64,000 nt of DNA from contig VXLY01000027.1 of NCBI GenBank assembly GCA_009841335.1, forward strand, positions 1-64,000, read 5' to 3'. The number at the start of each line of letters is the position of its first letter. Position 1 is the first letter of the stretch. The stretch is from Rhodothermaceae bacterium. GTDB taxonomy: Bacteria; Bacteroidota; Rhodothermia; Rhodothermales; Bin80. The notes below the pieces were generated by a model that saw only the letters and a program-made list of their open reading frames with translations, was not told the DNA's origin and did not search any database. Shown in pieces: positions 1-64,000 of this stretch. The translations under genes and the position numbers were made by a program.

Positions 1-351
1 TTCAAGGAGCGAACGCTGCATCCCCACAATGCTAACGTAACTCTGATGCGGACCAACCCGGATGAATGTGCTAAGATTGGAAAGGAAATAGGAACCAGAC
101 TCAGCCGCGCACGGGCTCCGGTAACATTGATGATACCTCTCAGGGGGGTCAGTATGCTGGATGCACCAAAAGAGATTTTCTTCGCGCCCGAATCAAATAA
201 AGCGCTTTTTGCATCACTTCATGCAAACTGTACTTCCTCTGTGACAGTCAAGGAATATGATCTCCATATAAATGATCCCGAGTTTGCGGATGCAATCTCG
301 GACGAACTAATCCACAATATGCAATGGAAAAAATCGGCAAGTGCACTGTAA
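1..351 (+). CDS. Tm-1-like ATP-binding family protein (UPF0261), C-terminal part, 5' end outside window
   Basis: The reading frame is open from base 1, so this is the last 116 residues of a gene that begins upstream. It contains the C-terminal signature of the UPF0261/Tm-1-like family: HNANVTLMRT, then PLRGVSMLDAP, then INDPEFADA close to the end. Full-length members are about 400 residues and bind ATP. The plant relative Tm-1 binds a viral replicase, but the bacterial substrate is not established. The cupin gene that follows overlaps the stop by 28 bases, so the two are probably co-translated. Family assignment is fairly secure; the reaction is unknown. Confidence 0.8.
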   Translation, partial: FKERTLHPHNANVTLMRTNPDECAKIGKEIGTRLSRARAPVTLMIPLRGVSMLDAPKEIFFAPESNKALFASLHANCTSSVTVKEYDLHINDPEFADAISDELIHNMQWKKSASAL

Positions 352-731
352 CCCAACCTGAAAGCGTCCAGACCCTGACCTATCCATGGGGAGACATTTG
401 TTTGCTTAGCGAGCCTAAGACCTCAGGCGCGAATGCATTGACGTTCGCATCTGTTGAAGTCCAACCGGGCACTGGCCATGAGCGCCACAATCACCCCAAT
501 GCTGACGAGATCATTTATGTAGTGGAGGGGGAGGCAACGCAAATGCTGGATGATCGAATGCCAATCAAAATCAGCCCCGGTACTTGCATCTTTGTTCCGC
601 GCGGCATTTATCATGGAACCGAGAATACGGGAACCTCGGTGCTCAAACTGATTGTCGTCTACGTTCCAGGGGGAGAGGAGTCTGTGCTGAGGAACCTGCC
701 GGGCGTAACGATTAAAGACCCCGTTGCGTGA
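324..731 (+). CDS. Small cupin-domain protein
   Basis: A 135-residue single-domain cupin. Motif 1 is GHERHNHPNADE, giving metal ligands His55, His57 and Glu62. Motif 2 is GTCIFVPRGIYHGTEN, giving His97. All four usual metal-binding residues are present, so a metal-dependent sugar or acid isomerase, dioxygenase or binding protein is possible. The start lies inside the end of the Tm-1-like gene, in another frame, which points to translational coupling and perhaps a shared catabolic pathway. The substrate cannot be read from the sequence. Confidence 0.85.
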   Translation: MEKIGKCTVTQPESVQTLTYPWGDICLLSEPKTSGANALTFASVEVQPGTGHERHNHPNADEIIYVVEGEATQMLDDRMPIKISPGTCIFVPRGIYHGTENTGTSVLKLIVVYVPGGEESVLRNLPGVTIKDPVA

Positions 732-1248
732 ACCAGTCGTCAAGGCTGCTCGCATTGGGCTGAGGACGCAAAAAATCCAAGTATGCGAGGAGAGGAGACC
801 GGCATTCCATAAAGGAGACTTAATTCAGACACTTGGCTGTGCGCTTCTAGAGACCTGCCTCGTTGGTCGGCAAAGCAGGAATGCGTCAAAGCTAAGAGAC
901 TGGAAGCAGCGCGATAGAATCGACACCGCCATCGCATAGTCCGTAGCATTTCGATAAGGCGCATGGGTCCAGGATCACAGACATCTAACTTGAATAGCAC
1001 CGCTTGCGTGCGCAGTTCATTATAGTTGTAGAACAAGCGACGACCCAAGATTGCTGGCACCTGTGAGCGGGAGGGCGTATGCCACGGGGCAACAGCGTCA
1101 TTCCAAAAGCCCGATCCAACTCTCAAGATGTACCGACCGTAGAAATCATATCCTGCGTCCGTGAAACCATGGGCGCCACGGAGGTTTGTCCCCTAACAAA
1201 ATTTACCGTTCGCTGCACATTCCTTACAGTTCGTGAGCCTTATGCCCC
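732..1248. other. Intergenic region between convergent genes
   Basis: About 517 bases between the cupin gene and the convergent ggt gene. Short open frames occur on both strands but none resembles a known protein. I saw no clear terminator hairpin with a T-run, no repeat and no RNA gene. Confidence 0.5.
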
Positions 1249-3084
1249 TTACCACGCGATGCCATAATCATCGCCGTGATCGCTTGCACCGCCCCACATC
1301 GTGCCGTGCTTGCGGTCGAACTCAATAGCAGTGATCGGCCCACTAGTGCGCGAGCTAAAGGTCAATGTATAGTTCATGTCGCGAAGTTCCCGGCGTACCC
1401 AGTTAGGTACTCCGTCATGCAGCAGAAGACGTCCTGGACGAATCTCGTGTTCACCAAAGGATCCCCGCATCTGGAAGCTGTTGATGTTAGCGGCTTCCAC
1501 CGCTTCTTGGACATTCATACCGAACTCGACAGTATTCAGGAAAAACTGGAGTAGATTCTGATCTTGACTGTCCCCGCCCTGTACCGCAAACGAGAGATAA
1601 GGGAGTCCATCTTTTAGCGCCATTCCCGGTGTGAGCGTCGCGCGCGGGCGCTTGCCCGGCTCAGGCAGGTTGTATGGATTTTCCGCAGGATCCAGGACAA
1701 AGCTTTGCATGCGCTGACTTAGACCAATTCCCGTTTCGCCAGCGATAACTGCGGGAATCCAGCCACCACTCGGTGTTATGGACACCACCCAGCCTTCTGC
1801 ATCCGCAGCCTGAATGGAAGTTGTTCCGGCGTAGAAGTCTGATTCATAAGAAACATCGCTGCCATATCCTTCCTCCGTATCTGCTGACCATTCGTCCAAG
1901 TAGTGCAGATAGGGGTTCTCTTCGCCTTGAAATGGATATGGATCCCCAGGTTTAACCTTGGGATCGTTCGCTTCCCAGTTGATTGTTTCCAGACGAGCCT
2001 TAGCATAGGCCTTAGACAATAGGCCCTCCATTGGCTCGTCAGGAGGGAAATAGGGATCGCCGTAATAGAAATCCCGGTCTGCAAATACCATGTTCATGAC
2101 TTGATACAAAAGATGAATGTATCGGGTACTGTTGTAGCCCATTCCTTGCAGGTCCACGCTTTCGAGCATGTTGAGTGCCTGAAGCATGACCGGTCCCTGT
2201 ACCCAGGAAGTGAGCTTGTAGACCTGGATTCCTTTATAATCTGTCACATCCGGTTCTTCAATGTAAACCTGCCAGCGATCCAAGTCTTCCATTGTGATCA
2301 ACCCGCCCTGTTCCTGGGTTCCACGTACGAGTTCTTCGGCAATATCGCCCCTGTAGAAACGGTCATAGGCAGCATATATCGCTTCCTTTCGTGATTTTCC
2401 TGCTTCAAGCGCGGTGGATTCTGCTTCGACAAGCTTTCGCAGCGTTTCGGCCAGATCGGACTGGACGAATATCTGCCCCTCTCTTGGTGCCTTATTCTCA
2501 TCCTCCCTGTTCGGCAAATAAACCGCCTCAGAATAGGGCCATTCAGCAATGCGTTCGGCATGGCTTTCAATAGAACGTGCAGCTGATCGTTCAATCGGGT
2601 ACCCCTCAGCCATCTGAATACTAGGTTCAAGGATATCCTTCAGGCTCAAGGTCCCATACTCGGCAAGCATAACCATTAATCCACCAGGCGTACCGGGCGT
2701 GACAGCTGCCAGTGGGCCATATTCTGGGGGATAACTAAGCTCCTGATCCTTAAAGAATTCGGTTGTGGCACCCGTTGGTGCTACTCCCAGGGCATTTATG
2801 CCGAGCACCTTTTTCTGATTGGGATCATATATAAGCGCCTGCGTTTCTCCACCCCAGCTCAGCACATCCCACATTGTACTGGTTGCGCCCAGCATAGCAC
2901 AAGCCGCATCTACGGCATTACCTCCTCTCGCGAACATCATAGCCCCAGCAGTTGCTCCTAAGGGCTTTCCAGTAATGGCCACCCAGTGACGGCCATGTAA
3001 CACAGGCTTGGCCGTGCGCTGTGCCTGAACAGGTACTGCGATAATACAGCATAGAACGAGTAATAGTGTGCGATATGCGAGCAT
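1249..3084 (-). CDS. ggt: Gamma-glutamyltranspeptidase family protein
   Basis: A 611-residue secreted precursor of the N-terminal-nucleophile family. These enzymes cleave or transfer the gamma-glutamyl group of glutathione and related compounds, normally in the periplasm. Residues 1-21 form a signal peptide ending in VQAQ. The early GGNAVDAA block and the NALG motif are family features. The autoprocessing and catalytic threonine should be Thr421 in YAGTTSIQ, followed by the beta-strand AEGWVVSITPS. The GGDSQDQ and FGMNVQEAVEAANI motifs near residues 510-540 are those of the small subunit. Length is normal. It lies downstream of ribBA on the same strand across a 287-base gap, so it probably has its own promoter. 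Substrate could be other gamma-glutamyl amides or acylated beta-lactam-like compounds. Confidence 0.88.
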   Translation of the reverse strand: MLAYRTLLLVLCCIIAVPVQAQRTAKPVLHGRHWVAITGKPLGATAGAMMFARGGNAVDAACAMLGATSTMWDVLSWGGETQALIYDPNQKKVLGINALGVAPTGATTEFFKDQELSYPPEYGPLAAVTPGTPGGLMVMLAEYGTLSLKDILEPSIQMAEGYPIERSAARSIESHAERIAEWPYSEAVYLPNREDENKAPREGQIFVQSDLAETLRKLVEAESTALEAGKSRKEAIYAAYDRFYRGDIAEELVRGTQEQGGLITMEDLDRWQVYIEEPDVTDYKGIQVYKLTSWVQGPVMLQALNMLESVDLQGMGYNSTRYIHLLYQVMNMVFADRDFYYGDPYFPPDEPMEGLLSKAYAKARLETINWEANDPKVKPGDPYPFQGEENPYLHYLDEWSADTEEGYGSDVSYESDFYAGTTSIQAADAEGWVVSITPSGGWIPAVIAGETGIGLSQRMQSFVLDPAENPYNLPEPGKRPRATLTPGMALKDGLPYLSFAVQGGDSQDQNLLQFFLNTVEFGMNVQEAVEAANINSFQMRGSFGEHEIRPGRLLLHDGVPNWVRRELRDMNYTLTFSSRTSGPITAIEFDRKHGTMWGGASDHGDDYGIAW

Positions 3085-3371
3085 GTGGATTGGGAATATG
3101 AGACAAAGAATCTACGCTAAAACAAAATGAACGACAGACTTGGAGATGGCAAAAGCTGGCTTATCAACACATAATCGACCTAACACGGACTAAGGAAGAT
3201 TTCCTGCCATATAAGTATGTGATGGGGGCTATGTTTGCAAACCGAACAATCTGCCAGCTTAACTCTTCTCCAAATATACTTATCCGTCCCCTCTCTGATG
3301 ACGTAGTCTAGAAATAACCGCTTGGATCCCCGATCACAAGTTCGGTTGGACAACCCGTCAGATCAACGAGG

Positions 3372-4625
3372 CTAAAGTTTGCGCTGCGATTTTTCAGACT
3401 GGGACAGGTTGGGTAAAACATGTCCCATTCGGTCACGTTTTGTACGCAGGTAATTCGCATTTTCCTCATTGGCAGGGATTTCGATCGGCACACAGTTAGC
3501 AATTTCCAGCCCGTATCCGTCCAGTCCCACGCGCTTGGTTGGATTGTTGGTCATTAGCTTTAACTTCCGTATGCCTAGATTGCGAAGAATCTGGCAACCA
3601 ATGCCGTAATCCCTGTGATCCATGTCAAAACCCAGCGCCTTATTGGCCTCGACTGTATCCAGGCCCTGCTGATCCTGCAATTCGTAAGCAAGTAGTTTAT
3701 TCAGGAGACCGATTCCGCGTCCTTCCTGCTTCATATAAAGTACTACACCTTTACCTTCGGCCGCTACGATTCGTATCGCAGTATCCAGTTGGTCTCCACA
3801 ATCGCACCGAATAGATCCGAACAGATCACCGGTCACACACTGTGAGTGCACTCGAGTCAGAACAGCTTCGTCTTCCGTCCACGAGCCCATCAGAAGAGCC
3901 AGGTGGATGTCTCCGTTTGATGTATCCTCGAAAGCTATCAGGTTAAAAGTACCATACCGCGTAGGAAGCCGAACAGATGCTGCACGACGAATCAGGGAAC
4001 GTCGCTCCATGCGGAAGGCCACCAGATCACTGACGGAAACGATTCGCATGTTGTGCTCGTCGGCAATGCGCAACAACTCGGGGGTTCGCGCCATCGTTCC
4101 GTCCGAATTCATTATCTCGACAAGTACTCCTACAGGCGGCATACCAGCGAGCCGTACAAGATCAACTGTTGCTTCCGTATGCCCTGTTCTGCGCAGAACT
4201 CCACCGTCGCGGGCTATTAATGGAAACACATGTCCTGGCCGTGCAAAATCAGCGGCAGTTGACTTGGGATCCGCAAGAGCCCGAATCGTCGCTGCCCGAT
4301 CAGCTGCGCTAATACCCGTAGATGTTCCGTGAGAATAGTCCACCGACACAGTAAAGGGGGTACTGTAAAGGCTGGTGTTTTCTTCCACCATTAATCCGAG
4401 ATCAAGCTCGGACGCACGCTCCGCATCCATTGGGGTGCAGATAAGTCCACGCCCCTCCCTGGCCATGAAATTCACGAGCTCAGGCGTAACGGTGGCAGCA
4501 GCCCCTACAAAATCTCCTTCATTTTCGCGATCTTCGTCATCAATCACGATCACTAAGCGGCCAGCGCGTATATCCGCAATAGCAGACTCAATCGAGTCGA
4601 AGGCACTTGTACCCGGAGACCCCAT
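3372..4625 (-). CDS. ribBA: Bifunctional 3,4-dihydroxy-2-butanone 4-phosphate synthase / GTP cyclohydrolase II
   Basis: A 417-residue fusion catalysing both entry reactions of riboflavin synthesis. The RibB half (about 1-205) makes the four-carbon unit from ribulose 5-phosphate and carries DDEDRENEGDF, SHGTSTGISAADRA and RRTGHTEA. The RibA half (about 210-400) opens GTP and carries HSQCVTGDLFGSIRCDCGDQ with the three zinc cysteines, then KQEGRGIGL and TNNPTKR. All hallmark residues are present and the length is normal. It follows yajC by 10 bases on the same strand, so the two probably share a transcript. No FMN riboswitch was recognised upstream. Confidence 0.96.
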   Translation of the reverse strand: MGSPGTSAFDSIESAIADIRAGRLVIVIDDEDRENEGDFVGAAATVTPELVNFMAREGRGLICTPMDAERASELDLGLMVEENTSLYSTPFTVSVDYSHGTSTGISAADRAATIRALADPKSTAADFARPGHVFPLIARDGGVLRRTGHTEATVDLVRLAGMPPVGVLVEIMNSDGTMARTPELLRIADEHNMRIVSVSDLVAFRMERRSLIRRAASVRLPTRYGTFNLIAFEDTSNGDIHLALLMGSWTEDEAVLTRVHSQCVTGDLFGSIRCDCGDQLDTAIRIVAAEGKGVVLYMKQEGRGIGLLNKLLAYELQDQQGLDTVEANKALGFDMDHRDYGIGCQILRNLGIRKLKLMTNNPTKRVGLDGYGLEIANCVPIEIPANEENANYLRTKRDRMGHVLPNLSQSEKSQRKL

Positions 4626-4635
4626 CAGGAATCGC

Positions 4636-4953
4636 TCAGGTTTTTACCGAGGCAAGGGAATTCTTTTCGACACGAAGCTTGATACCTCCGTCTACGTCCA
4701 ACAAAACGCTACTTTCGTCTACTTGGTGAACCTTTCCGTGGATTCCACCAGCGGTTACAACTTTGTCTCCTCTTTTAACAGCTTCAATCATCGCCTTACG
4801 TTTTTTCTCCCGCTTCTGCTGGGGTCTGATGATGAATAGGTAGAAGACGAGGAAGATGAGGAGAAGCGGCAGAAACATCCCCAAACCTCCAAAGGGAGAA
4901 GAGCTTGATGACTCTTGGAGGATGACTGCGATTGGCAAGAACATGAATAACAT
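4636..4953 (-). CDS. yajC: Preprotein translocase subunit YajC
   Basis: A 105-residue inner-membrane accessory subunit of the SecDF-YajC complex, which associates with SecYEG during export. It has a hydrophobic segment (about residues 25-43), then FIIRPQQKREKKRK and VKRGDKVVTAGGIHGKV, both diagnostic of the family, and a small beta-rich cytoplasmic end. The frame is open three codons further upstream to a TTG, but the ATG at 4953 is the more natural start. It lies between the SRP RNA gene and ribBA, so two protein-export functions are adjacent. Confidence 0.93.
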   Translation of the reverse strand: MLFMFLPIAVILQESSSSSPFGGLGMFLPLLLIFLVFYLFIIRPQQKREKKRKAMIEAVKRGDKVVTAGGIHGKVHQVDESSVLLDVDGGIKLRVEKNSLASVKT

Positions 4954-4977
4954 TGTAATCAAGGAGTTATAATAAAG

Positions 4978-5080
4978 AAGGGTAAGCTACCCGCATCGCG
5001 TCGCTTCGACCTCTTACCGCTGCTGCCTTCCGGCCCTGACGGGGTTCAGAGGGAGCTGACCGTGCGGGACTCACCCTTCG
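4978..5080 (-). ncRNA. ffs: Bacterial signal recognition particle RNA (small, 4.5S type)
   Basis: On the minus strand this stretch contains the conserved apical domain of SRP RNA, CAGGGCCGGAAGGCAGCAGC, with the GGAA tetraloop and the asymmetric internal loop that binds Ffh. The ends pair to close the rod: GGGTGAGTCCCGCA near 5063-5076 pairs with TGCGGGTAGCTTACCC near 4980-4995. The paired core of about 97 nt fits the short 4.5S class without an Alu domain. Exact ends are uncertain by several bases. It lies between priA and yajC on the same strand. Confidence 0.92.
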
Positions 5081-5120
5081 GGCCGGTTTACCATCCATAC
5101 CTATGACGGTTCCTGCAAAA

Positions 5121-7589
5121 TCAAACCTGCTCGAGCGCATCAACGTTAATGGACGCATGAAGATTGGGCATAGACGACGGTGCCATTTTGATCACCATGC
5201 GCACGTCCTCGTGTAGAGTACGGTATGATTTGGGGGCCTTGATCATCAGAAAATAACGATACTGATGTTCAACGCGCTCTATATACGGCTGCTCAGGCCC
5301 CAGTACCGATACGGTGGAAGGTAATTGCTCGAGTAGCAATTTCCGCCATTTTTCGGCCAGACGTTCAACGTTGCGCTTCGGCGCCCCTCGTACCTGGACG
5401 CCCATGATGCGTCCAAACGGCGGATAGCCCAGTGCCTCTCGTTCCTTCATTAACTGTTGGGCATAGCCATTAAAGTCGTGTTTCATCAGAGACAAAAAAA
5501 CTGGATGTTTCGGGCGCCGCGTCTGTAACAGAACTGCTCCGGGTAAATCAGCTCTCCCCGCTCTTCCAGCAACTTGCATCAGCAATTGAAATGTACGCTC
5601 CTCACTCCGAAAATCTGGAAGGCGAAGCCCGACATCACAGTTGATCACACCAACCAGTGTTACGCGACCAAAGTCCAAGCCCTTGGCAACCATTTGGGTA
5701 CCAATAAGGATGTCTGCCTGGTAATCCGCAAAAGCATTCAGAATTTCGTGATGAGCATTCTTGGCCTGTGTACTGTCACGATCCATACGCAGGATCCGGG
5801 CACCCTTGAAAAGTTCGCTGAGATCTTGGAAAACACGCTGAGTACCACTACCCAGTGGAGCAAAGGCCGCTGCACCGCAATTAGGGCAACTGGCCGGTGG
5901 ACTGCGTACGAATCCACAGTAATGACATTTCAACTGCTGCTTTACTTGATGGTAGGTCATGGATACACTGCAGGCAATGCATCGAGGCACAAATCCACAG
6001 TTCTGACACTCGAAGATTGGTGCGAATCCACGACGATTCTGTAATAGAATTACCTGCTCTTTGCGCTCCAGACGAGATCCAATAGCCTGGATAAGGGGCA
6101 TCGATAAAGCGCCGTGGAGATTATTTTTATAACGCTCCTCACAGAGGTCTATTATCTTAATGCTCGGAAGAGCTGCTGCAGAGCGCCCTTGGGTAGGTAC
6201 GCGATCCGGCATAGTTAGAAGTGTGTACTTGCCCTGCGCTACATTGGCTAGGCTTTCCAGAGACGGAGTTGCAGAGCCAAGTATACAGACGGCTCGACGC
6301 ATTCTTGCACGCATGACGGCGACATCTCTGGCGTGGTAACGTGGAGCAGGATCCATTTGCTTGTAGGATCCATCGTGTTCTTCATCCACGATGATCAGAC
6401 CAAGGTTCTGTATCGGCGCTAATATCGCCGACCGGGGGCCGATCACGATACGGTAGCGATCAGCACGAATCTGCTCCCAGACGTCGTATCGTTCACCCTG
6501 AGCCATACGGGAATGCAAGACCGCAACGGTATCTCCAAAACGACTACGGAAGCGCTGCACGGTTTGTGGAGTAAGTGAGATTTCGGGCACAAGTACGATA
6601 GCAGTCTGCTTAAGGGCAAACGTTTTTTCTAGTGCCGCCAGGTACACTTCAGTCTTGCCGCTCCCTGTTACACCGTGCAGAACATATGTACGATACTCCT
6701 GTGTCTCAATAGCTTGTTGCAGCACCTCTACGGCCTTAGCCTGGGATTTATGAAATGCAGGTGCTTTACTGCGGGGGATGTCCGTAGGCCGCATCCATTC
6801 CGGGATCCTAAACACCCTCTTTTCAATAATCGAAAAGATTGCCCGCTGTTCAAATGTTTTAATGGTCTGAAGACCGGCACTACTGTTTTGTCGTACACTA
6901 GCCAGTAATGGTTCTGCATCACCGGATTCCACACAGCGGATCAATTCCTGAATTACGGCTTTTTGCTTCGTACCGTGAAGCTGGGGAATCAGGTCGCGCA
7001 GTGCAGTGGCCGTCTCGAATGCAGGAGCGAGCGATATGAATCTGTCCATCTTTGCTCGCACCTTGGGGCTCTCAAGTTCAACTATGCGCTGTAGAGCCCC
7101 CTGTCTTTCAGCTTTTGTAAACTCCTCGTCTGAGATACGTAGGCCGACCCGTTTGAGTCGGGAGGGGGTTGCCTGGCGATATTTCACCATATGCTCATAC
7201 AGACGGGGAGAAATGTTCTCCCAAGCCGCAGGCGATTCGGAGTCCAGATAAAAGACGACTTTTTCCTTCGTCTGCATGCCCGCTGGGAGCGCTGCCTGGA
7301 GCGCTTCCCCCCAGGCACACAAATAATAGCGGGCTATCCAACGCGTAAGCTCAAGCAATTCAGTGTTCACGACCGGTCCGTCACTGACAACACCCCTGAC
7401 CCTTCTGAGGTTTACTTCCGGACGGACTTTCACATCCAGTTCAGTCACGATTGCCGTATAAACGCGTGCGCGTACCGGAACCAACACTAGGGAGCCTACG
7501 CCTACTGATGCTTCAAGAGCCCCCGGCAGTTCGTAGGTATACTCCTTCTCTACGGGGATTGGTAGGGCAACACGAACCGTGCGCAACAT
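5121..7589 (-). CDS. priA: Primosomal protein N' (replication restart helicase PriA)
   Basis: An 822-residue superfamily 2 helicase that recognises stalled forks and D-loops and reloads DnaB. The N-terminal 3'-end-binding domain starts with RVALPIPVEKEYTYELP. The Walker A motif GVTGSGKT is at 306-313 and DEEH at 402-405. The eight zinc cysteines are all present (C528, C531, C537, C540, C555, C558, C568, C571). The later motif GRAGRA is also present. Length is normal. The start lies 7 bases after the GNAT gene, so those two are likely co-transcribed. The 3' end comes close to the SRP RNA. Confidence 0.96.
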   Translation of the reverse strand: MLRTVRVALPIPVEKEYTYELPGALEASVGVGSLVLVPVRARVYTAIVTELDVKVRPEVNLRRVRGVVSDGPVVNTELLELTRWIARYYLCAWGEALQAALPAGMQTKEKVVFYLDSESPAAWENISPRLYEHMVKYRQATPSRLKRVGLRISDEEFTKAERQGALQRIVELESPKVRAKMDRFISLAPAFETATALRDLIPQLHGTKQKAVIQELIRCVESGDAEPLLASVRQNSSAGLQTIKTFEQRAIFSIIEKRVFRIPEWMRPTDIPRSKAPAFHKSQAKAVEVLQQAIETQEYRTYVLHGVTGSGKTEVYLAALEKTFALKQTAIVLVPEISLTPQTVQRFRSRFGDTVAVLHSRMAQGERYDVWEQIRADRYRIVIGPRSAILAPIQNLGLIIVDEEHDGSYKQMDPAPRYHARDVAVMRARMRRAVCILGSATPSLESLANVAQGKYTLLTMPDRVPTQGRSAAALPSIKIIDLCEERYKNNLHGALSMPLIQAIGSRLERKEQVILLQNRRGFAPIFECQNCGFVPRCIACSVSMTYHQVKQQLKCHYCGFVRSPPASCPNCGAAAFAPLGSGTQRVFQDLSELFKGARILRMDRDSTQAKNAHHEILNAFADYQADILIGTQMVAKGLDFGRVTLVGVINCDVGLRLPDFRSEERTFQLLMQVAGRAGRADLPGAVLLQTRRPKHPVFLSLMKHDFNGYAQQLMKEREALGYPPFGRIMGVQVRGAPKRNVERLAEKWRKLLLEQLPSTVSVLGPEQPYIERVEHQYRYFLMIKAPKSYRTLHEDVRMVIKMAPSSMPNLHASINVDALEQV

Positions 7590-7596
7590 TGGTGCG

Positions 7597-8277
7597 CTAT
7601 TTCTGGGAGGAACCTTTATTCGGGTCGAAAAGCATACCAGTGCAGAGGCACATTTTGCGCTTCATGCGCTCAAGGACATCGTAATTTGGACAGCTTTGGC
7701 AGCCCCGCCAGAACTCGTCATCACTGGTGAGTTCGCTGAATGTCACCGGCTCATACCCCAGATCCGAGTTGATCTTCATGACAGCAAGACTGGTCGTGAT
7801 GCCAAACAACTTGGCTTCGGGATAAAGCGTCCGTGAAAGTTCGAAGGCTTTACGCTTGATTCGACGGGCAAGTCCTTTTTTACGGAACTTTGGGGACACG
7901 ATCAGACCTGAGTTGACCGCATATTTGCCGTGGTCCCAGGTTTCGATGTAGCAAAAACCGGCCACCTCGTTTTCCCCAAGTGCAATCACTGCCTTGCCCT
8001 CTGCCATTTTTTCCCGGATATATTCTGGGGCCCGCCTTGCTATACCGGTACCGCGCTGCGCCGCAGCCTCTTTAATCATAAGGCATATCTCCTGGGCAAA
8101 CCGAAAATGTTCGGGCGTAGCAATGTAAATTTCGACAGACGCCGAATTATCTACAACGGGAAGTTCTATGGGGAGGTTGCTGATCACTGGTTTAGCCGAA
8201 TCATTGGCCGGCCGTGTAAGCGTAAAACAATTATGTGTTCCATGTGAACGCAAAAGATTTACGATGCGTTCATACAC
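7597..8277 (-). CDS. GNAT-family N-acetyltransferase of the Bacteroidota arginine-cluster type
   Basis: From about residue 48 onward this matches the short GNAT proteins that in many Bacteroidota sit beside argG and are thought to make N-acetylated precursors for arginine synthesis. Recognised segments are RGTGIARRAPEYIREKM, AGFCYIETWDHGKYAVNSG, the acetyl-CoA loop SPKFRKKGLARR, and the cysteine-bearing end FWRGCQSCPNYD...CLCTGMLFDP. The ORF begins at a GTG and has about 47 extra N-terminal residues with no obvious fold; no better internal start was found, so the true start is uncertain. Here the gene sits alone before priA and no arginine genes are in the window. It is divergent from the zinc-ribbon gene at 8305, with 27 bases between the starts. 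Confidence 0.82.
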   Translation of the reverse strand: MYERIVNLLRSHGTHNCFTLTRPANDSAKPVISNLPIELPVVDNSASVEIYIATPEHFRFAQEICLMIKEAAAQRGTGIARRAPEYIREKMAEGKAVIALGENEVAGFCYIETWDHGKYAVNSGLIVSPKFRKKGLARRIKRKAFELSRTLYPEAKLFGITTSLAVMKINSDLGYEPVTFSELTSDDEFWRGCQSCPNYDVLERMKRKMCLCTGMLFDPNKGSSQK

Positions 8278-8304
8278 ACATTCAACTCATTAAATTGATC
8301 TTTG

Positions 8305-8472
8305 ATGGAAGAGTGTCCTTCTTGTGCCATTGAAGTGGCACGTAGACTGGAGGTTTGTCCCTATTGCGGCTATGAATTCCCGCGGCAAAGCGGCAGGCGC
8401 ACACTCATGGCTTGGGTCATGGCAATTCTTCTTGCCTGGCCTCTTTTTGAAGTCATAAAATTGATTTTTTGA
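8305..8472 (+). CDS. Very small zinc-ribbon membrane protein
   Basis: A 55-residue gene. It begins MEECPSCAIEVARRLEVCP and continues YCGYEFP, giving two CxxC knuckles (Cys4/Cys7 and Cys18/Cys21) of a rubredoxin-like zinc ribbon. One hydrophobic helix follows (about residues 34-55) and ends at the stop. This architecture, a cytosolic zinc ribbon anchored by a C-terminal helix, is common in Bacteroidota as an uncharacterised 50-60-residue protein. It faces the GNAT gene head to head across 27 bases. Function unknown. Confidence 0.72.
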   Translation: MEECPSCAIEVARRLEVCPYCGYEFPRQSGRRTLMAWVMAILLAWPLFEVIKLIF

Positions 8473-9139
8473 TAGTTTATGCCACACGTAATCATTGAAA
8501 CTCTTGTGGCGGCCACTGGCATCACTGTTCCTTAGTGATACGCTGCACTATTAAGAGGCCCCCCATAGCGGAAGGAATTCGGACATAGCCATCCAAAATG
8601 ATTTTTGCCCGTATATCACTAGTTGTCACAAGTCGTGCAGGAATAACTCAAACCTCCCGAGGTTCAAGTGAATAAAATACGCCGACCGGAATGCTTAAAG
8701 ATATTTCCCGTTTTTCTAGATAAATCTGCAGAGAGTATCCGGGAGCCAGTTGCTACATTTATGGTCGATGTGATTTTTAAGTGAAAAGCAAAACAATACA
8801 ACATGCCAACGGCGCGAACCACATGTCTTTGTCGGCCGAGTGCGTATCTGAATTCAATGCACGCGGCAATCGCTAATCATCATAGAAAACGCGACATTGA
8901 AGCAGGCTCTGGGAATAGTCACAATGGTTTGTTAAGTTTGCACCTTCAAAGGTCGACGATTGAGTTGATCATCAACAAAACCAGGGGGTAAGGCAACCGA
9001 AGAAGATTAGGCACAACGATTGACCGAAACATACCCGCATTTTGACTCAATGAAACCGCATTACCATTGCAAGGCTAGTAGATGTCGTGGCAAAACTGAT
9101 CGTGACTAGGACCTTTTTCGAAGCCGAAAAGGAATACCA
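8473..9139. other. Intergenic region with a small interrupted palindrome
   Basis: About 667 bases without a convincing gene; a 62-codon frame at 8803-8991 has no recognisable features. The only structure noticed is an interrupted palindrome at 8646-8669: ACT-CA-AACCTC-CC-GAGGTT-CA-AGT. It could be an operator or a small hairpin. It lacks a T-run, so it is not a standard intrinsic terminator. Confidence 0.4.
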
Positions 9140-9697
9140 ATGGATCAATCATGGAAATGCACAACACGCAAGTATCTTGGCGATTACAAGGTATTCAAGG
9201 TGCGCCAGGACAACTGCGTTTCACCTCGAACCGGGCGGACGCACAGGTTTTTCGTGTTGGACACGCCTGACTGGGTTACAATTGTCCCTGTAACTACCAG
9301 TGGTGAGCTAATTTGCATCAAACAATGGCGACCGGGGACGGGGACCGTCGAATTGGAGTTACCAGGGGGTATAGTTGATCCGGGGGAGTTGCCCCTGGAA
9401 GCTGCAAGGCGTGAACTCCGAGAAGAAACAGGTTACGTGTCAAAAACCCTTGATCCAATAGGCTCGATGGCTCCCAATCCCGCGATCACGACGAATCGCT
9501 GTCATTTCTTTCTGGCCAGAGATGCAACCCCGACGGGCGAACAAAAGCTGGATCCAGGCGAAGATATTATCATTAATCTGGTTAATATGCGTGAGGTGCC
9601 AAAACTTATCACTGCTGGAATACTTCGACATGGCATCATCATAGCCGCACTTTATCACTACGAGCTATACTTGAAAAGTGGAAGAACAGAAAAATAA
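9140..9697 (+). CDS. Nudix hydrolase, probably ADP-ribose pyrophosphatase-like
   Basis: A 185-residue protein with a complete Nudix box at residues 77-99 (Gly77, Glu83, Arg91-Glu92, Glu95-Glu96, Gly98). These enzymes hydrolyse nucleoside diphosphates linked to another moiety using divalent metal bound by the REXXEE glutamates. A beta-rich N-terminal region (VTIVPVTTSGELICIKQWRPG) and a proline-containing segment after the box (GSMAPNPAIT) are typical of the ADP-ribose/ADP-sugar branch, which is inferred rather than proven. The next gene starts 20 bases before this stop, in another frame, so the pair is translationally coupled. Confidence 0.88.
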   Translation: MDQSWKCTTRKYLGDYKVFKVRQDNCVSPRTGRTHRFFVLDTPDWVTIVPVTTSGELICIKQWRPGTGTVELELPGGIVDPGELPLEAARRELREETGYVSKTLDPIGSMAPNPAITTNRCHFFLARDATPTGEQKLDPGEDIIINLVNMREVPKLITAGILRHGIIIAALYHYELYLKSGRTEK

Positions 9698-10502
9698 GGC
9701 GGAGCAATCTGCACGGAGTTCCCGTCGTGAGTTTCTTCACGAAATTCTGTTTGAGGATCGAACTCCACTCGGGAGGCGGAGTGACATCGTTCTTTTTATT
9801 CTCATCGTGACAAGCGTAATAGCTGTCATGCTCGAGAGCATTGATACGGTGCGGTATCGCTATCAGGATTTTCTGATCGGTCTCGAATGGATGTTCACGG
9901 TGATCTTCACGGTGGAGTATGTGCTTCGACTATACAGCGCCAAGGATCCCGGGAAATATGCCCGAAGCTTTTTCGGCGTAATTGATCTAATCGCGGTGAT
10001 CCCGACCTATTTAAGCGTTCTTCTCCCCGGCGCACAGGCGTTAATCGTAATCAGGGTTTTGCGCTTAATGCGTGTCTTTCGTGTACTGAAACTGGTTCAG
10101 TACAGCAGGGCTGGAGTTCATTTGCTTTTTCTGCTCCAGGACAGCTGGAGGCGGATTTGGGTGTTTGTGCTTGCGCTGGCACTTCTGGTAACAACCATTG
10201 GCGCCGTGCTTTATTTGATCGAAGGTCCAGAAAATGGTTTTACCAGTATTCCCCAAAGTATGTACTGGGCAGTTGTTACCCTAACAACTGTCGGATATGG
10301 GGATATCTCCCCGCAAACGTCGGTGGGAAAGTTTTTCGCAGCTTTGGTGATGATAATAGGTTATGCGATCATCGTCATGTCGATCAGCATGGCTGGTCGA
10401 CATATCAAGCGAACACCGCCATGCGTGCGCTGCACGGAAACAAAACTGGAGAAAGGCGCAGCTTTTTGCAAGTACTGCGGACACGAATTCCACCAGCACT
10501 AA
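9678..10502 (+). CDS. Voltage-gated-type potassium channel with C-terminal zinc ribbon
   Basis: A 274-residue six-helix cation channel. The S4 voltage-sensor helix has positive residues every third position (Arg126, Arg129, Arg132, Arg135, Lys138). The pore carries the selectivity filter TVGYGD at 204-209. After the last helix is a four-cysteine zinc ribbon (Cys249, Cys252, Cys264, Cys267) that may act as a cytosolic gate or tetramerisation element. The start is a GTG inside the Nudix gene, so ADP-ribose-like metabolism and the channel appear linked. The stop overlaps the convergent lysC-lysA stop by 4 bases. Confidence 0.9.
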   Translation: MEEQKNKAEQSARSSRREFLHEILFEDRTPLGRRSDIVLFILIVTSVIAVMLESIDTVRYRYQDFLIGLEWMFTVIFTVEYVLRLYSAKDPGKYARSFFGVIDLIAVIPTYLSVLLPGAQALIVIRVLRLMRVFRVLKLVQYSRAGVHLLFLLQDSWRRIWVFVLALALLVTTIGAVLYLIEGPENGFTSIPQSMYWAVVTLTTVGYGDISPQTSVGKFFAALVMIIGYAIIVMSISMAGRHIKRTPPCVRCTETKLEKGAAFCKYCGHEFHQH

Positions 10503-13060
10503 AGAACCACTTCTTTCGCGGGCTCGCGCATATTATAGCTGGAGGACATCACTCGGCCGTAAGCGCCCGCCATAGCAATTAGCAGAACATCTCCCTCGAC
10601 GGTTTCCGGGAGTCTGCGGGAGCGCCCGATAATATCGCCGGACTCGCATATAGGGCCAACAATGTCAGCTGTAATGGCTGGGGGCGCATCAAGCCTCGTC
10701 AAGTTAACTATCCGATGGTAGGATCCGTAAAGAGCGGGTCTGATCAACGAATTCATACCCGTATTCACGCCTATATACCATGCCGGACCTTTTCGTTTGA
10801 CCTGTGTAACGCGCGCCAGGAGCACGCCGGTTTCCGCAACGAGGTACCTGCCTGGTTCAATCCAGAGTTCAAATTGAGGATAGGTTTCCCGGAATCGTAA
10901 CAGACTTTCCTCCAAAGCGACAAGATCCAAAGGTGTGGTACCCGGCTTTTCCGGCACGCCGAGGCCGCCACCCACATTCAAGTAGGTAACTTCAGGAAAT
11001 GCCTCTGTAAACGAAGCCAGCGCGTACGCAGTGGTACTCCAGGTGTCCGGTGTCAGAATGCCACTGCCGATATGTGCGTGCAAACCTACGACCTGGATGT
11101 TATGCGCGTCTGTGATCCGCCGAACATCCGATAGATCGTCCGGCGCGATCCCAAATTTTGAGGTGAATCCGGCAGTGCGTACATGCCGGTGATGGCCACG
11201 ACCGTACCCAGGATCAATGCGCAACGTGACAGTACGGTGTGCAAAGACATCGGGCCAAAGCTCCAAGGCCCGTATGTTGCCCACTGTCACATGGCCTGCA
11301 AGCTCGTATCCCAAAACAAATTCCTCTTTTGCCACAAAGTTGGGCGTGAACAGGACGCGGTCGGGGTCCATGCCGGGAAACAGCTTCCGAATATATTGAA
11401 GCTCACCTGGAGACACACACTCAAAGCCGATCCCGCGGTCATATATAGCCTGCAGCACCTGTGGATTCCAGCAGGCTTTCATCGCATAGAAACAACGGTC
11501 AGCGCCATTGAGGGCCTTTACACGGGTTATGGTGTCGTGCAGGTTGTCCAGATTGTAAGCGTAGCACGGCACGGATGTAGAAGCCGCTTCGAGCAATTGC
11601 GTGCGCAGGGTTTTCCACCAGGGCGTAGCTATGGCAGCATCTGGAGTTTCAAACAATTCGCGAAACGTGGAACCAAATAGATCATCCGGCCCAATCTGTC
11701 CAAAAATTTGGCTGTGCAGCTTGTTCGTCAGACGCTGCGCGTGTACATCGCCTACCACAAAAGTAAAGTTCAGATCGCTAGCGGCCTGCGTTACCAAGTA
11801 CAATTTTTGTTCGTCCAGGGCTTCGAGCGCAGGCCCAAGTTCATGCAGTACGCTGCGGATGTTTCGTCCCACCAGGCTAACTGCGGCGCATCCACTGATA
11901 CGTTTTGCCCGGCAAAAGCTGTTGAGATTATCAAGAAGGGCATCAATAGTAGATTCTTCAAGCGGTAATCCATAAACTGGATCGATCGAAATCGTAACAT
12001 TGGTTTCCGAAGTGGCTACCATCCCTATGGAAAGGCTCTGCCGCTCAAATGCGCTGCATACCTTTGCCAGAAATCCTACCGAATGCCACATACGCGGTGT
12101 TTCGACGGCAATCAGCGTCAGGTCTGTGCGCGCAGCAATTGCTTTCACTTGTGCACCGTAGCTCTGCACACCTGAACCAATTACAGTCCCTTCAAGATCA
12201 GGGTTGGCTGTTGAGCGGACATGGAGAGGGATCTTCTGTGCACGCAATGGGTCAATACAGCGCGGATGCAGCACTTCGGCGCCAGAGCTGGCCAACTCCT
12301 GCGCCTCGTCGTACTCAAGTTGCTTAAGTAGGCGCGCACCGGGCACATGACTCGGGTCAGCGGTAAACATTCCGGGCACATCGGTCCAGATTTCCAAGCG
12401 CACGGCATCAAGTTTGCCGGCAAGATAGGAGGCAGAAGTATCGGATCCTCCCCAGCCCAGCAGGACTGTTCTGCCACGAGCGTCACTGGCAATAAAACCT
12501 TGCGTTATGAAAACATCCGCGTCAATCTGCTGAAGTTCAGGATCGGGCGTGTAGTCACATTGTGCAGATAGAAACTCTTCGTGCGGCAGAATACTTGCGA
12601 AGGTTTCCGACTTGAGTATTTTGCGTGCATCCACCCAGTCAGTCTGAATCCCCTGGTCCTTGAGGAAAGCCGCTCCGAGCGTTGTGCTCATAAGTTCGCC
12701 TATGGACAGGATCCGAGCATGCAACGCCGGTCCGACATCACGAGTCAGTGAGATGCCGTACGCGAGACGTTCGAGCTCTTGGAAAAACTCATTCAACAGT
12801 TCCCGACCATCAACTCCGAGTCCCTCGGCAAGGGCGCAATGCCGATCACGAATAACTTTTAGGGCTCTTTCGTGTTGGCCCTGCAGTGCCGCTTCAATGA
12901 GCTCTTCAAGGGCTCGAGATATTCCAGAGACCGCCGAGCACACTAGGCATACACGTTCGTTACCTGCTCTGCGTGTTTGGATGATACCCGCGATCGTGTC
13001 CCAGCATTCTCGTGAAGAGACACTCGTTCCTCCAAATTTTAGTACTACCCAGGGATCCAT
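10499..13060 (-). CDS. Bifunctional aspartate kinase / diaminopimelate decarboxylase fusion
   Basis: An 853-residue fusion of the first and last enzymes of the lysine branch. Residues 1-295 are aspartate kinase, with KFGGTSV at 8-14 and GWGGSDTSA at 202-210. Residues about 305-460 contain paired ACT modules (SVGFLAKVCSAFERQSLSI), the usual site for lysine or threonine feedback. Residues about 495-853 are the PLP-dependent decarboxylase, with the PLP lysine at 528 in FYAMKACWNP, GLHAHIGSG, and CESGD at 805-809. The same lysC-lysA order is known in Xanthomonas-type proteins. Fusion would channel control over both ends of the pathway. All catalytic segments are intact. The ATG at 13060 is clear. 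Confidence 0.95.
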   Translation of the reverse strand: MDPWVVLKFGGTSVSSRECWDTIAGIIQTRRAGNERVCLVCSAVSGISRALEELIEAALQGQHERALKVIRDRHCALAEGLGVDGRELLNEFFQELERLAYGISLTRDVGPALHARILSIGELMSTTLGAAFLKDQGIQTDWVDARKILKSETFASILPHEEFLSAQCDYTPDPELQQIDADVFITQGFIASDARGRTVLLGWGGSDTSASYLAGKLDAVRLEIWTDVPGMFTADPSHVPGARLLKQLEYDEAQELASSGAEVLHPRCIDPLRAQKIPLHVRSTANPDLEGTVIGSGVQSYGAQVKAIAARTDLTLIAVETPRMWHSVGFLAKVCSAFERQSLSIGMVATSETNVTISIDPVYGLPLEESTIDALLDNLNSFCRAKRISGCAAVSLVGRNIRSVLHELGPALEALDEQKLYLVTQAASDLNFTFVVGDVHAQRLTNKLHSQIFGQIGPDDLFGSTFRELFETPDAAIATPWWKTLRTQLLEAASTSVPCYAYNLDNLHDTITRVKALNGADRCFYAMKACWNPQVLQAIYDRGIGFECVSPGELQYIRKLFPGMDPDRVLFTPNFVAKEEFVLGYELAGHVTVGNIRALELWPDVFAHRTVTLRIDPGYGRGHHRHVRTAGFTSKFGIAPDDLSDVRRITDAHNIQVVGLHAHIGSGILTPDTWSTTAYALASFTEAFPEVTYLNVGGGLGVPEKPGTTPLDLVALEESLLRFRETYPQFELWIEPGRYLVAETGVLLARVTQVKRKGPAWYIGVNTGMNSLIRPALYGSYHRIVNLTRLDAPPAITADIVGPICESGDIIGRSRRLPETVEGDVLLIAMAGAYGRVMSSSYNMREPAKEVVL

Positions 13061-13492
13061 AGTCGTTCGCCCGGTTTAGTGAATGCGACTCACCTGATCA
13101 GCGCAGTTGATATAGAATCCGCAGCGGGCAATATCATAAATGGCATGCCTCAGCATGTTCTTGCCGCTGCTTTCCAGACATATTCAACGTTCGCTGGCCC
13201 GAACTGTGCAATCTCCGCAATTGCAGATCACGAAATTCAAAATTCAGTTCTAACCGAGGGCGGCATTGGCCCAGTTTACTGAATCAGAAAAACGAATCCG
13301 CCCACTTGAGGGCCACAAGTTAGTGGTTAATGCGATTTCGAATGAATCACGGGGATTGGACAACTCATTAACGCTTCAGTGATTTTCAAAACGACACCCG
13401 CAAAGTCCGGGAAGGTCACAAAGAAAAACTTCCTCTAAGGATGTGTTTTCAGAATCACCTAATCCGGTCAGTCCAATTCTGTACGCCTCAAC
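13061..13492. other. Intergenic region upstream of lysC-lysA
   Basis: About 432 bases between the start of the lysC-lysA fusion and the end of the sulfatase gene, both on the minus strand. It should hold the promoter of the fusion. I did not find a convincing promoter box, lysine riboswitch or terminator. A 67-codon frame at 13079-13282 looks accidental. Confidence 0.4.
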
Positions 13493-14797
13493 TTAATCTT
13501 CGGATACAGCCGGTGGCAATGGCGGCATACTGTTCAGGACACCTTGCAGCTTGCTTTTCGCTGCGCGGGCATGTTCATCCAATCGGGTATCCTCCAAGGC
13601 TTGTGATTCGTCGGGATCCTCGGACCAGTTAACGAACCTGCCGTCTCCGTAAAGTTTCCAAGTGCGGTCCTGGGCCCATCGCGCAGGTGAAAATCGGCCC
13701 CATCGTGGATCATAATGACAGTATATCCACTCGCGTGTAGTGTCAGCCTGCCCGATCAGTTGACCATAAAAACTCAGTCCATCTGCGGTAAAATCACCTG
13801 GAACAGTACTGCCTGCCGCTTCTAGCATGGTCGGTAAAAAATCTGTAAAGTCCACCAAGGCGTCATTGACTGCACCCGGTTCAATGGTACCGGGCCAATA
13901 TGCGATTAACGGAACATGAGTTCCGGCTGCTACAGGAAAGGCTTTTCTGCCCCGAATCAGGCCTGTTTCGTGCTGCGAGGTCACACTCCGATGCGTTCCA
14001 TTGTCCGTCGTAAACAGCACCAACGTCCGACGGTCGAGCCCCAGCTCACGCAGCTTGCCCGTTATGCGGCCAACCAGTTGGTCCACATAATTTACCATGG
14101 AACCAAAATACGCTGAATTGCTGCGCGCCCCAGGGACATCAAGGCTATCAAAATCGGGATGACTCGGCGGTGGCAAAAACGGATCGTGCGGTAAGGCCAT
14201 GGGGAAATACAAGAAAAACGGTTCGTTCTGGTGTCGCTCAAAAAAGCCCTCAATGTAGTCGGTATACAGATCCGGTCCATAAGCACCTGGAAATACTTCA
14301 GGCGCCTGTCCAGAGTAGTGTACTGTGGGTGATTTGTAACGACTGCCACGCTCCACGTACTGCCAAAGTGCAAACTCTTCAAAGCCCGCTTCCTCCGGTG
14401 TTGAGCCGCCGCGTCCGGCCAGCCCCCGCTGCCGCGCATCACCATACAACTGCCACTTGCCTGCAATCCCCGTTGTGTAACCGACATCTTGCAACAAGTG
14501 CGCAAACGTCCGCTCAGCCGGATCGAGCAAACCAAATCCAATATAGTTGCGGAAGTTGTACTTGCCGGACATCAGCTGCACCCTGGTTGGAGTGCACAAG
14601 GGCGTCGAGAAAGCCTGGGTGAAACGCATGCCGTGTTGGGCGAGTGAATCCAAATGTGGCGTTTCGTAGCTCAAACCGCCGTTAACCCCCAACGTCTCGT
14701 AACCCATATCATCTGCCATGATTAGCACGATATTGGGTGGAGGCTCAGTCGTGCAGGCCGCAACGAGTAACAGTAAAAACGGTAGATAATTTTTCAT
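13493..14797 (-). CDS. Sulfatase family lipoprotein
   Basis: A 434-residue alkaline-phosphatase-superfamily sulfatase. It starts with a lipoprotein signal whose lipobox cysteine is Cys15 (LVAAC). The metal-binding MADDMG follows at about 27-32. The formylglycine site is CTPTR at 68-72, so a cysteine-type sulfatase needing FGE or anSME maturation is expected. Further hallmarks are GIAGKWQL (GKWH-like) and LFTTDNGTH. Sulfatases of this kind remove sulfate from polysaccharides or small esters, fitting a marine lifestyle. The gene appears monocistronic. Substrate is not deducible, and it could be another member of the superfamily acting on phosphonates. Confidence 0.9.
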   Translation of the reverse strand: MKNYLPFLLLLVAACTTEPPPNIVLIMADDMGYETLGVNGGLSYETPHLDSLAQHGMRFTQAFSTPLCTPTRVQLMSGKYNFRNYIGFGLLDPAERTFAHLLQDVGYTTGIAGKWQLYGDARQRGLAGRGGSTPEEAGFEEFALWQYVERGSRYKSPTVHYSGQAPEVFPGAYGPDLYTDYIEGFFERHQNEPFFLYFPMALPHDPFLPPPSHPDFDSLDVPGARSNSAYFGSMVNYVDQLVGRITGKLRELGLDRRTLVLFTTDNGTHRSVTSQHETGLIRGRKAFPVAAGTHVPLIAYWPGTIEPGAVNDALVDFTDFLPTMLEAAGSTVPGDFTADGLSFYGQLIGQADTTREWIYCHYDPRWGRFSPARWAQDRTWKLYGDGRFVNWSEDPDESQALEDTRLDEHARAAKSKLQGVLNSMPPLPPAVSED

Positions 14798-15417
14798 CTT
14801 AATGAAACCAGCAAATTATTCGCTTCTCCAGTGAACCAGAATGTCCCTGAATATACCACCGCGTACACAAGGGATTGGTCGGTGATCTTTCTTAAAAACC
14901 TTCGTATTGACAACAGCTGACACAATCCGACCCTGATCTCTTCCCTTGAGATTTGGGGTTCATATATTTGTTTCTGTTCTTGAATCTGTAGTTTCTGGTC
15001 GTTTCTGTATTCCAAATCACAGAATTGGATCCAAACATGTATCAATCCTGCATGTAGTCTGTGAGCGGGGAACACGAGAAGTCACCGGTGTCAACCAATA
15101 CTTCAACCTTGCGTTACCGAGCACTTGGGTCAGCACTAGAGAATACCGGTATATGAGCTATAGAACCGGATCGTTCTTCTTGAACTTTGCTATAATCATC
15201 TCTGGACGCATGATAGAAACAATTGTATTATCTGTAGCCGGAGGTTGACTGTTCGACTGGCTGCCAGTCACCTTGTCAACCAATGATCCATGCAGCACAT
15301 GGCCTCATTGAATGCAAAATACTTCCGCCCGCCGACAAGACATGCACCAATTGTCCGCGGATATGATTCCCATTTCCTAGATTGGGTTATCCACGCTCTT
15401 GATTCTATGGTGACCAA
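14798..15417. other. Divergent intergenic region, sulfatase / SulP
   Basis: About 620 bases between the divergent sulfatase and SulP transporter genes. It should contain both promoters. The most structured part is a two-tier palindrome at 15243-15281, annotated separately. A 100-codon frame at 14946-15248 has no recognisable domain and is probably not coding. Confidence 0.45.
15243..15281. promoter_or_regulatory. Two-tier interrupted palindrome upstream of the SulP gene
   Basis: The sequence reads GGTTGAC, five bases, GACTGG, three bases (CTG), CCAGTC, five bases, GTCAACC. Outer arms of 7 bp and inner arms of 6 bp are perfect and arranged symmetrically with equal 5-base internal loops. It lies 137 bases before the SulP start and about 445 bases before the sulfatase start. 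It could be an operator for a dimeric regulator or a structured leader; the sequence alone cannot tell which. Confidence 0.45.
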
Positions 15418-17646
15418 GTGATTTCTGCTTTCCGGGAACTTGCTTCTGAGCTTCGTAGAGACCTCTTCTCATCGAAGATAATTCCTGCTCTTTCGGCCGG
15501 AATGACCTCCGGCTTGGGGTTAGTCGTTGCGCAACTGGCTTTTGGGAGTCTCATTTTCTTCGGTGCTTTGGAGGCCTACTCTTCCCAAGGCATTGGGCTG
15601 ATTCTATTTGGGAATTTCGCTGCCTGCTTGGTCATGGCGTTGACCAGCAGCTATCGCGGCACGATTGGCGGCTTGTCTCCGGCCTTGATAGTAATCATGG
15701 CCACCATCGTGTCTTCAATTGAAGCAAGCGAGGAGGCGCTGTTCGTAACCGCAGCAAGTGCACTCATCATTAGCGCAGTTTTCACAGGGCTTTGCTGCCT
15801 CATGATCGGGCATTTTCGTTTGGCGAGGCTAATGCGCTTTATTCCATATCCTGTCGCCGCGGGATTTCTGTCTGGTATCGGAGGAGCTGTCTGCTTGGCT
15901 GGACTTTCCCTAATGGGAGTACAGGGCCAAGGGTGGGTAGATGCCATAAAACTGGATTCTCCCATGTTCTGGATTTTGTTTCCGGGAGTTATCTATGGGA
16001 TCATGCTTTACTACGCAATAAAGCGGTGGGGGCACGCCCTGATTTTGCCCGTCAGCACAGCAATTTTAGTCGGCGCATACCACCTTGTGCTTGGTTCTCT
16101 TGGCATTACCGGCAGCGAAGCGAGAGCGGTTGACCTTTTGCTCACGAGTACAGCAGACGGTCAACTGTGGCCTTCTATTCTTCCGGCCGATATCGTACGT
16201 GTGGAATGGGCCGCCATCTTCGCTCAGACTCCCCACCTACTAGCACTCACCCTGATCGCCTTTATCAGTATCATCCTGAATATCGCAGGGCTTGAGCTTG
16301 CAGTCAACCAGGAGATGGACTGGAACAGAGAATTCAAATCCACGGGCTATGCCAGCATATTTGCAGGAATCGGCGGGGGAACAGTTGCGGCAATCATCAT
16401 ATCTGGCTCGCTGCGCAGTAAGCTTCTCCGAGCCGGGACCCGATTGAACGGTGTGATCGCATCTATCGTGATGGGCACCGTTCTGATTTTCGGAGACAAA
16501 CTTCTGGAGATCGTGCCGACAGCATTAATTGGCGGGATTTTGATCTTTGCCGGATGGGGCCTTCTGGATCACGGACTCATCCAGAATTACAAACGCCTTC
16601 CTTTGATCGAATTTGGAGTCATTCTTGCAATCTTTCTCACCATCATCCTTGTCGGCTTGATTGAGGGCGTGGGCGCAGGAATGCTCATTATGCTCGTATT
16701 TTTCGTCGTGCGCCTCAGTCGCGTGGATCCGATCGAATCCCAGTTCACTGCACATGAACGCCATAGCAACAAGGCCCGTACCGTCCCAGAGCGTACGATT
16801 CTGCTTCAGGAAGGCGGGCGTGTGAAAGTTTGTCGGCTACGTGGTTATATATTCTTCGGTAGCATCGGCACTCTGATGAGCCAACTCAAAGAGGCTTTAA
16901 AGGAACGCCCCCAGCCCCTCTGTCTCGTGCTGAACTTCTCCGCCGTCTCCGGACTGGATTTCTCTGCACTCAACGAGTTATCCCGGTTCCTGCGGACAGC
17001 TACCAAGAACGATGTCCAATTCATCCTGAGCGGAGTATCCGAACAACTTCGCTCAGCTTTGGAGCGCACCCTATTCGCATCCACATATTCCGAACTGATT
17101 TTTGAGGCAAATGAGAATTCTGCCCTTGAACGTTGCGAAGACATAATCCTTATGGCGTGGAAAAGAAAAGCAGCGTCTGTACAAGGGGGGCGCGCCATCC
17201 TGCTGGAAGATGCTGCGGACAGCCTCGAAACCTACCTGGAAAGACAGATTCACTTTGAGGCTCTGATAGAACAGCTTCATGAATGGCTTACGCCACGCGA
17301 ATACGCTGCAGGCGATTCTCTGCCTGATGGGGATGAATTGCAACTGCTGATTTCCGGCCGGGTATCTGCCTATGACAGTTCCGGCAAACGCCTCCACCAG
17401 TTCAGTCCTGGAACTGCAATACGATCTACTGTCGCACTAGGAAAACAACCTTCCTCAATAGTCGCGGATACGGCATGCCGCACGATGGTGATGACACCAG
17501 ATGCCCAAAACTGGCTGGAAAAGAACAAGAAGGAACTTACGCTCAAACTCTACCGATACTTGCTCGCCGGGCATTTTGAGGTCCATGCAACCACCCCCTC
17601 AGATGTCTCCGAGTCAAACTCCAACAACAGTGATCAAAGCAGTTAG
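15418..17646 (+). CDS. SulP/SLC26-type anion transporter with STAS and cyclic-nucleotide-binding-like domains
   Basis: A 742-residue inner-membrane protein. Residues about 20-435 form the multi-helix SulP core, with SYRGTIGGLSPALIVIMATIV early and a long run of hydrophobic helices. Residues about 465-570 are a STAS domain (RGYIFFGSIGTLMSQLKEAL, then VLNFSAVSGLDFSALNEL). The C-terminal 120 residues look like a cNMP-binding fold (YAAGDSLPDGDELQLLISGRV), but the phosphate-binding cassette is not clear. Such proteins carry sulfate, bicarbonate or dicarboxylates. The neighbouring divergent sulfatase makes sulfate an attractive but unproven substrate. The start is a GTG. Confidence 0.88.
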   Translation: MISAFRELASELRRDLFSSKIIPALSAGMTSGLGLVVAQLAFGSLIFFGALEAYSSQGIGLILFGNFAACLVMALTSSYRGTIGGLSPALIVIMATIVSSIEASEEALFVTAASALIISAVFTGLCCLMIGHFRLARLMRFIPYPVAAGFLSGIGGAVCLAGLSLMGVQGQGWVDAIKLDSPMFWILFPGVIYGIMLYYAIKRWGHALILPVSTAILVGAYHLVLGSLGITGSEARAVDLLLTSTADGQLWPSILPADIVRVEWAAIFAQTPHLLALTLIAFISIILNIAGLELAVNQEMDWNREFKSTGYASIFAGIGGGTVAAIIISGSLRSKLLRAGTRLNGVIASIVMGTVLIFGDKLLEIVPTALIGGILIFAGWGLLDHGLIQNYKRLPLIEFGVILAIFLTIILVGLIEGVGAGMLIMLVFFVVRLSRVDPIESQFTAHERHSNKARTVPERTILLQEGGRVKVCRLRGYIFFGSIGTLMSQLKEALKERPQPLCLVLNFSAVSGLDFSALNELSRFLRTATKNDVQFILSGVSEQLRSALERTLFASTYSELIFEANENSALERCEDIILMAWKRKAASVQGGRAILLEDAADSLETYLERQIHFEALIEQLHEWLTPREYAAGDSLPDGDELQLLISGRVSAYDSSGKRLHQFSPGTAIRSTVALGKQPSSIVADTACRTMVMTPDAQNWLEKNKKELTLKLYRYLLAGHFEVHATTPSDVSESNSNNSDQSS

Positions 17647-18133
17647 GACTTCATCCCCTGTTCAGTGTTGCCCCGCACAGGAATCGTCTCCTGTCCCGCT
17701 GATCCCGGAAGCGTTCAAGCACTGGGATCCGTCAGTTCCTCCCAGGATATTTCGAAAAATGGAAACGTGCCGTTCTCCTTATAATATCCTCGGCAAACAT
17801 CGGAACGACGGGTATTGATCTTCTAACGGCCTGGGAGTGACCGATGCATCCCGAAAAACAATCATTCAAACGCCGGATCAGGAGCACAGGTACCCTGTTG
17901 GCGCGAGGTCCCTTTTTGAACCCGTATTGCGTGGACACTTAAGGTAAAAGAGTTTTTTGAGTCCACCGGGTTTGTGACAAATTGCTACGAATCGTCTTCG
18001 TAAAAACTCATGAATCTGTATACTTAGTCATAACCAGAATTTGACCAACTCTTTCGGAATTAGGTGGAGGCATGCACACCAGGGTGGAAGATTGTTGCAG
18101 AACCTGAAGGCCAATGATCTGTAGGGTCCAAAC
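17647..18133. other. Intergenic region before the TRAP genes
   Basis: About 487 bases between SulP and dctQ, same strand. No gene recognised. A weak hairpin TACGAA/TTCGTA with a 5-base loop occurs near 17986-18002, followed by AAAAC. I saw no convincing promoter box. Confidence 0.35.
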
Positions 18134-18757
18134 ATGAGCACAGAGAGATTTCTTACAACGTTCGCTAGCCGCACTGAGCGGGTCACAGATTTCTTTGGAA
18201 AACTGACCTGGTACTGTACCCTGCTCATGGTGATAGCAGGTGCATACAATGCGATCATGCGCTCACTGTCAGGCTGGGCACATCTTGATCCTGAGAGTGC
18301 GGGCACATTTCAGAGGGTTTTGCACTGGGTCGGTGAATTGGCAAGACAGGCAAGCTCCAATACTTTCATAGAGCTCCAATGGTATCTATTTAGTCTAGTT
18401 TTCCTGCTGGGAGCAGCTTACGCACTCAAGAACGGGGCACACGTAAGGGTTGATATTTTCTATAATCGTATTTCTCCAACTGCCAAGGCTTGGGTAAACA
18501 TAGCGGGTTCGGTAGTCTTTCTCATACCATTTTGCTTACTGATGATTTCTACTTCCTGGCCGGCGGTCGTAGATTCATGGATCCGGTTGGAGGGATCACC
18601 GGATCCGGGAGGTCTACCACGCTACCCCCTCCTAACTGTTGTGCCACTGGCTTTTATAATGTTGATGATACAGGGATTGGCCTCAGCAGCTCGCGAAGCC
18701 ATAACCATCATTGATCTCGCAAAAACTCAACGCTTGAACAGACATGCCCGGACTTGA
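18134..18757 (+). CDS. dctQ: TRAP transporter small permease (DctQ-like)
   Basis: A 207-residue protein with four predicted transmembrane helices. The conserved RVDIFYNRISPTAKAWVN block identifies the DctQ family of TRAP transporters, which use an ion gradient and a periplasmic binding protein to import organic acids or sugars acids. It overlaps dctM by 14 bases, the usual tight coupling. The matching DctP protein is encoded on the opposite strand just beyond dctM. Confidence 0.92.
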   Translation: MSTERFLTTFASRTERVTDFFGKLTWYCTLLMVIAGAYNAIMRSLSGWAHLDPESAGTFQRVLHWVGELARQASSNTFIELQWYLFSLVFLLGAAYALKNGAHVRVDIFYNRISPTAKAWVNIAGSVVFLIPFCLLMISTSWPAVVDSWIRLEGSPDPGGLPRYPLLTVVPLAFIMLMIQGLASAAREAITIIDLAKTQRLNRHART

Positions 18758-20093
18758 GTGGTTGGCGCCGCTCATGTTTGCGGTAGCCTTACTTCTAATC
18801 TTTTCGGGTTATCCCGTAGCCTTTTCCCTCGGAGGCGCTTCGCTTATTTTTGCTGTGATTGGCGTTAGCACGGGTTACTTCGACTGGCATCTAATGCTGG
18901 CACTGCCGGATCGCCTGTTCGGCATTATGTCCAATTACACGCTCTTGGCGGTCCCCTTTTTCATCTTCATGGGGACTATGCTCGAAAAGAGCAATCTTGC
19001 AAGGGACTTGCTGCATACGACCGGCCTGCTTTTTGGTCCGGCACGCGGGGGCTTGGCAATCGCGGTCATCCTCGTGGGGGTGCTTCTGGCAGCCGCAACA
19101 GGTATTGTAGGGGCAAGTGTAGTAGCCATGGGAATGATATCATTGCCAATCATGCTCAACAATAATTACTCGGAGGAACTCTCCGCTGGCGTGATTACAG
19201 CAACCGGAACACTGGGGCAGATCATTCCACCCAGTGTAGTACTTGTGGTACTTGCTGATCAATTAGGTGTATCAGTTGGCGATTTGTTTATCGGCGCACT
19301 GGTCCCGGGGGTTTTGCTTGCGCTACTCTACGGGTTGTATACCGCAGGGGTTGCTGTTCTCAAGCCATCCGCTGCGCCAGCGCTACCCCCTGAGGTAAGA
19401 AACGCGGAGCGAGAGGGGCTGCTGCGGAAGGTTTTCCTGGTAATGCTCCCGCCACTGTTGCTCATTTTTGTAGTGCTCGGCAGCATTTTTGCCGGCATTG
19501 CCACACCTACAGAATCAGGAGCTCTTGGAGCTGTTGGTGCCATTGGCCTGGCAGCATTGAATGGCCGTCTGGACAAAAAGGCGCTGCGGGGTACTGTGGA
19601 AGAGACTGTCAAACTGACAGCAATGGTGATGATGTTACTCATTGCTTCCACTGCGTTCGCGCTTGTATTTCGGGGACTGGATGGCGGGATCTGGATTGAG
19701 GATCTACTCGTAAATATTCCCGGAGGCGTAATTGGATTCCTGCTTGTGGCCAACCTCGCGATTTTTATCCTCGGGTTTTTTATTGATTTCTTTGAAATTG
19801 CCTTTATCATTATACCCCTGATGGTTGCACCAGCTGCCGAGCTCCTGAGTCCGATGCTAGGCGTACCCGCTAGCATCGCCCTGATCTGGTTTGGGGTAAT
19901 GGTAGGGATGAACCTGCAGACCTCGTTCCTGACGCCCCCGTTCGGATTTGCTTTATTCTATCTGAGGGGCGTGGCTCCACCGAGCATGCAGACAGCCTCA
20001 ATCTATCGGGGAGTCATCCCGTTTATAGGAATTCAGGTCATAGGTTTGATCCTCCTGATCCTTTTCCCTGACCTGGTTCTTTGGGCACTCTGA
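18744..20093 (+). CDS. dctM: TRAP transporter large permease (DctM-like)
   Basis: A 449-residue membrane protein with about twelve hydrophobic helices, the transport-conducting subunit of a TRAP system. Typical segments are GPARGGLAIAVILVGVLLAA, ATGTLGQIIPPSVVLVVLAD, ATPTESGALGAVGA, and TSFLTPPFGFALFYLRGV near the end. Length is normal. Its 3' end overlaps the extended end of dctP on the other strand by 96 bases. Confidence 0.95.
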   Translation: MPGLEWLAPLMFAVALLLIFSGYPVAFSLGGASLIFAVIGVSTGYFDWHLMLALPDRLFGIMSNYTLLAVPFFIFMGTMLEKSNLARDLLHTTGLLFGPARGGLAIAVILVGVLLAAATGIVGASVVAMGMISLPIMLNNNYSEELSAGVITATGTLGQIIPPSVVLVVLADQLGVSVGDLFIGALVPGVLLALLYGLYTAGVAVLKPSAAPALPPEVRNAEREGLLRKVFLVMLPPLLLIFVVLGSIFAGIATPTESGALGAVGAIGLAALNGRLDKKALRGTVEETVKLTAMVMMLLIASTAFALVFRGLDGGIWIEDLLVNIPGGVIGFLLVANLAIFILGFFIDFFEIAFIIIPLMVAPAAELLSPMLGVPASIALIWFGVMVGMNLQTSFLTPPFGFALFYLRGVAPPSMQTASIYRGVIPFIGIQVIGLILLILFPDLVLWAL

Positions 20094-21218
20094 GTGCCTT
20101 AGGCGCCCCCTTGCCTGCGTTCGTTCGTGCATGTAAGAAAACAGGGCGTATTCTGCTGTGTGAATCCAGTCATCAGAGTCCCGGCGCCATGCGAGAAAGG
20201 AATCATGCACTTGAGCAAAGCCAGGATCCGTACGCCCCTCCTGCAAGAGCTCTTCGGAAGCGGAGTATGCCGCATCCATCACATCCTTCGGAAACACACG
20301 TAGTTCAATGTTGGACTCAAGAATTCGTTGAAAGGCAGGCGGGTTCAAGGCATCATACTTTGCAAGCATGTACTGGTTGGCTTCTGCCATGGCGACTTCC
20401 AATGCAGCCTGATACGACGACGGAAGTTCCTGCATGGCCTGTTGATTTACAAAAAAGGAGAGATTGGCTCCTGGTTCCCACCAGCCTGGGTAGTAGTAGT
20501 AGTTTGCGACCTGATTGAAGCCCAGTTTTTCATCGTCATATGGACCTACCCATTCGGCAGCATCTATTGCTCCACGCTCAAGTGCAGGATAAATTTCTCC
20601 GCCCGGAATCTGCTGGACAGTTACCCCCAGACGGTCCATAACCCGTCCGCCTAATCCAGGAATGCGCATTGAAAGCCCGCGCAGATCCAGCAGGCTGTTG
20701 ATTTCCCGGTTGAACCATCCACCCATCTGCGCGCCAGTATTGCCGCCAGGATAGTTGAGCACACCATAATCTGCAAATAATTCCCGCAGGATTTCCAGTC
20801 CACCCCCTTCATAAACCCAACTGTTAAATTGCCGAGCATTGAGGCCAAAGGGAACCGTGGTTTCAAAAACGAAGGCTAGATTTTTTCCTATGTAGTAGTA
20901 ACCCGCCGAGTGTCCCATTTGCACCGTGCCTTTCTGGACCGACTCAAGTACCTCAAATGCAGGAACCATCTCACCGGCCGGATAAACACGGATGGTGAAC
21001 CGTCCATTGGTCAATTGACTGACACGCTCGCTCATTACCTCCGCTGCCCTATAGATAGTATCTAGAGAGCGGGCGAAACTGGATGCAAGACGCCATCGCA
21101 GCATTGGAGTGTCGGTTTGAACGGCCGGGGCATCACCGCTCTGGGAGCCGCAACCGGTAAGAACAGCACCGGCTGCGGTACCTAGGGCCGCTGATCGGAT
21201 GAATTTTCTACGTTCCAT
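19998..21218 (-). CDS. dctP: TRAP transporter substrate-binding protein (DctP-like), Tat/lipoprotein signal
   Basis: A 406-residue periplasmic binding protein. The N-terminus has RRKF (3-6), a hydrophobic stretch and LTGC with Cys23, suggesting Tat export and lipid anchoring. Family segments include YPAGEMVPAFEVLESVQKGTVQMGH, MRIPGLGGRVMDRLGV and ERGAIDAAEWVGPYDDEKLGF, the pattern of 2-oxoacid/organic-acid TRAP receptors. The last ~31 residues are read from the antisense of dctM and look non-native; relatives end near residue 370, so a lost stop is likely. It follows the SDR gene by 2 bases, so SDR and dctP form one operon. Confidence 0.9.
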   Translation of the reverse strand: MERRKFIRSAALGTAAGAVLTGCGSQSGDAPAVQTDTPMLRWRLASSFARSLDTIYRAAEVMSERVSQLTNGRFTIRVYPAGEMVPAFEVLESVQKGTVQMGHSAGYYYIGKNLAFVFETTVPFGLNARQFNSWVYEGGGLEILRELFADYGVLNYPGGNTGAQMGGWFNREINSLLDLRGLSMRIPGLGGRVMDRLGVTVQQIPGGEIYPALERGAIDAAEWVGPYDDEKLGFNQVANYYYYPGWWEPGANLSFFVNQQAMQELPSSYQAALEVAMAEANQYMLAKYDALNPPAFQRILESNIELRVFPKDVMDAAYSASEELLQEGRTDPGFAQVHDSFLAWRRDSDDWIHTAEYALFSYMHERTQARGRLRHSECPKNQVREKDQEDQTYDLNSYKRDDSPID

Positions 21219-21220
21219 GG

Positions 21221-21928
21221 TTACCCTCTTGGTCGAAGTGGTCGCATTACGACTTCAGAAATCAAATAATTGTCCGATGACTCCAATATATGGATGACTG
21301 TCGCTGCAATATCTTCCGGCTGCATAGGGTTCGGGGCACCCGAGGAACCCGCAACGCGGCCAAATTCGGTAGCGACACTGCCGGGGCAGACACAACTTAC
21401 CTTGATACCATGACCACGCAACTCTTTCATCGTTGCATCGCTGAATCCGCGCAAACCAAATTTTGTGGCATTGTAGGCACTTAGATTTGCATTTCCAACC
21501 AATCCCGCAACGGAGGCAATATTAATGATATGTCCACCGAATCCGGTTTGCTCATTCTGCGCTTTCATGCGCGGCACCACCACACGCGTACAAAGATAGA
21601 CGCCTGTGAGGTTTGTGTCAATTTGCGCGTCCCAATCTTCTTTGGTCTGGGCATCAATTGCGGAAAAACGACCCAGACCGGCATTATTGATAAGGATATC
21701 AATATGGTTCAAGCCCGAAAAAGCCAATTCTACTGCCGTTTCGTCGGTCACATCACATTCCACCGGATTGAACTTCGTTCCCAATTGAGACTCGAGCAAC
21801 TTCAAACGGTCTACTCGTCGTGCGAGTCCATAGACTGTGCTCCCACGGCGCACCAGATGTTGGGCAAACTCGCTTCCAAGACCACTGCTTGCACCAGTTA
21901 CGACCGCTATTTTGCCGCTAAGATCCAT
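21221..21928 (-). CDS. Short-chain dehydrogenase/reductase
   Basis: A 235-residue classical SDR. The nucleotide-binding TGASSGLG is at 11-18, NNAG at 81-84, and the catalytic residues are Ser139, Tyr152 and Lys156 (YNATK). It is an NAD(P)-dependent oxidoreductase of unknown substrate. It lies upstream of dctP with a 2-base gap on the same strand, so it may act on the compound imported by the TRAP system. It is divergent from the aminotransferase gene with 78 bases between the starts. Confidence 0.92.
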   Translation of the reverse strand: MDLSGKIAVVTGASSGLGSEFAQHLVRRGSTVYGLARRVDRLKLLESQLGTKFNPVECDVTDETAVELAFSGLNHIDILINNAGLGRFSAIDAQTKEDWDAQIDTNLTGVYLCTRVVVPRMKAQNEQTGFGGHIINIASVAGLVGNANLSAYNATKFGLRGFSDATMKELRGHGIKVSCVCPGSVATEFGRVAGSSGAPNPMQPEDIAATVIHILESSDNYLISEVVMRPLRPRG

Positions 21929-22006
21929 GAGTTGTGCTTATTGTTCGGGAGAAGTTGAACCCGATGTGTATATACCTGTTCGCCTGATTGGATTGGAGAT
22001 TGAACA

Positions 22007-23215
22007 ATGAATGCAGATTTTGTCCGACACCTTGCCTGGACCAGCGACCACCCTCTTGGTTTGGAAATAGAGCGCGCTGAAGGGCCATTTCTCGTATTGA
22101 CCGATGGACGCAAACTGATTGACTTTATCAGCGGGATTGCGGTTTCGTCGCTGGGGCATCGGCATCCAAGCGTATTGCGTGCGATTCGTGATCAATTAGA
22201 TCGGCACCTTCATGTGATGGTATACGGTGAGTTTATCCAAGCTCCTCAGGTGCGGTTGGCTAAACAGTTGGCAAGCGTTCTGCCAAGTACACTTGATTCT
22301 GTTTACTTCACAATGTCAGGTACTGAGGCCAACGAGGGCGCACTCAAACTGGCCAAGAAATACACCGGACGAGGCCGGATGGTGGCTTTTGAGCAATCTT
22401 TCCATGGCGATACGCATGGATCTCTGAGCGTTACGGGCAGGCGCGTTTATCAAGACCCCTTTCGTCCTCTGTTACCAGGAGTGACGTTTCTGCCGTTTGG
22501 GGACTTTGAAGCTTTAGAGCACATTGATGACACATTTGCATGTGCGATTGCTGAGCCGATCCAGGGTGAAGGAGGAATGCGTCTGCCCCCACGCGGCTGG
22601 TTCAGGGCTCTGCGTGCGAGATGCACGGCCGCGGGGGCATTATTGGTGCTGGATGAGATTCAGACCGGCTTTGGTCGGACGGGACGACTTTTTGCATTTG
22701 AGCATGAAGGTATTGTACCGGATATCCTGACCTTGGCTAAAGCCATGGGGGGCGGCATGCCGCTAGGGGCTTTTGTAGCCAGTACAGAAGTGATGCAGTC
22801 GCTGCGGCGTGACCCTCCACTTAGTCACGTGACAACATTTGGTGGCCATCCGGTTTCATGTGTGGCTGCCAGCGCAACCCTGCAGGTTCTGCAGGATGAG
22901 GGGTTGGTTGAGCGCGCACTATGGGTTGAGCAGCGTGTACGCACAAAGCTTAAGCATACACTCATTACTGATTTACGCGGCAGAGGGGCAATGCTTGGTA
23001 TGGATTTGATAAACACTCGGGTTGCGAATCAGGTCGTGGAGCATTGCCTGCAGCGACGGGTTCTCCTAGGCTGGACGCTTCATTCAGGAACAGTTATCCG
23101 GATCGCTCCCCCGCTTAATATTCCCGAAGACACCCTGGACGATGCGCTGGAAATCATCACTGAGGTGCTTGACGTGGTTCAGGCAATGGATGCCTATGGG
23201 CTCAGAAACGGTTGA
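22007..23215 (+). CDS. Class III (acetylornithine-type) PLP-dependent aminotransferase
   Basis: A 402-residue fold-type I transaminase. Hallmarks are DFISGIAVSSLGHRHP, SGTEANEGALKLAK (103-117), EPIQGEGG (183-190), LDEIQTGFGRTG (215-226) and the PLP lysine Lys245 in LAKAMGGGMPLGA. It is close to ArgD/4-aminobutyrate/ornithine transaminases; the specific substrate cannot be called. The usual enzyme length is met. The 3' end overlaps the convergent kinase gene by 22 bases. The neighbouring SDR and TRAP genes raise the option of an imported amino- or oxo-acid as substrate. Confidence 0.92.
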   Translation: MNADFVRHLAWTSDHPLGLEIERAEGPFLVLTDGRKLIDFISGIAVSSLGHRHPSVLRAIRDQLDRHLHVMVYGEFIQAPQVRLAKQLASVLPSTLDSVYFTMSGTEANEGALKLAKKYTGRGRMVAFEQSFHGDTHGSLSVTGRRVYQDPFRPLLPGVTFLPFGDFEALEHIDDTFACAIAEPIQGEGGMRLPPRGWFRALRARCTAAGALLVLDEIQTGFGRTGRLFAFEHEGIVPDILTLAKAMGGGMPLGAFVASTEVMQSLRRDPPLSHVTTFGGHPVSCVAASATLQVLQDEGLVERALWVEQRVRTKLKHTLITDLRGRGAMLGMDLINTRVANQVVEHCLQRRVLLGWTLHSGTVIRIAPPLNIPEDTLDDALEIITEVLDVVQAMDAYGLRNG

Positions 23216-24591
23216 ACGCTCCGAACAAAGCCTGCGTAGGCCTCCTCCAGTTCGCGACGCGGTCTAAAAGTTTTGCTTTGATGGGCCATCCGTTGAATAG
23301 CGCCTGGCAACGTTGAATGGCGGGTCGCGGCTGCAGCCAGGATCGCTGCGCCGAACGCCGCCTCCGTGCATGCAGGGCGATGGTAGACCCGCTGACAGAG
23401 ATCTGCACGCAATTGCATCCATATGTCACTGTAACTGCCACCACCTGTGCTGTATACCTCTCCCTGACCTGGAGGCACATTCAACGCATCGTCAAGTAGT
23501 GTGTAAGCCATACGTTCCAGGCATGCCGTTCCCTGGAGGCATGCAGCGAACTTTCGTGCATTGCTCAGACCGGGAGGCAGAATCGCACGCGCACCGCTGT
23601 TTGCGAACGGGAATCGTTCGCCTTCGAGCGTGAGCGGATACACTGTGTCCTTGGATGGGAGATACCGAACTGCCTCGGCATCCATTCGTGGGAGGTCTGC
23701 GTCAGGAAACCAAGTCTTGATCCACGAAGCACCGGTGTTGCTTGCTGCACCTGGCAACCAGTAACCGCCAGGCAGCTTATGGGAGTACAAAAGAGGATGC
23801 GATGATCGGTTTTCAGACAAGGACTTAAAAACCAGGGTTGATCCGAGTGAGGTACTGTAATCGCCTGATTGGTGCAGACCTGACGCAATACAACTGGCAA
23901 CTCCGTCCGTTACCCCCGCCACAAGGGGTAACCCCTCGGGTAACTGTGTTTGCTCGCTGGCTTTTCTACATAATTCCCCCAGAATAGTACCGGGCTCAAC
24001 GACGGCCGGTAACTGTTCACGTATCGCTGGCTTTATCCATGTATAGTATTGGCTTTTTTCCAGGTCGTAACCAAATTTAAGTGCGTTGCTGTAATCGGTA
24101 GGCACTACACTGCCAACCAGTTGTCTGCAGAGCCAGGTGGCTTGGGGCAGCAGCTGCGACGACACGGGCTGAGAGTTATCATTCTTTAAGCAGTAAGCAG
24201 TGCCTAGGGCAGACAGCGACAATACTGCCGTGGAGTGTGTTCTTGAAAGCTCGGTCAAAAACTCTCGCCCAGAGGTGTCATCGTACATGATGGCAGGCCC
24301 TGTGCACTGTCCACCACGATCGGTAGGCACTACCGTACCAGAGGTTCCGTCTATTGATACTCCGCGAAGCTGACTTGTTGAAGCACCGCACCGCTTTAGA
24401 TGCGATATACAGGCGCTGACCGTGCTGCAGACCGCCTGCCACCACTCTTCTGGGTTTTGTCGGTGCAGTCCATTACGTCGGTCTCCCTGAACCGGGCAAC
24501 TTGCTTGTGCATGGATTTGTCCGATTTCGTCAACAATCAATGTTCGTATACCGGACGTTCCGAGGTCAATGCCGACAAACAGGTGTTCCAT
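23194..24591 (-). CDS. FGGY-family carbohydrate kinase (xylulo-/ribulokinase-like)
   Basis: A 465-residue ASKHA-fold kinase. The first phosphate-binding loop is GIDLGTSGIRTLIVDE (8-23), followed by VSIDGTSGT and the later GVTDGVASCIASG and YSTGGGSYSDIWMQ loops. The family phosphorylates pentuloses, glycerol or related polyols. The pattern resembles the plant/cyanobacterial D-ribulokinase subgroup more than classic XylB, which is a judgement from recall. The ATG at 24591 is clear. It lies convergent to the aminotransferase. Confidence 0.88.
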   Translation of the reverse strand: MEHLFVGIDLGTSGIRTLIVDEIGQIHAQASCPVQGDRRNGLHRQNPEEWWQAVCSTVSACISHLKRCGASTSQLRGVSIDGTSGTVVPTDRGGQCTGPAIMYDDTSGREFLTELSRTHSTAVLSLSALGTAYCLKNDNSQPVSSQLLPQATWLCRQLVGSVVPTDYSNALKFGYDLEKSQYYTWIKPAIREQLPAVVEPGTILGELCRKASEQTQLPEGLPLVAGVTDGVASCIASGLHQSGDYSTSLGSTLVFKSLSENRSSHPLLYSHKLPGGYWLPGAASNTGASWIKTWFPDADLPRMDAEAVRYLPSKDTVYPLTLEGERFPFANSGARAILPPGLSNARKFAACLQGTACLERMAYTLLDDALNVPPGQGEVYSTGGGSYSDIWMQLRADLCQRVYHRPACTEAAFGAAILAAAATRHSTLPGAIQRMAHQSKTFRPRRELEEAYAGFVRSVQPFLSP

Positions 24592-24700
24592 GATGAGGAA
24601 AGTGAGTGCCTGGTATTTTCAATAAGCCTCTATCCAGCTAGTGTTCGGAATTGGCTCCATTCACAAAATAAGTGAAGCCCCTTCATGATGTAAGCGCCAC

Positions 24701-26260
24701 TCAGAGTTGGCCCTCGCACGCAACACCATCTCCGTCCCCGTCCAGGCGCAACGGGTCATTTCCCTCTACGGAAAAATTGCGATAAGGAATCGTTTTACAG
24801 CCACTCCTTAGATCCACAGAGAGACATACATACCAGTCTGGATAGCCCGGAGCACAGCTTTTAGGCCGCATCATCGGATATTCGTGTTTCATCTCCTCAT
24901 ACTCTCTTGGAGTAATAATCCGGTGTGGTGGGAGCGCTGGCAGCAGAGGAGGTTCTGGCAGACATCCCGGATCATTCGCGTCAGCCAGGTCATCAAAATC
25001 GTTGTCAACCCCGTCGCTGCAGGATGATCCAGAATCGGGTGACTCGGGATCTGGCCGTGCATTCTTCTTCTGCCACGTTTCTGGAATGCTTTGCCATACA
25101 TCATCATAATAGACATCAAATTGACGTGCCAATCTTGATGATTCAACCAAAAGCGTGTTCTCGTCGTTGCTGCTTTCGCCAGCCGATGTCCAGTTCATAG
25201 AGCCAAGTACAAGGCGGTGACCATCTATTGACGCGGCCTTCATGTGCATTTTGCTTCCCCAGTTCTCAATGCGGACCGGTATGCCGGCTTCCCGCAACAC
25301 TTCGTGCTTGGAGTATCCATTTTTGGCGGCTGTGGCGTCAATGATGACGCGAACATCTACACCACGCCTGTGTGCGTCGATCAGGTCGGCAGTCAAGTAT
25401 TTGGCAGTGAGGAAGAAAACAGCCACATTGATGCGCTTTTTCGCCTTAGCGATTAGGCCACCTACTCCGTAGCGGAGCGAAGCATCTTGCGGTGAAAACC
25501 AGGTTGATACCTTTTCTAATCCGAAATCAAATTCCTCAACACCATCTCGGAGTTTTGAACATTTGCCTTGTCTGTTCCAGAGTTGCTCAAATTCGGCAGT
25601 GTAGACGGCCGCTATCTGTTTGGAGCGCATGACCACCACTGCATTGGCGTTGTAGCCGCCAGTTCCAGAATCAGACAAATTCGCTGAACCTGTCCAAACC
25701 CGCTCGCCATCCACCACAAAGAATTTGTTGTGCATGATATCGTTTATAGCTGGAAATGAGTCGCGCGAAGCATGACCTGCCACAAGAATTTGATCTTCAC
25801 CCAGATCGTAAGCGAGGCACTGCAGCGGCCCTTTAAACCCGTGTGGACGGCTGCACGGAGGGGGCCTTCCTGTATATTCACGGGTACATTCCTGCTCCCG
25901 TGCGAGATCATCCCTAACGCTTCCTATCTGATGCATCCACATTTCCGAGGAGCTATAGTAGTTCTTGTTGTAAACATCCTTGTCCATATATCCTCGCACG
26001 GTGACACCGCGGTCACGCGCTTTCAGCAGCGCTTCCAGGATTTCGGTCTGATTTCGCGCACCATACACAGCAAAGTCAATCGTTGAGTGAGCACGGTTTA
26101 GCAACTCCACTAGCGACGTGCATAGAGTACTGTCACACCTGTCAGCTGGAGCATTAAACTCCCTGGGATCTTGGAGCAGGAGTTCGATGTCCTTTTCTTC
26201 GCCACATCCAATTATGGTGAGACCAATAAGAAGGACATATTTGGGCAGGGTAAGGATCAT
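24701..26260 (-). CDS. Phospholipase D-like lipoprotein with Excalibur-type calcium motif
   Basis: A 519-residue protein with a lipobox at Cys19 (TIIGC). Two HKD motifs are intact: His177-x-Lys179-x4-Asp184 and His339-x-Lys341-x4-Asp346, each followed by GSANLS or GSMNWT. Together they form one active site of a phosphodiesterase acting on lipids or nucleic acids. Residues 413-433 carry a CSDGVDNDFDD...DPGC repeat like those of surface proteins. The final stretch DPLRLDGDGDGVACE (502-516) matches the Excalibur calcium-binding signature. The combination suggests a surface-anchored, calcium-responsive nuclease or phospholipase. No operon partner is apparent. Confidence 0.86.
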   Translation of the reverse strand: MILTLPKYVLLIGLTIIGCGEEKDIELLLQDPREFNAPADRCDSTLCTSLVELLNRAHSTIDFAVYGARNQTEILEALLKARDRGVTVRGYMDKDVYNKNYYSSSEMWMHQIGSVRDDLAREQECTREYTGRPPPCSRPHGFKGPLQCLAYDLGEDQILVAGHASRDSFPAINDIMHNKFFVVDGERVWTGSANLSDSGTGGYNANAVVVMRSKQIAAVYTAEFEQLWNRQGKCSKLRDGVEEFDFGLEKVSTWFSPQDASLRYGVGGLIAKAKKRINVAVFFLTAKYLTADLIDAHRRGVDVRVIIDATAAKNGYSKHEVLREAGIPVRIENWGSKMHMKAASIDGHRLVLGSMNWTSAGESSNDENTLLVESSRLARQFDVYYDDVWQSIPETWQKKNARPDPESPDSGSSCSDGVDNDFDDLADANDPGCLPEPPLLPALPPHRIITPREYEEMKHEYPMMRPKSCAPGYPDWYVCLSVDLRSGCKTIPYRNFSVEGNDPLRLDGDGDGVACEGQL

Positions 26261-27158
26261 GGAGGCGGTTGTGGAACTACAAATAAGTCATGAGTGCAGA
26301 CATCGTCTCTGCATTCTGCTGCAGCTGGTGAAGATAAGAGCTTTCCCAGACACATCCTATTTGAACTTGCCCTACAGACCGCTGACGCGCGACGAGATTG
26401 GAAAAGAGATTGGGCCAATCAAATAGTAAAACAGAAGCAACTGGCGAATGAGTATCCAATTGTGATGTGCAAAGACAGGACGCTCAGGGCAGGCTTAGGT
26501 GAACTTCGGTCATGGGGGTTACGCAGGCGAACGGACTGCAGTGTCAAGCCGCTTCCTTTACAATCTGCAAACCCCTTCATAACCACGATTGCATTTTAAG
26601 CACATTTAGCGCCCCGCTTCCCTATGTACTCGGGACAGCACAAATTGGTGGTGATGTTGACCTCGACGTGAGTGTCAGTTCTGAGATGTCCTGTTTTGTT
26701 GCAGGTGAGGCGTCGTCTGCTGATGCTGTGGAATTCGCTGCTGCCAACATTCTCAACTGCATTACGAGTGACTGTATATCGGTGTTAGCCCAGTTTAGCG
26801 ATAGGTGGGTACTGAGCATCGACTGTGGAGATGGCCCGCAAGAGTATAAGCGCCTAGGTGAATATGATGGGATCTTGTGTAACTTGAGCCCGTAAGGGCG
26901 CATAGCGCGTGCTCGAACAGCCCGGATTGCCTGCTTGACAGGGCAAACCGGGCTGGTGCCCAAGTGCAATACGTGCGCAGCGTATCGTGCGTAACTCCCC
27001 GTATTTTTCATAAAGTGAGCGTTTGGCCTTATCCTAGTCTGCATTGACGACGTACGGGTAAAGAGGGTAGAGTGTCACAAACGCCATTCGGATGGCCGAG
27101 CCCTATATTAATGACAGCATCCATAATTAACAGCGCCTGCGGCATTGAGACCAGTGGC
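26261..27158. other. Long intergenic region with a strong hairpin
   Basis: About 0.9 kb without a recognised gene. A 127-codon frame on the plus strand (26512-26895) and a 140-codon frame on the minus strand (26622-27044) overlap; neither resembles a known protein, and at most one can be real. The clearest structure is the hairpin at 26918-26955, just after the plus-strand frame ends. This may be decayed or unrecognised coding sequence. Confidence 0.4.
26918..26955. repeat. Inverted repeat, 14-bp arms with one mismatch
   Basis: Arm 1 is CAGCCCGGATTGCC (26918-26931) and arm 2 is GGCAAACCGGGCTG (26942-26955), pairing at 13 of 14 positions around a 10-base loop. There is no following T-run on either strand, so it is not a textbook intrinsic terminator. 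It could be a terminator variant, a protein-binding site or a remnant of a mobile element end. Confidence 0.55.
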
Positions 27159-28322
27159 ATGGAAAAATCAGATGGATGGGCGTGGAGTGCTTTGCAACGT
27201 ATTCACAACTGGCAGCAGCTTCAATCCTTTTGGTCAGTCTTCGTATTCGTGTTTATCGTACCCTTTGCAGCATCATGCCAGAGAGGGCCCGATCTCGTAA
27301 GGATCATTGATTCCGAAGTCATTGATTCGCTGCTGGCGGCAGTGCCACAGACATTGATCGACACAGATGCCATGGACGCTCAGACCTGGTATCTGGATAA
27401 AGAAGTGGCTCAGTCGCAGGATTCGCTTGCACTGGGTCCCATTATTTCTTTCACGATTGCACAGGACAGTCTATACATTGCCGACTTCGTTCACAGTCAC
27501 ATTCTTGTAGCCGGGCTGGATGGTCCGCTGCAACGAAGCGTCGGTAGCAAAGGTGAAGGACCTGTGGAATTCTCAAACCTATCCGGCGTTCTCTTTAGCG
27601 GCGATCATTTTTTTGCTATTGAGCCGTTCCGAATCCAGAAGTTGTCCAGAGAGCTATCGTACGTGGCAATTCTGCCAAAGGGAACCGAGAATTTCTTCGG
27701 AATAGAGGGTGCCACTCTGGCTGCTTCGCGCACGCATCTCTATGTTGCTTGCCCGAGGGGTCACGCATACCGTATTTGTCCGAGCAGCAGCGAAGCACCG
27801 TTTGAGGAGGAAGCCCCGTTCTTGCGCTCACTGGATATTGATAGTATGCAGCCCCCGCTGAATAGTACAATTCCTGTGGCCGCCACGGTAGACGGGCGGT
27901 ATGTGTTGGCGGCGTTTGCGGGCCTGCCGTATATCTTCGTATTCAATAGAGCCCATGAACATGTGCACACGATTCGCTTTTACGGCTCTGTCATAGGCGA
28001 GCATGCCAAAAACTATGCCATTCGAGAAGGTGTTCCCCCCGGGGCGGGGGTCGGGCTTAAGTCTTTGTGGCAAAGCGTAACGCTTTCTGAGACGGATATG
28101 ATTGTGACTTCAATTGGTAAGCGAGTCTTTTTTGTTCGCATACTTGAGGGGCAGCGTTTCGAGCACGTAGCCACCGTGCAGTTGAGTACGACGCGGTCCG
28201 CTGATAGTGACGGGGCGGAGGTCGAGACTATCATGCCAAAAAGATTGTTCTTGCACAAGGACTTCCTGTATGTTAGTGGTTTCAGAGTCCCGCACATACT
28301 ACGATATCGGGCAGATTTCTAG
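27159..28322 (+). CDS. 6-bladed beta-propeller (NHL/TolB-like) envelope protein
   Basis: A protein of 387 residues from the ATG at 27159; the frame is open to a GTG at 27072, but the lipoprotein-like signal (hydrophobic run, then FAASC) fits the later start. After export the chain is a beta-propeller: repeated blades such as SLYIADFVHSHILVAGLDG, with the family motif GSKGEGPVEFSNLSGV (equivalent to G-x-GEGPGEF) characteristic of 6-bladed propeller proteins of Bacteroidota. These are thought to bind ligands or partners at the cell surface; no enzymatic residue is evident. Three more members lie in this window (29041, 38174, 39852). Confidence 0.8.
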   Translation: MEKSDGWAWSALQRIHNWQQLQSFWSVFVFVFIVPFAASCQRGPDLVRIIDSEVIDSLLAAVPQTLIDTDAMDAQTWYLDKEVAQSQDSLALGPIISFTIAQDSLYIADFVHSHILVAGLDGPLQRSVGSKGEGPVEFSNLSGVLFSGDHFFAIEPFRIQKLSRELSYVAILPKGTENFFGIEGATLAASRTHLYVACPRGHAYRICPSSSEAPFEEEAPFLRSLDIDSMQPPLNSTIPVAATVDGRYVLAAFAGLPYIFVFNRAHEHVHTIRFYGSVIGEHAKNYAIREGVPPGAGVGLKSLWQSVTLSETDMIVTSIGKRVFFVRILEGQRFEHVATVQLSTTRSADSDGAEVETIMPKRLFLHKDFLYVSGFRVPHILRYRADF

Positions 28323-28556
28323 CGCAATCTGCCCCGATTGTGGCCATTTGGCGCGTTCGTTGTGTTCACCTTCCACGTGGCTGCGGGTCATCTCGCAGAG
28401 TGCTGTGGCCCCCTCCCTGAGGTGTCTTTTAGCCAAGCGGTATTCAACTGCACCTTCGCGTTCCACCAAGTAGTCCATGGCCTCATAGAGATCTTCCGCA
28501 TCGTCCCGTTTGAGTCCTGAGCTCGTCGTTGATGGTCGGACTAGCAGAAGGGGCAT
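28323..28556 (-). pseudogene. Fragment of an IS1634-like transposase
   Basis: The minus-strand frame contains DDAEDLYEAMDYLVEREG, then a segment close to LAKRHLREGATALCEM and SHVEGEH. This matches the central part of IS1634-family DDE transposases (DDLYxAMDWLLERQ...LAxRHL.EGxLVLYDxxSxYFEG). Only about 60-75 residues are recognisable. The start, the rest of the catalytic domain and any terminal repeats are missing, and the frame runs into the end of the propeller gene. It is a decayed insertion-sequence remnant. No full copy was seen in the window. Confidence 0.65.
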
Positions 28557-29040
28557 CCAGATCTGCCTCCCAAGGGGTTTTCATGACGCTGCCCGCCACC
28601 TCGCGGATCTCCTGCGTGCGGGGAAGGCATCGGGGACCGAGAGCGATAGAATAGTTGAAGGATAATGGTCTTGATATCGTGGCGTAAAGGGAGTTTCCAG
28701 ATCGGAGAGCTTCGAAGCTGATACTGTTTGGCCAGTGTGCAGTTGGCCGGAATTAAGTGGGCGGGGCATACGAATCACAGCCTAAACGCTGGTGCAAGAG
28801 AACCTTCGCCGCATCTCTCGCCGTAGACCCGATCCCGGCTCTCTCTGTTCCACGGACTTCATCGAAAAAGGATGCCAAGGACGTTGGAGCCGATCAGATC
28901 TAACTCGACCTTTGTCGGATCTCGTCACTATGTTCGGGAAGACTAGACGATCGACTTGAAAGGCGACTCTAGGATTGGATTGACGTCTCCTTGCAGAGGC
29001 CACCTGGCGTAAATGTGTAATTCTATACGGCAAACAGCTT
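28557..29040. other. Non-coding stretch beside the IS remnant
   Basis: About 480 bases upstream (minus strand) of the transposase fragment. Short frames at 28581-28778 and 28782-29033 do not match the N-terminus of IS1634-type transposases well enough to call. It is probably further decayed mobile-element or spacer DNA. Confidence 0.35.
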
Positions 29041-30132
29041 CTACATCAGATCAGTCATGCTGTACCGTTTGATCAGTGGAGTCGGCAGCCAATATGCCAC
29101 ATACAGGTCCCGACCATCTTCAGAAACGGCGATGCGTTGCGGCCCGTTTCCGACTTGGAGGACCAAAATCGGCTGTCCGTCCCACGTAAAGACTATGATG
29201 TAGCTTCCGTTATCCTCGCCTGTGGGAGACTCTGTCAAGGTCTTGCCGGAATACAGGGCGAAAATCAAGTGATCTGTCACTGTTACATCTTCATATCCAT
29301 ACCGGTACTCATCCTCGGAATAGTCGGGCCAGACATAGCCGTTGGCGCTTACTCGAACCGTAAAAGCCGGTTCAAAAAAATCGGGCCCTCGGACGACGTG
29401 CCGCAATTCTGTTCCTTCATAGATTTCCAGTCTGTCCGATCTGTCGTAAGCAGCCACAATCTTCTTGCCGTTCGGACTTGCCCGGAGCACAGAACTGTAG
29501 ACTCGGCGACGAATCAGGGGCGACATTTCCTCGTCTCCCGGTGGAGCGGGACCCGCAGTATTCAGGAAAGAGCCATCGGCCGCAAAGACCGCAAAGTGGT
29601 TGGAGCCATACGTACCGGATGATACAATCGTGCTGTCGGCGGTCCATACAGGGCTATACGGGTCACCGGGACCTCCATCTAACAGCAAGCGCCTGTCAGA
29701 CAGGGACCGGTTAAGGACAAGTGAGTCCATGTCTACGAATTGGATCGATCGGCCTGCGAAATCGAAAACCCACGCTGCGTCACGACCGGGAATACGAATA
29801 ATATCTCTCAACCCACCGAATTCACGCGGCCCCTCTCCAAACTTGCCTCCAGACGCCACCCATCCACCGTGCTGCCTGTCGAATATGTTTAGTATCGGTT
29901 CTCCCATTACATCGGCGACCAGCACGTAATTCTGGCCAACGATCAAGGCATAGGGCATGCCAAGTGAGTCGCCCGTTTCAAGTGCCTGGCCTTGGAGCTG
30001 AATAGCAGCGAGTGTGTCTGCAGTAAACCGCACGGCAGGGTTTGTCTCGCCAGGTAATTGCGAAGAGCACGCTGCTGCAGTAGTGAAGGCTACGGCTATG
30101 CCCCAAAGTCTCACTGCTTGGTACGCTGACAT
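29041..30132 (-). CDS. 6-bladed beta-propeller lipoprotein
   Basis: A protein of 363 residues from the ATG at 30132 (the frame opens three codons earlier at a GTG). The signal ends with TTAAACSS, a lipobox. The body has repeated blades and the signature GGKFGEGPREFGGLRDI followed by a beta-strand AAWVFDFAGRSIQFVDMDS, diagnostic of the 6-bladed propeller family (BF3164-like lipoproteins are relatives). The last blade is IAVSEDGRDLYVAYWLP. It lies 215 bases downstream of the tRNA-Ser genes on the same strand. Function is probably surface binding or sensing; no catalytic residue visible. Confidence 0.82.
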   Translation of the reverse strand: MSAYQAVRLWGIAVAFTTAAACSSQLPGETNPAVRFTADTLAAIQLQGQALETGDSLGMPYALIVGQNYVLVADVMGEPILNIFDRQHGGWVASGGKFGEGPREFGGLRDIIRIPGRDAAWVFDFAGRSIQFVDMDSLVLNRSLSDRRLLLDGGPGDPYSPVWTADSTIVSSGTYGSNHFAVFAADGSFLNTAGPAPPGDEEMSPLIRRRVYSSVLRASPNGKKIVAAYDRSDRLEIYEGTELRHVVRGPDFFEPAFTVRVSANGYVWPDYSEDEYRYGYEDVTVTDHLIFALYSGKTLTESPTGEDNGSYIIVFTWDGQPILVLQVGNGPQRIAVSEDGRDLYVAYWLPTPLIKRYSMTDLM

Positions 30133-30331
30133 GGCATCCACATATACAGGGACCTCTTCAGCAGGTCTCTGCGCGAGTGTACGAGTGCAGTTCTATTCAG
30201 TTGCCAAATCCTGTCAGGGTAGGTCCTTTCCCGGTTGGACACTTTCCGAGGATACTTAGACGCATCTAGACGCGCAGCTACCTGAGCCCGGACAGGTTTG
30301 CGGAGCGAACTCAGTCTGTAAGCTGACAATG

Positions 30332-30416
30332 CGGAGGGGGAGGGATTCGAACCCCCGGTACCCTGCGGTACGCTGGTTTTCAAGACCAGTGCATTCGACC
30401 ACTCTGCCACCCCTCC
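30332..30416 (-). tRNA. tRNA-Ser (anticodon TGA)
   Basis: On the minus strand the acceptor arms GGAGGGG (5') and CCCCTCC (3') pair. The T-arm is GGGGG-TTCGAAT-CCCTC. The anticodon stem-loop CTGGTCTTGAAAACCAG gives anticodon TGA. A long variable arm (GCGTACCGCAGGGTACC region) is present, as required for a class II serine tRNA. The discriminator is G. No CCA is encoded after it. Confidence 0.95.
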
Positions 30417-30466
30417 GGGATTCCATGTACGCCATCGTGAAAGCCGAACGACCGTTCGACCAAGAG

Positions 30467-30554
30467 CGGAGAGGGTGGGATTCGAACCCACGATGAGCTG
30501 TTAACCCATACTCCCTTAGCAGGGGAGCGCCTTCAGCCACTCGGCCACCTCTCC
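30467..30554 (-). tRNA. tRNA-Ser (anticodon GCT)
   Basis: On the minus strand the acceptor arms are GGAGAGG and CCTCTCC, discriminator G. The anticodon stem-loop CTCCCCTGCTAAGGGAG gives GCT, reading AGC/AGU. The T-arm is GTGGG-TTCGAAT-CCCAC and a long variable arm (TATGGGTTAACAGCTCAT region) marks it as class II. It lies 50 bases upstream of tRNA-Ser(TGA) in the same direction, so both may come from one transcript, possibly from readthrough of the atp operon. No CCA encoded. Confidence 0.95.
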
Positions 30555-30598
30555 CAAGGATCGTATTCAAGCCACGTTTGTTACGCGTGCCACGGAAA

Positions 30599-31525
30599 TT
30601 ATGTGGCCTCCTCTAACGCGTTAGCACCGCTAATGATCTCGAGGATTTCAGTAGTAATGGCACTCTGACGTGCACGATTGTACTGAAGGCGTAATGCACG
30701 CAGGAGTTCCGTTGCGTTTGATGTGGCGTTATCCATCGCAACCATGCGTGCCCCATGTTCGGCAGCACAGGATTCCAGTAATGCACGCCAGATCGTGAAA
30801 TTCACGAATCGTGGAACCAGTGTGTCTAGAATCTGCGCTGAGTCCGGCTCAAACAGGTAATCGGCCCGGTAACGCTCCTTTATCTCTGGCGTGGCAATAT
30901 CCTCCAGCTGCATCACCGGTGTCTGAAAACGCTCCGGGGGAATGGGAATCAGGGGCTCAACTATTCGGTTTTGGGCGATCGTGTTCTTGAACTCATTGTA
31001 AACGAGCTTAACTTCATCCCATCGGCCCTCCATGAATCCTTCTCTGGCGAGGGTGCCGACACTTTGAGCTGTTTCGTAGTTCAACTCCCTGAATACACCG
31101 CTAAGATCAGCAACCACATTGTAGTTGCGCTTGGTAAAGTACTCGGCCCCCTTTCGACCCACGCCAACTATGTGCAGTGAGCCATTCGAATGGAGTTCTG
31201 AATACTCGGAGGCTATCAAGGCCTCGGCGGTCTTGATCGCATTACTGTTAAAGGCACCGGCCAGCCCACGGTCCCCGGAGACGACGACAATGAGCGCAGC
31301 ATTGACCTCCCTTCGTTCCCGCAGTAAGGGGTGAGCGTCCACGGCCCCCTGGCGTTTCAAATGCTCAATGATCTCGCCAATCTTGTAGGCATAGGGACGC
31401 GTTTTGAAAATATTCTCCTGAGCCCGACGCAGCTTCGCCGCCGCCACCATTTTCATGGCACGGGTAACTTGTTGCGTATTCTGGACAGACCCAATACGCG
31501 TACGTATGTCACGCAGGGTCGCCAT
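30599..31525 (-). CDS. atpG: F1 ATP synthase gamma subunit
   Basis: A 308-residue central-stalk subunit that couples rotor rotation to catalysis. The N-terminus ([27 protein letters not shown] begins here) and the C-terminal RQSAITTEILEIISGANAL helix are family hallmarks. VVSGDRGLAGAFN (about 83-95) is also conserved. It overlaps atpA by 1 base (TGATG). It is the last protein gene of the atpBEFHAG operon; the tRNA genes follow 45 bases later. Confidence 0.96.
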   Translation of the reverse strand: MATLRDIRTRIGSVQNTQQVTRAMKMVAAAKLRRAQENIFKTRPYAYKIGEIIEHLKRQGAVDAHPLLRERREVNAALIVVVSGDRGLAGAFNSNAIKTAEALIASEYSELHSNGSLHIVGVGRKGAEYFTKRNYNVVADLSGVFRELNYETAQSVGTLAREGFMEGRWDEVKLVYNEFKNTIAQNRIVEPLIPIPPERFQTPVMQLEDIATPEIKERYRADYLFEPDSAQILDTLVPRFVNFTIWRALLESCAAEHGARMVAMDNATSNATELLRALRLQYNRARQSAITTEILEIISGANALEEAT

Positions 31526-33120
31526 CAGGCCTGGTTAACGTAAAGGTCAACGAGTCGCTTGGCCTCCTCACGAAGAGCGTCCTTCGTTTCGTCCGACAGT
31601 TTACCAGTCTCTATTATACTGGCTAATGCTTCAGGTACACGAACACGAAGATTTTCGAGCAGCTCCTGCTCGAAACTGGGAATGTCCGATACAGCCACAG
31701 CATCCAGAAGACCTTCGCTGCCAATGAAAATGACGGCTATCTGCTCTTGGACGGGAACCGGCGCAAACTGGCCTTGCTTGAGCAATTCAACGAGTCGCTC
31801 TCCGCGCCGCAGCTGTCGCTGCGTAGCCGGATCCAGATCTGAACCGAATTTGGAGAATGCCTCGAGCTCGCGGTACTGGGCAAGATCCAAACGCAACATT
31901 CCCGCAGCCGATTTCATGGCCTTGATCTGTGCATTGCCCCCTACACGACTGACTGAAATACCTACGTTGATGGCCGGGCGCACGCCTGCATTGAACAGAT
32001 CCGGCTCCAGGTAAATCTGTCCGTCAGTAATCGAAATCACGTTGGTCGGGATGTAAGCATCCACCGCACCGGCCTGGGTCTCAATGACCGGCAATGCCGT
32101 GAGTGAGCCTCCCCCCTTGATACGCCCCTTCAACGAATCGGGCAGGTCGTTCATCTGGGCAGCGATCTCTTCGCTCGCAGTGATCTTGGCTGCACGCTCA
32201 AGTAAGCGGCTGTGCAGATAGAACACATCTCCTGGATAGGCCTCTCGTCCGGGTGGACGACGAAGCAGAAGCGAAACTTGCCGATAGGCCACGGCCTGTT
32301 TGGACAGATCGTCGAAAATGACCAAGGCGTGTCTGCCAGTATCCCGGAAATACTCACCTATACAGGCACCGGCAAAAGGGGCAATAAATTGGAGCGGCGC
32401 AGCAACGGATGCCGGCGCATTCACGATTACCGTGTAATCCATTGCACCGTTGTCTTCCAGTGCACGAGCCACCTGCGCAACTGTCGAGGCCTTTTGCCCG
32501 ATAGCTACGTAGATGCAGAAGACGGGAGTTTCGGTCTCATGTGTTGAGCGCTGGCTGATGATCGTGTCGATCAGCACGGCGGTCTTACCGGTCTGGCGGT
32601 CACCAATCACAAGCTCACGCTGCCCGCGGCCAATTGGGATCATAGAGTCAATGGCTTTGATCCCGGTCACCAATGGCTCGGATACTGGTTGGCGGTAAAT
32701 GACGCTTGGTGCTTTGCGCTCGAGAGGCATCTCACACGTTTCGCCTGTGAGTGCACCTTTTCCATCAAGTGCATTCCCAAGTGGATCAATCACGCGGCCC
32801 AACATGCTTTCCGTCACTTGAATGGACGCAATGCGTCGTGTACGGCGCGCACGATCCCCCTCCTTGACTTCCTGAACTTCTCCGAAGAGGACGACACCTA
32901 CATTGTCCTCTTCAAGGTTCAGGACCATGCCGGTAACATCACGTTCAGGAAACACAATGAGTTCACCTGCCTGCACCTGGGACAAGCCGTAGAGCCGGGC
33001 AATACCATCCCCCACCTGGAGAACGGTACCCACTTCGTACATGTCTGTTGCGGACTCAAAGCCACCCAGTTCTTGTCTGAGAAGAGTTGTGACTTCATCC
33101 GGTCGTATAGCCGTTGTCAT
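31525..33120 (-). CDS. atpA: F1 ATP synthase alpha subunit
   Basis: A 531-residue non-catalytic nucleotide-binding subunit. Walker A GDRQTGKT is at 173-180, with VIGD before it and the [13 protein letters not shown]-type beta-barrel at the N-terminus. The Arg-finger segment and the family block [14 protein letters not shown] are present. Length is slightly above average. It lies 20 bases after atpH and overlaps atpG by one base. Confidence 0.97.
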
Positions 33121-33140
33121 TTTGTAATCATCAATAATAT

Positions 33141-33674
33141 TTAGGACTGAGCGTGCAGACGGCTTCGGAGTAGTGAAAGCTGGTGACGAACGCTGCCATC
33201 ATATACCGTATCGCCAATTTCGAGCACGATACCTCCCATAAGTTCAGGATCTGCAACCACATCAAGTCGGACGGTTTTGTTCAGGCTTTCCCCCAGCACG
33301 CCACGCAGGCGTTCCTGTTCACGTTCGGATAACGCAGAATGTGCACGGACACGCACTTCTATGGCCCCCTGAGCCTTGTCCGCTAACGCCAGAAATCTGG
33401 AAGCAATCGCAGGAAGCAACGACTCTCTGCCACGCTCAACCAGCATGAGCAGAAAGCGCAGGGTCAGTTCCTGCATCCGTCCAGCAAACAGACCTTGTAG
33501 TACAGCAGATTTTATACGCCTTGGTACGACGGGGCTTTTCAGGCATTGATCCAACTCAGAAGAGCTTTCAAGCGTATCGCTCAACAGCTTCACATCAGCT
33601 GCGACCGCAGGCATCCCTTCCGCCTCGTCGTAAAGCGCTTGCGCATAACGTTGCGCAACCACTGAAGAAATCAT
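33141..33674 (-). CDS. atpH: F1 ATP synthase delta subunit
   Basis: A 177-residue peripheral-stalk subunit linking subunit b to the top of F1. It begins [15 protein letters not shown], typical of the family, and the C-terminal half contains [28 protein letters not shown], the conserved end. Overlap with atpF is ATGA (4 bases). Divergence is high, as is usual for delta subunits, but order and motif make the call secure. Confidence 0.93.
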
Positions 33675-34201
33675 GCCTCGTAGGGGAACTGGTTGTGCCT
33701 CTGGGCAGACAGGTCGTCTATGAATCGATCCACTAGCACACGCTGACGCGAACCGTCCAGATTCTCCTGCAGAACTTTCTCCGCTGCGAGGATAGCCAGG
33801 TCTGCCACCTCACTGCGCAGGGCCTGCAGGGCTTTTTCTTTGTCCCGTGCAATGTCCTCCTGAGCCTGATTTCGGAGAGCGCTGATTTCTTCGCGAGTAC
33901 GCAGTACTTCGCGTTCCCGCAATTGCTGTGCTTCTTCCCTCGCCTCTCGAAGCAGTCGTTGCGCCTGCAGCTCATTCTCACGACGAGCCTGAGCGTTGCT
34001 TTCCTGCAGTCGCTTGCTTTCTTCCAGAGCCGCCTCAGCCCGATTGAGTGAACTCGCGATAGTCTCTTCCCGCTCTGTCAGGGCGGAAGTGATCGGTCCC
34101 CAGGCATACCGCCGAAGCAACAGCAGTAAAGCCAGAAACACCAATCCCCACCAGACGATCAGCCCGACATTGGCACTTAGTAAGTCTGCGGCAAGTAACA
34201 T
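33671..34201 (-). CDS. atpF: Fo ATP synthase b subunit
   Basis: A 176-residue stator subunit with one N-terminal membrane helix (about residues 10-30, LIVWWGLVFLALLLLLRRYAWGP) and a long charged coiled coil, rich in Glu, Arg and Gln, reaching up to delta. Position between atpE and atpH supports the call. The ATG at 34201 lies 9 bases after the atpE stop. Confidence 0.93.
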   Translation of the reverse strand: MLLAADLLSANVGLIVWWGLVFLALLLLLRRYAWGPITSALTEREETIASSLNRAEAALEESKRLQESNAQARRENELQAQRLLREAREEAQQLREREVLRTREEISALRNQAQEDIARDKEKALQALRSEVADLAILAAEKVLQENLDGSRQRVLVDRFIDDLSAQRHNQFPYEA

Positions 34202-34210
34202 CCTTGGCGC

Positions 34211-34456
<246 letters not shown>

Positions 34457-34464
34457 TTATATGC

Positions 34465-35565
34465 TTAATGTGCCTCACTGTGCGAATGGTCGGCAATAGC
34501 CATTCCAATGAACAGTGCGGACAGGATAGTGAAGATGTAAGCCTGGATAAATGCAATGAGAATTTCCAGACACATCACGAATAAAGTAAAGCCTAAGCTA
34601 ATCGGCACCACGCCGTAGCCTACCGCTTCACCAAAGAGCTGTGTGAACGTAAAGATCATACCAATGAGGCTCAGTATCACCAGATGCCCTGCAGTTAAGT
34701 TGGCGAAGAGCCGAATCGCAAGGGCAATCGGCTTGATGAAAAGCCCCATGATTTCAGTCGGGATCAATAGAAATTTTACAAGAACAGGCATTCCCGGAGG
34801 CCAAAAGACATGCCGCCAGTGATCTCTTGATCCATTCACCTGCGTCAGTACGAATGTAAAGGCAGCCAATACTGCGGTAATGTTCAGATTGGAGGTGGCA
34901 GTGGCACCGTACGGAACTAGCCCCAGGAGATTGCAGGTTAAAATGAAGAAGAATGCAGTCAGTAGGTACGGTAGGTAACGCTGGTACTTATCCCGGCCTA
35001 AGTTTGGAATTGCGATATCATCACGTACGAAAATGACCAGCGTTTCAAACAGGTTTTGAAAGAGTCCCTGCGGAGCACTCGTCCGCCCAATACCACGCTT
35101 ATACTTTCCTGCCAGTTGAAGAAAAATCGTCAACAAAATACCCGACGCAAGTAATGCAAACATCAGATGTCGCGTCATGGATAAATCCAGCACAACTTCT
35201 CCATCGTTCGGTACTAACGTTGCACCTAGATGGTCGCCGCTTGCAATCAATGCTTCGGTATCCGGCTCCGCTTCTGCGTGTGTGTCTTCTTCAACCTCTT
35301 CGCTGTGAAGGGAGGCATGCATCTCGCCAGATCGAAGGGCGCTCCTGGTTGTCCAGTAGGTGCGTAGACTATATCCGGTAACCTCGCTGCGGATAATAAA
35401 AATCCGGGGTAACTCAATTTTGCCGATGGGTGAGAAATCCAGATAATATCCGTCAGCTGTGTGATGCACCGCATCAAACTCTTCGTCATCGGCAGCCAGG
35501 ACAGTCATCGGGGCCAAAAAACCCAGCATGCACCATAGGCAAAGCAGGCGGCGTGCTGACTGCAT
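34465..35565 (-). CDS. atpB: Fo ATP synthase a subunit with long N-terminal extension
   Basis: A 366-residue form of the a subunit. The C-terminal ~210 residues carry the proton half-channels, with the essential arginine in IALAIRLFANLTAGH. The first ~120 residues are a signal-like hydrophobic segment and an acidic, His-rich region (SEEVEEDTHAEAEPDTEA), as in other Bacteroidota AtpB proteins. The ATG at 35565 shares one base with the stop of the gene upstream (TGATG); the frame is open to a slightly earlier ATG at 35589. Confidence 0.94.
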   Translation of the reverse strand: MQSARRLLCLWCMLGFLAPMTVLAADDEEFDAVHHTADGYYLDFSPIGKIELPRIFIIRSEVTGYSLRTYWTTRSALRSGEMHASLHSEEVEEDTHAEAEPDTEALIASGDHLGATLVPNDGEVVLDLSMTRHLMFALLASGILLTIFLQLAGKYKRGIGRTSAPQGLFQNLFETLVIFVRDDIAIPNLGRDKYQRYLPYLLTAFFFILTCNLLGLVPYGATATSNLNITAVLAAFTFVLTQVNGSRDHWRHVFWPPGMPVLVKFLLIPTEIMGLFIKPIALAIRLFANLTAGHLVILSLIGMIFTFTQLFGEAVGYGVVPISLGFTLFVMCLEILIAFIQAYIFTILSALFIGMAIADHSHSEAH

Positions 35566-35858
35566 CAAACTTTTCGGCGGATGACCCATGTGAGCTCAGC
35601 AAATAACCCGATCAATACCACGATCAAAAAAGCCGCCGTAAGGGCCAAAAGTGCGATCTGAAAAGGAAAAATGGGAAACTGAATAATTATGACCAAGGCT
35701 ACCAAAAACCCAAACATGCGCAACACCATGCCACCCAAAACTATTGGCACAAACCGCGATGATTGCTGTGCGAGTAAAACCACAAATACACTACTCACTA
35801 TGTAACACAACCCCAGAAGCACACCCACTACAGCACTCCACAGCACACTCTCATCCAT
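35565..35858 (-). CDS. Small membrane protein of the atp operon (AtpR/AtpI-like)
   Basis: A 97-residue, very hydrophobic protein with three or four helices and a short charged end (ELTWVIRRKV). It lies immediately before atpB and after the AtpI-like gene. Size, helix count and position resemble AtpR-type proteins of N-ATPase operons and other c-ring assembly partners, but the sequence match is not strong enough to name it. Translational coupling to atpB suggests a role in Fo assembly. Confidence 0.7.
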   Translation of the reverse strand: MDESVLWSAVVGVLLGLCYIVSSVFVVLLAQQSSRFVPIVLGGMVLRMFGFLVALVIIIQFPIFPFQIALLALTAAFLIVVLIGLFAELTWVIRRKV

Positions 35859-35939
35859 GGCGACGCTTTAACTACGAATTTACGAAATGGGTCTCGAATG
35901 AGAGCAATGGCGCATGCAAAGGCCGGTAAACCCGTATGG

Positions 35940-36164
35940 CTACTGTTTGTTGACTTCCCCGCTGGTGTTCGCGATGTGAATCAGGCGCACGAAGATACAA
36001 ACCATTCCGAGAATGGCGCCTGCCAAAATGAACCACGGCGTGGTTCCCAGAAACCGGTCCAGAAAATATCCACCGACCACAAATGCAACCATGGTCATTG
36101 CTACCTGCGCACCGAGGCTCAGATAGGGAGAAGCCTCACGTATGCTGTTCTGCCAGTCGCTCAT
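35940..36164 (-). CDS. AtpI/ATPase gene 1-like assembly protein
   Basis: A 74-residue protein from the internal ATG at 36164 (MSDWQNSIREASPYLSLG); the frame is open 38 codons further into the bactofilin gene, but that part lacks family similarity. Two helices (about 15-35 and 45-65) surround the conserved GGYFLDRFLGTTPWFILAG loop of the F0F1-ATPase-associated AtpI/AtpQ family, which helps assemble the c-ring. The start overlaps the bactofilin stop by 29 bases. Confidence 0.82.
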   Translation of the reverse strand: MSDWQNSIREASPYLSLGAQVAMTMVAFVVGGYFLDRFLGTTPWFILAGAILGMVCIFVRLIHIANTSGEVNKQ

Positions 36165-36615
36165 TGCCGATTTCCACGCGCTCACCGTCTGTGATGGGGG
36201 TTTGTGAGAAGTCTGACAGGGCGGGCTTGCCCTTGTGTCCCATCTGGCATTCGCCATTGAAGGAGGCCCCTTCTTCAATTACCAAACGATCTGTGTATAT
36301 ATGTCCTTTAATGTTGGCTGAACTGGTCAGCAGGGCCTTCTTAACAATACTAATCTCTCCATTTACAGTGCCTGCTATATTAGCATTGTCAGCCCGTACG
36401 GATCCGGTAACTACGCCTGATTCGGTGATGAGCAGAAGGCCGTCAACCCTGATATCCCCCTCAATTCTGCCTCCCAGGCGGGTGTCGGAACTGGTGCTGA
36501 ATGTACCCTCAATAACTGATCCATCTGCAATGATATTCAAGTTGGCAGCACCTGGTGCGTCCTTTGAGTTGCGAATAAGGGTAGCCTGCTGATTTTTTTT
36601 CGCCATGGGAGTCAT
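36136..36615 (-). CDS. Bactofilin (polymer-forming cytoskeletal protein)
   Basis: A 159-residue bactofilin. After a flexible N-terminus the core (about 25-125) is a right-handed beta-helix: NLNIIADGSVIEGTFST, RLGGRIEGDIRVDG, ESGVVTGSVRADNANIAGTVNGEI and SSANIKGHIYTDRLVIEEGASFNG are its coils. Such proteins polymerise without nucleotide and position cell-wall enzymes. The M23 peptidase gene directly upstream is the classical partner of bactofilins. An alternative ATG is at 36606. Confidence 0.93.
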   Translation of the reverse strand: MTPMAKKNQQATLIRNSKDAPGAANLNIIADGSVIEGTFSTSSDTRLGGRIEGDIRVDGLLLITESGVVTGSVRADNANIAGTVNGEISIVKKALLTSSANIKGHIYTDRLVIEEGASFNGECQMGHKGKPALSDFSQTPITDGERVEIGNERLAEQHT

Positions 36616-36663
36616 GTAAAGTTAGATCAGGGTTTGTGTTACAAGAACAAAGGTATTCAAGTT

Positions 36664-37590
36664 TCAGTATCCGAGCAGGTAGGGGATTGGATCCTGCGCT
36701 AAGCCATTGTTCCACAACTCAAAATGGAGATGTGGTCCTGATGTATACTCACCGGAATCTCCACTGACCGCAATACTTTCACGGACGCCAACCCGATCAC
36801 CTACCCGTTTCAGCAAGCGCTGGTTATGCTTGTAGACTGAAACATATCCATCGGCATGCTGAACGACTATGGTATGTCCCCCTTCATAGGTCCAATCTGC
36901 GAAAACAACATATCCGTCTCCGATGCAACGAACCACTGTGCCTTCACTGACTGCAATATCTATTGCATAATGCTCTTGCTGGGCGTCGAATCCTCGCGTG
37001 ATCAGGCCTTGTACCGGTGGCAGCGCCGGCAAAGCAAGACTTGCCAGATAGTTGATAGGAGCCGGTGAGGACATGGATGCGGGGGAATCATCAATTGAGA
37101 AGCGAAGGAGCGGAAGAGCCGGCGGTTCATGGTCCTCCTGCTCAACCGATAGAGCCGTCGGTATTGGTGCGGTCGGCTCAATGGAGGCGGTTGTGTCCGA
37201 TAAGATACCCGTGTGTGAGGGATCCAAATCCCCAGTCATCAAACGCCGAATGTTGGCTATATACTGGGTCTGTGAGTCTATAGAATCCTCCAGTGCATCA
37301 AGGCGCGAGGAGAACAACATCGTATTTTGCCGGAGTTCGCGAATATCCAGGCCAGGGATTAACCCATGATAAAGCGTGAGTCCCGTGACACCGCAAATGA
37401 GGATAGTGTATATCGCGAGTGTAACAAAAAATGCTGTACGCGCGCCTATTCGCCCAGGAAAGAACTCACTGTATAGTTCGTCCTGATCCCCATCCTGAAC
37501 ACCCCTCCAGACCATAACGCGTCGTCCCCGGTCGGACCGCCAGAAGACCTCGATCCAGAAGTTTACAAGTTTACGCCACACAGATACCAT
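36664..37590 (-). CDS. M23 family peptidoglycan endopeptidase, membrane-anchored
   Basis: A 308-residue type II membrane protein. A helix near residues 55-75 (FVTLAIYTILICGVTGLTLYH) is followed by a coiled coil (LRQNTMLFSSRLDALEDSID) and a proline-rich linker. The C-terminal LytM domain has HYAIDIAV and GPHLHFEL, the zinc-binding residues, so an active cell-wall hydrolase is expected. It lies 48 bases before the bactofilin gene on the same strand, consistent with a bactofilin-directed wall-shaping module. Confidence 0.92.
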   Translation of the reverse strand: MVSVWRKLVNFWIEVFWRSDRGRRVMVWRGVQDGDQDELYSEFFPGRIGARTAFFVTLAIYTILICGVTGLTLYHGLIPGLDIRELRQNTMLFSSRLDALEDSIDSQTQYIANIRRLMTGDLDPSHTGILSDTTASIEPTAPIPTALSVEQEDHEPPALPLLRFSIDDSPASMSSPAPINYLASLALPALPPVQGLITRGFDAQQEHYAIDIAVSEGTVVRCIGDGYVVFADWTYEGGHTIVVQHADGYVSVYKHNQRLLKRVGDRVGVRESIAVSGDSGEYTSGPHLHFELWNNGLAQDPIPYLLGY

Positions 37591-37646
37591 TCTGTTTAAG
37601 GCTTTAACTCAGATATAAATTGAATTGCCTGAGAGATATGGGTTAG

Positions 37647-37946
37647 CTATCGAAAAACGATCTCATTTATGATACGCTTGCCAAGTTTTTCGTTCAGGCG
37701 ATCACGCCACTGGATGCGATGCATGTGCAGTTCCTGACGCCAAGTTCCGGAGTTTAACTCCACATACATTTTGCCGCGTCGCACCCAGACCCGTTCGGTG
37801 ACTCTCGCGATAATTGGGCCCGCAATATCATGCCAGACTTCAATTGCCCTTGACTGATCTACTCCGGCTCTTACGCCTAGGTCGTCAATGGCGGTATCCA
37901 TCAGGTCACCAAGGACTTGCGGCGCGCCCTTTCTTTGCGAGTTCAT
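37647..37946 (-). CDS. DUF721 (DciA-like) protein
   Basis: A 99-residue protein of the DUF721 family. The segment AIEVWHDIAGPIIARVTERVWVRRGKMYVELNSGTWRQEL is the family core; DciA relatives load the replicative helicase, while shorter members like this have no proven role. It is the first gene of the minus-strand block leading to M23, bactofilin and atp. Confidence 0.85.
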   Translation of the reverse strand: MNSQRKGAPQVLGDLMDTAIDDLGVRAGVDQSRAIEVWHDIAGPIIARVTERVWVRRGKMYVELNSGTWRQELHMHRIQWRDRLNEKLGKRIINEIVFR

Positions 37947-38173
37947 GTTCGTTGTGTGCTCAGGTCAATTTACTCACCCAACAAGGCTCAAATTAGGGGG
38001 AAACTCGCCTCGCTATAATTCGCGGAAAGATGGGAATTTGACCCAAATCCTACTGGAAATATTGGAGGATACCTAAATTTGTGACTCTGTTCACGATTAA
38101 GGCGGAAGCTCCGGCAGCGTAAATCACTATTGGTGAGGGAGAACAATAAGTACATAATCCCCCATGTTTTCAG

Positions 38174-39280
38174 CTAAGTTTCGTCAATCTGGTAGACAAC
38201 TACACTGAAGTTGTCCATTGTAGCGTACGCTCGTTCCGACGTTACTGCCTCAATGATTATGGAGGAAGGGAGGGTCAACTCCCCTACCACCCGGCTTTCA
38301 GCATCCAGGACCAGCCAACGTGAAGTTTCAGCCTCAGCGTCCTCGGACGTGAGCCGAACCCAAGTTCGCCCTTTTTCATCTACTTGAAACGTAGAATACG
38401 CAGGCCTGCTCTCGTATCGCATGGCCCTTCGGATTTGGTTTGGCAAATCGCCCCAATAGTTCTTCACGTACTCTTCAATATCCCTACTGGTCACGGGTGC
38501 GCCTCTATAGGGATGCGTAATGTGCCCACGCGACATCCCGTTTGCTGTCATAATGGCTATGTCTATCGAGCCAGTTGAGCCAGCGAAGATTTGCTCTGCG
38601 GGACCCAAGCGGAAAATCGGATAACGACCAAAAGGCATATGCGTGCCCATTTCCCTGATTGGACCTTTCAAGGTTATCCACTCTATCGCAGGTAAACTCA
38701 GTGATGTGTTCTGGACAACGCCTCCTTCCCAGTCTACAATTTTGGCGTGAACCGATCGTACCGAATCCGTTCCCTGTGAAGATTCTTCAAACACCACCAG
38801 AAATCCGCTATCGGTTGCTCCGAAGAAGCCAAAAGGATAGTTGCCCATTGAGTCGTTGGAAACCGTGAACGCATAGGCCAGCTCAAGTGAGCCAGGTGCA
38901 AACGCCGATATTCTTCTCAGGAGAGAATCAAATGTGTACAGGGTATCGCCTGGGCCCGCGTGTATGGCTTGTAGCGACTTGAATTCACCTGGAGCTTCGC
39001 CTTCCTTGCCGATTTCGCTGATCAGATCACCTTCATCGGTGAACGCGTAGATCTTCGGACTCTGTTTTTCGCCCACGAAAATGCGGCCAGCGTCGTCGAT
39101 GGTTACCAGGCTGCCGATATTTCCGAAGAAGACTCCATCCGTCCCTGTGTCGCCACCGATGGCAAATAGCTGTCGAAGTTCAATCTCGGCTGCGTGGTCA
39201 CCGGGAGGTTGTATTTCTGTGATGCTCAGGGGAGCAATAGTAAACAGGCATCCCACAAGGATAAAGTTTAGGCTTTTCAT
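38174..39280 (-). CDS. 6-bladed beta-propeller secreted protein
   Basis: A 368-residue protein with a signal peptide (about residues 1-20). The signature EIGKEGEAPGEFKSLQAIHAGPGDTLYTFD and repeated strands such as RIFVGEKQSPKIYAFTDEG identify a 6-bladed propeller. The last blades include YSTFQVDEKGRTWVRL. There is no lipobox cysteine in the usual place, so it may be periplasmic or surface-bound in another way. It is a paralogue of the proteins at 27159, 29041 and 39852. No catalytic residue is evident. Confidence 0.82.
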   Translation of the reverse strand: MKSLNFILVGCLFTIAPLSITEIQPPGDHAAEIELRQLFAIGGDTGTDGVFFGNIGSLVTIDDAGRIFVGEKQSPKIYAFTDEGDLISEIGKEGEAPGEFKSLQAIHAGPGDTLYTFDSLLRRISAFAPGSLELAYAFTVSNDSMGNYPFGFFGATDSGFLVVFEESSQGTDSVRSVHAKIVDWEGGVVQNTSLSLPAIEWITLKGPIREMGTHMPFGRYPIFRLGPAEQIFAGSTGSIDIAIMTANGMSRGHITHPYRGAPVTSRDIEEYVKNYWGDLPNQIRRAMRYESRPAYSTFQVDEKGRTWVRLTSEDAEAETSRWLVLDAESRVVGELTLPSSIIIEAVTSERAYATMDNFSVVVYQIDET

Positions 39281-39647
39281 TGAAGATTCCAGGCTAGTCA
39301 GAAAACGCTGCCATCATAGGCAATTTTGTGACAACTACACTATCCACATGTATCTCATGTTCCTCAGAAGCTTCAAGATATGCCTCCACGCGCTCAAAGA
39401 GTCTACCAAAACGAAGACGGTGCTTTGGAGAAACCTCATGATTTGCGGATTCGGTGGGCGTATCATTTGCCGTTGGAGGAGCATTCCGATTCCGTAAATA
39501 CCCGAGGATGGCCTTAGTCTACCTGATCCTGAAGGGGGAACCGGACCTGATCGGCATGACCGAATGGTAGTCCGGGTAGCAAGCAAACGTATATGGCGCA
39601 AGCTATTGAGCGTGCCAGGCAAATCAACTAATTGAAATCATTGAAGA
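39281..39647. other. Intergenic region with a possible gene remnant
   Basis: About 370 bases. On the minus strand the frame 39294-39518 is open for 74 codons without a plausible start and has a protein-like composition (LRFGRLFERVEAYLEASEEH, then VVVTKLPMMAAFSD at the end). It stops 13 bases before the propeller start and could be the tail of a decayed gene. It matches nothing I recognise. Confidence 0.3.
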
Positions 39648-39785
39648 ATGGCAAACAATTCGCTGGAAAATATCGTATCGAAACTGGAATCAGAGATTGA
39701 TGCACAGAACACGAAGTACAACGTGTCTATCGGGATTCTGTCAGCTCTTCTTATTGTAGCGACAGCCGGCCGTTTTGTGGAATAG
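39648..39785 (+). CDS. Putative 45-residue single-helix membrane peptide
   Basis: The sequence begins MANNSLENIVSKLESEIDAQ, an amphipathic N-terminal helix, and continues with a hydrophobic stretch VSIGILSALLIVATAGRF. Composition is protein-like and the start is a good ATG, but there is no visible ribosome-binding site and no known family. It is upstream of a propeller gene. It may be a small membrane peptide or an accident. Confidence 0.35.
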   Translation: MANNSLENIVSKLESEIDAQNTKYNVSIGILSALLIVATAGRFVE

Positions 39786-39804
39786 TGCTTCCGTGGCCTG
39801 AAGG

Positions 39805-39834
39805 TTGCAGATAGAGATGCTGCTATTATTTTTC
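39805..39834 (+). promoter_or_regulatory. Candidate Bacteroidota-type promoter
   Basis: TTG at 39805-39807 is separated by exactly 19 bases from TATTTTTC at 39827-39834. This matches the Bacteroidota sigma-A pattern TTG-N19-TAnnTTTG at every position but the last. Transcription would start near 39841, about 10 bases before the ATG of the propeller gene. Confidence 0.4.
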
Positions 39835-39851
39835 CTCACCAAGTATTGTCG

Positions 39852-41021
39852 ATGCAAAACAGCTTTTTGAAGCGTTTGTTTTACGTTCTCCTGGCGGTGT
39901 TCTTGGTTGCCATAGTTATTGTTCTGATAGCAACTGTGGCCCGAAGGCTTCCTGACTCAAATGTAGCCGTTCTTCACCCAACTCCCCAAAATATTCCCGA
40001 TGCTACTGTCCTTGTGACAGGAAAGCAGGATTCGGCATATTTCGATATGCCTTACTGGTCGTCAAAACAGCCCAGTGCGCGAATTGGCGTGGCCGAAGGT
40101 CCTCAACATGTCATGCTTGGTAGCGTTCTGGCGGTTTCCGTGGATGCCAATCAGCATGTGTTCATATTGGACGGAGAAAACACCGTAGTACGTATCTACA
40201 GTACGGAAGGAGATTACATTGGTTCTTTTGGGAGGGCTGGAGATGGACCGGGGGAGTTCGGGGATCCCAAGTCCATTGATTTGCTTGAATCTGACAGTCT
40301 TGCTGTGATCATTGGGCGCGAAGAAAGGGTCACAATATATCGAAGATCGGACTCATTGGAGTATGTCTTTGGGCATTCATTTATTCAGCATGATGACGTA
40401 TACAGTGTGGCTGGTTGTGCCATGAATGGGCACATATATGTGCTCGGATATAGTCCAGAAAAAGATGGGGTGATTCACAAATATGACTTAGCCGGGCGTT
40501 TTATAACAGCATTTGGGGACAAGTACGTGGACCATGACCCGTGGGTCGCAGCATCATTGTCACGGCGCGGTCTCCTGGCATGCAGCGACACACATGACAC
40601 GGTTGCATGGATAAGGCGGAATGTGCCAATAGTACATGTATATACAGGAAATGGAGATTTGCTGGAACGGTACAAATTGCAAAATTTTGTACCGGCAGAA
40701 GTCACGCAGCGACTGACTGAAGACGGTCGTCCATCTTTATCGTATAGTCCACCGAAAAAGGGAGAGAGTTGGTTTTCAAATTTATTTACAGATGATGATG
40801 GAGCCTTCATTGTGAGTCACATTACGGTAGAAGATCCTTCTTCCACGCATGGAGATTTTCCGCCGGAAAAGTATCATGCATATCGCCTTAATCCTCATTT
40901 GGGAACGGCAACCTACCTTGGAAGCATTCCTGGAATCGTGGCTATATCACGCAACAAGATTGTTTTGAGGACAGAAACGCCTTTCCCGCAAGTGTTAATC
41001 TACGAGGAGAAGATTCCGTGA
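39852..41021 (+). CDS. 6-bladed beta-propeller protein with N-terminal membrane anchor
   Basis: About 389 residues from the ATG at 39852 (the frame opens two codons earlier at a TTG). An N-terminal helix (LFYVLLAVFLVAIVIVLIATVA) probably anchors the protein. The signature GSFGRAGDGPGEFGDPKSIDLLESDSL is the hallmark of the 6-bladed propeller family. Blade strands such as HVFILDGENTVVRIYSTEGD repeat through the chain. Likely a periplasmic or surface sensor/adaptor. Confidence 0.82.
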   Translation: MQNSFLKRLFYVLLAVFLVAIVIVLIATVARRLPDSNVAVLHPTPQNIPDATVLVTGKQDSAYFDMPYWSSKQPSARIGVAEGPQHVMLGSVLAVSVDANQHVFILDGENTVVRIYSTEGDYIGSFGRAGDGPGEFGDPKSIDLLESDSLAVIIGREERVTIYRRSDSLEYVFGHSFIQHDDVYSVAGCAMNGHIYVLGYSPEKDGVIHKYDLAGRFITAFGDKYVDHDPWVAASLSRRGLLACSDTHDTVAWIRRNVPIVHVYTGNGDLLERYKLQNFVPAEVTQRLTEDGRPSLSYSPPKKGESWFSNLFTDDDGAFIVSHITVEDPSSTHGDFPPEKYHAYRLNPHLGTATYLGSIPGIVAISRNKIVLRTETPFPQVLIYEEKIP

Positions 41022-41788
41022 CAAATAAATCCTAATCTCTATTAGCGGGCATTTGTGCACTCATATTCACGCTCAGTGTGTGTATGGACGGATGGGGTTG
41101 TGTACGTACTGACCGTTACTGTGGATTGGCAGGATCGTGCAAGCAGTTTGGAGTACATTCCGAGGTATACCGTACCGGCAGAAGCCACCTTGGTAACGGT
41201 TTACATGGGATCAAATGCTTGTGTTTTTTCGACTGACAAAGAACTTCCAATATTTTTGAATTGTGCCAGACTTGCTTTGACCGTAAAAGCTGAGACTTCC
41301 AGATATGGAATTATGCGATCGGGGTGTCAACTGATTGGAGTATAGCTGAATCCAAAGCTTGAAATGCCCCGGTAGAAACCACAAGACCTGAACCCAATCT
41401 ACTGCTGCCTGAACACGGCTGCGCTACGCGTGTCCAGCCCTACAGATAGAGTGTTGTACCTGAAAGCGTAGAGCTAATGAATGAGTGCTGTGAAGAGGCA
41501 AGATAGCACGCATTCTTTTGATTAGACCTGTGTGAATGTTACTCTCACGCGTCGCAGTGCGACATAAAAATGGGGATCTGTGTACCAAATTGAGCTTGGG
41601 GAAAAATATCTGGCTTATTGAGGTCGCGTGGCCGAGTGAGTCAGCGTATTTGAACATTGGGCGATGACGTTAATGGCCTATAGATCCCTTAGCCAAAGCC
41701 AATATGACATTTGTTTGGCCCATTATTTGTTTGGTCCTTTAGCGGATGTGCAACTCACGTACATAACTCTATATTCACACGAACAACC
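41022..41788. other. Intergenic region with a possible propeller-gene remnant
   Basis: About 0.77 kb. A plus-strand frame at 41055-41345 (96 codons) contains TDGVVYVLTVTV, RYTVPAEATLVTVYMGSN and STDKELPIF, which look like the last blades of another 6-bladed propeller, but the frame lacks the family signature. It may be a 5'-deleted relative of the gene just upstream. The rest shows no gene, repeat or RNA. Confidence 0.35.
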
Positions 41789-42352
41789 ATGATCAGAAAC
41801 GCTAACACCGCACTCATTGCAATTATCACTACTTCCGTCGTATTGGCGTCTTGTGCCCCAAGTCAGATTCTTGTTGAGACAAACTACGAGGTTGATCAAT
41901 CCCACATCGCCAGTGTTGGCAGTGAAATGTTGGTAATTAAAAAAACTCGTCGAACATCTGGGGCAAACCGGTTTCTACAATACGCATCCAATGTAATCGA
42001 GACAATCAACTTTCACGCTGCTTGTGCTATGCCGTGGTGTATCTTTGCTCCGCAGCACGAGACATCCCGTGTGATCGTAACATTCAACTTCATCGGCACG
42101 CTTACATATACCGGCAAATCGGGATCAAATATCAGGGTTGCGTATCGAGAGTATTCTGGAGTTAACAAACGAGCAGTTGCTGAACCCGCATTTTACCTTG
42201 ATTTAGAATATCCTCTTGAGGATGATGGACCCACAATCATCACATTTCGAGACATTCAGTTGGAGGTGATCGAGGCAACTGGTAGCTACATTCAGTTCAA
42301 AGTTCTTGGCGACCATGGCTTGAACTGGCTCCCAGAACTTGGTTTACATTGA
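41789..42352 (+). CDS. Hypothetical lipoprotein
   Basis: From the ATG at 41789 this is 187 residues. The signal MIRNANTALIAIITTSVVLASC ends in a lipobox. The mature part is beta-strand-rich (FNFIGTLTYTGKSGSNIRVAYREYS, ITFRDIQLEVIEATGSYIQFKVL) and contains a Cys-pair region AACAMPWCIF. I do not recognise the family. The frame extends upstream to 41711, but that part is unlikely to be translated. Confidence 0.6.
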   Translation: MIRNANTALIAIITTSVVLASCAPSQILVETNYEVDQSHIASVGSEMLVIKKTRRTSGANRFLQYASNVIETINFHAACAMPWCIFAPQHETSRVIVTFNFIGTLTYTGKSGSNIRVAYREYSGVNKRAVAEPAFYLDLEYPLEDDGPTIITFRDIQLEVIEATGSYIQFKVLGDHGLNWLPELGLH

Positions 42353-42437
42353 TTCAAGAGGGATTGGCTGTTCCCTATTGGTTCCGCCGCACTTAATCCC
42401 CTTGGTAAATTTAGGTATATAGGCCCCCGCAACTAGT

Positions 42438-43829
42438 ATGCAATATTTGTTTTTGGTTTTCGGACTCTGGTGCTTCCTCGCGTTGCCCGCAGCTGCGCAG
42501 TCGCACAGTGACACGGTGCGCATTGATCTGAGGTCAGTGCTTGAGCAGACTCTCTCAATGAGTCCCGACGTTCGTGCTGCGCGGTCAGAGTCTGCCTGGG
42601 CCAATGCCAGATACGATCTGGCGCGAAGCAGCCGCATCTTGCCGAACACAACGGTAACCAGTGCAGTGGCCGTAGTGCCGGGGATCGAGAATCCTAACGA
42701 TACACCGCGTGATCAGCTCTACCTAGATCCAGCTGTACGCAATGACTACAGCAACCTTAGCCCTTATGCTCAAACAGAAGTGGCGTTCATCCAACCCGTT
42801 TATACCTGGGGAGCTTTAGGGAGTACAATCAAGGCAGCTGGCGCGGGAGCGGATCTGGAAAATGCACGCATGCAGGAGATGGAAATCGTGGCCTCCCTGC
42901 GGGCAGCCTCCCTCTATTATGATGTATTGCTTACCAATGAACTGTACCGGCTGACCGATCGGGCGGGCGAGGTTGTACGGATGGCTATGCAGGAGATTAA
43001 CCGCCTCCTTGAAGAAGGAGATCCAGAAGTGGATGATGCCGACCGCTACCAAGTGCTCATCACCGAGCAGGAATACGCGCGCCGCGTTGTGCAAGTGACC
43101 CAGGAACGTCAGACCGTGCACACTGCACTGCGCCGACAGCTCATGGCGGCGGATTCCATCATCATTGTTCCGGTACGCGATACCCTTGAACCGCTGACCT
43201 TCATTTTGGAGAACCTGTTGACTTATCAGCAAAAAGCACGCATGTATCGCCCTGAAATTCTTCAGGCGCAGGCAGGCATGGCAGCCACAGATGCATTGAT
43301 TCGTGTTGCAAGGGCCGACTATTATCCTCAGGCCGTCTTCGGGCTTACATTAAGCGCCAGCGGCGCCCCCAACCGATACCGCCAACCCAACCCGTATATC
43401 AGTGATGGATTCAGAAGAACCAGCGCCCGTACAGGTTTTGGATTGATTCAGAAATTGAACTTCCGACAGACACGGGCACGAGTCGCACAAGCACAGGCAC
43501 AACACACTTCGGCTGGACATCTGGCTGTTGCGGCGGAGCAACTGGTTTTGGCGGAGGTTGAACAGGCATGGCGTCGGGTGATCACCGAAGAGGCAGCGCT
43601 CGCCGCAGAAGATAGTTCGCTGGCAATCAGCAAGGAATGGCTTCGCGTGGAGCAAATCAACTTTGACCTGGATTTGGGAGATACGGAAAATCTCGTAAAG
43701 GCAGTCCAAACCAACCTGGAGTCAGAAGCCCGGTACTATGAAGCGATCCGCCGGTATAACATGGCCGTCTTGGAACTCCTGGCGGCTGCTGGACTGCTGA
43801 CGCGTGAAATGAACGCATTCACTGAATAA
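42438..43829 (+). CDS. TolC-family outer-membrane efflux protein
   Basis: A 463-residue outer-membrane channel protein with a signal peptide ending at about residue 21 (AAAQS). It has the long alpha-barrel heptads of TolC, with two structural repeats: VRAARSESAWANARYDLARSSR early and RVAQAQAQHTSAGHLAVAAEQLVLAEVEQAW late. It would be the outer component of a type I export or efflux system; no inner-membrane partner is in the window. The MlaC gene follows 9 bases later, so they are co-transcribed. Confidence 0.9.
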   Translation: MQYLFLVFGLWCFLALPAAAQSHSDTVRIDLRSVLEQTLSMSPDVRAARSESAWANARYDLARSSRILPNTTVTSAVAVVPGIENPNDTPRDQLYLDPAVRNDYSNLSPYAQTEVAFIQPVYTWGALGSTIKAAGAGADLENARMQEMEIVASLRAASLYYDVLLTNELYRLTDRAGEVVRMAMQEINRLLEEGDPEVDDADRYQVLITEQEYARRVVQVTQERQTVHTALRRQLMAADSIIIVPVRDTLEPLTFILENLLTYQQKARMYRPEILQAQAGMAATDALIRVARADYYPQAVFGLTLSASGAPNRYRQPNPYISDGFRRTSARTGFGLIQKLNFRQTRARVAQAQAQHTSAGHLAVAAEQLVLAEVEQAWRRVITEEAALAAEDSSLAISKEWLRVEQINFDLDLGDTENLVKAVQTNLESEARYYEAIRRYNMAVLELLAAAGLLTREMNAFTE

Positions 43830-43838
43830 CCGAATCCA

Positions 43839-44426
43839 ATGAAAAGGGCCCTGCTAATTATCGCAACTGGCGTGTCACTTTGGATACCTTCGGTCACGGC
43901 CCAGGATGCAGAGAGCGAAGTGCGTACGCTGATCGTGCAGCGGGATCGAGACATAAAGGCAGCCATTCGGGCGATGGAGAATGACCCTTCCCAGCGTGAA
44001 GTGGCACGATCACTGATCAATGATCGAATTGACTTTGAGGAGATGGGTCGACTTGCGCTCGGGCGTTACTATGAGGATTTATCGTCTAAGGAGCGGTCTG
44101 ATTTTATCGAAACCTTTGGTGGGATTGTGCGCGCACAGTCGTTGGGAGACCTATCAGTTTATGAGGCTCCGGTCTCGATCAAGGCGGTGACGGTCACAGG
44201 CGAAAAAGCATCGGTAAGCACAACTTCACGGGTACGTGAGGCGGACCTTGATGTGATCTACCAACTGCACAGGAAAGACGGAGTCTGGTGGTTGTATGAT
44301 ATCATTATTGATGATGTAGGTACCGTGGAGGGATATTCAGTGTCTTTTCAGACTTTTCTGCGTAAGCGGGGATTTGAGGCATTCATGCAAAGTTTACGCA
44401 AAAGGCTTGCCTCAGAGGAGGGCTGA
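43839..44426 (+). CDS. MlaC/Ttg2D-family phospholipid-binding protein
   Basis: A 195-residue periplasmic protein with a signal peptide (about 1-21). The family block RIDFEEMGRLALGRYYEDLSSKERSDFIETF is plain, and the later RKDGVWWLYDIIIDDVGTVEGY is the other hallmark of MlaC, the lipid shuttle between the inner-membrane MlaFEDB complex and the outer membrane. The other Mla genes are not here. Pairing with a TolC-family gene is a less common arrangement and suggests a role in outer-membrane lipid or solvent handling. Confidence 0.88.
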   Translation: MKRALLIIATGVSLWIPSVTAQDAESEVRTLIVQRDRDIKAAIRAMENDPSQREVARSLINDRIDFEEMGRLALGRYYEDLSSKERSDFIETFGGIVRAQSLGDLSVYEAPVSIKAVTVTGEKASVSTTSRVREADLDVIYQLHRKDGVWWLYDIIIDDVGTVEGYSVSFQTFLRKRGFEAFMQSLRKRLASEEG

Positions 44427-44477
44427 TCGGATAGGTCGAACGGCGTATCTTTACCGTCGACCAAGCGCCAAAGTTTT

Positions 44478-45431
44478 TTGCCCCAGGAAGGATACGTTCT
44501 GCATACCTACGGAGAAGAGATCTATCTGCGGCATGCAGTTGCCGCAGTTGTTACGCTTCGACGATACGACAAAGTTCGCCCCGTAGCCCTCTACTGCCCA
44601 GCTTCACACGCTGAGGTCTGCTTTCGTAATGGATTGACTGATCTATTTACGACCATCGAGCTGCTGCCGGATGAGAACTGCTCAATCAACGGGTTCAAGC
44701 ATCATCTGCATGAATTCAAGCCATGGGAGCGAAGTCTATACATTGATTGTGACATGGTCTGGTGCAGAAACCCGGATGCGCTCTGGGCACAGTTGGCCGT
44801 GTACCCTTTTACAATTACGGGACTGGAGCGGGCAGACTTTTATTTCGGCGGCCCGAAGAATGCTACAGTGATCCTGGAATTTTTGCGCGACCGCCGCCGC
44901 CGCACACTGAAACGGTTCGGGTTGACACATTTGCCACGCGTGCAGGCCGGGATGATTTATGCTGCGGATCCCGAGGTGACAAAATCTGTCTGCGACGCGG
45001 CAGGGCGTTTTCGGACCCGTGTGTCTGAGACACACTTCAGAACGCGATTACTGGAAGGGCGATCCGAGGAATCCTGTGAATGGAGCCTCGCAATGGCAAT
45101 GAGCCACCTCAGTCTGCCTGTATACCACTGGTACCAAGGTGTAAACAGCCCGCAACTGGATTATATACCCGGCATGACCGAACACACGCCAGACTTTGAG
45201 GATGTGGTTTGTGACTACTACACAGACCGTTTTGTGTACGAAATTCGGGGCCTCAAGAATGCGAGGGCTCGTAAGTTCTTTATGTGGTTGGTGGGTGAAC
45301 TGCTTCGTAGACGGGATTACCAGAGGGTGACTCCATTTGCGCTGCATTTCAGTTGGCTTCACGCAAAGCAACCATTCCACGACTTTGCAGACCGAACGTG
45401 GGACCAGGTGACCGATTCCGCTAGCTCCTGA
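44478..45431 (+). CDS. Glycosyltransferase-like protein with DxD motif (GT8-like)
   Basis: A 317-residue protein from a TTG codon; no ATG or GTG lies between the MlaC stop and this point in frame. The nucleotide-sugar motif is LYIDCDMVW with Asp90-x-Asp92, as in GT8-like nucleotide-diphospho-sugar transferases; the later VQAGMIYAAD and EWSLAMAMSH also fit. It lies 51 bases after mlaC and likely shares the transcript. The acceptor is unknown. The 3' end overlaps the convergent membrane gene by 11 bases. Confidence 0.7.
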   Translation: MPQEGYVLHTYGEEIYLRHAVAAVVTLRRYDKVRPVALYCPASHAEVCFRNGLTDLFTTIELLPDENCSINGFKHHLHEFKPWERSLYIDCDMVWCRNPDALWAQLAVYPFTITGLERADFYFGGPKNATVILEFLRDRRRRTLKRFGLTHLPRVQAGMIYAADPEVTKSVCDAAGRFRTRVSETHFRTRLLEGRSEESCEWSLAMAMSHLSLPVYHWYQGVNSPQLDYIPGMTEHTPDFEDVVCDYYTDRFVYEIRGLKNARARKFFMWLVGELLRRRDYQRVTPFALHFSWLHAKQPFHDFADRTWDQVTDSASS

Positions 45432-47010
45432 AAATGAGGTGCCAGTAAAAAGTCAGGTGGTCTCCGGTATCCGGCAACACGAGTAGAACCGCAAAAGTTG
45501 CTGCGGCCAGGAAGGGCAGAACCAGAATCCCCAAGCTGCTCCCGAGGGCCTGTCCGCGTCCAAAAGTTGCACAGTCCATGGCACTGCTGGCAATACAATA
45601 TACTTTCACGGCAATCCAAGTCAACACAAGGACCAGGGCTAGTTGTCCAAATCGATCGGGATTCAGGCTCGGAGCAATCATCACCATTGGTATCAGTAGT
45701 GCCATTGGAATATAGGCCATGCCGCTTATGACAAAAACCTGCTCCATGGACGTCTTGATTGCTTTACGCGCACCCAGTGCCCCGAAGGTGGCAGACAACA
45801 GTTGGTACATCAGGTAGGCAGCAACAGTGACGAGTATCAAGAGACTTGGACTGGAGGCCAAGTTCGCCACGCGATCCTGAATGTATGGATTTAGTGGAGC
45901 TGCAATAGCCTCGGTTAGCCGGAGCTCTCCGAATGCCTTAATAAATATCAGTATAGTCGCAGCAGTGAGGAGTCCCTGTGCGACGACAAAAACAAAGGAT
46001 GCGCCCCCTAGGAGTGCACACTCACGATATAGGGTCTCCCTGTACAACGCCCGGCTCAAAAAATATCGCCGCAGGATTTCGGCGAACCGTCTAAACCAGA
46101 AGCACAGTATGACAACGAGAAAACAGACGATCCAAGCCAAAATCAGGCTCCAAGCGGGCTTCTTGCGCGGATAACTGCCCATGTCAAACGCGAAGATTTC
46201 CTGGGTATTCGTGTAGATGCCCTGCAGCACACTATACGCAGGTCGTTCCTCATCCGCTGCGTCAATTAGTCCCCATTGAGGACCGGTATCTGCAAAATCC
46301 TGCCACCTATAAACAAAAACTACCTCTACAGTGCTTTCAAGCAATGGGGGCAGATGGTTTTCCAGGTAGCGTGCCTGGGATTCGGGGGAATATTTTCGAC
46401 GTAAACCGAAAGTTTCATCCTCGACTTTTTGCCCAATGCTTGCGAACCCAATGGGTGTTGGTCCTGCCCAGTTTTCCAGCGCAGACGCCGGCGTATATCC
46501 TTTGCGAACATCCACCAAGACAAGATCAACATGTTCGGAACATTGATCCTGTTCCAGAAAAGCGGTGGTGTAGTACAGGACAAGTCCGGAAGCTTCATCG
46601 GCAAGCTGTTCAAAATACTCGCAAGCCCGCGGGGTGCTGGTATCGCTTTTGGTTGATACGCCAAAGTGCTGTGCAGACGGGTGCAGCAGGCTCACCAGCG
46701 TGGCTTGCCAAACCAGGCGCTTCGCATACTCCAGAGAGTCCAACAGCACATCAGCGGGCAAGAATTCGAAGGGCATATCCTGAAACAACTGCAATCCGAG
46801 CGTGTCTGCTACCTCGAGCAGAGCGTTGTCTGTAACCCAGGGCAACCGAACCGCCTCGACACCGGCTCCGTGCATTTTCAAGAGATGCCGGGGAGTGGGC
46901 GGGGCAGGAGCATCCCAGACTATGCCCTTGAGGGGTGGTGACTGGCTATGAGCACGCTGAGTCCAGGCACATAGTAGAACCAGACCCAGAATCACGTATG
47001 TGCGGTTCAT
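45421..47010 (-). CDS. Secreted TIM-barrel-like domain fused to a Yip1-like membrane domain
   Basis: A 529-residue protein. After a signal peptide, residues about 25-285 resemble the TIM-barrel of glycoside hydrolase families 2/5 (PIGFASIGQKV, then YSPESQARYLENHLPPLLES and VFVYRWQDFAD), but no clear catalytic acid pair is evident. Residues about 295-529 contain seven or so hydrophobic helices resembling Yip1. This joins an external sugar-binding/hydrolase-like domain to an inner-membrane domain. It is 6 bases downstream of the M14 gene. Confidence 0.7.
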   Translation of the reverse strand: MNRTYVILGLVLLCAWTQRAHSQSPPLKGIVWDAPAPPTPRHLLKMHGAGVEAVRLPWVTDNALLEVADTLGLQLFQDMPFEFLPADVLLDSLEYAKRLVWQATLVSLLHPSAQHFGVSTKSDTSTPRACEYFEQLADEASGLVLYYTTAFLEQDQCSEHVDLVLVDVRKGYTPASALENWAGPTPIGFASIGQKVEDETFGLRRKYSPESQARYLENHLPPLLESTVEVVFVYRWQDFADTGPQWGLIDAADEERPAYSVLQGIYTNTQEIFAFDMGSYPRKKPAWSLILAWIVCFLVVILCFWFRRFAEILRRYFLSRALYRETLYRECALLGGASFVFVVAQGLLTAATILIFIKAFGELRLTEAIAAPLNPYIQDRVANLASSPSLLILVTVAAYLMYQLLSATFGALGARKAIKTSMEQVFVISGMAYIPMALLIPMVMIAPSLNPDRFGQLALVLVLTWIAVKVYCIASSAMDCATFGRGQALGSSLGILVLPFLAAATFAVLLVLPDTGDHLTFYWHLIFRS

Positions 47011-47016
47011 AATTGA

Positions 47017-49534
47017 TCAATACGTCGCCACGCTTCGCTGTCCTGCGAGGAAAACAGCATTCGCTAGCAGAAGTCGGCCGCTGTAGTAAAAGCCCCGGTA
47101 GATCGGGTTATCAACGAAATAGATGACTTCGCCCCGTCCGACCGATTCCATGCCTAGAACCAGCGAGTTGTTCAGGGCGTCCAGTGCTTCCATACCTGCG
47201 AACCCCGCAACGCGGCTGCCTTCCTTGAGTACGCCGACATTCCATCCGTCCTCCAGCCACGCGTAAGCTCTGCTGCTGCTCTTGAGCGTAAAGTAGTCCT
47301 GTTCGTAGCCAAATGCCAAGGGATGCGTATTATCCAGCTCTGTGCGAAAGATAGCTCCGGTTACATCTTCAGTGATTTCATGGCGATTGCGATCAGCGTA
47401 GGGTCGAAGCCGCACGCCCAGTGAATCTGCATCCTCATCATCTTCGTCCGGCTTGATTTGAAGGCCGAAGCCGTCTTTGCCTGCGAGGAAACGGGTTGCG
47501 TTGCCAAGCGAGATCAAGCGACCACCCTCCCGAAGCCAGTTTTGAATCTCTTCCAGTCGACCCTCGCTCAAGACATCACCGTAGCTGCCGGAGGGTAATA
47601 TGATCACATCATAGCGAAACAGCGGCAGGCTACCAAAATCGTCACTGTTAACCAGCGTAGTACTGTACTCGAGTTGTTCATCAAAGAAATGCCACAGCTC
47701 CCCGAGACTGTACGAACTGACGGCGGGTCCGGCAACGATGGCAATACGTGGTGCGCGCATAAAGACCACATCGCCTGAGCCAAAATCTGCGCCCTCGGTG
47801 ACGCGCGTTGTATTGACAGCCTCGACGTGCTGATTCGTGTAGCGGGCTGCCTGGATGACAAGGGAATCGAAGGCTGCCCCTTCTCCCTCTCGCGTCATAA
47901 TAAGCGTACCCTCGTCGTAGGATTTATTATTGACTTTGAAGGGTAGTTCTGCGTAGCGCACCTTCACACCCTTCCGCATGAGTGCAGCCAGGAATCGGGC
48001 ATCCTCAAAACTCTTCCACTCGGCTAGATAGGCGACGGGGCGGGATGGTAGCGCTTCTGGCTCAGAAACAGGGGCGGTGGGCGTCCACGTTACCTCATCT
48101 TCCGTCGCATACGCTTCCAGGCCGTATACATAGGGCAAGGCCCAAGCTGTAATGTCGTAGCTGAGCGAGTCTTCCAGTTCAGCCTCGGGTTCAAAAAGCA
48201 CACCGGTCAGCACACCTTTTGGCTGTGCAGCTGGAACAACAAGATCCCCAGACTCAATGCTTACACGTTCTGTGGAGCCAGAATGATAGGCAAACCCCGC
48301 TCCTGAACTCGCTGTGGTCGCAAACCCGTAAGCAATACCCAGGAGGTCCAAATGATCGGCGAGTACACGAACCTTATCCTCCTGGCCTGTGCGGCGAACG
48401 ACATAGGCAGCATGCGCTCCACTTGGTCGGGATGCAGCATTCTGGAAGTATTCGGCAAACTCGGTGGTGATACGGGCCCGCTGGTTTGCAGCAACCTCAA
48501 TGGTAGACAGACTTGTCGTATAGTGATGTTCAATTCGGTCGGAAAGTGTCAGGGTATCTCCTTCGGCTGTGATGATGCCAAGTCCTGCACGCCCTGAGCC
48601 GGCCTGTTCATAAGTCATCCCAATTGCTCCATTGAATGTGGGCCATGTATCACCATAACCGGGATAAAACAGATCGAAAATCTGTCTGGTGAAGAACAGC
48701 CAGCCTTCTTCGTCGAAATAGCGTGCATGATTGGCACCTATGAGATTCTGAAGCTCGCGCTGCCATGAGGTGATGTACGCATGGTAGGGGACCGCCGCCG
48801 GAGCAAAAAAAATAGGGACTGTTCACGCTCTGCTCATGAAAATCCACATGGATATGAGGCATCCACCGATTATAGTGTGGAAGGCGCTGACGCGTTTCGA
48901 TTTGTGTTCCCCAGGCCCAATCCCGGTTCAGGTCAAAGTAATAGTGATTGCTTCTTCCCCCTGGCCAAGGCTCTGAGTGCTCACGCGCCTCACCGTGTAC
49001 GTTTGGTGTGTGCCCCCGTGTTTGGTGGTAAAAATGAACATAGCGGTCACGCCCATCCGGGTTAATGCACGGATCAATGATCACGATGGTCTTTTCGAGC
49101 CATGTCTGTACGTCGTTATCCGTACTGCTTACTAGTGTATGAATTACCGCCAATGCAGCTTCCGTGCCCACCGATTCATTACCGTGAACATTATAGCTGA
49201 GCCAAACGATGGCTGGGGTGTCTTCTGCCGGAACTCCTTCCAGGAGACCAGCCCGCTGCAGGTTGGCAGTTCGGATTTCCTCCAGTTTAGCCATATTGTC
49301 GGGCGAAGAGATGATCAGATACTGCAACAGCCGGCCCTCGTAGGTGTGACCGTACTCAATGCGATCCACATTCGCGGCATTGTCCGCAACGTGGCGGACG
49401 TAGTCGGTTACGCGGTGATGGGGCGTGAAACGTTCACCGAGTTCATAGCCCAGGAAATCGGCGGGGCTGCGGAGTTGTGCTTCTGCGCTGTAAACGAGCG
49501 GAATAAGTAAGAAGCAAGCGAGGTAGCGTTTCAT
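47017..49534 (-). pseudogene. M14 zinc carboxypeptidase, frame broken by one base in a T8 run
   Basis: Two adjacent frames make one protein of about 838 residues. The 5' frame (48650-49534) has the signal peptide and metal site: His117-x-x-Glu120 in NVHGNES, DLNRDW at 201-206 and DFHEQ (His233). After VNSPYFF it changes frame; removing one T from the run of eight at 48805-48812 restores APAAVPYHAYITSW and leads straight into the 3' frame (47017-48618, starting with no plausible start codon). The 3' part is a beta-rich and GATase-like C-terminal region. Either a true null allele, a sequencing error, or slippage in a homopolymer. It is the first gene before the TIM-barrel gene and its start overlaps recJ (ATGA). 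Confidence 0.85.
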
Positions 49535-51279
49535 GATCCGTTGTTTTTCGAGCTATGTTCACGTAGTGCCTCAATGCGAAGTTGTGTAGTCACTCGGCCG
49601 TTCCACCTGTTCTCCTCCACATAGCACAAGATGTCCAGTGCGGTCTGTTCTTCGCGGGCTTTCTCGGCGATGGCATGGTGTCGGCCCTGCCAGAATCCGA
49701 TGGCATCCATGATCATATTGGATTGTGGCTCTTTCAAGAGCATTTTCAGGTGCTGTCCACCCCTAAGCAGCCGCACGGATACAGGCTGCAGTCCTTCCAC
49801 AAAAAAGAGTGGAGCTTCATTCTCTTTGCCGAAGGGCTGACAGGATTTGAGCACTCGTTCAAATTTTCCTGGGATCATGACGAGCTTCAACTGAGCATCG
49901 TACTCCAGCTCCGGTTCAACTACCTGTCTGCCCACCTGTGAGAATACTTCGGCATTCAGTTTTTCTTTGAAAAGGGGAAGGTCTTCTTTCTTCAAGGTTA
50001 GTCCGGCCGCCTTTGCGTGGCCTCCGAATCGGATCAACATTTCCGCACAACCTCTTATTGCATCAAGGATATGAATATCACCATGTGTACGAACACTACC
50101 AAAAACCTCTTCGCCGTCCGAATTCGGAACATCTGTTAGCATTACAGCCGGTCGTCCGAATTCCCCTACCATTTGTGATGCTGCCGAGCCTAGGATGCCT
50201 GGATGCCAATCTGGGTGGTGGAGTACGAGCGCGCTCGTATGGGATCCGGCCAGTTGTGTTTGCGCGAGCTTCTTTGCGGTTGGACGTAGCCGAGCTGCCT
50301 GTTTTTTTCTATCTGTGTTGAGCTCATTAAGCCGTTCAGCGTAAGCCGTGGCTTCGCTTTCTGATTCCGTCATTAACAACGCAAGTGCTTCGTCTGCATG
50401 AGCGAGCTTACCTGCAGCGTTCAGACGGGGGCCAAGCTGCATAGCTATATCGTTCGCCGTCAGGTGTTCCTGATCACAACCGGAAGCAGATGCGAGTGCC
50501 CGGAGGCCCGCGGACGGCGCGGCACGCAGCTTCTCTAATCCCTCACGTACCAGGATGCGGTTCTCGTCCACCAAAGGCATAATATCGCATACCGTTGAGA
50601 TTGCCACGAGGTCAAGGTATTCGTCCGCCAGACTGACAGGTTGATCAAGCTCTTCCAGCGTCACCTTGATCAGTTTGTAGGCAAGAGCACAGGCGGATAT
50701 ATCTTTCAATGGGTAATCGCATCCTTTCCGTTTGGGATTGACGTGCGCGCAGCAGACCGGGTTTTTGCCCTCATTCTGATGGTGATCACAGATAATGAGA
50801 TCTATACCAGCCTCCTTCGCCAATGCTGCAGTTTCCTCATCATTGGTGCCACAATCCACGACAACTATTAGGGAGCATTCCCTTGAACGCGCGAGCTCAA
50901 CACCGCTCGCATGAAATCCGTGGTTCTCTTTTTGACGATGAGGAATATATGACGATGTCGTCAGGCCATTGGACCGCAGGAATTGCAGGACCAAGGCAGT
51001 GGACGTGACACCATCCGCGTCAAAATCTCCGTAGACGAGTACTTTTTCCTTCGTCTTAATCGCCCGTGCAATACGCCGACCAGCAACATCAATATCAGCT
51101 AACAAATGTGGATCATGCAGGGAAGCCCGCGTCGCTCGGAAATAATGTCGTGCGCTATCCAATGAGTCAATACCACGCAGTATCAGAAAGCGCGTCAGTG
51201 GCTCCGGTAGCGCATTCAACTCATCGCTGAGTGCCTGCACGGCAGCTTCATCCCCTACGGGACGCTCGGTCCATAGCAT
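49531..51279 (-). CDS. recJ: Single-stranded-DNA-specific exonuclease RecJ
   Basis: A 582-residue DHH-family 5'-3' exonuclease for recombination and repair. YGDFDADGVTSTALVL (83-98) is motif I with the metal-binding aspartates, then VVDCGTND and ICDHHQN are motifs II and III. The DHHA1 region (IRFGGHAKAAGLTL) follows. Length is typical. It overlaps the M14 gene by 4 bases (ATGA), an unusual translational coupling. The upstream 480 bases hold no gene. Confidence 0.95.
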   Translation of the reverse strand: MLWTERPVGDEAAVQALSDELNALPEPLTRFLILRGIDSLDSARHYFRATRASLHDPHLLADIDVAGRRIARAIKTKEKVLVYGDFDADGVTSTALVLQFLRSNGLTTSSYIPHRQKENHGFHASGVELARSRECSLIVVVDCGTNDEETAALAKEAGIDLIICDHHQNEGKNPVCCAHVNPKRKGCDYPLKDISACALAYKLIKVTLEELDQPVSLADEYLDLVAISTVCDIMPLVDENRILVREGLEKLRAAPSAGLRALASASGCDQEHLTANDIAMQLGPRLNAAGKLAHADEALALLMTESESEATAYAERLNELNTDRKKQAARLRPTAKKLAQTQLAGSHTSALVLHHPDWHPGILGSAASQMVGEFGRPAVMLTDVPNSDGEEVFGSVRTHGDIHILDAIRGCAEMLIRFGGHAKAAGLTLKKEDLPLFKEKLNAEVFSQVGRQVVEPELEYDAQLKLVMIPGKFERVLKSCQPFGKENEAPLFFVEGLQPVSVRLLRGGQHLKMLLKEPQSNMIMDAIGFWQGRHHAIAEKAREEQTALDILCYVEENRWNGRVTTQLRIEALREHSSKNNGS

Positions 51280-51759
51280 TTTTGTCGTAATATCCTAAGC
51301 TTGAAAGTCGCAATATACATCCAGTTTGGCAGGTGTCAGGGAGATTGTGCAATCAGTGCAGTTTCTGCAACGCGAAAGGCGGCCATCCGGGGACCGAATG
51401 CGTCTCTTTCACAAAAGTCCCTCAAATTCGGAGCAAATGCACATCGAAATTAGTGCCTTGCCAGGATAAATGACAGATATGGACCAAGTACACAATTCCC
51501 TCTTGAAGCCCTACTTCAACCACTGAGGATTAATGTTACTCTTGTCCCAAACATGTCGCACCTCACAGCAATACATACGAATTATACGCTAAATTGACCG
51601 CTCAGAAACTAGATTGGCATACTTTGAAGTTTGATAGCTAAGCCGATCTGTGTGTCAAGTACTCATCATTATTGAATAGAGAATCGCACCGGATTAAAGT
51701 AGGCAAAGTCTTGAGGAGGAACACACTAAACTATCGGGATCGGACCTTTTACCGTAAAG
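51280..51759. other. Divergent intergenic region, recJ / MFS
   Basis: About 480 bases between two divergent genes; both promoters should be here. GAGGAA occurs shortly before the MFS gene (near 51716) but is 40 bases from the ATG. No box could be placed with confidence, and no palindrome or RNA was noticed. Confidence 0.4.
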
Positions 51760-52983
51760 ATGGCATCTGCAGTGGATAACGCATCGGTGGAAAAACGTAA
51801 CTGGTTCTTGATCATTGTTCCACTCTGGCTGGCGGTTTTTGTCGTGAGTTGCCAGCTCTTTGTTGTGGCTCCTCTCCTGCCACTCATTCAAAATGAGCTC
51901 CTCAATGCATCTACTCCGACCGACTTTGCGCTAGGGCTCTTGGGTTCGGCCTACTCCATCGCATTGGCAATTTCGACGCTGATTGTTGGTCCGGTGTCCG
52001 ACCGAGTAGGGCGCCGCAAAGTATTGGTTGTCGGTACAGCGCTCATAGCGGTGATGCTCTTTCTGCACAGTTTTGCCAGACATTATGAATCGCTCCTACT
52101 GGTCCGTGCACTTTCAGGGATGGCATGCGGTGTGTACAGCGGAAGCATGGTGGCATTCGTAGGGGACTACTTTCCCTACAATCGCAGAGGATGGGCGACA
52201 GGATGGATTATGACAGGAGTTGCGGCCGGGCAGGTTATCGGAACACCTGCTGCAATCCTGCTGGCGAATACGTACGGGTTTCAGGCACCGTTTGTGGCCT
52301 TTGGTGGATTGATCGCAATAGCGAGCGTGATGGCCTGGCGTTGGTTCCCCCAGCCGAATGTGGAATACGATACAGCACCCCTCTCACCCACGGCGGTACT
52401 CAATTCCTACGTTCAACTCCTTCGAAATCCGGGGCCGCGTGCGGGCGCGATTCTCTATTTCCTCCTTTTCCTCAGTATTGGTCTCTTTTTGTTCTTTTTC
52501 CCGAAATGGCTGGAAGAGGACATAGGTATTTCGGTGCAGCAATTGGCATTGTTGTTCGTGGTTGGAGGAATAGGACTGACTGTGGGCACGATCATTGGGG
52601 GAATGCTTTCGGATCGACTGGGTCGAAAACCAATCCTGATTCTAGCATGCCTGGCACTGGCTGTTCTGCTGCCCTTCGCAACCCAATGGATAACTGGGCT
52701 TGCGAGCGCGACGGTATTCATAACAATAGTGCTGATTCTCGGAGCAATGCGAACGGGACCAATCATGGCACTTCTCACCGCACTCACTGCACAGGCAAAG
52801 CGGGGAACAATGATGGGGCTGGCAGTTGCGTCCGGCCAGGTTGGATTGGGGGTGGCGACAGCTGTTGCAGGCTGGCTCTACCAGAACCCCGGATTCCTGT
52901 ACAATATTCTGTCTGGTGCGGTCGCCGTTTTGCTGATGGCCGTGGTGGTCTGGCGTATGGTCTCTGAGCCTACAGAATCCTGA
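51760..52983 (+). CDS. Major facilitator superfamily transporter
   Basis: A 407-residue inner-membrane transporter with about twelve helices. The cytoplasmic loop motif GPVSDRVGRRKVL after helix 2 and the second copy GGMLSDRLGRKPIL in the C-terminal half are the classic MFS signatures. It is probably a drug or sugar exporter; substrate not deducible. The gene is convergent with the DUF3078-like gene, overlapping by 14 bases. Confidence 0.93.
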   Translation: MASAVDNASVEKRNWFLIIVPLWLAVFVVSCQLFVVAPLLPLIQNELLNASTPTDFALGLLGSAYSIALAISTLIVGPVSDRVGRRKVLVVGTALIAVMLFLHSFARHYESLLLVRALSGMACGVYSGSMVAFVGDYFPYNRRGWATGWIMTGVAAGQVIGTPAAILLANTYGFQAPFVAFGGLIAIASVMAWRWFPQPNVEYDTAPLSPTAVLNSYVQLLRNPGPRAGAILYFLLFLSIGLFLFFFPKWLEEDIGISVQQLALLFVVGGIGLTVGTIIGGMLSDRLGRKPILILACLALAVLLPFATQWITGLASATVFITIVLILGAMRTGPIMALLTALTAQAKRGTMMGLAVASGQVGLGVATAVAGWLYQNPGFLYNILSGAVAVLLMAVVVWRMVSEPTES

Positions 52984-53815
52984 ATGAGACCCCAACGGTC
53001 AGGGCCTGTTTCTGCTGGACGTAAGGAGACAGATCCTTGTCTAATAGCGCCGTGTACTCCGTATTTACTTGAAGCCAGGAATTTACCTTCATAGTGACCA
53101 GGGTTTCCCAGATCATATCCGGGGCCGGCTGATTGAAGGCAGCAAAGAGTGTTAGCGTTGACTTCAGGTGCACGTTCGTGAAAACGGACCGCTCAAGAAT
53201 AACCAGACCTGAAGCTCCAATCTGCCACCGCAAAAGGGCATCCGGCGATACCTTATAGCGATCACGCAAGGCACGGATGGTTACCACAGTCTGTTTGGCG
53301 GCAACACCCAAACGCAGGTTGATCCAACCGTAGGTCTGATAATCAAGTCCCATGGATTGGGTGAGAATCGCAGGTGAGAAAAAACCTGAGATTCTTCTGG
53401 TTTCCGCAGTCGGATCTTTGTCATTGTACCTGAAACCGTCGGCGAACTGGGACCGGAGCTCCAGTGTCATAGCAGGACTAAGTTGACCGAAAATCGGGAC
53501 GCGGGAAAACTTGAATGAACTGCGCAGGTGAATAACGTCCTCAGACTTGCGCACATCAACGCCATTCTGCCTTACTACACCGAATGCCAGGCGAACTTCG
53601 TGCTGGTGCTGTAATGTGGCTGCAGTTTTTTGGGCTTCTCCACTTATGCCAGCACCTAGCGCGAGGGAGCTTACTCCACCATCATGCCAGCGATAGAATC
53701 CCACCTGGTTAAGGGAAACCCTGCCCTGGGCTTCGGTAGTCCAAGTCGAGTCTGACTGCGCGGCACAGGGCGCAGCGCACACCAGCAGGATCAAAAACAA
53801 AATCGGTGTGCGCAT
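52970..53815 (-). CDS. DUF3078-like outer-envelope protein
   Basis: About 281 residues from the ATG at 53815, with signal peptide (LFLILLVCAAPCAAQ). The mature part is dominated by alternating-hydrophobicity strands, with SLNQVGFYRWHDGGVSSLALGAG near the start and NTEYTALLDKDLSPYVQQKQALTVGVSFRIL at the end, ending in an aromatic/hydrophobic residue pattern typical of outer-membrane beta-barrels. It resembles the DUF3078 family common in Bacteroidota. It directly follows atpC (the first in-frame codon overlaps its stop), so it may be transcribed with atpDC. Confidence 0.75.
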   Translation of the reverse strand: MRTPILFLILLVCAAPCAAQSDSTWTTEAQGRVSLNQVGFYRWHDGGVSSLALGAGISGEAQKTAATLQHQHEVRLAFGVVRQNGVDVRKSEDVIHLRSSFKFSRVPIFGQLSPAMTLELRSQFADGFRYNDKDPTAETRRISGFFSPAILTQSMGLDYQTYGWINLRLGVAAKQTVVTIRALRDRYKVSPDALLRWQIGASGLVILERSVFTNVHLKSTLTLFAAFNQPAPDMIWETLVTMKVNSWLQVNTEYTALLDKDLSPYVQQKQALTVGVSFRIL

Positions 53816-53862
53816 CAGTTTCCCTGGGTTCCTGCACGCAACAAATCGTCTCCACGAACCAA

Positions 53863-54281
53863 TCACTCTGCCATGCTGATGCGAAGACGATTGCGAGCAC
53901 GTTCAAGCGCTTGCTCTGCACGCACACGATCCAAATCAGCAGATGCCTCCTCCAAGCGCCTAAGTGCACGCTGTTCTGCGCTTTTGGCGCGATCCGTATC
54001 AATATCAGTTGCGGGCTCGGCAGTTTCCGCCAGAACAGTGACGACATTACCAATTACTTCGACAAATCCCCCACTGGTGGCAAACGTGAGTTTTTCTGTA
54101 CTTGACGTGGTCAGCACCAGCGGCCCCACGGTCAGCGACGCAATCATCGGCGCGTGATTGTAGCGGATCTCGAAGCCCCCGTCCGCACCAGGTGCACGTA
54201 ACCCTGCAACGAAGCCCTGAAATACCCGCTTATCGGGTGCAACTATATCAACACGAAGCGCACGCTGGACCTCGTCTGCCA

Positions 54282-54282
<1 letters not shown>
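53863..54282 (-). CDS. atpC: F1 ATP synthase epsilon subunit
   Basis: A 139-residue subunit. The N-terminal beta sandwich carries VDIVAPDKRVFQGFV and the phosphate-free motif PGADGGFEIRYNHAPMIASLTVGPL, diagnostic of epsilon. The C-terminal part forms the regulatory two-helix hairpin. It overlaps atpD by one base (TAATG). This atpDC pair lies about 18 kb from the rest of the atp genes. Confidence 0.95.
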
Positions 54283-55772
<1,490 letters not shown>

Positions 55773-56019
55773 TTAAGACAGATTTTGTTAGGTGGAAAGT
55801 TACGCAACTCTGCAACAGGTACGCATATTTATCGGGCGTGCTCTCCCGAACCGCAGGCTTTTACGAGGCTCAGATAAAATGGCTTCATTGTATTCTTCGG
55901 ATAACAAGCTAGACCGAATCCGACCCGCAAAGGCTCAAAAGACGCCTGAACGAATCATTACAAGCCGGTGTTTACTTTTTGCTGGAGTAATTCTGGCTCT
56001 CCAATTACACTAAATCTAC

Positions 56020-58509
56020 ATGAACATGCGCCTCTTGACCTTATCACTACTGTTATTTAGTCTGCCTGCGTACGGGCAGGGAGTACAGTCCATTACCGAG
56101 AAAACAAAGGACATGGACAAACGGGACGGTTTCTTTCCCGTGTACTGGCATGCGGATACCGGTGAAATCTATCTTGAAATCCCTGCACTGAATCAGGAGT
56201 TCATCTATGTAACCTCCATGCCTGCAGGGTTGGGATCAAACGACATTGGATTAGACCGAAGCCAGTTAGGTAGTACGCGCCTGGTCCGGTTTGAACGTAG
56301 CGGCCCCAAGATTCTTCTCGTAATGCCAAACCTGCGCTATCGCGCAGATTCGGAATCAGCAGCGGAGAGAGCCTCCGTCGGTGAGGCCTTTGCGGAAGCT
56401 ATCCTCTGGGGGTTCAAGGTTGAGGCCGAGGAGGAAAATAGAATCCTTGTAAATGTGACAGATTTTGTTGTTAGGGATGCCAACGGAATTACTCGCAGGT
56501 TACGGGGGGCGCAGCAGGGTAATTTCAGCTTGGACAAGAGTCGAAGTGCTCCCGTCCCAGATATGCTCAAGGCATTCCCGCGAAATACAGAGATGGAAGC
56601 GCGAATAACGTTCACATCTGATGCTCCGGGACGCTTTGTACGTGATGTGGCAGCTGATCCCTATTCGGTGACCCTAAGCGTGCGGCACTCGTTTGTTATG
56701 CTGCCCGATGAGGCGTACACTCCCAGAGTATTTCATCCGGGAGCCGGGTACGGTGCCATAAGCTATATGGATTATGCAGCACCCATCGGAGAGGATATGG
56801 TGAAACGCTACATTCGGCGTCACCGTCTGTTCAAGGCGGATTCAAGTGCGGCAGTCAGCGACCCTGTGTCACCTATAGTGTACTACCTAGATCCAGGTAC
56901 ACCCGAGCCGGTCAGGGGGGCGCTCCTGGATGGCGCCCGTTGGTGGACAGATGCATTTGAAGCTGCCGGCTTCTCCAATGCTTTTCGGATTGAAATATTG
57001 CCGGATGGAGCAGATCCAATGGATGTACGCTACAATACGATCCAGTGGGTACACCGCGCTACACGCGGTTGGAGTTATGGGTCAAGCGTGACAGACCCCC
57101 GCACCGGTGAGATCATCAAGGGGCATGTGTCACTTGGTTCACTTAGGGTCCGACAAGACTACCTTATTGCCGAAGGGCTACTTGCTCCGTACGGCGATTC
57201 CCTCGCAGCTGACGATCCAATGTTGTCCATGTCACTCGCACGTATCCGGCAACTGTCTGCTCACGAGGTCGGACACACTCTGGGCCTCAGCCATAATTTT
57301 GCATCCTCTGTCAATGGTCGGGCGTCCGTTATGGACTATCCAGCCCCATATGCTGTGTTTGATGAAGCCGGAGAGATCCGTTTGGATGAGGCCTATTCAA
57401 CCGGTATCGGTGAGTGGGACAAGGTTGCCATTGCCTACGGGTATGCTAAGCCGTTACCCGGTGACAGCGAAGAGGCGCTATTGAGCGCAATCTTGCAACA
57501 GGCCTGGGATAATGGCTTGCATTATATCACGGACGCGGATGCACGCCCTTCCGGTGCAGCACATCCGCTCGCCAACCTCTGGGACAATGGTGACGATATG
57601 GTAAGCGCCCTTCACCACGAAATGGCGATCAGGGACGCTGCTCTGGCGCGATTTGGTCAGGAAGTTATTCGTCAAGGACGTCCGCTGGCAACCATGGAGG
57701 AAGTTCTGGTCCCACTCTACTTACGACACAGGTATCAGGTGGAGGCTACTGTCAAATTACTGGGCGGAGTAACCTATACCTATGCGATGCGTGGAGACGG
57801 TCAGGCGCTGGTCGAACCGGTTACGGGTTCGGTGCAGCTTGCAGCGCTGAAAGCATTGACGGAGGTGGTTTCTCCAGAGGCCCTACGCGTCCCTGAAAGC
57901 GTCCGTTCCGGTATGCCTCCCCGCCCACCCGGGTTTTCGGCGCATCGCGAGTTGTTTGATCGTCATACGGGCCTGATATTTGATGCTTACACACCTGCTG
58001 CTGCGGTTGCAACACTGGTATTTGCTCAGATCCTCAATCCAGCGCGCACAGCCCGTATGGCGTACCAGCGTGACCACGACGACACCCTCCCCGATTTTCA
58101 TGGCGTTATGGAGGTCGTGAGCGACGCAGTCTGGGGGATACCTGTGGCTGATGATCCGTACGATGCCGAATTGCAGCGCGTAGTGCAACAGGTATGGATT
58201 GATGAGTTGATTGGATTGGCGAATCAGCGTGATGCAGCCCCAGCGGTGAGGGTGATGGTGATGGAGCGGCTTCGTGAGTTCACACAGTGGCTCGCGGAGA
58301 CACAGGTGCCCCAGCAAGATACAGAAACCCGCTATCATCGCCGGATGGTACAGGATCAAATTGAGCAATACCTCTTGAGAGAATACACGCCTGATGAGCG
58401 CCGGCCTCGTACCGTGATGCCACCAGGCTCTCCGATCGGATCTGAGGTACGCCGCCAGATGCAGCGTGAATTACTCTCAGCTACTGCAATTGAGTGGTGC
58501 AGCCACTGA
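56020..58509 (+). CDS. Large zinc-dependent metalloprotease (DUF5117/DUF4953 type)
   Basis: An 829-residue exported enzyme. A signal peptide (about 1-19, LPAYGQ) is followed by the family start KTKDMDKRDGFFPVYWH. The metal-binding motif HEVGHTLGLSHNF gives His415, Glu416, His419 and His425, a metzincin-like extended site; the Met-turn equivalent ASVMDYPAP is at about 436-444. The regions before and after match the DUF5117 and DUF4953 domains. Length is usual. Probably an outer-envelope or secreted peptidase for protein degradation. It ends 10 bases before the start of the RecQ-PRTase gene, on the same strand. Confidence 0.93.
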   Translation: MNMRLLTLSLLLFSLPAYGQGVQSITEKTKDMDKRDGFFPVYWHADTGEIYLEIPALNQEFIYVTSMPAGLGSNDIGLDRSQLGSTRLVRFERSGPKILLVMPNLRYRADSESAAERASVGEAFAEAILWGFKVEAEEENRILVNVTDFVVRDANGITRRLRGAQQGNFSLDKSRSAPVPDMLKAFPRNTEMEARITFTSDAPGRFVRDVAADPYSVTLSVRHSFVMLPDEAYTPRVFHPGAGYGAISYMDYAAPIGEDMVKRYIRRHRLFKADSSAAVSDPVSPIVYYLDPGTPEPVRGALLDGARWWTDAFEAAGFSNAFRIEILPDGADPMDVRYNTIQWVHRATRGWSYGSSVTDPRTGEIIKGHVSLGSLRVRQDYLIAEGLLAPYGDSLAADDPMLSMSLARIRQLSAHEVGHTLGLSHNFASSVNGRASVMDYPAPYAVFDEAGEIRLDEAYSTGIGEWDKVAIAYGYAKPLPGDSEEALLSAILQQAWDNGLHYITDADARPSGAAHPLANLWDNGDDMVSALHHEMAIRDAALARFGQEVIRQGRPLATMEEVLVPLYLRHRYQVEATVKLLGGVTYTYAMRGDGQALVEPVTGSVQLAALKALTEVVSPEALRVPESVRSGMPPRPPGFSAHRELFDRHTGLIFDAYTPAAAVATLVFAQILNPARTARMAYQRDHDDTLPDFHGVMEVVSDAVWGIPVADDPYDAELQRVVQQVWIDELIGLANQRDAAPAVRVMVMERLREFTQWLAETQVPQQDTETRYHRRMVQDQIEQYLLREYTPDERRPRTVMPPGSPIGSEVRRQMQRELLSATAIEWCSH

Positions 58510-58519
58510 AGCTTCCTGC

Positions 58520-60631
58520 ATGATGCCAAAATTGAAGAACCCGGAAAACGTAAAGGACGTGGCGACCCGTTATCTCTGCGATGCGGTAGGCAACGAACAG
58601 GCGGAATTTCGCGACGGGCAATGGGAAAGCATTGAGCATGCCGTAAAGGGGGAACGGGTTCTGGTGGTCCAGCGGACGGGTTGGGGAAAGACGATGGTCT
58701 ATACTATTGCAACGAAGATCAGGCGGGAAAACGGCCTGGGACCGTCATTGATGATTTCTCCACTTCTTGCGCTGATGCGCAACCAGGAGGAAGCCGCGTT
58801 TACGCTTGGTCTCAATGCTCGCAGGATGACAGGGGATAATTATGACGATTGGAGAGAGATTCAGAAGGAGCTCCGAGAAGATGAGGTGGATATCCTCATG
58901 GTCACACCTGAACGGCTGGCGAGCGGCCATTTTACCCGGAGCACACTGCCACTGATCACAAGGGGCCTGGGAATGCTGATCATTGACGAGGCCCACTGCA
59001 TCTCGGATTGGGGGCATGATTTTCGTCCCGATTACCGGCGCATTCGCAGAATTCAGCAGGTTATTCCGAAGGGGGCTGCCATTGTAGCCACGACTGCTAC
59101 GGCGAATGATCGCGTCGTCAAGGATGTACAGCAGCAACTGGGCGGAGATATTCAGGTGAGTCGAGGAAGCCTGATCCGGCGCAGTCTACAGCTGCACAAC
59201 CTCACGCTGCCCGATCCCAAAGTGAGACTAGCGTGGATAGCCCAGGTAGTGCCACACCTTTCGGGGAGTGGGATCATTTATGTCCTTACACGCAAGGATG
59301 CGGACCTTGTCTCTTCCTGGCTTCGGCACAAGGATATTAATGCGAAACCCTACTACGGTAACACAGGCCAAAGGGAAGAATTGGAGCAACAACTTCTGAA
59401 CAACGAGATCAAAGCCCTTGTTGCGACGATCGCCCTGGGAATGGGTTTTGACAAACCTGACCTGAGGTTCATTATTCACTATCAGAGACCTGGGTCAGTT
59501 GTACATTATTACCAACAGGTGGGACGAGCAGGCCGGGGAATTGATGATGCCTACGGTTTTCTTCTCTGGGGGGAGGAGGATGAGCGTATTGTTGATTACT
59601 TCATGGACAATGCCTTCCCCCCTCAGAATGAGATCAACCAAGTGCTCAATGTGCTTGAGGATGCAGATGGCGGTTTAGAAATTGAGGATCTCATGGCGGC
59701 GGTTAACCTAAAGAAATCCAAAATCGAGAAGGTGCTGAAGCTCGCTTCACTCGAGTCTCCTGCACCGGTCATTCAACAGGGACGTGAGTGGTATGCAACC
59801 GGAGAAGCCAGTGGTTTCAAGGTTGCTCCAGAGTACATCGCCCGACTGCGGAGAGTTCGTGCGTCTGAGCAGGCACAGATGCGTGAATACATGCGCCATG
59901 ATGGATGCCTAATGGCATTCTTGCAGCGGGCCCTTGATGATGATTCTGCGAAAGACTGCGGTCGCTGTCGGAACTGTGCGAACAGGACCAGCAAGTCTCA
60001 CCAGCCGAAGCCGGAGTTGGTCATTGAAGCAGAACAGTTCATCAAAAAACGACCGCATTGCATTCGATCTCGCAGTGAGTGGCCGATAGCAGAAATCTCG
60101 GATCATCCCATTCATGGGTCTGGGATCACGATTGATAAGGATCATCGTATGCGGTGGGGATTTGCGCTATGCAGAGCTTTTGATATGGGACTTGGCGATC
60201 AGATTTTGAGGGAGCGAAATAATGGAAGACAGCATTCAAATATGGTGGTGGATGCTTTCGTCAACGGATTACAGCAAGAGGGCTATGATAAAGGAATCGG
60301 ATGCGTTACCTATGTGCCTCCCCGCAACAACAGACAGCATGTGCCGCTCCTGGCGGCAGCGGTTGCTGAGCGACTCGGAAGACCTCTGGTTCATGCTGTT
60401 GCGCGAACCGGCGAGGGGGCTGGGCAGAGTGATCAGAAAAATGAGGTCCAGCGCGCACTAAATGTGGCCAATGCATTTACGATCGAAAGATCCTGCAAAC
60501 AGTCAACGCTCCTCATCGATGATATATGTGTCAGTGATTGGACAATGGTCACTGTTTCTGCGCTGCTGCGCCATGATGGATGTCCAAGCGTACTACCGGT
60601 GGCCTTGGTCAAACACAGCTTATCCGGATGA
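58520..60631 (+). CDS. RecQ-family helicase fused to a C-terminal phosphoribosyltransferase domain
   Basis: About 703 residues from the ATG at 58520. The frame begins earlier at a GTG (58466) inside the protease gene, so the later ATG is more natural. Walker A is QRTGWGKT, at 51-58. The DEAH motif is DEAHCISDWGHDFRPDYR, at 156-173; motif VI QQVGRAGRG, at 332-340. A RecQ-type zinc site follows (Cys463, Cys480, Cys483, Cys486). There is no HRDC domain. The C-terminal ~180 residues end in the PRPP-like loop LLIDDICVSDWT (about 665-676), where the usual TTG is replaced. The two DprA-like genes follow with a 4-base overlap. It may unwind or sense DNA and use or bind PRPP or nucleotides; a role in anti-phage defence is a hypothesis. 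Confidence 0.9.
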   Translation: MMPKLKNPENVKDVATRYLCDAVGNEQAEFRDGQWESIEHAVKGERVLVVQRTGWGKTMVYTIATKIRRENGLGPSLMISPLLALMRNQEEAAFTLGLNARRMTGDNYDDWREIQKELREDEVDILMVTPERLASGHFTRSTLPLITRGLGMLIIDEAHCISDWGHDFRPDYRRIRRIQQVIPKGAAIVATTATANDRVVKDVQQQLGGDIQVSRGSLIRRSLQLHNLTLPDPKVRLAWIAQVVPHLSGSGIIYVLTRKDADLVSSWLRHKDINAKPYYGNTGQREELEQQLLNNEIKALVATIALGMGFDKPDLRFIIHYQRPGSVVHYYQQVGRAGRGIDDAYGFLLWGEEDERIVDYFMDNAFPPQNEINQVLNVLEDADGGLEIEDLMAAVNLKKSKIEKVLKLASLESPAPVIQQGREWYATGEASGFKVAPEYIARLRRVRASEQAQMREYMRHDGCLMAFLQRALDDDSAKDCGRCRNCANRTSKSHQPKPELVIEAEQFIKKRPHCIRSRSEWPIAEISDHPIHGSGITIDKDHRMRWGFALCRAFDMGLGDQILRERNNGRQHSNMVVDAFVNGLQQEGYDKGIGCVTYVPPRNNRQHVPLLAAAVAERLGRPLVHAVARTGEGAGQSDQKNEVQRALNVANAFTIERSCKQSTLLIDDICVSDWTMVTVSALLRHDGCPSVLPVALVKHSLSG

Positions 60632-61950
60632 TCGCGACTTGGCCCCTGTCTGAAGATACCAATGTGACTTTGCTTCTGTGTGCCTGGTTTGGTGGAGAAC
60701 AGGAGCATAAGCCACTCACACTATCGGAGTATAATCTGCTGGCAACGTGGCTTCACCAAAATGAATATCGTCCAAAAGATCTGGTCGGAAGCTCATGTAT
60801 TGAGAATGCGGCCAAAGAGACGAACCTTGGCTTTCACCGTGTATCCGGCCTTCTGGAGCGCAGAATAACTTTAGGATTTCACCTTGAAGAGTGGCAGCGC
60901 AGAGATTTTTGGATCCTCGGACGCGGGGACGCAGGGTATCCGAAAAGACTAAAACAGTCCATGAAGTCGCAGGCGCCTCCGGTCCTGTTCGGGACTGGGG
61001 AGGTAAGGATCATTGATCAGGGCGGCACGGCAATTGTAGGGCCGGAAGGTGCCATGCAACAGTCAGTGGAAAGCGTCCGACAACTGGCAACATTTTATGC
61101 AGAGAGTGGTCATGTGATCATTGTTGCGGGGAGGCAATCTATTGGGGAAAATGCGGTCAAGAGTGCTATGGATGTGAAGGGATCCGTAATGTGGGTCCTC
61201 CAGGGATCTGAATTATATGTACCCTTGGTAAAATCCCTTCGCCGATCAAGGGCGACCGGGCAAACGGTTTTGCTGTCGAGTCGCAGTCCCGCCGATAAAC
61301 GGTCATTGGGCGAAGAACCGCAAGTGGGACAGATGCTGATGACGCTGTGTGATTCGGTGGTCTATGTGGATAGCTCAGAGATCAGTACGGACCGGTATTG
61401 TGTCGAATCGGCCTTGCCCGAATTCCTTGGATCGAGAAGATGTTTTGTGCATGTTAGTGGAGAACCCACAGAATCCACGTTCCAGTTAATCAATTCCGGC
61501 GCGGAGTTTTGGAAAAAAGAGCTGATTAAGGGGCGCGATGAGCCTCTTGAAGTGCAGTCGGAAGTGATTGAGGAATCTCCAGAAACATCAGATGCAAGCC
61601 AGCACGAACCCATACAGGCAGACGACCCCGATCCTGAAATCAAATTGAGCAAAACGGCAATACCGCAATCTGCTGATCCACAAAGTAGCTTGGAAGAAGA
61701 AAGCGAATCGGAAGCGGTGTGCACTGAATCAGATATTGAAGTAAAGCACGAGTCCGAGGAAGAGACTGTGGATGATCGGGAAAATTTCGCTCTCTATGGA
61801 GGGGGCACTCAGGGCGAATTATTCAAACTGGACGTGGTATCAACGAGCAGAGAGGAAAAAATGGAGGAGGATGACGAAGAAGTCGACTCCGCCGCAGTCA
61901 CGGATTCGAGCTCCCAGATCGACTTGTTTAGCTCCGTTACCGATGAGTGA
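60628..61950 (+). CDS. DprA/SMF-fold protein 1 with acidic tail and two QxxLF motifs
   Basis: A 440-residue protein whose ATG overlaps the RecQ-PRTase stop (ATGA). Residues about 10-285 have the DprA/SMF-like fold: the conserved LEEWQRRDFWILGRGDAGYP block, LFGTG, and a Rossmann region with VAGRQSIGENAVKSAM and VMWVLQGS. The DprA hallmark GID-x2-AH is absent, so ordinary DNA-processing function may be lost. Residues about 300-440 are low-complexity, strongly acidic and likely disordered. Two clamp-like peptides lie there: QGELF at 395-399 (61810-61824) and QIDLF at 430-434 (61915-61929). Its paralogue starts 8 bases before its stop. Tethering to the replication clamp is inference. Confidence 0.8.
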   Translation: MIATWPLSEDTNVTLLLCAWFGGEQEHKPLTLSEYNLLATWLHQNEYRPKDLVGSSCIENAAKETNLGFHRVSGLLERRITLGFHLEEWQRRDFWILGRGDAGYPKRLKQSMKSQAPPVLFGTGEVRIIDQGGTAIVGPEGAMQQSVESVRQLATFYAESGHVIIVAGRQSIGENAVKSAMDVKGSVMWVLQGSELYVPLVKSLRRSRATGQTVLLSSRSPADKRSLGEEPQVGQMLMTLCDSVVYVDSSEISTDRYCVESALPEFLGSRRCFVHVSGEPTESTFQLINSGAEFWKKELIKGRDEPLEVQSEVIEESPETSDASQHEPIQADDPDPEIKLSKTAIPQSADPQSSLEEESESEAVCTESDIEVKHESEEETVDDRENFALYGGGTQGELFKLDVVSTSREEKMEEDDEEVDSAAVTDSSSQIDLFSSVTDE

Positions 61951-62842
61951 TTCGCTGGCCGATGATGCCTTGGCAGTGCTTTTGCTATGCGCATTTCAGG
62001 GAGGTGAAGGGAAGCACTATCCACTAAGACTTGCCGAGTACAACCGTATAGCCACCATCCTGTATCGGCGTCAAAAGCGACCCGCGTTCCTCCTTGGTGA
62101 TGCACCGGTGCATGAAATTGCTAACAGCGCCCAAGTTAACCCTGGCCGGCTTCAATGGCTCCTGGATCGCCGGATCAATCTGGGGTTTTGTCTGGAAGAA
62201 TGGCAGAGAAAGGGTTTTTGGATCTCTGCGCGAAGCGATAAGGATTATCCGGAAAGGATTCGAAGCAGGATGCGCATAGGGGCACCGTCGTTGATCTTTG
62301 GTACAGGAAATCAGACGCTTCTGACGAACGGGGGATTAGCCATTATTGGGCCTGATCAGATCCCACCAGGCCGGTCAATAAGGGCCTGCGAGGCTGCCAG
62401 AGTGGCCGTAAAGAAGGGGCAGACCGTTATCGTGACAGGACACCTAAAGATGGCAAAAGACCTTGTGAAGGTAGCCCAGGAACACTCAGGCTGTGTTATT
62501 TGGGTATTGCATGATGGATCACTTAGGCTGCGTCTCGAGAAACGTAACCGTCAAGCCCTAAGCAGGGGGCAAATGGTCCTCATTACGGCGCAGAGCCCGG
62601 AAGCTCCTCGGAAAACCGGTGATAGAGGATTCGTTGGATCTTTGGCAACAGCGTTAGCTGATGAGCTTATCTATGTGGACGGTTCAAAAAACAGCAAAGA
62701 TCAGTTTAGGGTAGCTTCGGCAGTACTCAGGTATGCTCAAACTGCTGAGCGTGCTCTGCGGTCGAAAGTGTGTAGGTTATTGGCTGGACGCAAAGTTTCT
62801 CAATCAATCGAACAGCTTAGGGAGCTTGGTGCGGGATCGTAG
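61943..62842 (+). CDS. DprA/SMF-fold protein 2, paralogue of the preceding gene
   Basis: A 299-residue protein from the ATG at 61943, which lies 8 bases before the stop of protein 1. Alignment by eye shows the same segments as protein 1: LLLCAFQGGE, RLAEYNRIAT, LLDRRINLGFCLEEWQRKGF, RSDKDYPERIR, LIFGTGNQTLL and VIWVLHDGS. It lacks the acidic tail. The Rossmann loop region is also degenerate (VTGHLKMAKDLVKVAQ in place of SGxAxGID). Probably a tandem duplicate that dimerises with protein 1 or acts as its regulatory partner. Confidence 0.8.
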   Translation: MSDSLADDALAVLLLCAFQGGEGKHYPLRLAEYNRIATILYRRQKRPAFLLGDAPVHEIANSAQVNPGRLQWLLDRRINLGFCLEEWQRKGFWISARSDKDYPERIRSRMRIGAPSLIFGTGNQTLLTNGGLAIIGPDQIPPGRSIRACEAARVAVKKGQTVIVTGHLKMAKDLVKVAQEHSGCVIWVLHDGSLRLRLEKRNRQALSRGQMVLITAQSPEAPRKTGDRGFVGSLATALADELIYVDGSKNSKDQFRVASAVLRYAQTAERALRSKVCRLLAGRKVSQSIEQLRELGAGS

Positions 62843-62846
62843 CTGA

Positions 62847-63845
62847 CTATATCACACTGAAATGGTCATGTCCTGCCGGCACCAACGGTTCAACGGAGCC
62901 ATTTGCCCGGCGAAGCAGGATGTCTTTTTCCGTGATAAATCCGATCGTGATAAAGGATGCCGGATTGGCCTCTTGGAGGTCCTGCGCCGAGGCTGTGAAG
63001 AGTAATTCATAATCATCCCCGCCGTTGAGAGCATAATCAACGGATCCGCGCTCCAGAACGGATGCAGCCATCAGTGCACTGGACAGGGGCAGTCTGGATT
63101 CCCGTATCGTGGCTCCACACCCTGATGCTGCGCAAATATGATGTATCTCATTCGCCAATCCGTCCGAGATATCTATGAGGGCAGAAGGGCGCATTCCCTG
63201 CGAAGCCCATTTATTTACAAGATCGAATCGGGGGGTTGGCCGGAGGTGACGAGCGACTAGAAAATTCCAGGCCGTTGATCCAACAGCCTCGGGTTCAATT
63301 CCGTGCCGCAGAATATCCAGCCCCGCAGCAGCATCGCCCAGGGTTCCGCTCACGCATATTCTGTCACCTGGTTGGGCGCCGTTTCTGTAGACGATTTCTG
63401 AAGCCCTGGCTTCACCAATCACTGTAATGGTCAGCATGAGAACCGGCGCGCGCGTGGTGTCTCCGCCTGCAATCTGCACTCCATGTTCAGATGCACTTGC
63501 CGCGAGGCCACCGTAGAGAGCTTCCAGGTCTTCCATGGACACGGATCCGGGTACCCCGAGTGCTATCGTTGCCAGAATAGGACGGGCGTTCATCGCAGCA
63601 ATATCACTTAGGTTGACGGCCATGGCCTTATAGCCAGCGTCCTCCATGCTATAGAACGCAAAATCGAAATGATATCCTTCGATCAGGGCGTCTGTTGTCA
63701 CCACCTGTACCCTATCGTGATCAGTGCTATATACCGCTGCATCGTCACCAATCCCCGCAATAATCGGCGGTTCAACTTTCGGGGAACCCATGGACGTCAG
63801 GTGATGGATCAGATTGAACTCCCCAGCCTGCTCAATACTGCACAT
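62847..63845 (-). CDS. thiL: Thiamine-monophosphate kinase
   Basis: About 332 residues from the ATG at 63845 (the frame opens to a TTG at 63881). It phosphorylates thiamine monophosphate to the diphosphate. Hallmarks are IGDDAAVY early, TTDALIEGYHF, the metal-binding AVNLSDIAAMNARP, and later AGGDTTRAPVLM, SGTLGDAAAGL and IDISDGLANEIHHI, with NGGDDYELLFT near the end. It is convergent with the DprA-like gene, only 4 bases between the stops. Confidence 0.94.
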   Translation of the reverse strand: MCSIEQAGEFNLIHHLTSMGSPKVEPPIIAGIGDDAAVYSTDHDRVQVVTTDALIEGYHFDFAFYSMEDAGYKAMAVNLSDIAAMNARPILATIALGVPGSVSMEDLEALYGGLAASASEHGVQIAGGDTTRAPVLMLTITVIGEARASEIVYRNGAQPGDRICVSGTLGDAAAGLDILRHGIEPEAVGSTAWNFLVARHLRPTPRFDLVNKWASQGMRPSALIDISDGLANEIHHICAASGCGATIRESRLPLSSALMAASVLERGSVDYALNGGDDYELLFTASAQDLQEANPASFITIGFITEKDILLRRANGSVEPLVPAGHDHFSVI

Positions 63846-64000
63846 TGCTTGTAGAGTTAGTGGTTCTCGCCGGGTTATCAAGATTCAAGAATCAATTCAG
63901 GTAGATCACTCATTCTATTCGTGCATCCGTGATTTAGGAGTGCATTAACAGTCCCGGCTATTCAAAGCTAGTGAGTCTGATATGGCGATCAATTACAGCA
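63846..64000. other. Right edge of the window
   Basis: The last 155 bases upstream of thiL contain no complete gene. An ATG at 63982 (start of MAINYS) could open a gene that continues beyond the window, but six codons are too few to judge. Any thiL promoter would be here; no box or TPP riboswitch was recognised. Confidence 0.3.

Follow-up and report, generated by a model that had tools for sequence, protein, structure and literature searches.

The window analysed here, i.e. the whole stretch of 64,000 nucleotides, has a GC content of 52% and belongs to a Rhodothermales-type draft genome of 3.49 Mb in 121 contigs. Its minus strand carries a gene for a probable M14-type zinc metallopeptidase, which is interrupted at a run of eight T and lies between a recJ-like gene and a gene for a 529 amino acid long protein. 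The locus comprises the following features:

49531 to 51279, minus strand: recJ-like gene (DHH, DHHA1, RecJ_OB); its stop overlaps the start codon of the M14 gene (ATGA, 49531 to 49534)
48806 to 49534, minus strand: 5' part of the M14 gene, 243 codons, with a signal-peptide-like hydrophobic start (judged by eye), a PF00246 match and the conserved HGNE and DFHE motifs
48805 to 48812, minus strand: T8 run and site of the frame break; T7 in the nearest relative (G008) and T6 in G007
48650 to 49534, minus strand: ORF readable from the start codon, 294 amino acids, with the last 51 residues out of frame with respect to the relatives
47017 to 48804, minus strand: 3' part of the M14 gene, 595 codons and a stop, open throughout, under purifying selection and carrying the invariant YEQ glutamate (48609 to 48607)
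45421 to 47010, minus strand: downstream gene for a 529 amino acid long protein without a Pfam match at E 0.001, beginning 6 bases past the M14 stop

The overlap between the recJ-like gene and the M14 gene, together with the short gap to the downstream gene, suggests that the three genes probably share one transcript. A promoter and terminator scan returned 10 promoter sites, compared with 5.1 expected by shuffling, and 10 terminators, compared with 6.6 expected. The 529 amino acid long protein contains hydrophobic stretches, as judged by eye. A second large zinc peptidase gene, encoding a DUF4953 met-zincin with DUF5117 and DUF5118, is located at 56020 to 58509 and starts approx. 6.5 kb from the M14 gene.

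On the coding strand, the run consists of exactly eight T, and it is at this run that the reading frame changes. The 5' frame begins with the ATG at 49534 and ends after 243 residues with NSPYFF at 48806; read on without a shift, it gains a further 51 residues before it reaches a stop at 48650. The 3' frame spans positions 48804 to 47017 and provides 595 residues, starting with APAAVPYHAYITSW (APAAVPY...), before its stop at 47017. Together, the two parts comprise 838 residues, exactly as many as the intact L033 orthologue. The sequence-only reading had located the split at this T8 run and had proposed that the frames join into a protein of normal length, about 838 residues, once one T is removed; position, frame change and length all agree with this proposal. 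In G008, residues 1 to 243 of the 5' part and residues 1 to 595 of the 3' part are each matched at 97% and adjoin within one open frame of 844 amino acids, which excludes a chance juxtaposition of unrelated fragments. The existence of a second intact M14 copy was considered and rejected, as this genome contains a single location for the 3' part and, apart from the gene itself, the 5' part matches just a paralogue with 31% identity on contig C22.

The assignment to the M14 family, also made in the sequence-only reading, is confirmed by a match of the 5' part to PF00246 (Peptidase_M14) with 71.8 bits, well above the curated cut-off of 21.6, and the gene product is a probable exported M14-type zinc metallopeptidase with its start judged by eye. 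The alignment covers only profile positions 3 to 139 of 286, i.e. about half of the profile, and has the same limit in the intact orthologue. For the 3' part, the Pfam search returned no match above the cut-off. The NCBIfam search yielded just three matches, all far below cut-off. In 11 intact orthologues, the HGNE and DFHE motifs are conserved, as is a glutamate further downstream, and H117, E120, H233 and E309 (L033 numbering) are invariant. We take H117, E120 and H233 to be the zinc ligands, and E309, the glutamate of the YEQ motif, is presumably the catalytic base, as judged from what is generally known of M14 enzymes and from its spacing. The catalytic role of the YEQ glutamate is probable; it rests on invariance, spacing and such general knowledge, because PF00246 aligns no further than profile position 139, also in the case of the intact protein. 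Thus, the earlier statement that all zinc-site residues are retained in the 5' part holds for the three putative ligands, and has to be complemented by the finding that the invariant glutamate is encoded in the 3' part. In this genome, the HxxE...H zinc site and the downstream glutamate are consequently distributed over two different frames instead of one polypeptide, and the 5' product should be inactive because it lacks the conserved YEQ glutamate. An AlphaFold2 model of the intact L033 orthologue, for which 11 of the 12 loci from named genomes were aligned and L044 (31% identity) was left out, had a mean pLDDT of 53.8, with residues 157 to 372 below 50, and a profile search of solved structures produced one weak match (E 0.0049) that ended before the glutamate. 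The protein therefore resembles M14 zinc carboxypeptidases in its PF00246 match above the cut-off in the 5' part and in the HGNE, DFHE and downstream glutamate residues of its orthologues, but differs from them by the partial profile match, by a long C-terminal region without a Pfam match above the cut-off, and by the broken gene in this genome.

The 5' part is matched in 54 of the 59 genomes searched, our genome included, and 29 relatives possess a locus that spans the junction and could be compared at this site. All 29 contain the gene in one open frame of 833 to 947 amino acids, so that the comparison with related genomes suggested in the sequence-only reading reveals a whole gene and a run of two to seven T in every relative. 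At this site, the T run reaches a maximum of T7 in G008, T6 in five relatives (G007, G005, G014, G044 and G021) and T2 to T4 in the remaining 23. A run of T8 thus occurs in none of the other genomes compared. G008 and G007 are the nearest relatives, with 97% and 89% amino acid identity, and for these two the run length increases with relatedness: the site reads TAC TTT TTT GCT (T6) in G007 and TAT TTT TTT GCT (T7) in G008, and carries T8 here. Nine genomes belong to the same genus; eight of them are among the 29 relatives, and the ninth is G009, in which a contig end truncates the gene. The truncated G009 gene is found at C103:3-1637, and a short segment at C173:3-134, also at a contig end, covers residues 51 to 94 a second time, as if the assembly graph had branched within the M14 gene. 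A search of named genomes retrieved 12 loci, all of them MAG records, the closest being JAPPGC010000098.1 (RHO1_bin_46, 97%). Near relatives carry the labels RHO and CAR, which presumably point to sponge samples.

For the two parts of the broken gene, the dN/dS values against G008 are 0.10 (5' part) and 0.09 (3' part). By using G007 as a third genome, the changes could be assigned to branches. In the 3' part, 21 synonymous and 3 non-synonymous changes were assigned to the branch of this genome and 22 and 6 to the G008 branch, with 14 ambiguous codons left out; for the 5' part, the corresponding numbers are 8 and 2 versus 9 and 3, with 7 ambiguous codons. The substitution pattern of the 3' part does not differ between the two branches (Fisher P = 0.48). 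In a simple mixture model, so few replacements would be obtained with P = 0.049 or 0.011 if function had been lost for 5% or 10% of the branch, respectively. Compared with G008, the M14 gene contains no other indel, and compared with G007 there is one in-frame difference of 3 bases in the 5' part. Neither further disabling changes nor relaxed selection, as expected for a decaying pseudogene, were detected 3' of the break. The sequence-only reading had named additional damage in the 3' part as the sign of simple decay; this part contains no further stop and its substitutions are mostly synonymous. An old pseudogene was therefore rejected, given that only 3 of the 24 assigned changes in the 3' part are non-synonymous. 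The small number of replacements suggests instead that the frame break is either very young, not real, or compensated.

The frequency of similar breaks in the assembly was determined by aligning the window to G008, which covered 57,510 bases. Of these, 49,287 belong to 44 genes picked from the ORF list by length and position; the G008 alignment is absent for positions 24604 to 28619 and 40072 to 42412. This comparison revealed 44 indels, 40 of which lie outside the picked genes, including 7 in one unpicked ORF (740 to 1126). The four indels inside genes all change the frame: the T8 run, a TTCG duplication at 20125, a T5/T4 difference in a sulfatase gene, and a single base bordering a start codon (37589). 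Against G007 (36,784 bases), 29 indels were counted, and the 11 that change the frame inside picked genes consist of four compensating pairs, one start-codon indel, the TTCG duplication and the T8 run. The TTCG duplication is a 4-bp tandem duplication in a minus-strand gene (19998 to 21218) and absent from both G008 and G007; it shifts the frame near the end of a gene for a DctP-type solute-binding protein, which thereby receives a longer tail (406 amino acids versus 383 in both relatives), and it is not a homopolymer miscall. In the sulfatase gene (13493 to 14797), the signal-peptide region contains T5 here and T4 in the G008 orthologue (L069, about position 2944), and it is the G008 frame that is broken.

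Across the whole genome, 395 exact T7 runs, 57 T8 runs and 4 runs of T9 or longer are present on the two strands, and this steepening drop suggests that the penalty on T runs grows above eight. A position inside a frame of 300 codons or longer, flanked both 5' and 3' by 60 or more open codons, is seen for 23 of the remaining 56 T8 runs but not for the one at 48805 to 48812. When only a total open length of at least 300 codons is considered, 29 of the 56 qualify, as does the broken M14 gene (502). A loose rule for frame breaks, which requires arms of at least 60 codons, flags 10 of the 57 T8 runs, including the one studied here, but only the latter is flanked by two long arms, of 246 and 499 codons. 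Among the nine others flagged, the translations of two (L085 and L118) were inspected and appear by eye to represent neighbouring genes or chance frames. Because 23 of the 56 runs are located well inside long frames, T8 runs are not generally miscalled. The idea that the assembly is rich in indels was thus unsupported, both by the commonness of T8 runs inside long frames and by the finding of just 4 in-gene indels in approx. 49 kb relative to G008.

Since the assembly contains so few coding indels, we favor a real, ordinary and very recent +1 insertion in the T run of a chromosomal M14 gene, to which we assign a probability of roughly 0.58. In the proposed sequence of events, Tyr-Phe-Phe-Ala would have been encoded with T6 at the beginning, as in G007; a synonymous exchange of TAC by TAT would have extended the run to T7, as in G008; and replication slippage in the lengthened run would have generated T8. 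The resulting product would end 51 residues past the run. It would contain neither the conserved YEQ glutamate nor the last 595 residues and is expected to be inactive, with the mutation being too young for decay elsewhere in the gene. The T8 allele may be fixed or may be present in just a part of the population behind the assembly.

The sequence-only reading had offered sequencing error, phase variation and slippage without choosing between them, and the comparison of relatives narrows this choice. Phase variation, in which the run length would switch the peptidase on and off within a population, could be suspected from a simple repeat within the reading frame of a probable exported enzyme, again with its start judged by eye. 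It is, however, very improbable, as the tract is not maintained as a repeat (T2 to T4 in 23 of 29 relatives) and as the run at 48805 to 48812 is the only one of 57 T8 runs at which a frame with long arms on both sides is broken. Programmed ribosomal or transcriptional frameshifting, which would yield two useful products, has in its favor that the run holds U UUU UUU in frame, a classical slippery string. Yet all 29 relatives encode a single frame with T2 to T7, and this lack of conservation contradicts a programmed or selected recoding site; moreover, a -1 ribosomal shift at U UUU UUU would enter a frame other than the one with 595 codons, and folding of the 121 bases surrounding the run, the one stretch tested, is no more favorable than that of shuffled sequences (z = 0.69). 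Programmed frameshifting was rejected on these three grounds, and its probability is negligible. Recoding of a programmed or selected kind thus lacks support, and what is left is a recent indel or a consensus error, with weak rescue by slippage as a possible addition.

The main rival to a real mutation is a consensus error, in which sequencing or a collapse of strains during metagenome assembly would have added the extra T while the gene of the organism is intact. We consider this rather unlikely, but it draws on several observations: the genome is a draft of 121 contigs, all 12 loci from named genomes are MAG records, relaxed selection is absent, and the sulfatase break in G008 brings both assemblies to one internal one-base break each in approx. 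49 kb of genes. In addition, a survey of prokaryotic frameshifts in 1106 genomes attributes singletons to indel mutation or sequencing error and expects the latter, not a genuine indel, for homologue-validated singletons, the class to which the T8 run belongs (PMC3711429); this expectation counts against a real mutation. Like these private homopolymer frameshifts (PMC3711429), the T8 run is a one-base indel in a gene with intact homologues and without a conserved site, and nothing distinguishes it from them save the absence of further damage. Against an error stand the lack of an excess of coding indels relative to G008 and the 23 of 56 other T8 runs that are embedded in long open frames. An error and a rescued gene are equally compatible with the clean 3' part. 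As for rescue, RNA polymerase might drop one U on the T8 run in some transcripts, so that some full-length peptidase is made and selection is kept, as in a pseudo-pseudogene; this is improbable, and marginally more so in the specific form that T8 is fixed in the lineage and the loss of one U restores enough peptidase for selection, in a genome of moderate GC content and at a run shorter than the usual nine. In line with rescue are the clean 3' part, the run counts (395 T7, 57 T8 and 4 T9 or longer), which look as if longer runs were costly, and a published study according to which the E. coli polymerase requires at least seven T, slips more readily on T than on A, and is discussed under deletion-type slippage for a reporter mutant with eight consecutive T (PMC6260861). 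A parallel is provided by Blochmannia, where frameshifts in polyA/T tracts of otherwise conserved genes may be corrected by slippage (PMC3017870); the break studied here differs in being found in one genome only and not shared between species, in the window GC content of 52% and in a run of just eight. Other observations speak against rescue. T8 runs well inside long frames (23 of the 56 others) make a very slippery T8 unlikely, selection against A/T runs is described as evident at nine in many genomes, with a run of eight A called non-slippery (PMC1088944), and a single slip would have to remove a U, whereas insertions by the E. coli enzyme exceed deletions threefold (PMC6260861). Likewise, deletions in runs are reported to be rare in E. 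coli transcripts, where no frame-restoring transcription error was detected in that study (PMC5574713). With eight T, the run falls between the published limits for slippage of at least seven T (PMC6260861) and nine (PMC1088944), which is why weak rescue is possible; efficient rescue is unlikely.

If rescue by slippage were true, the M14 gene would represent a natural example of slippage close to the minimal length of slippery runs. The break is mostly an issue of annotation: a gene caller would give two ORFs, and the 5' one would be labelled as a carboxypeptidase despite the missing glutamate that is probably catalytic.
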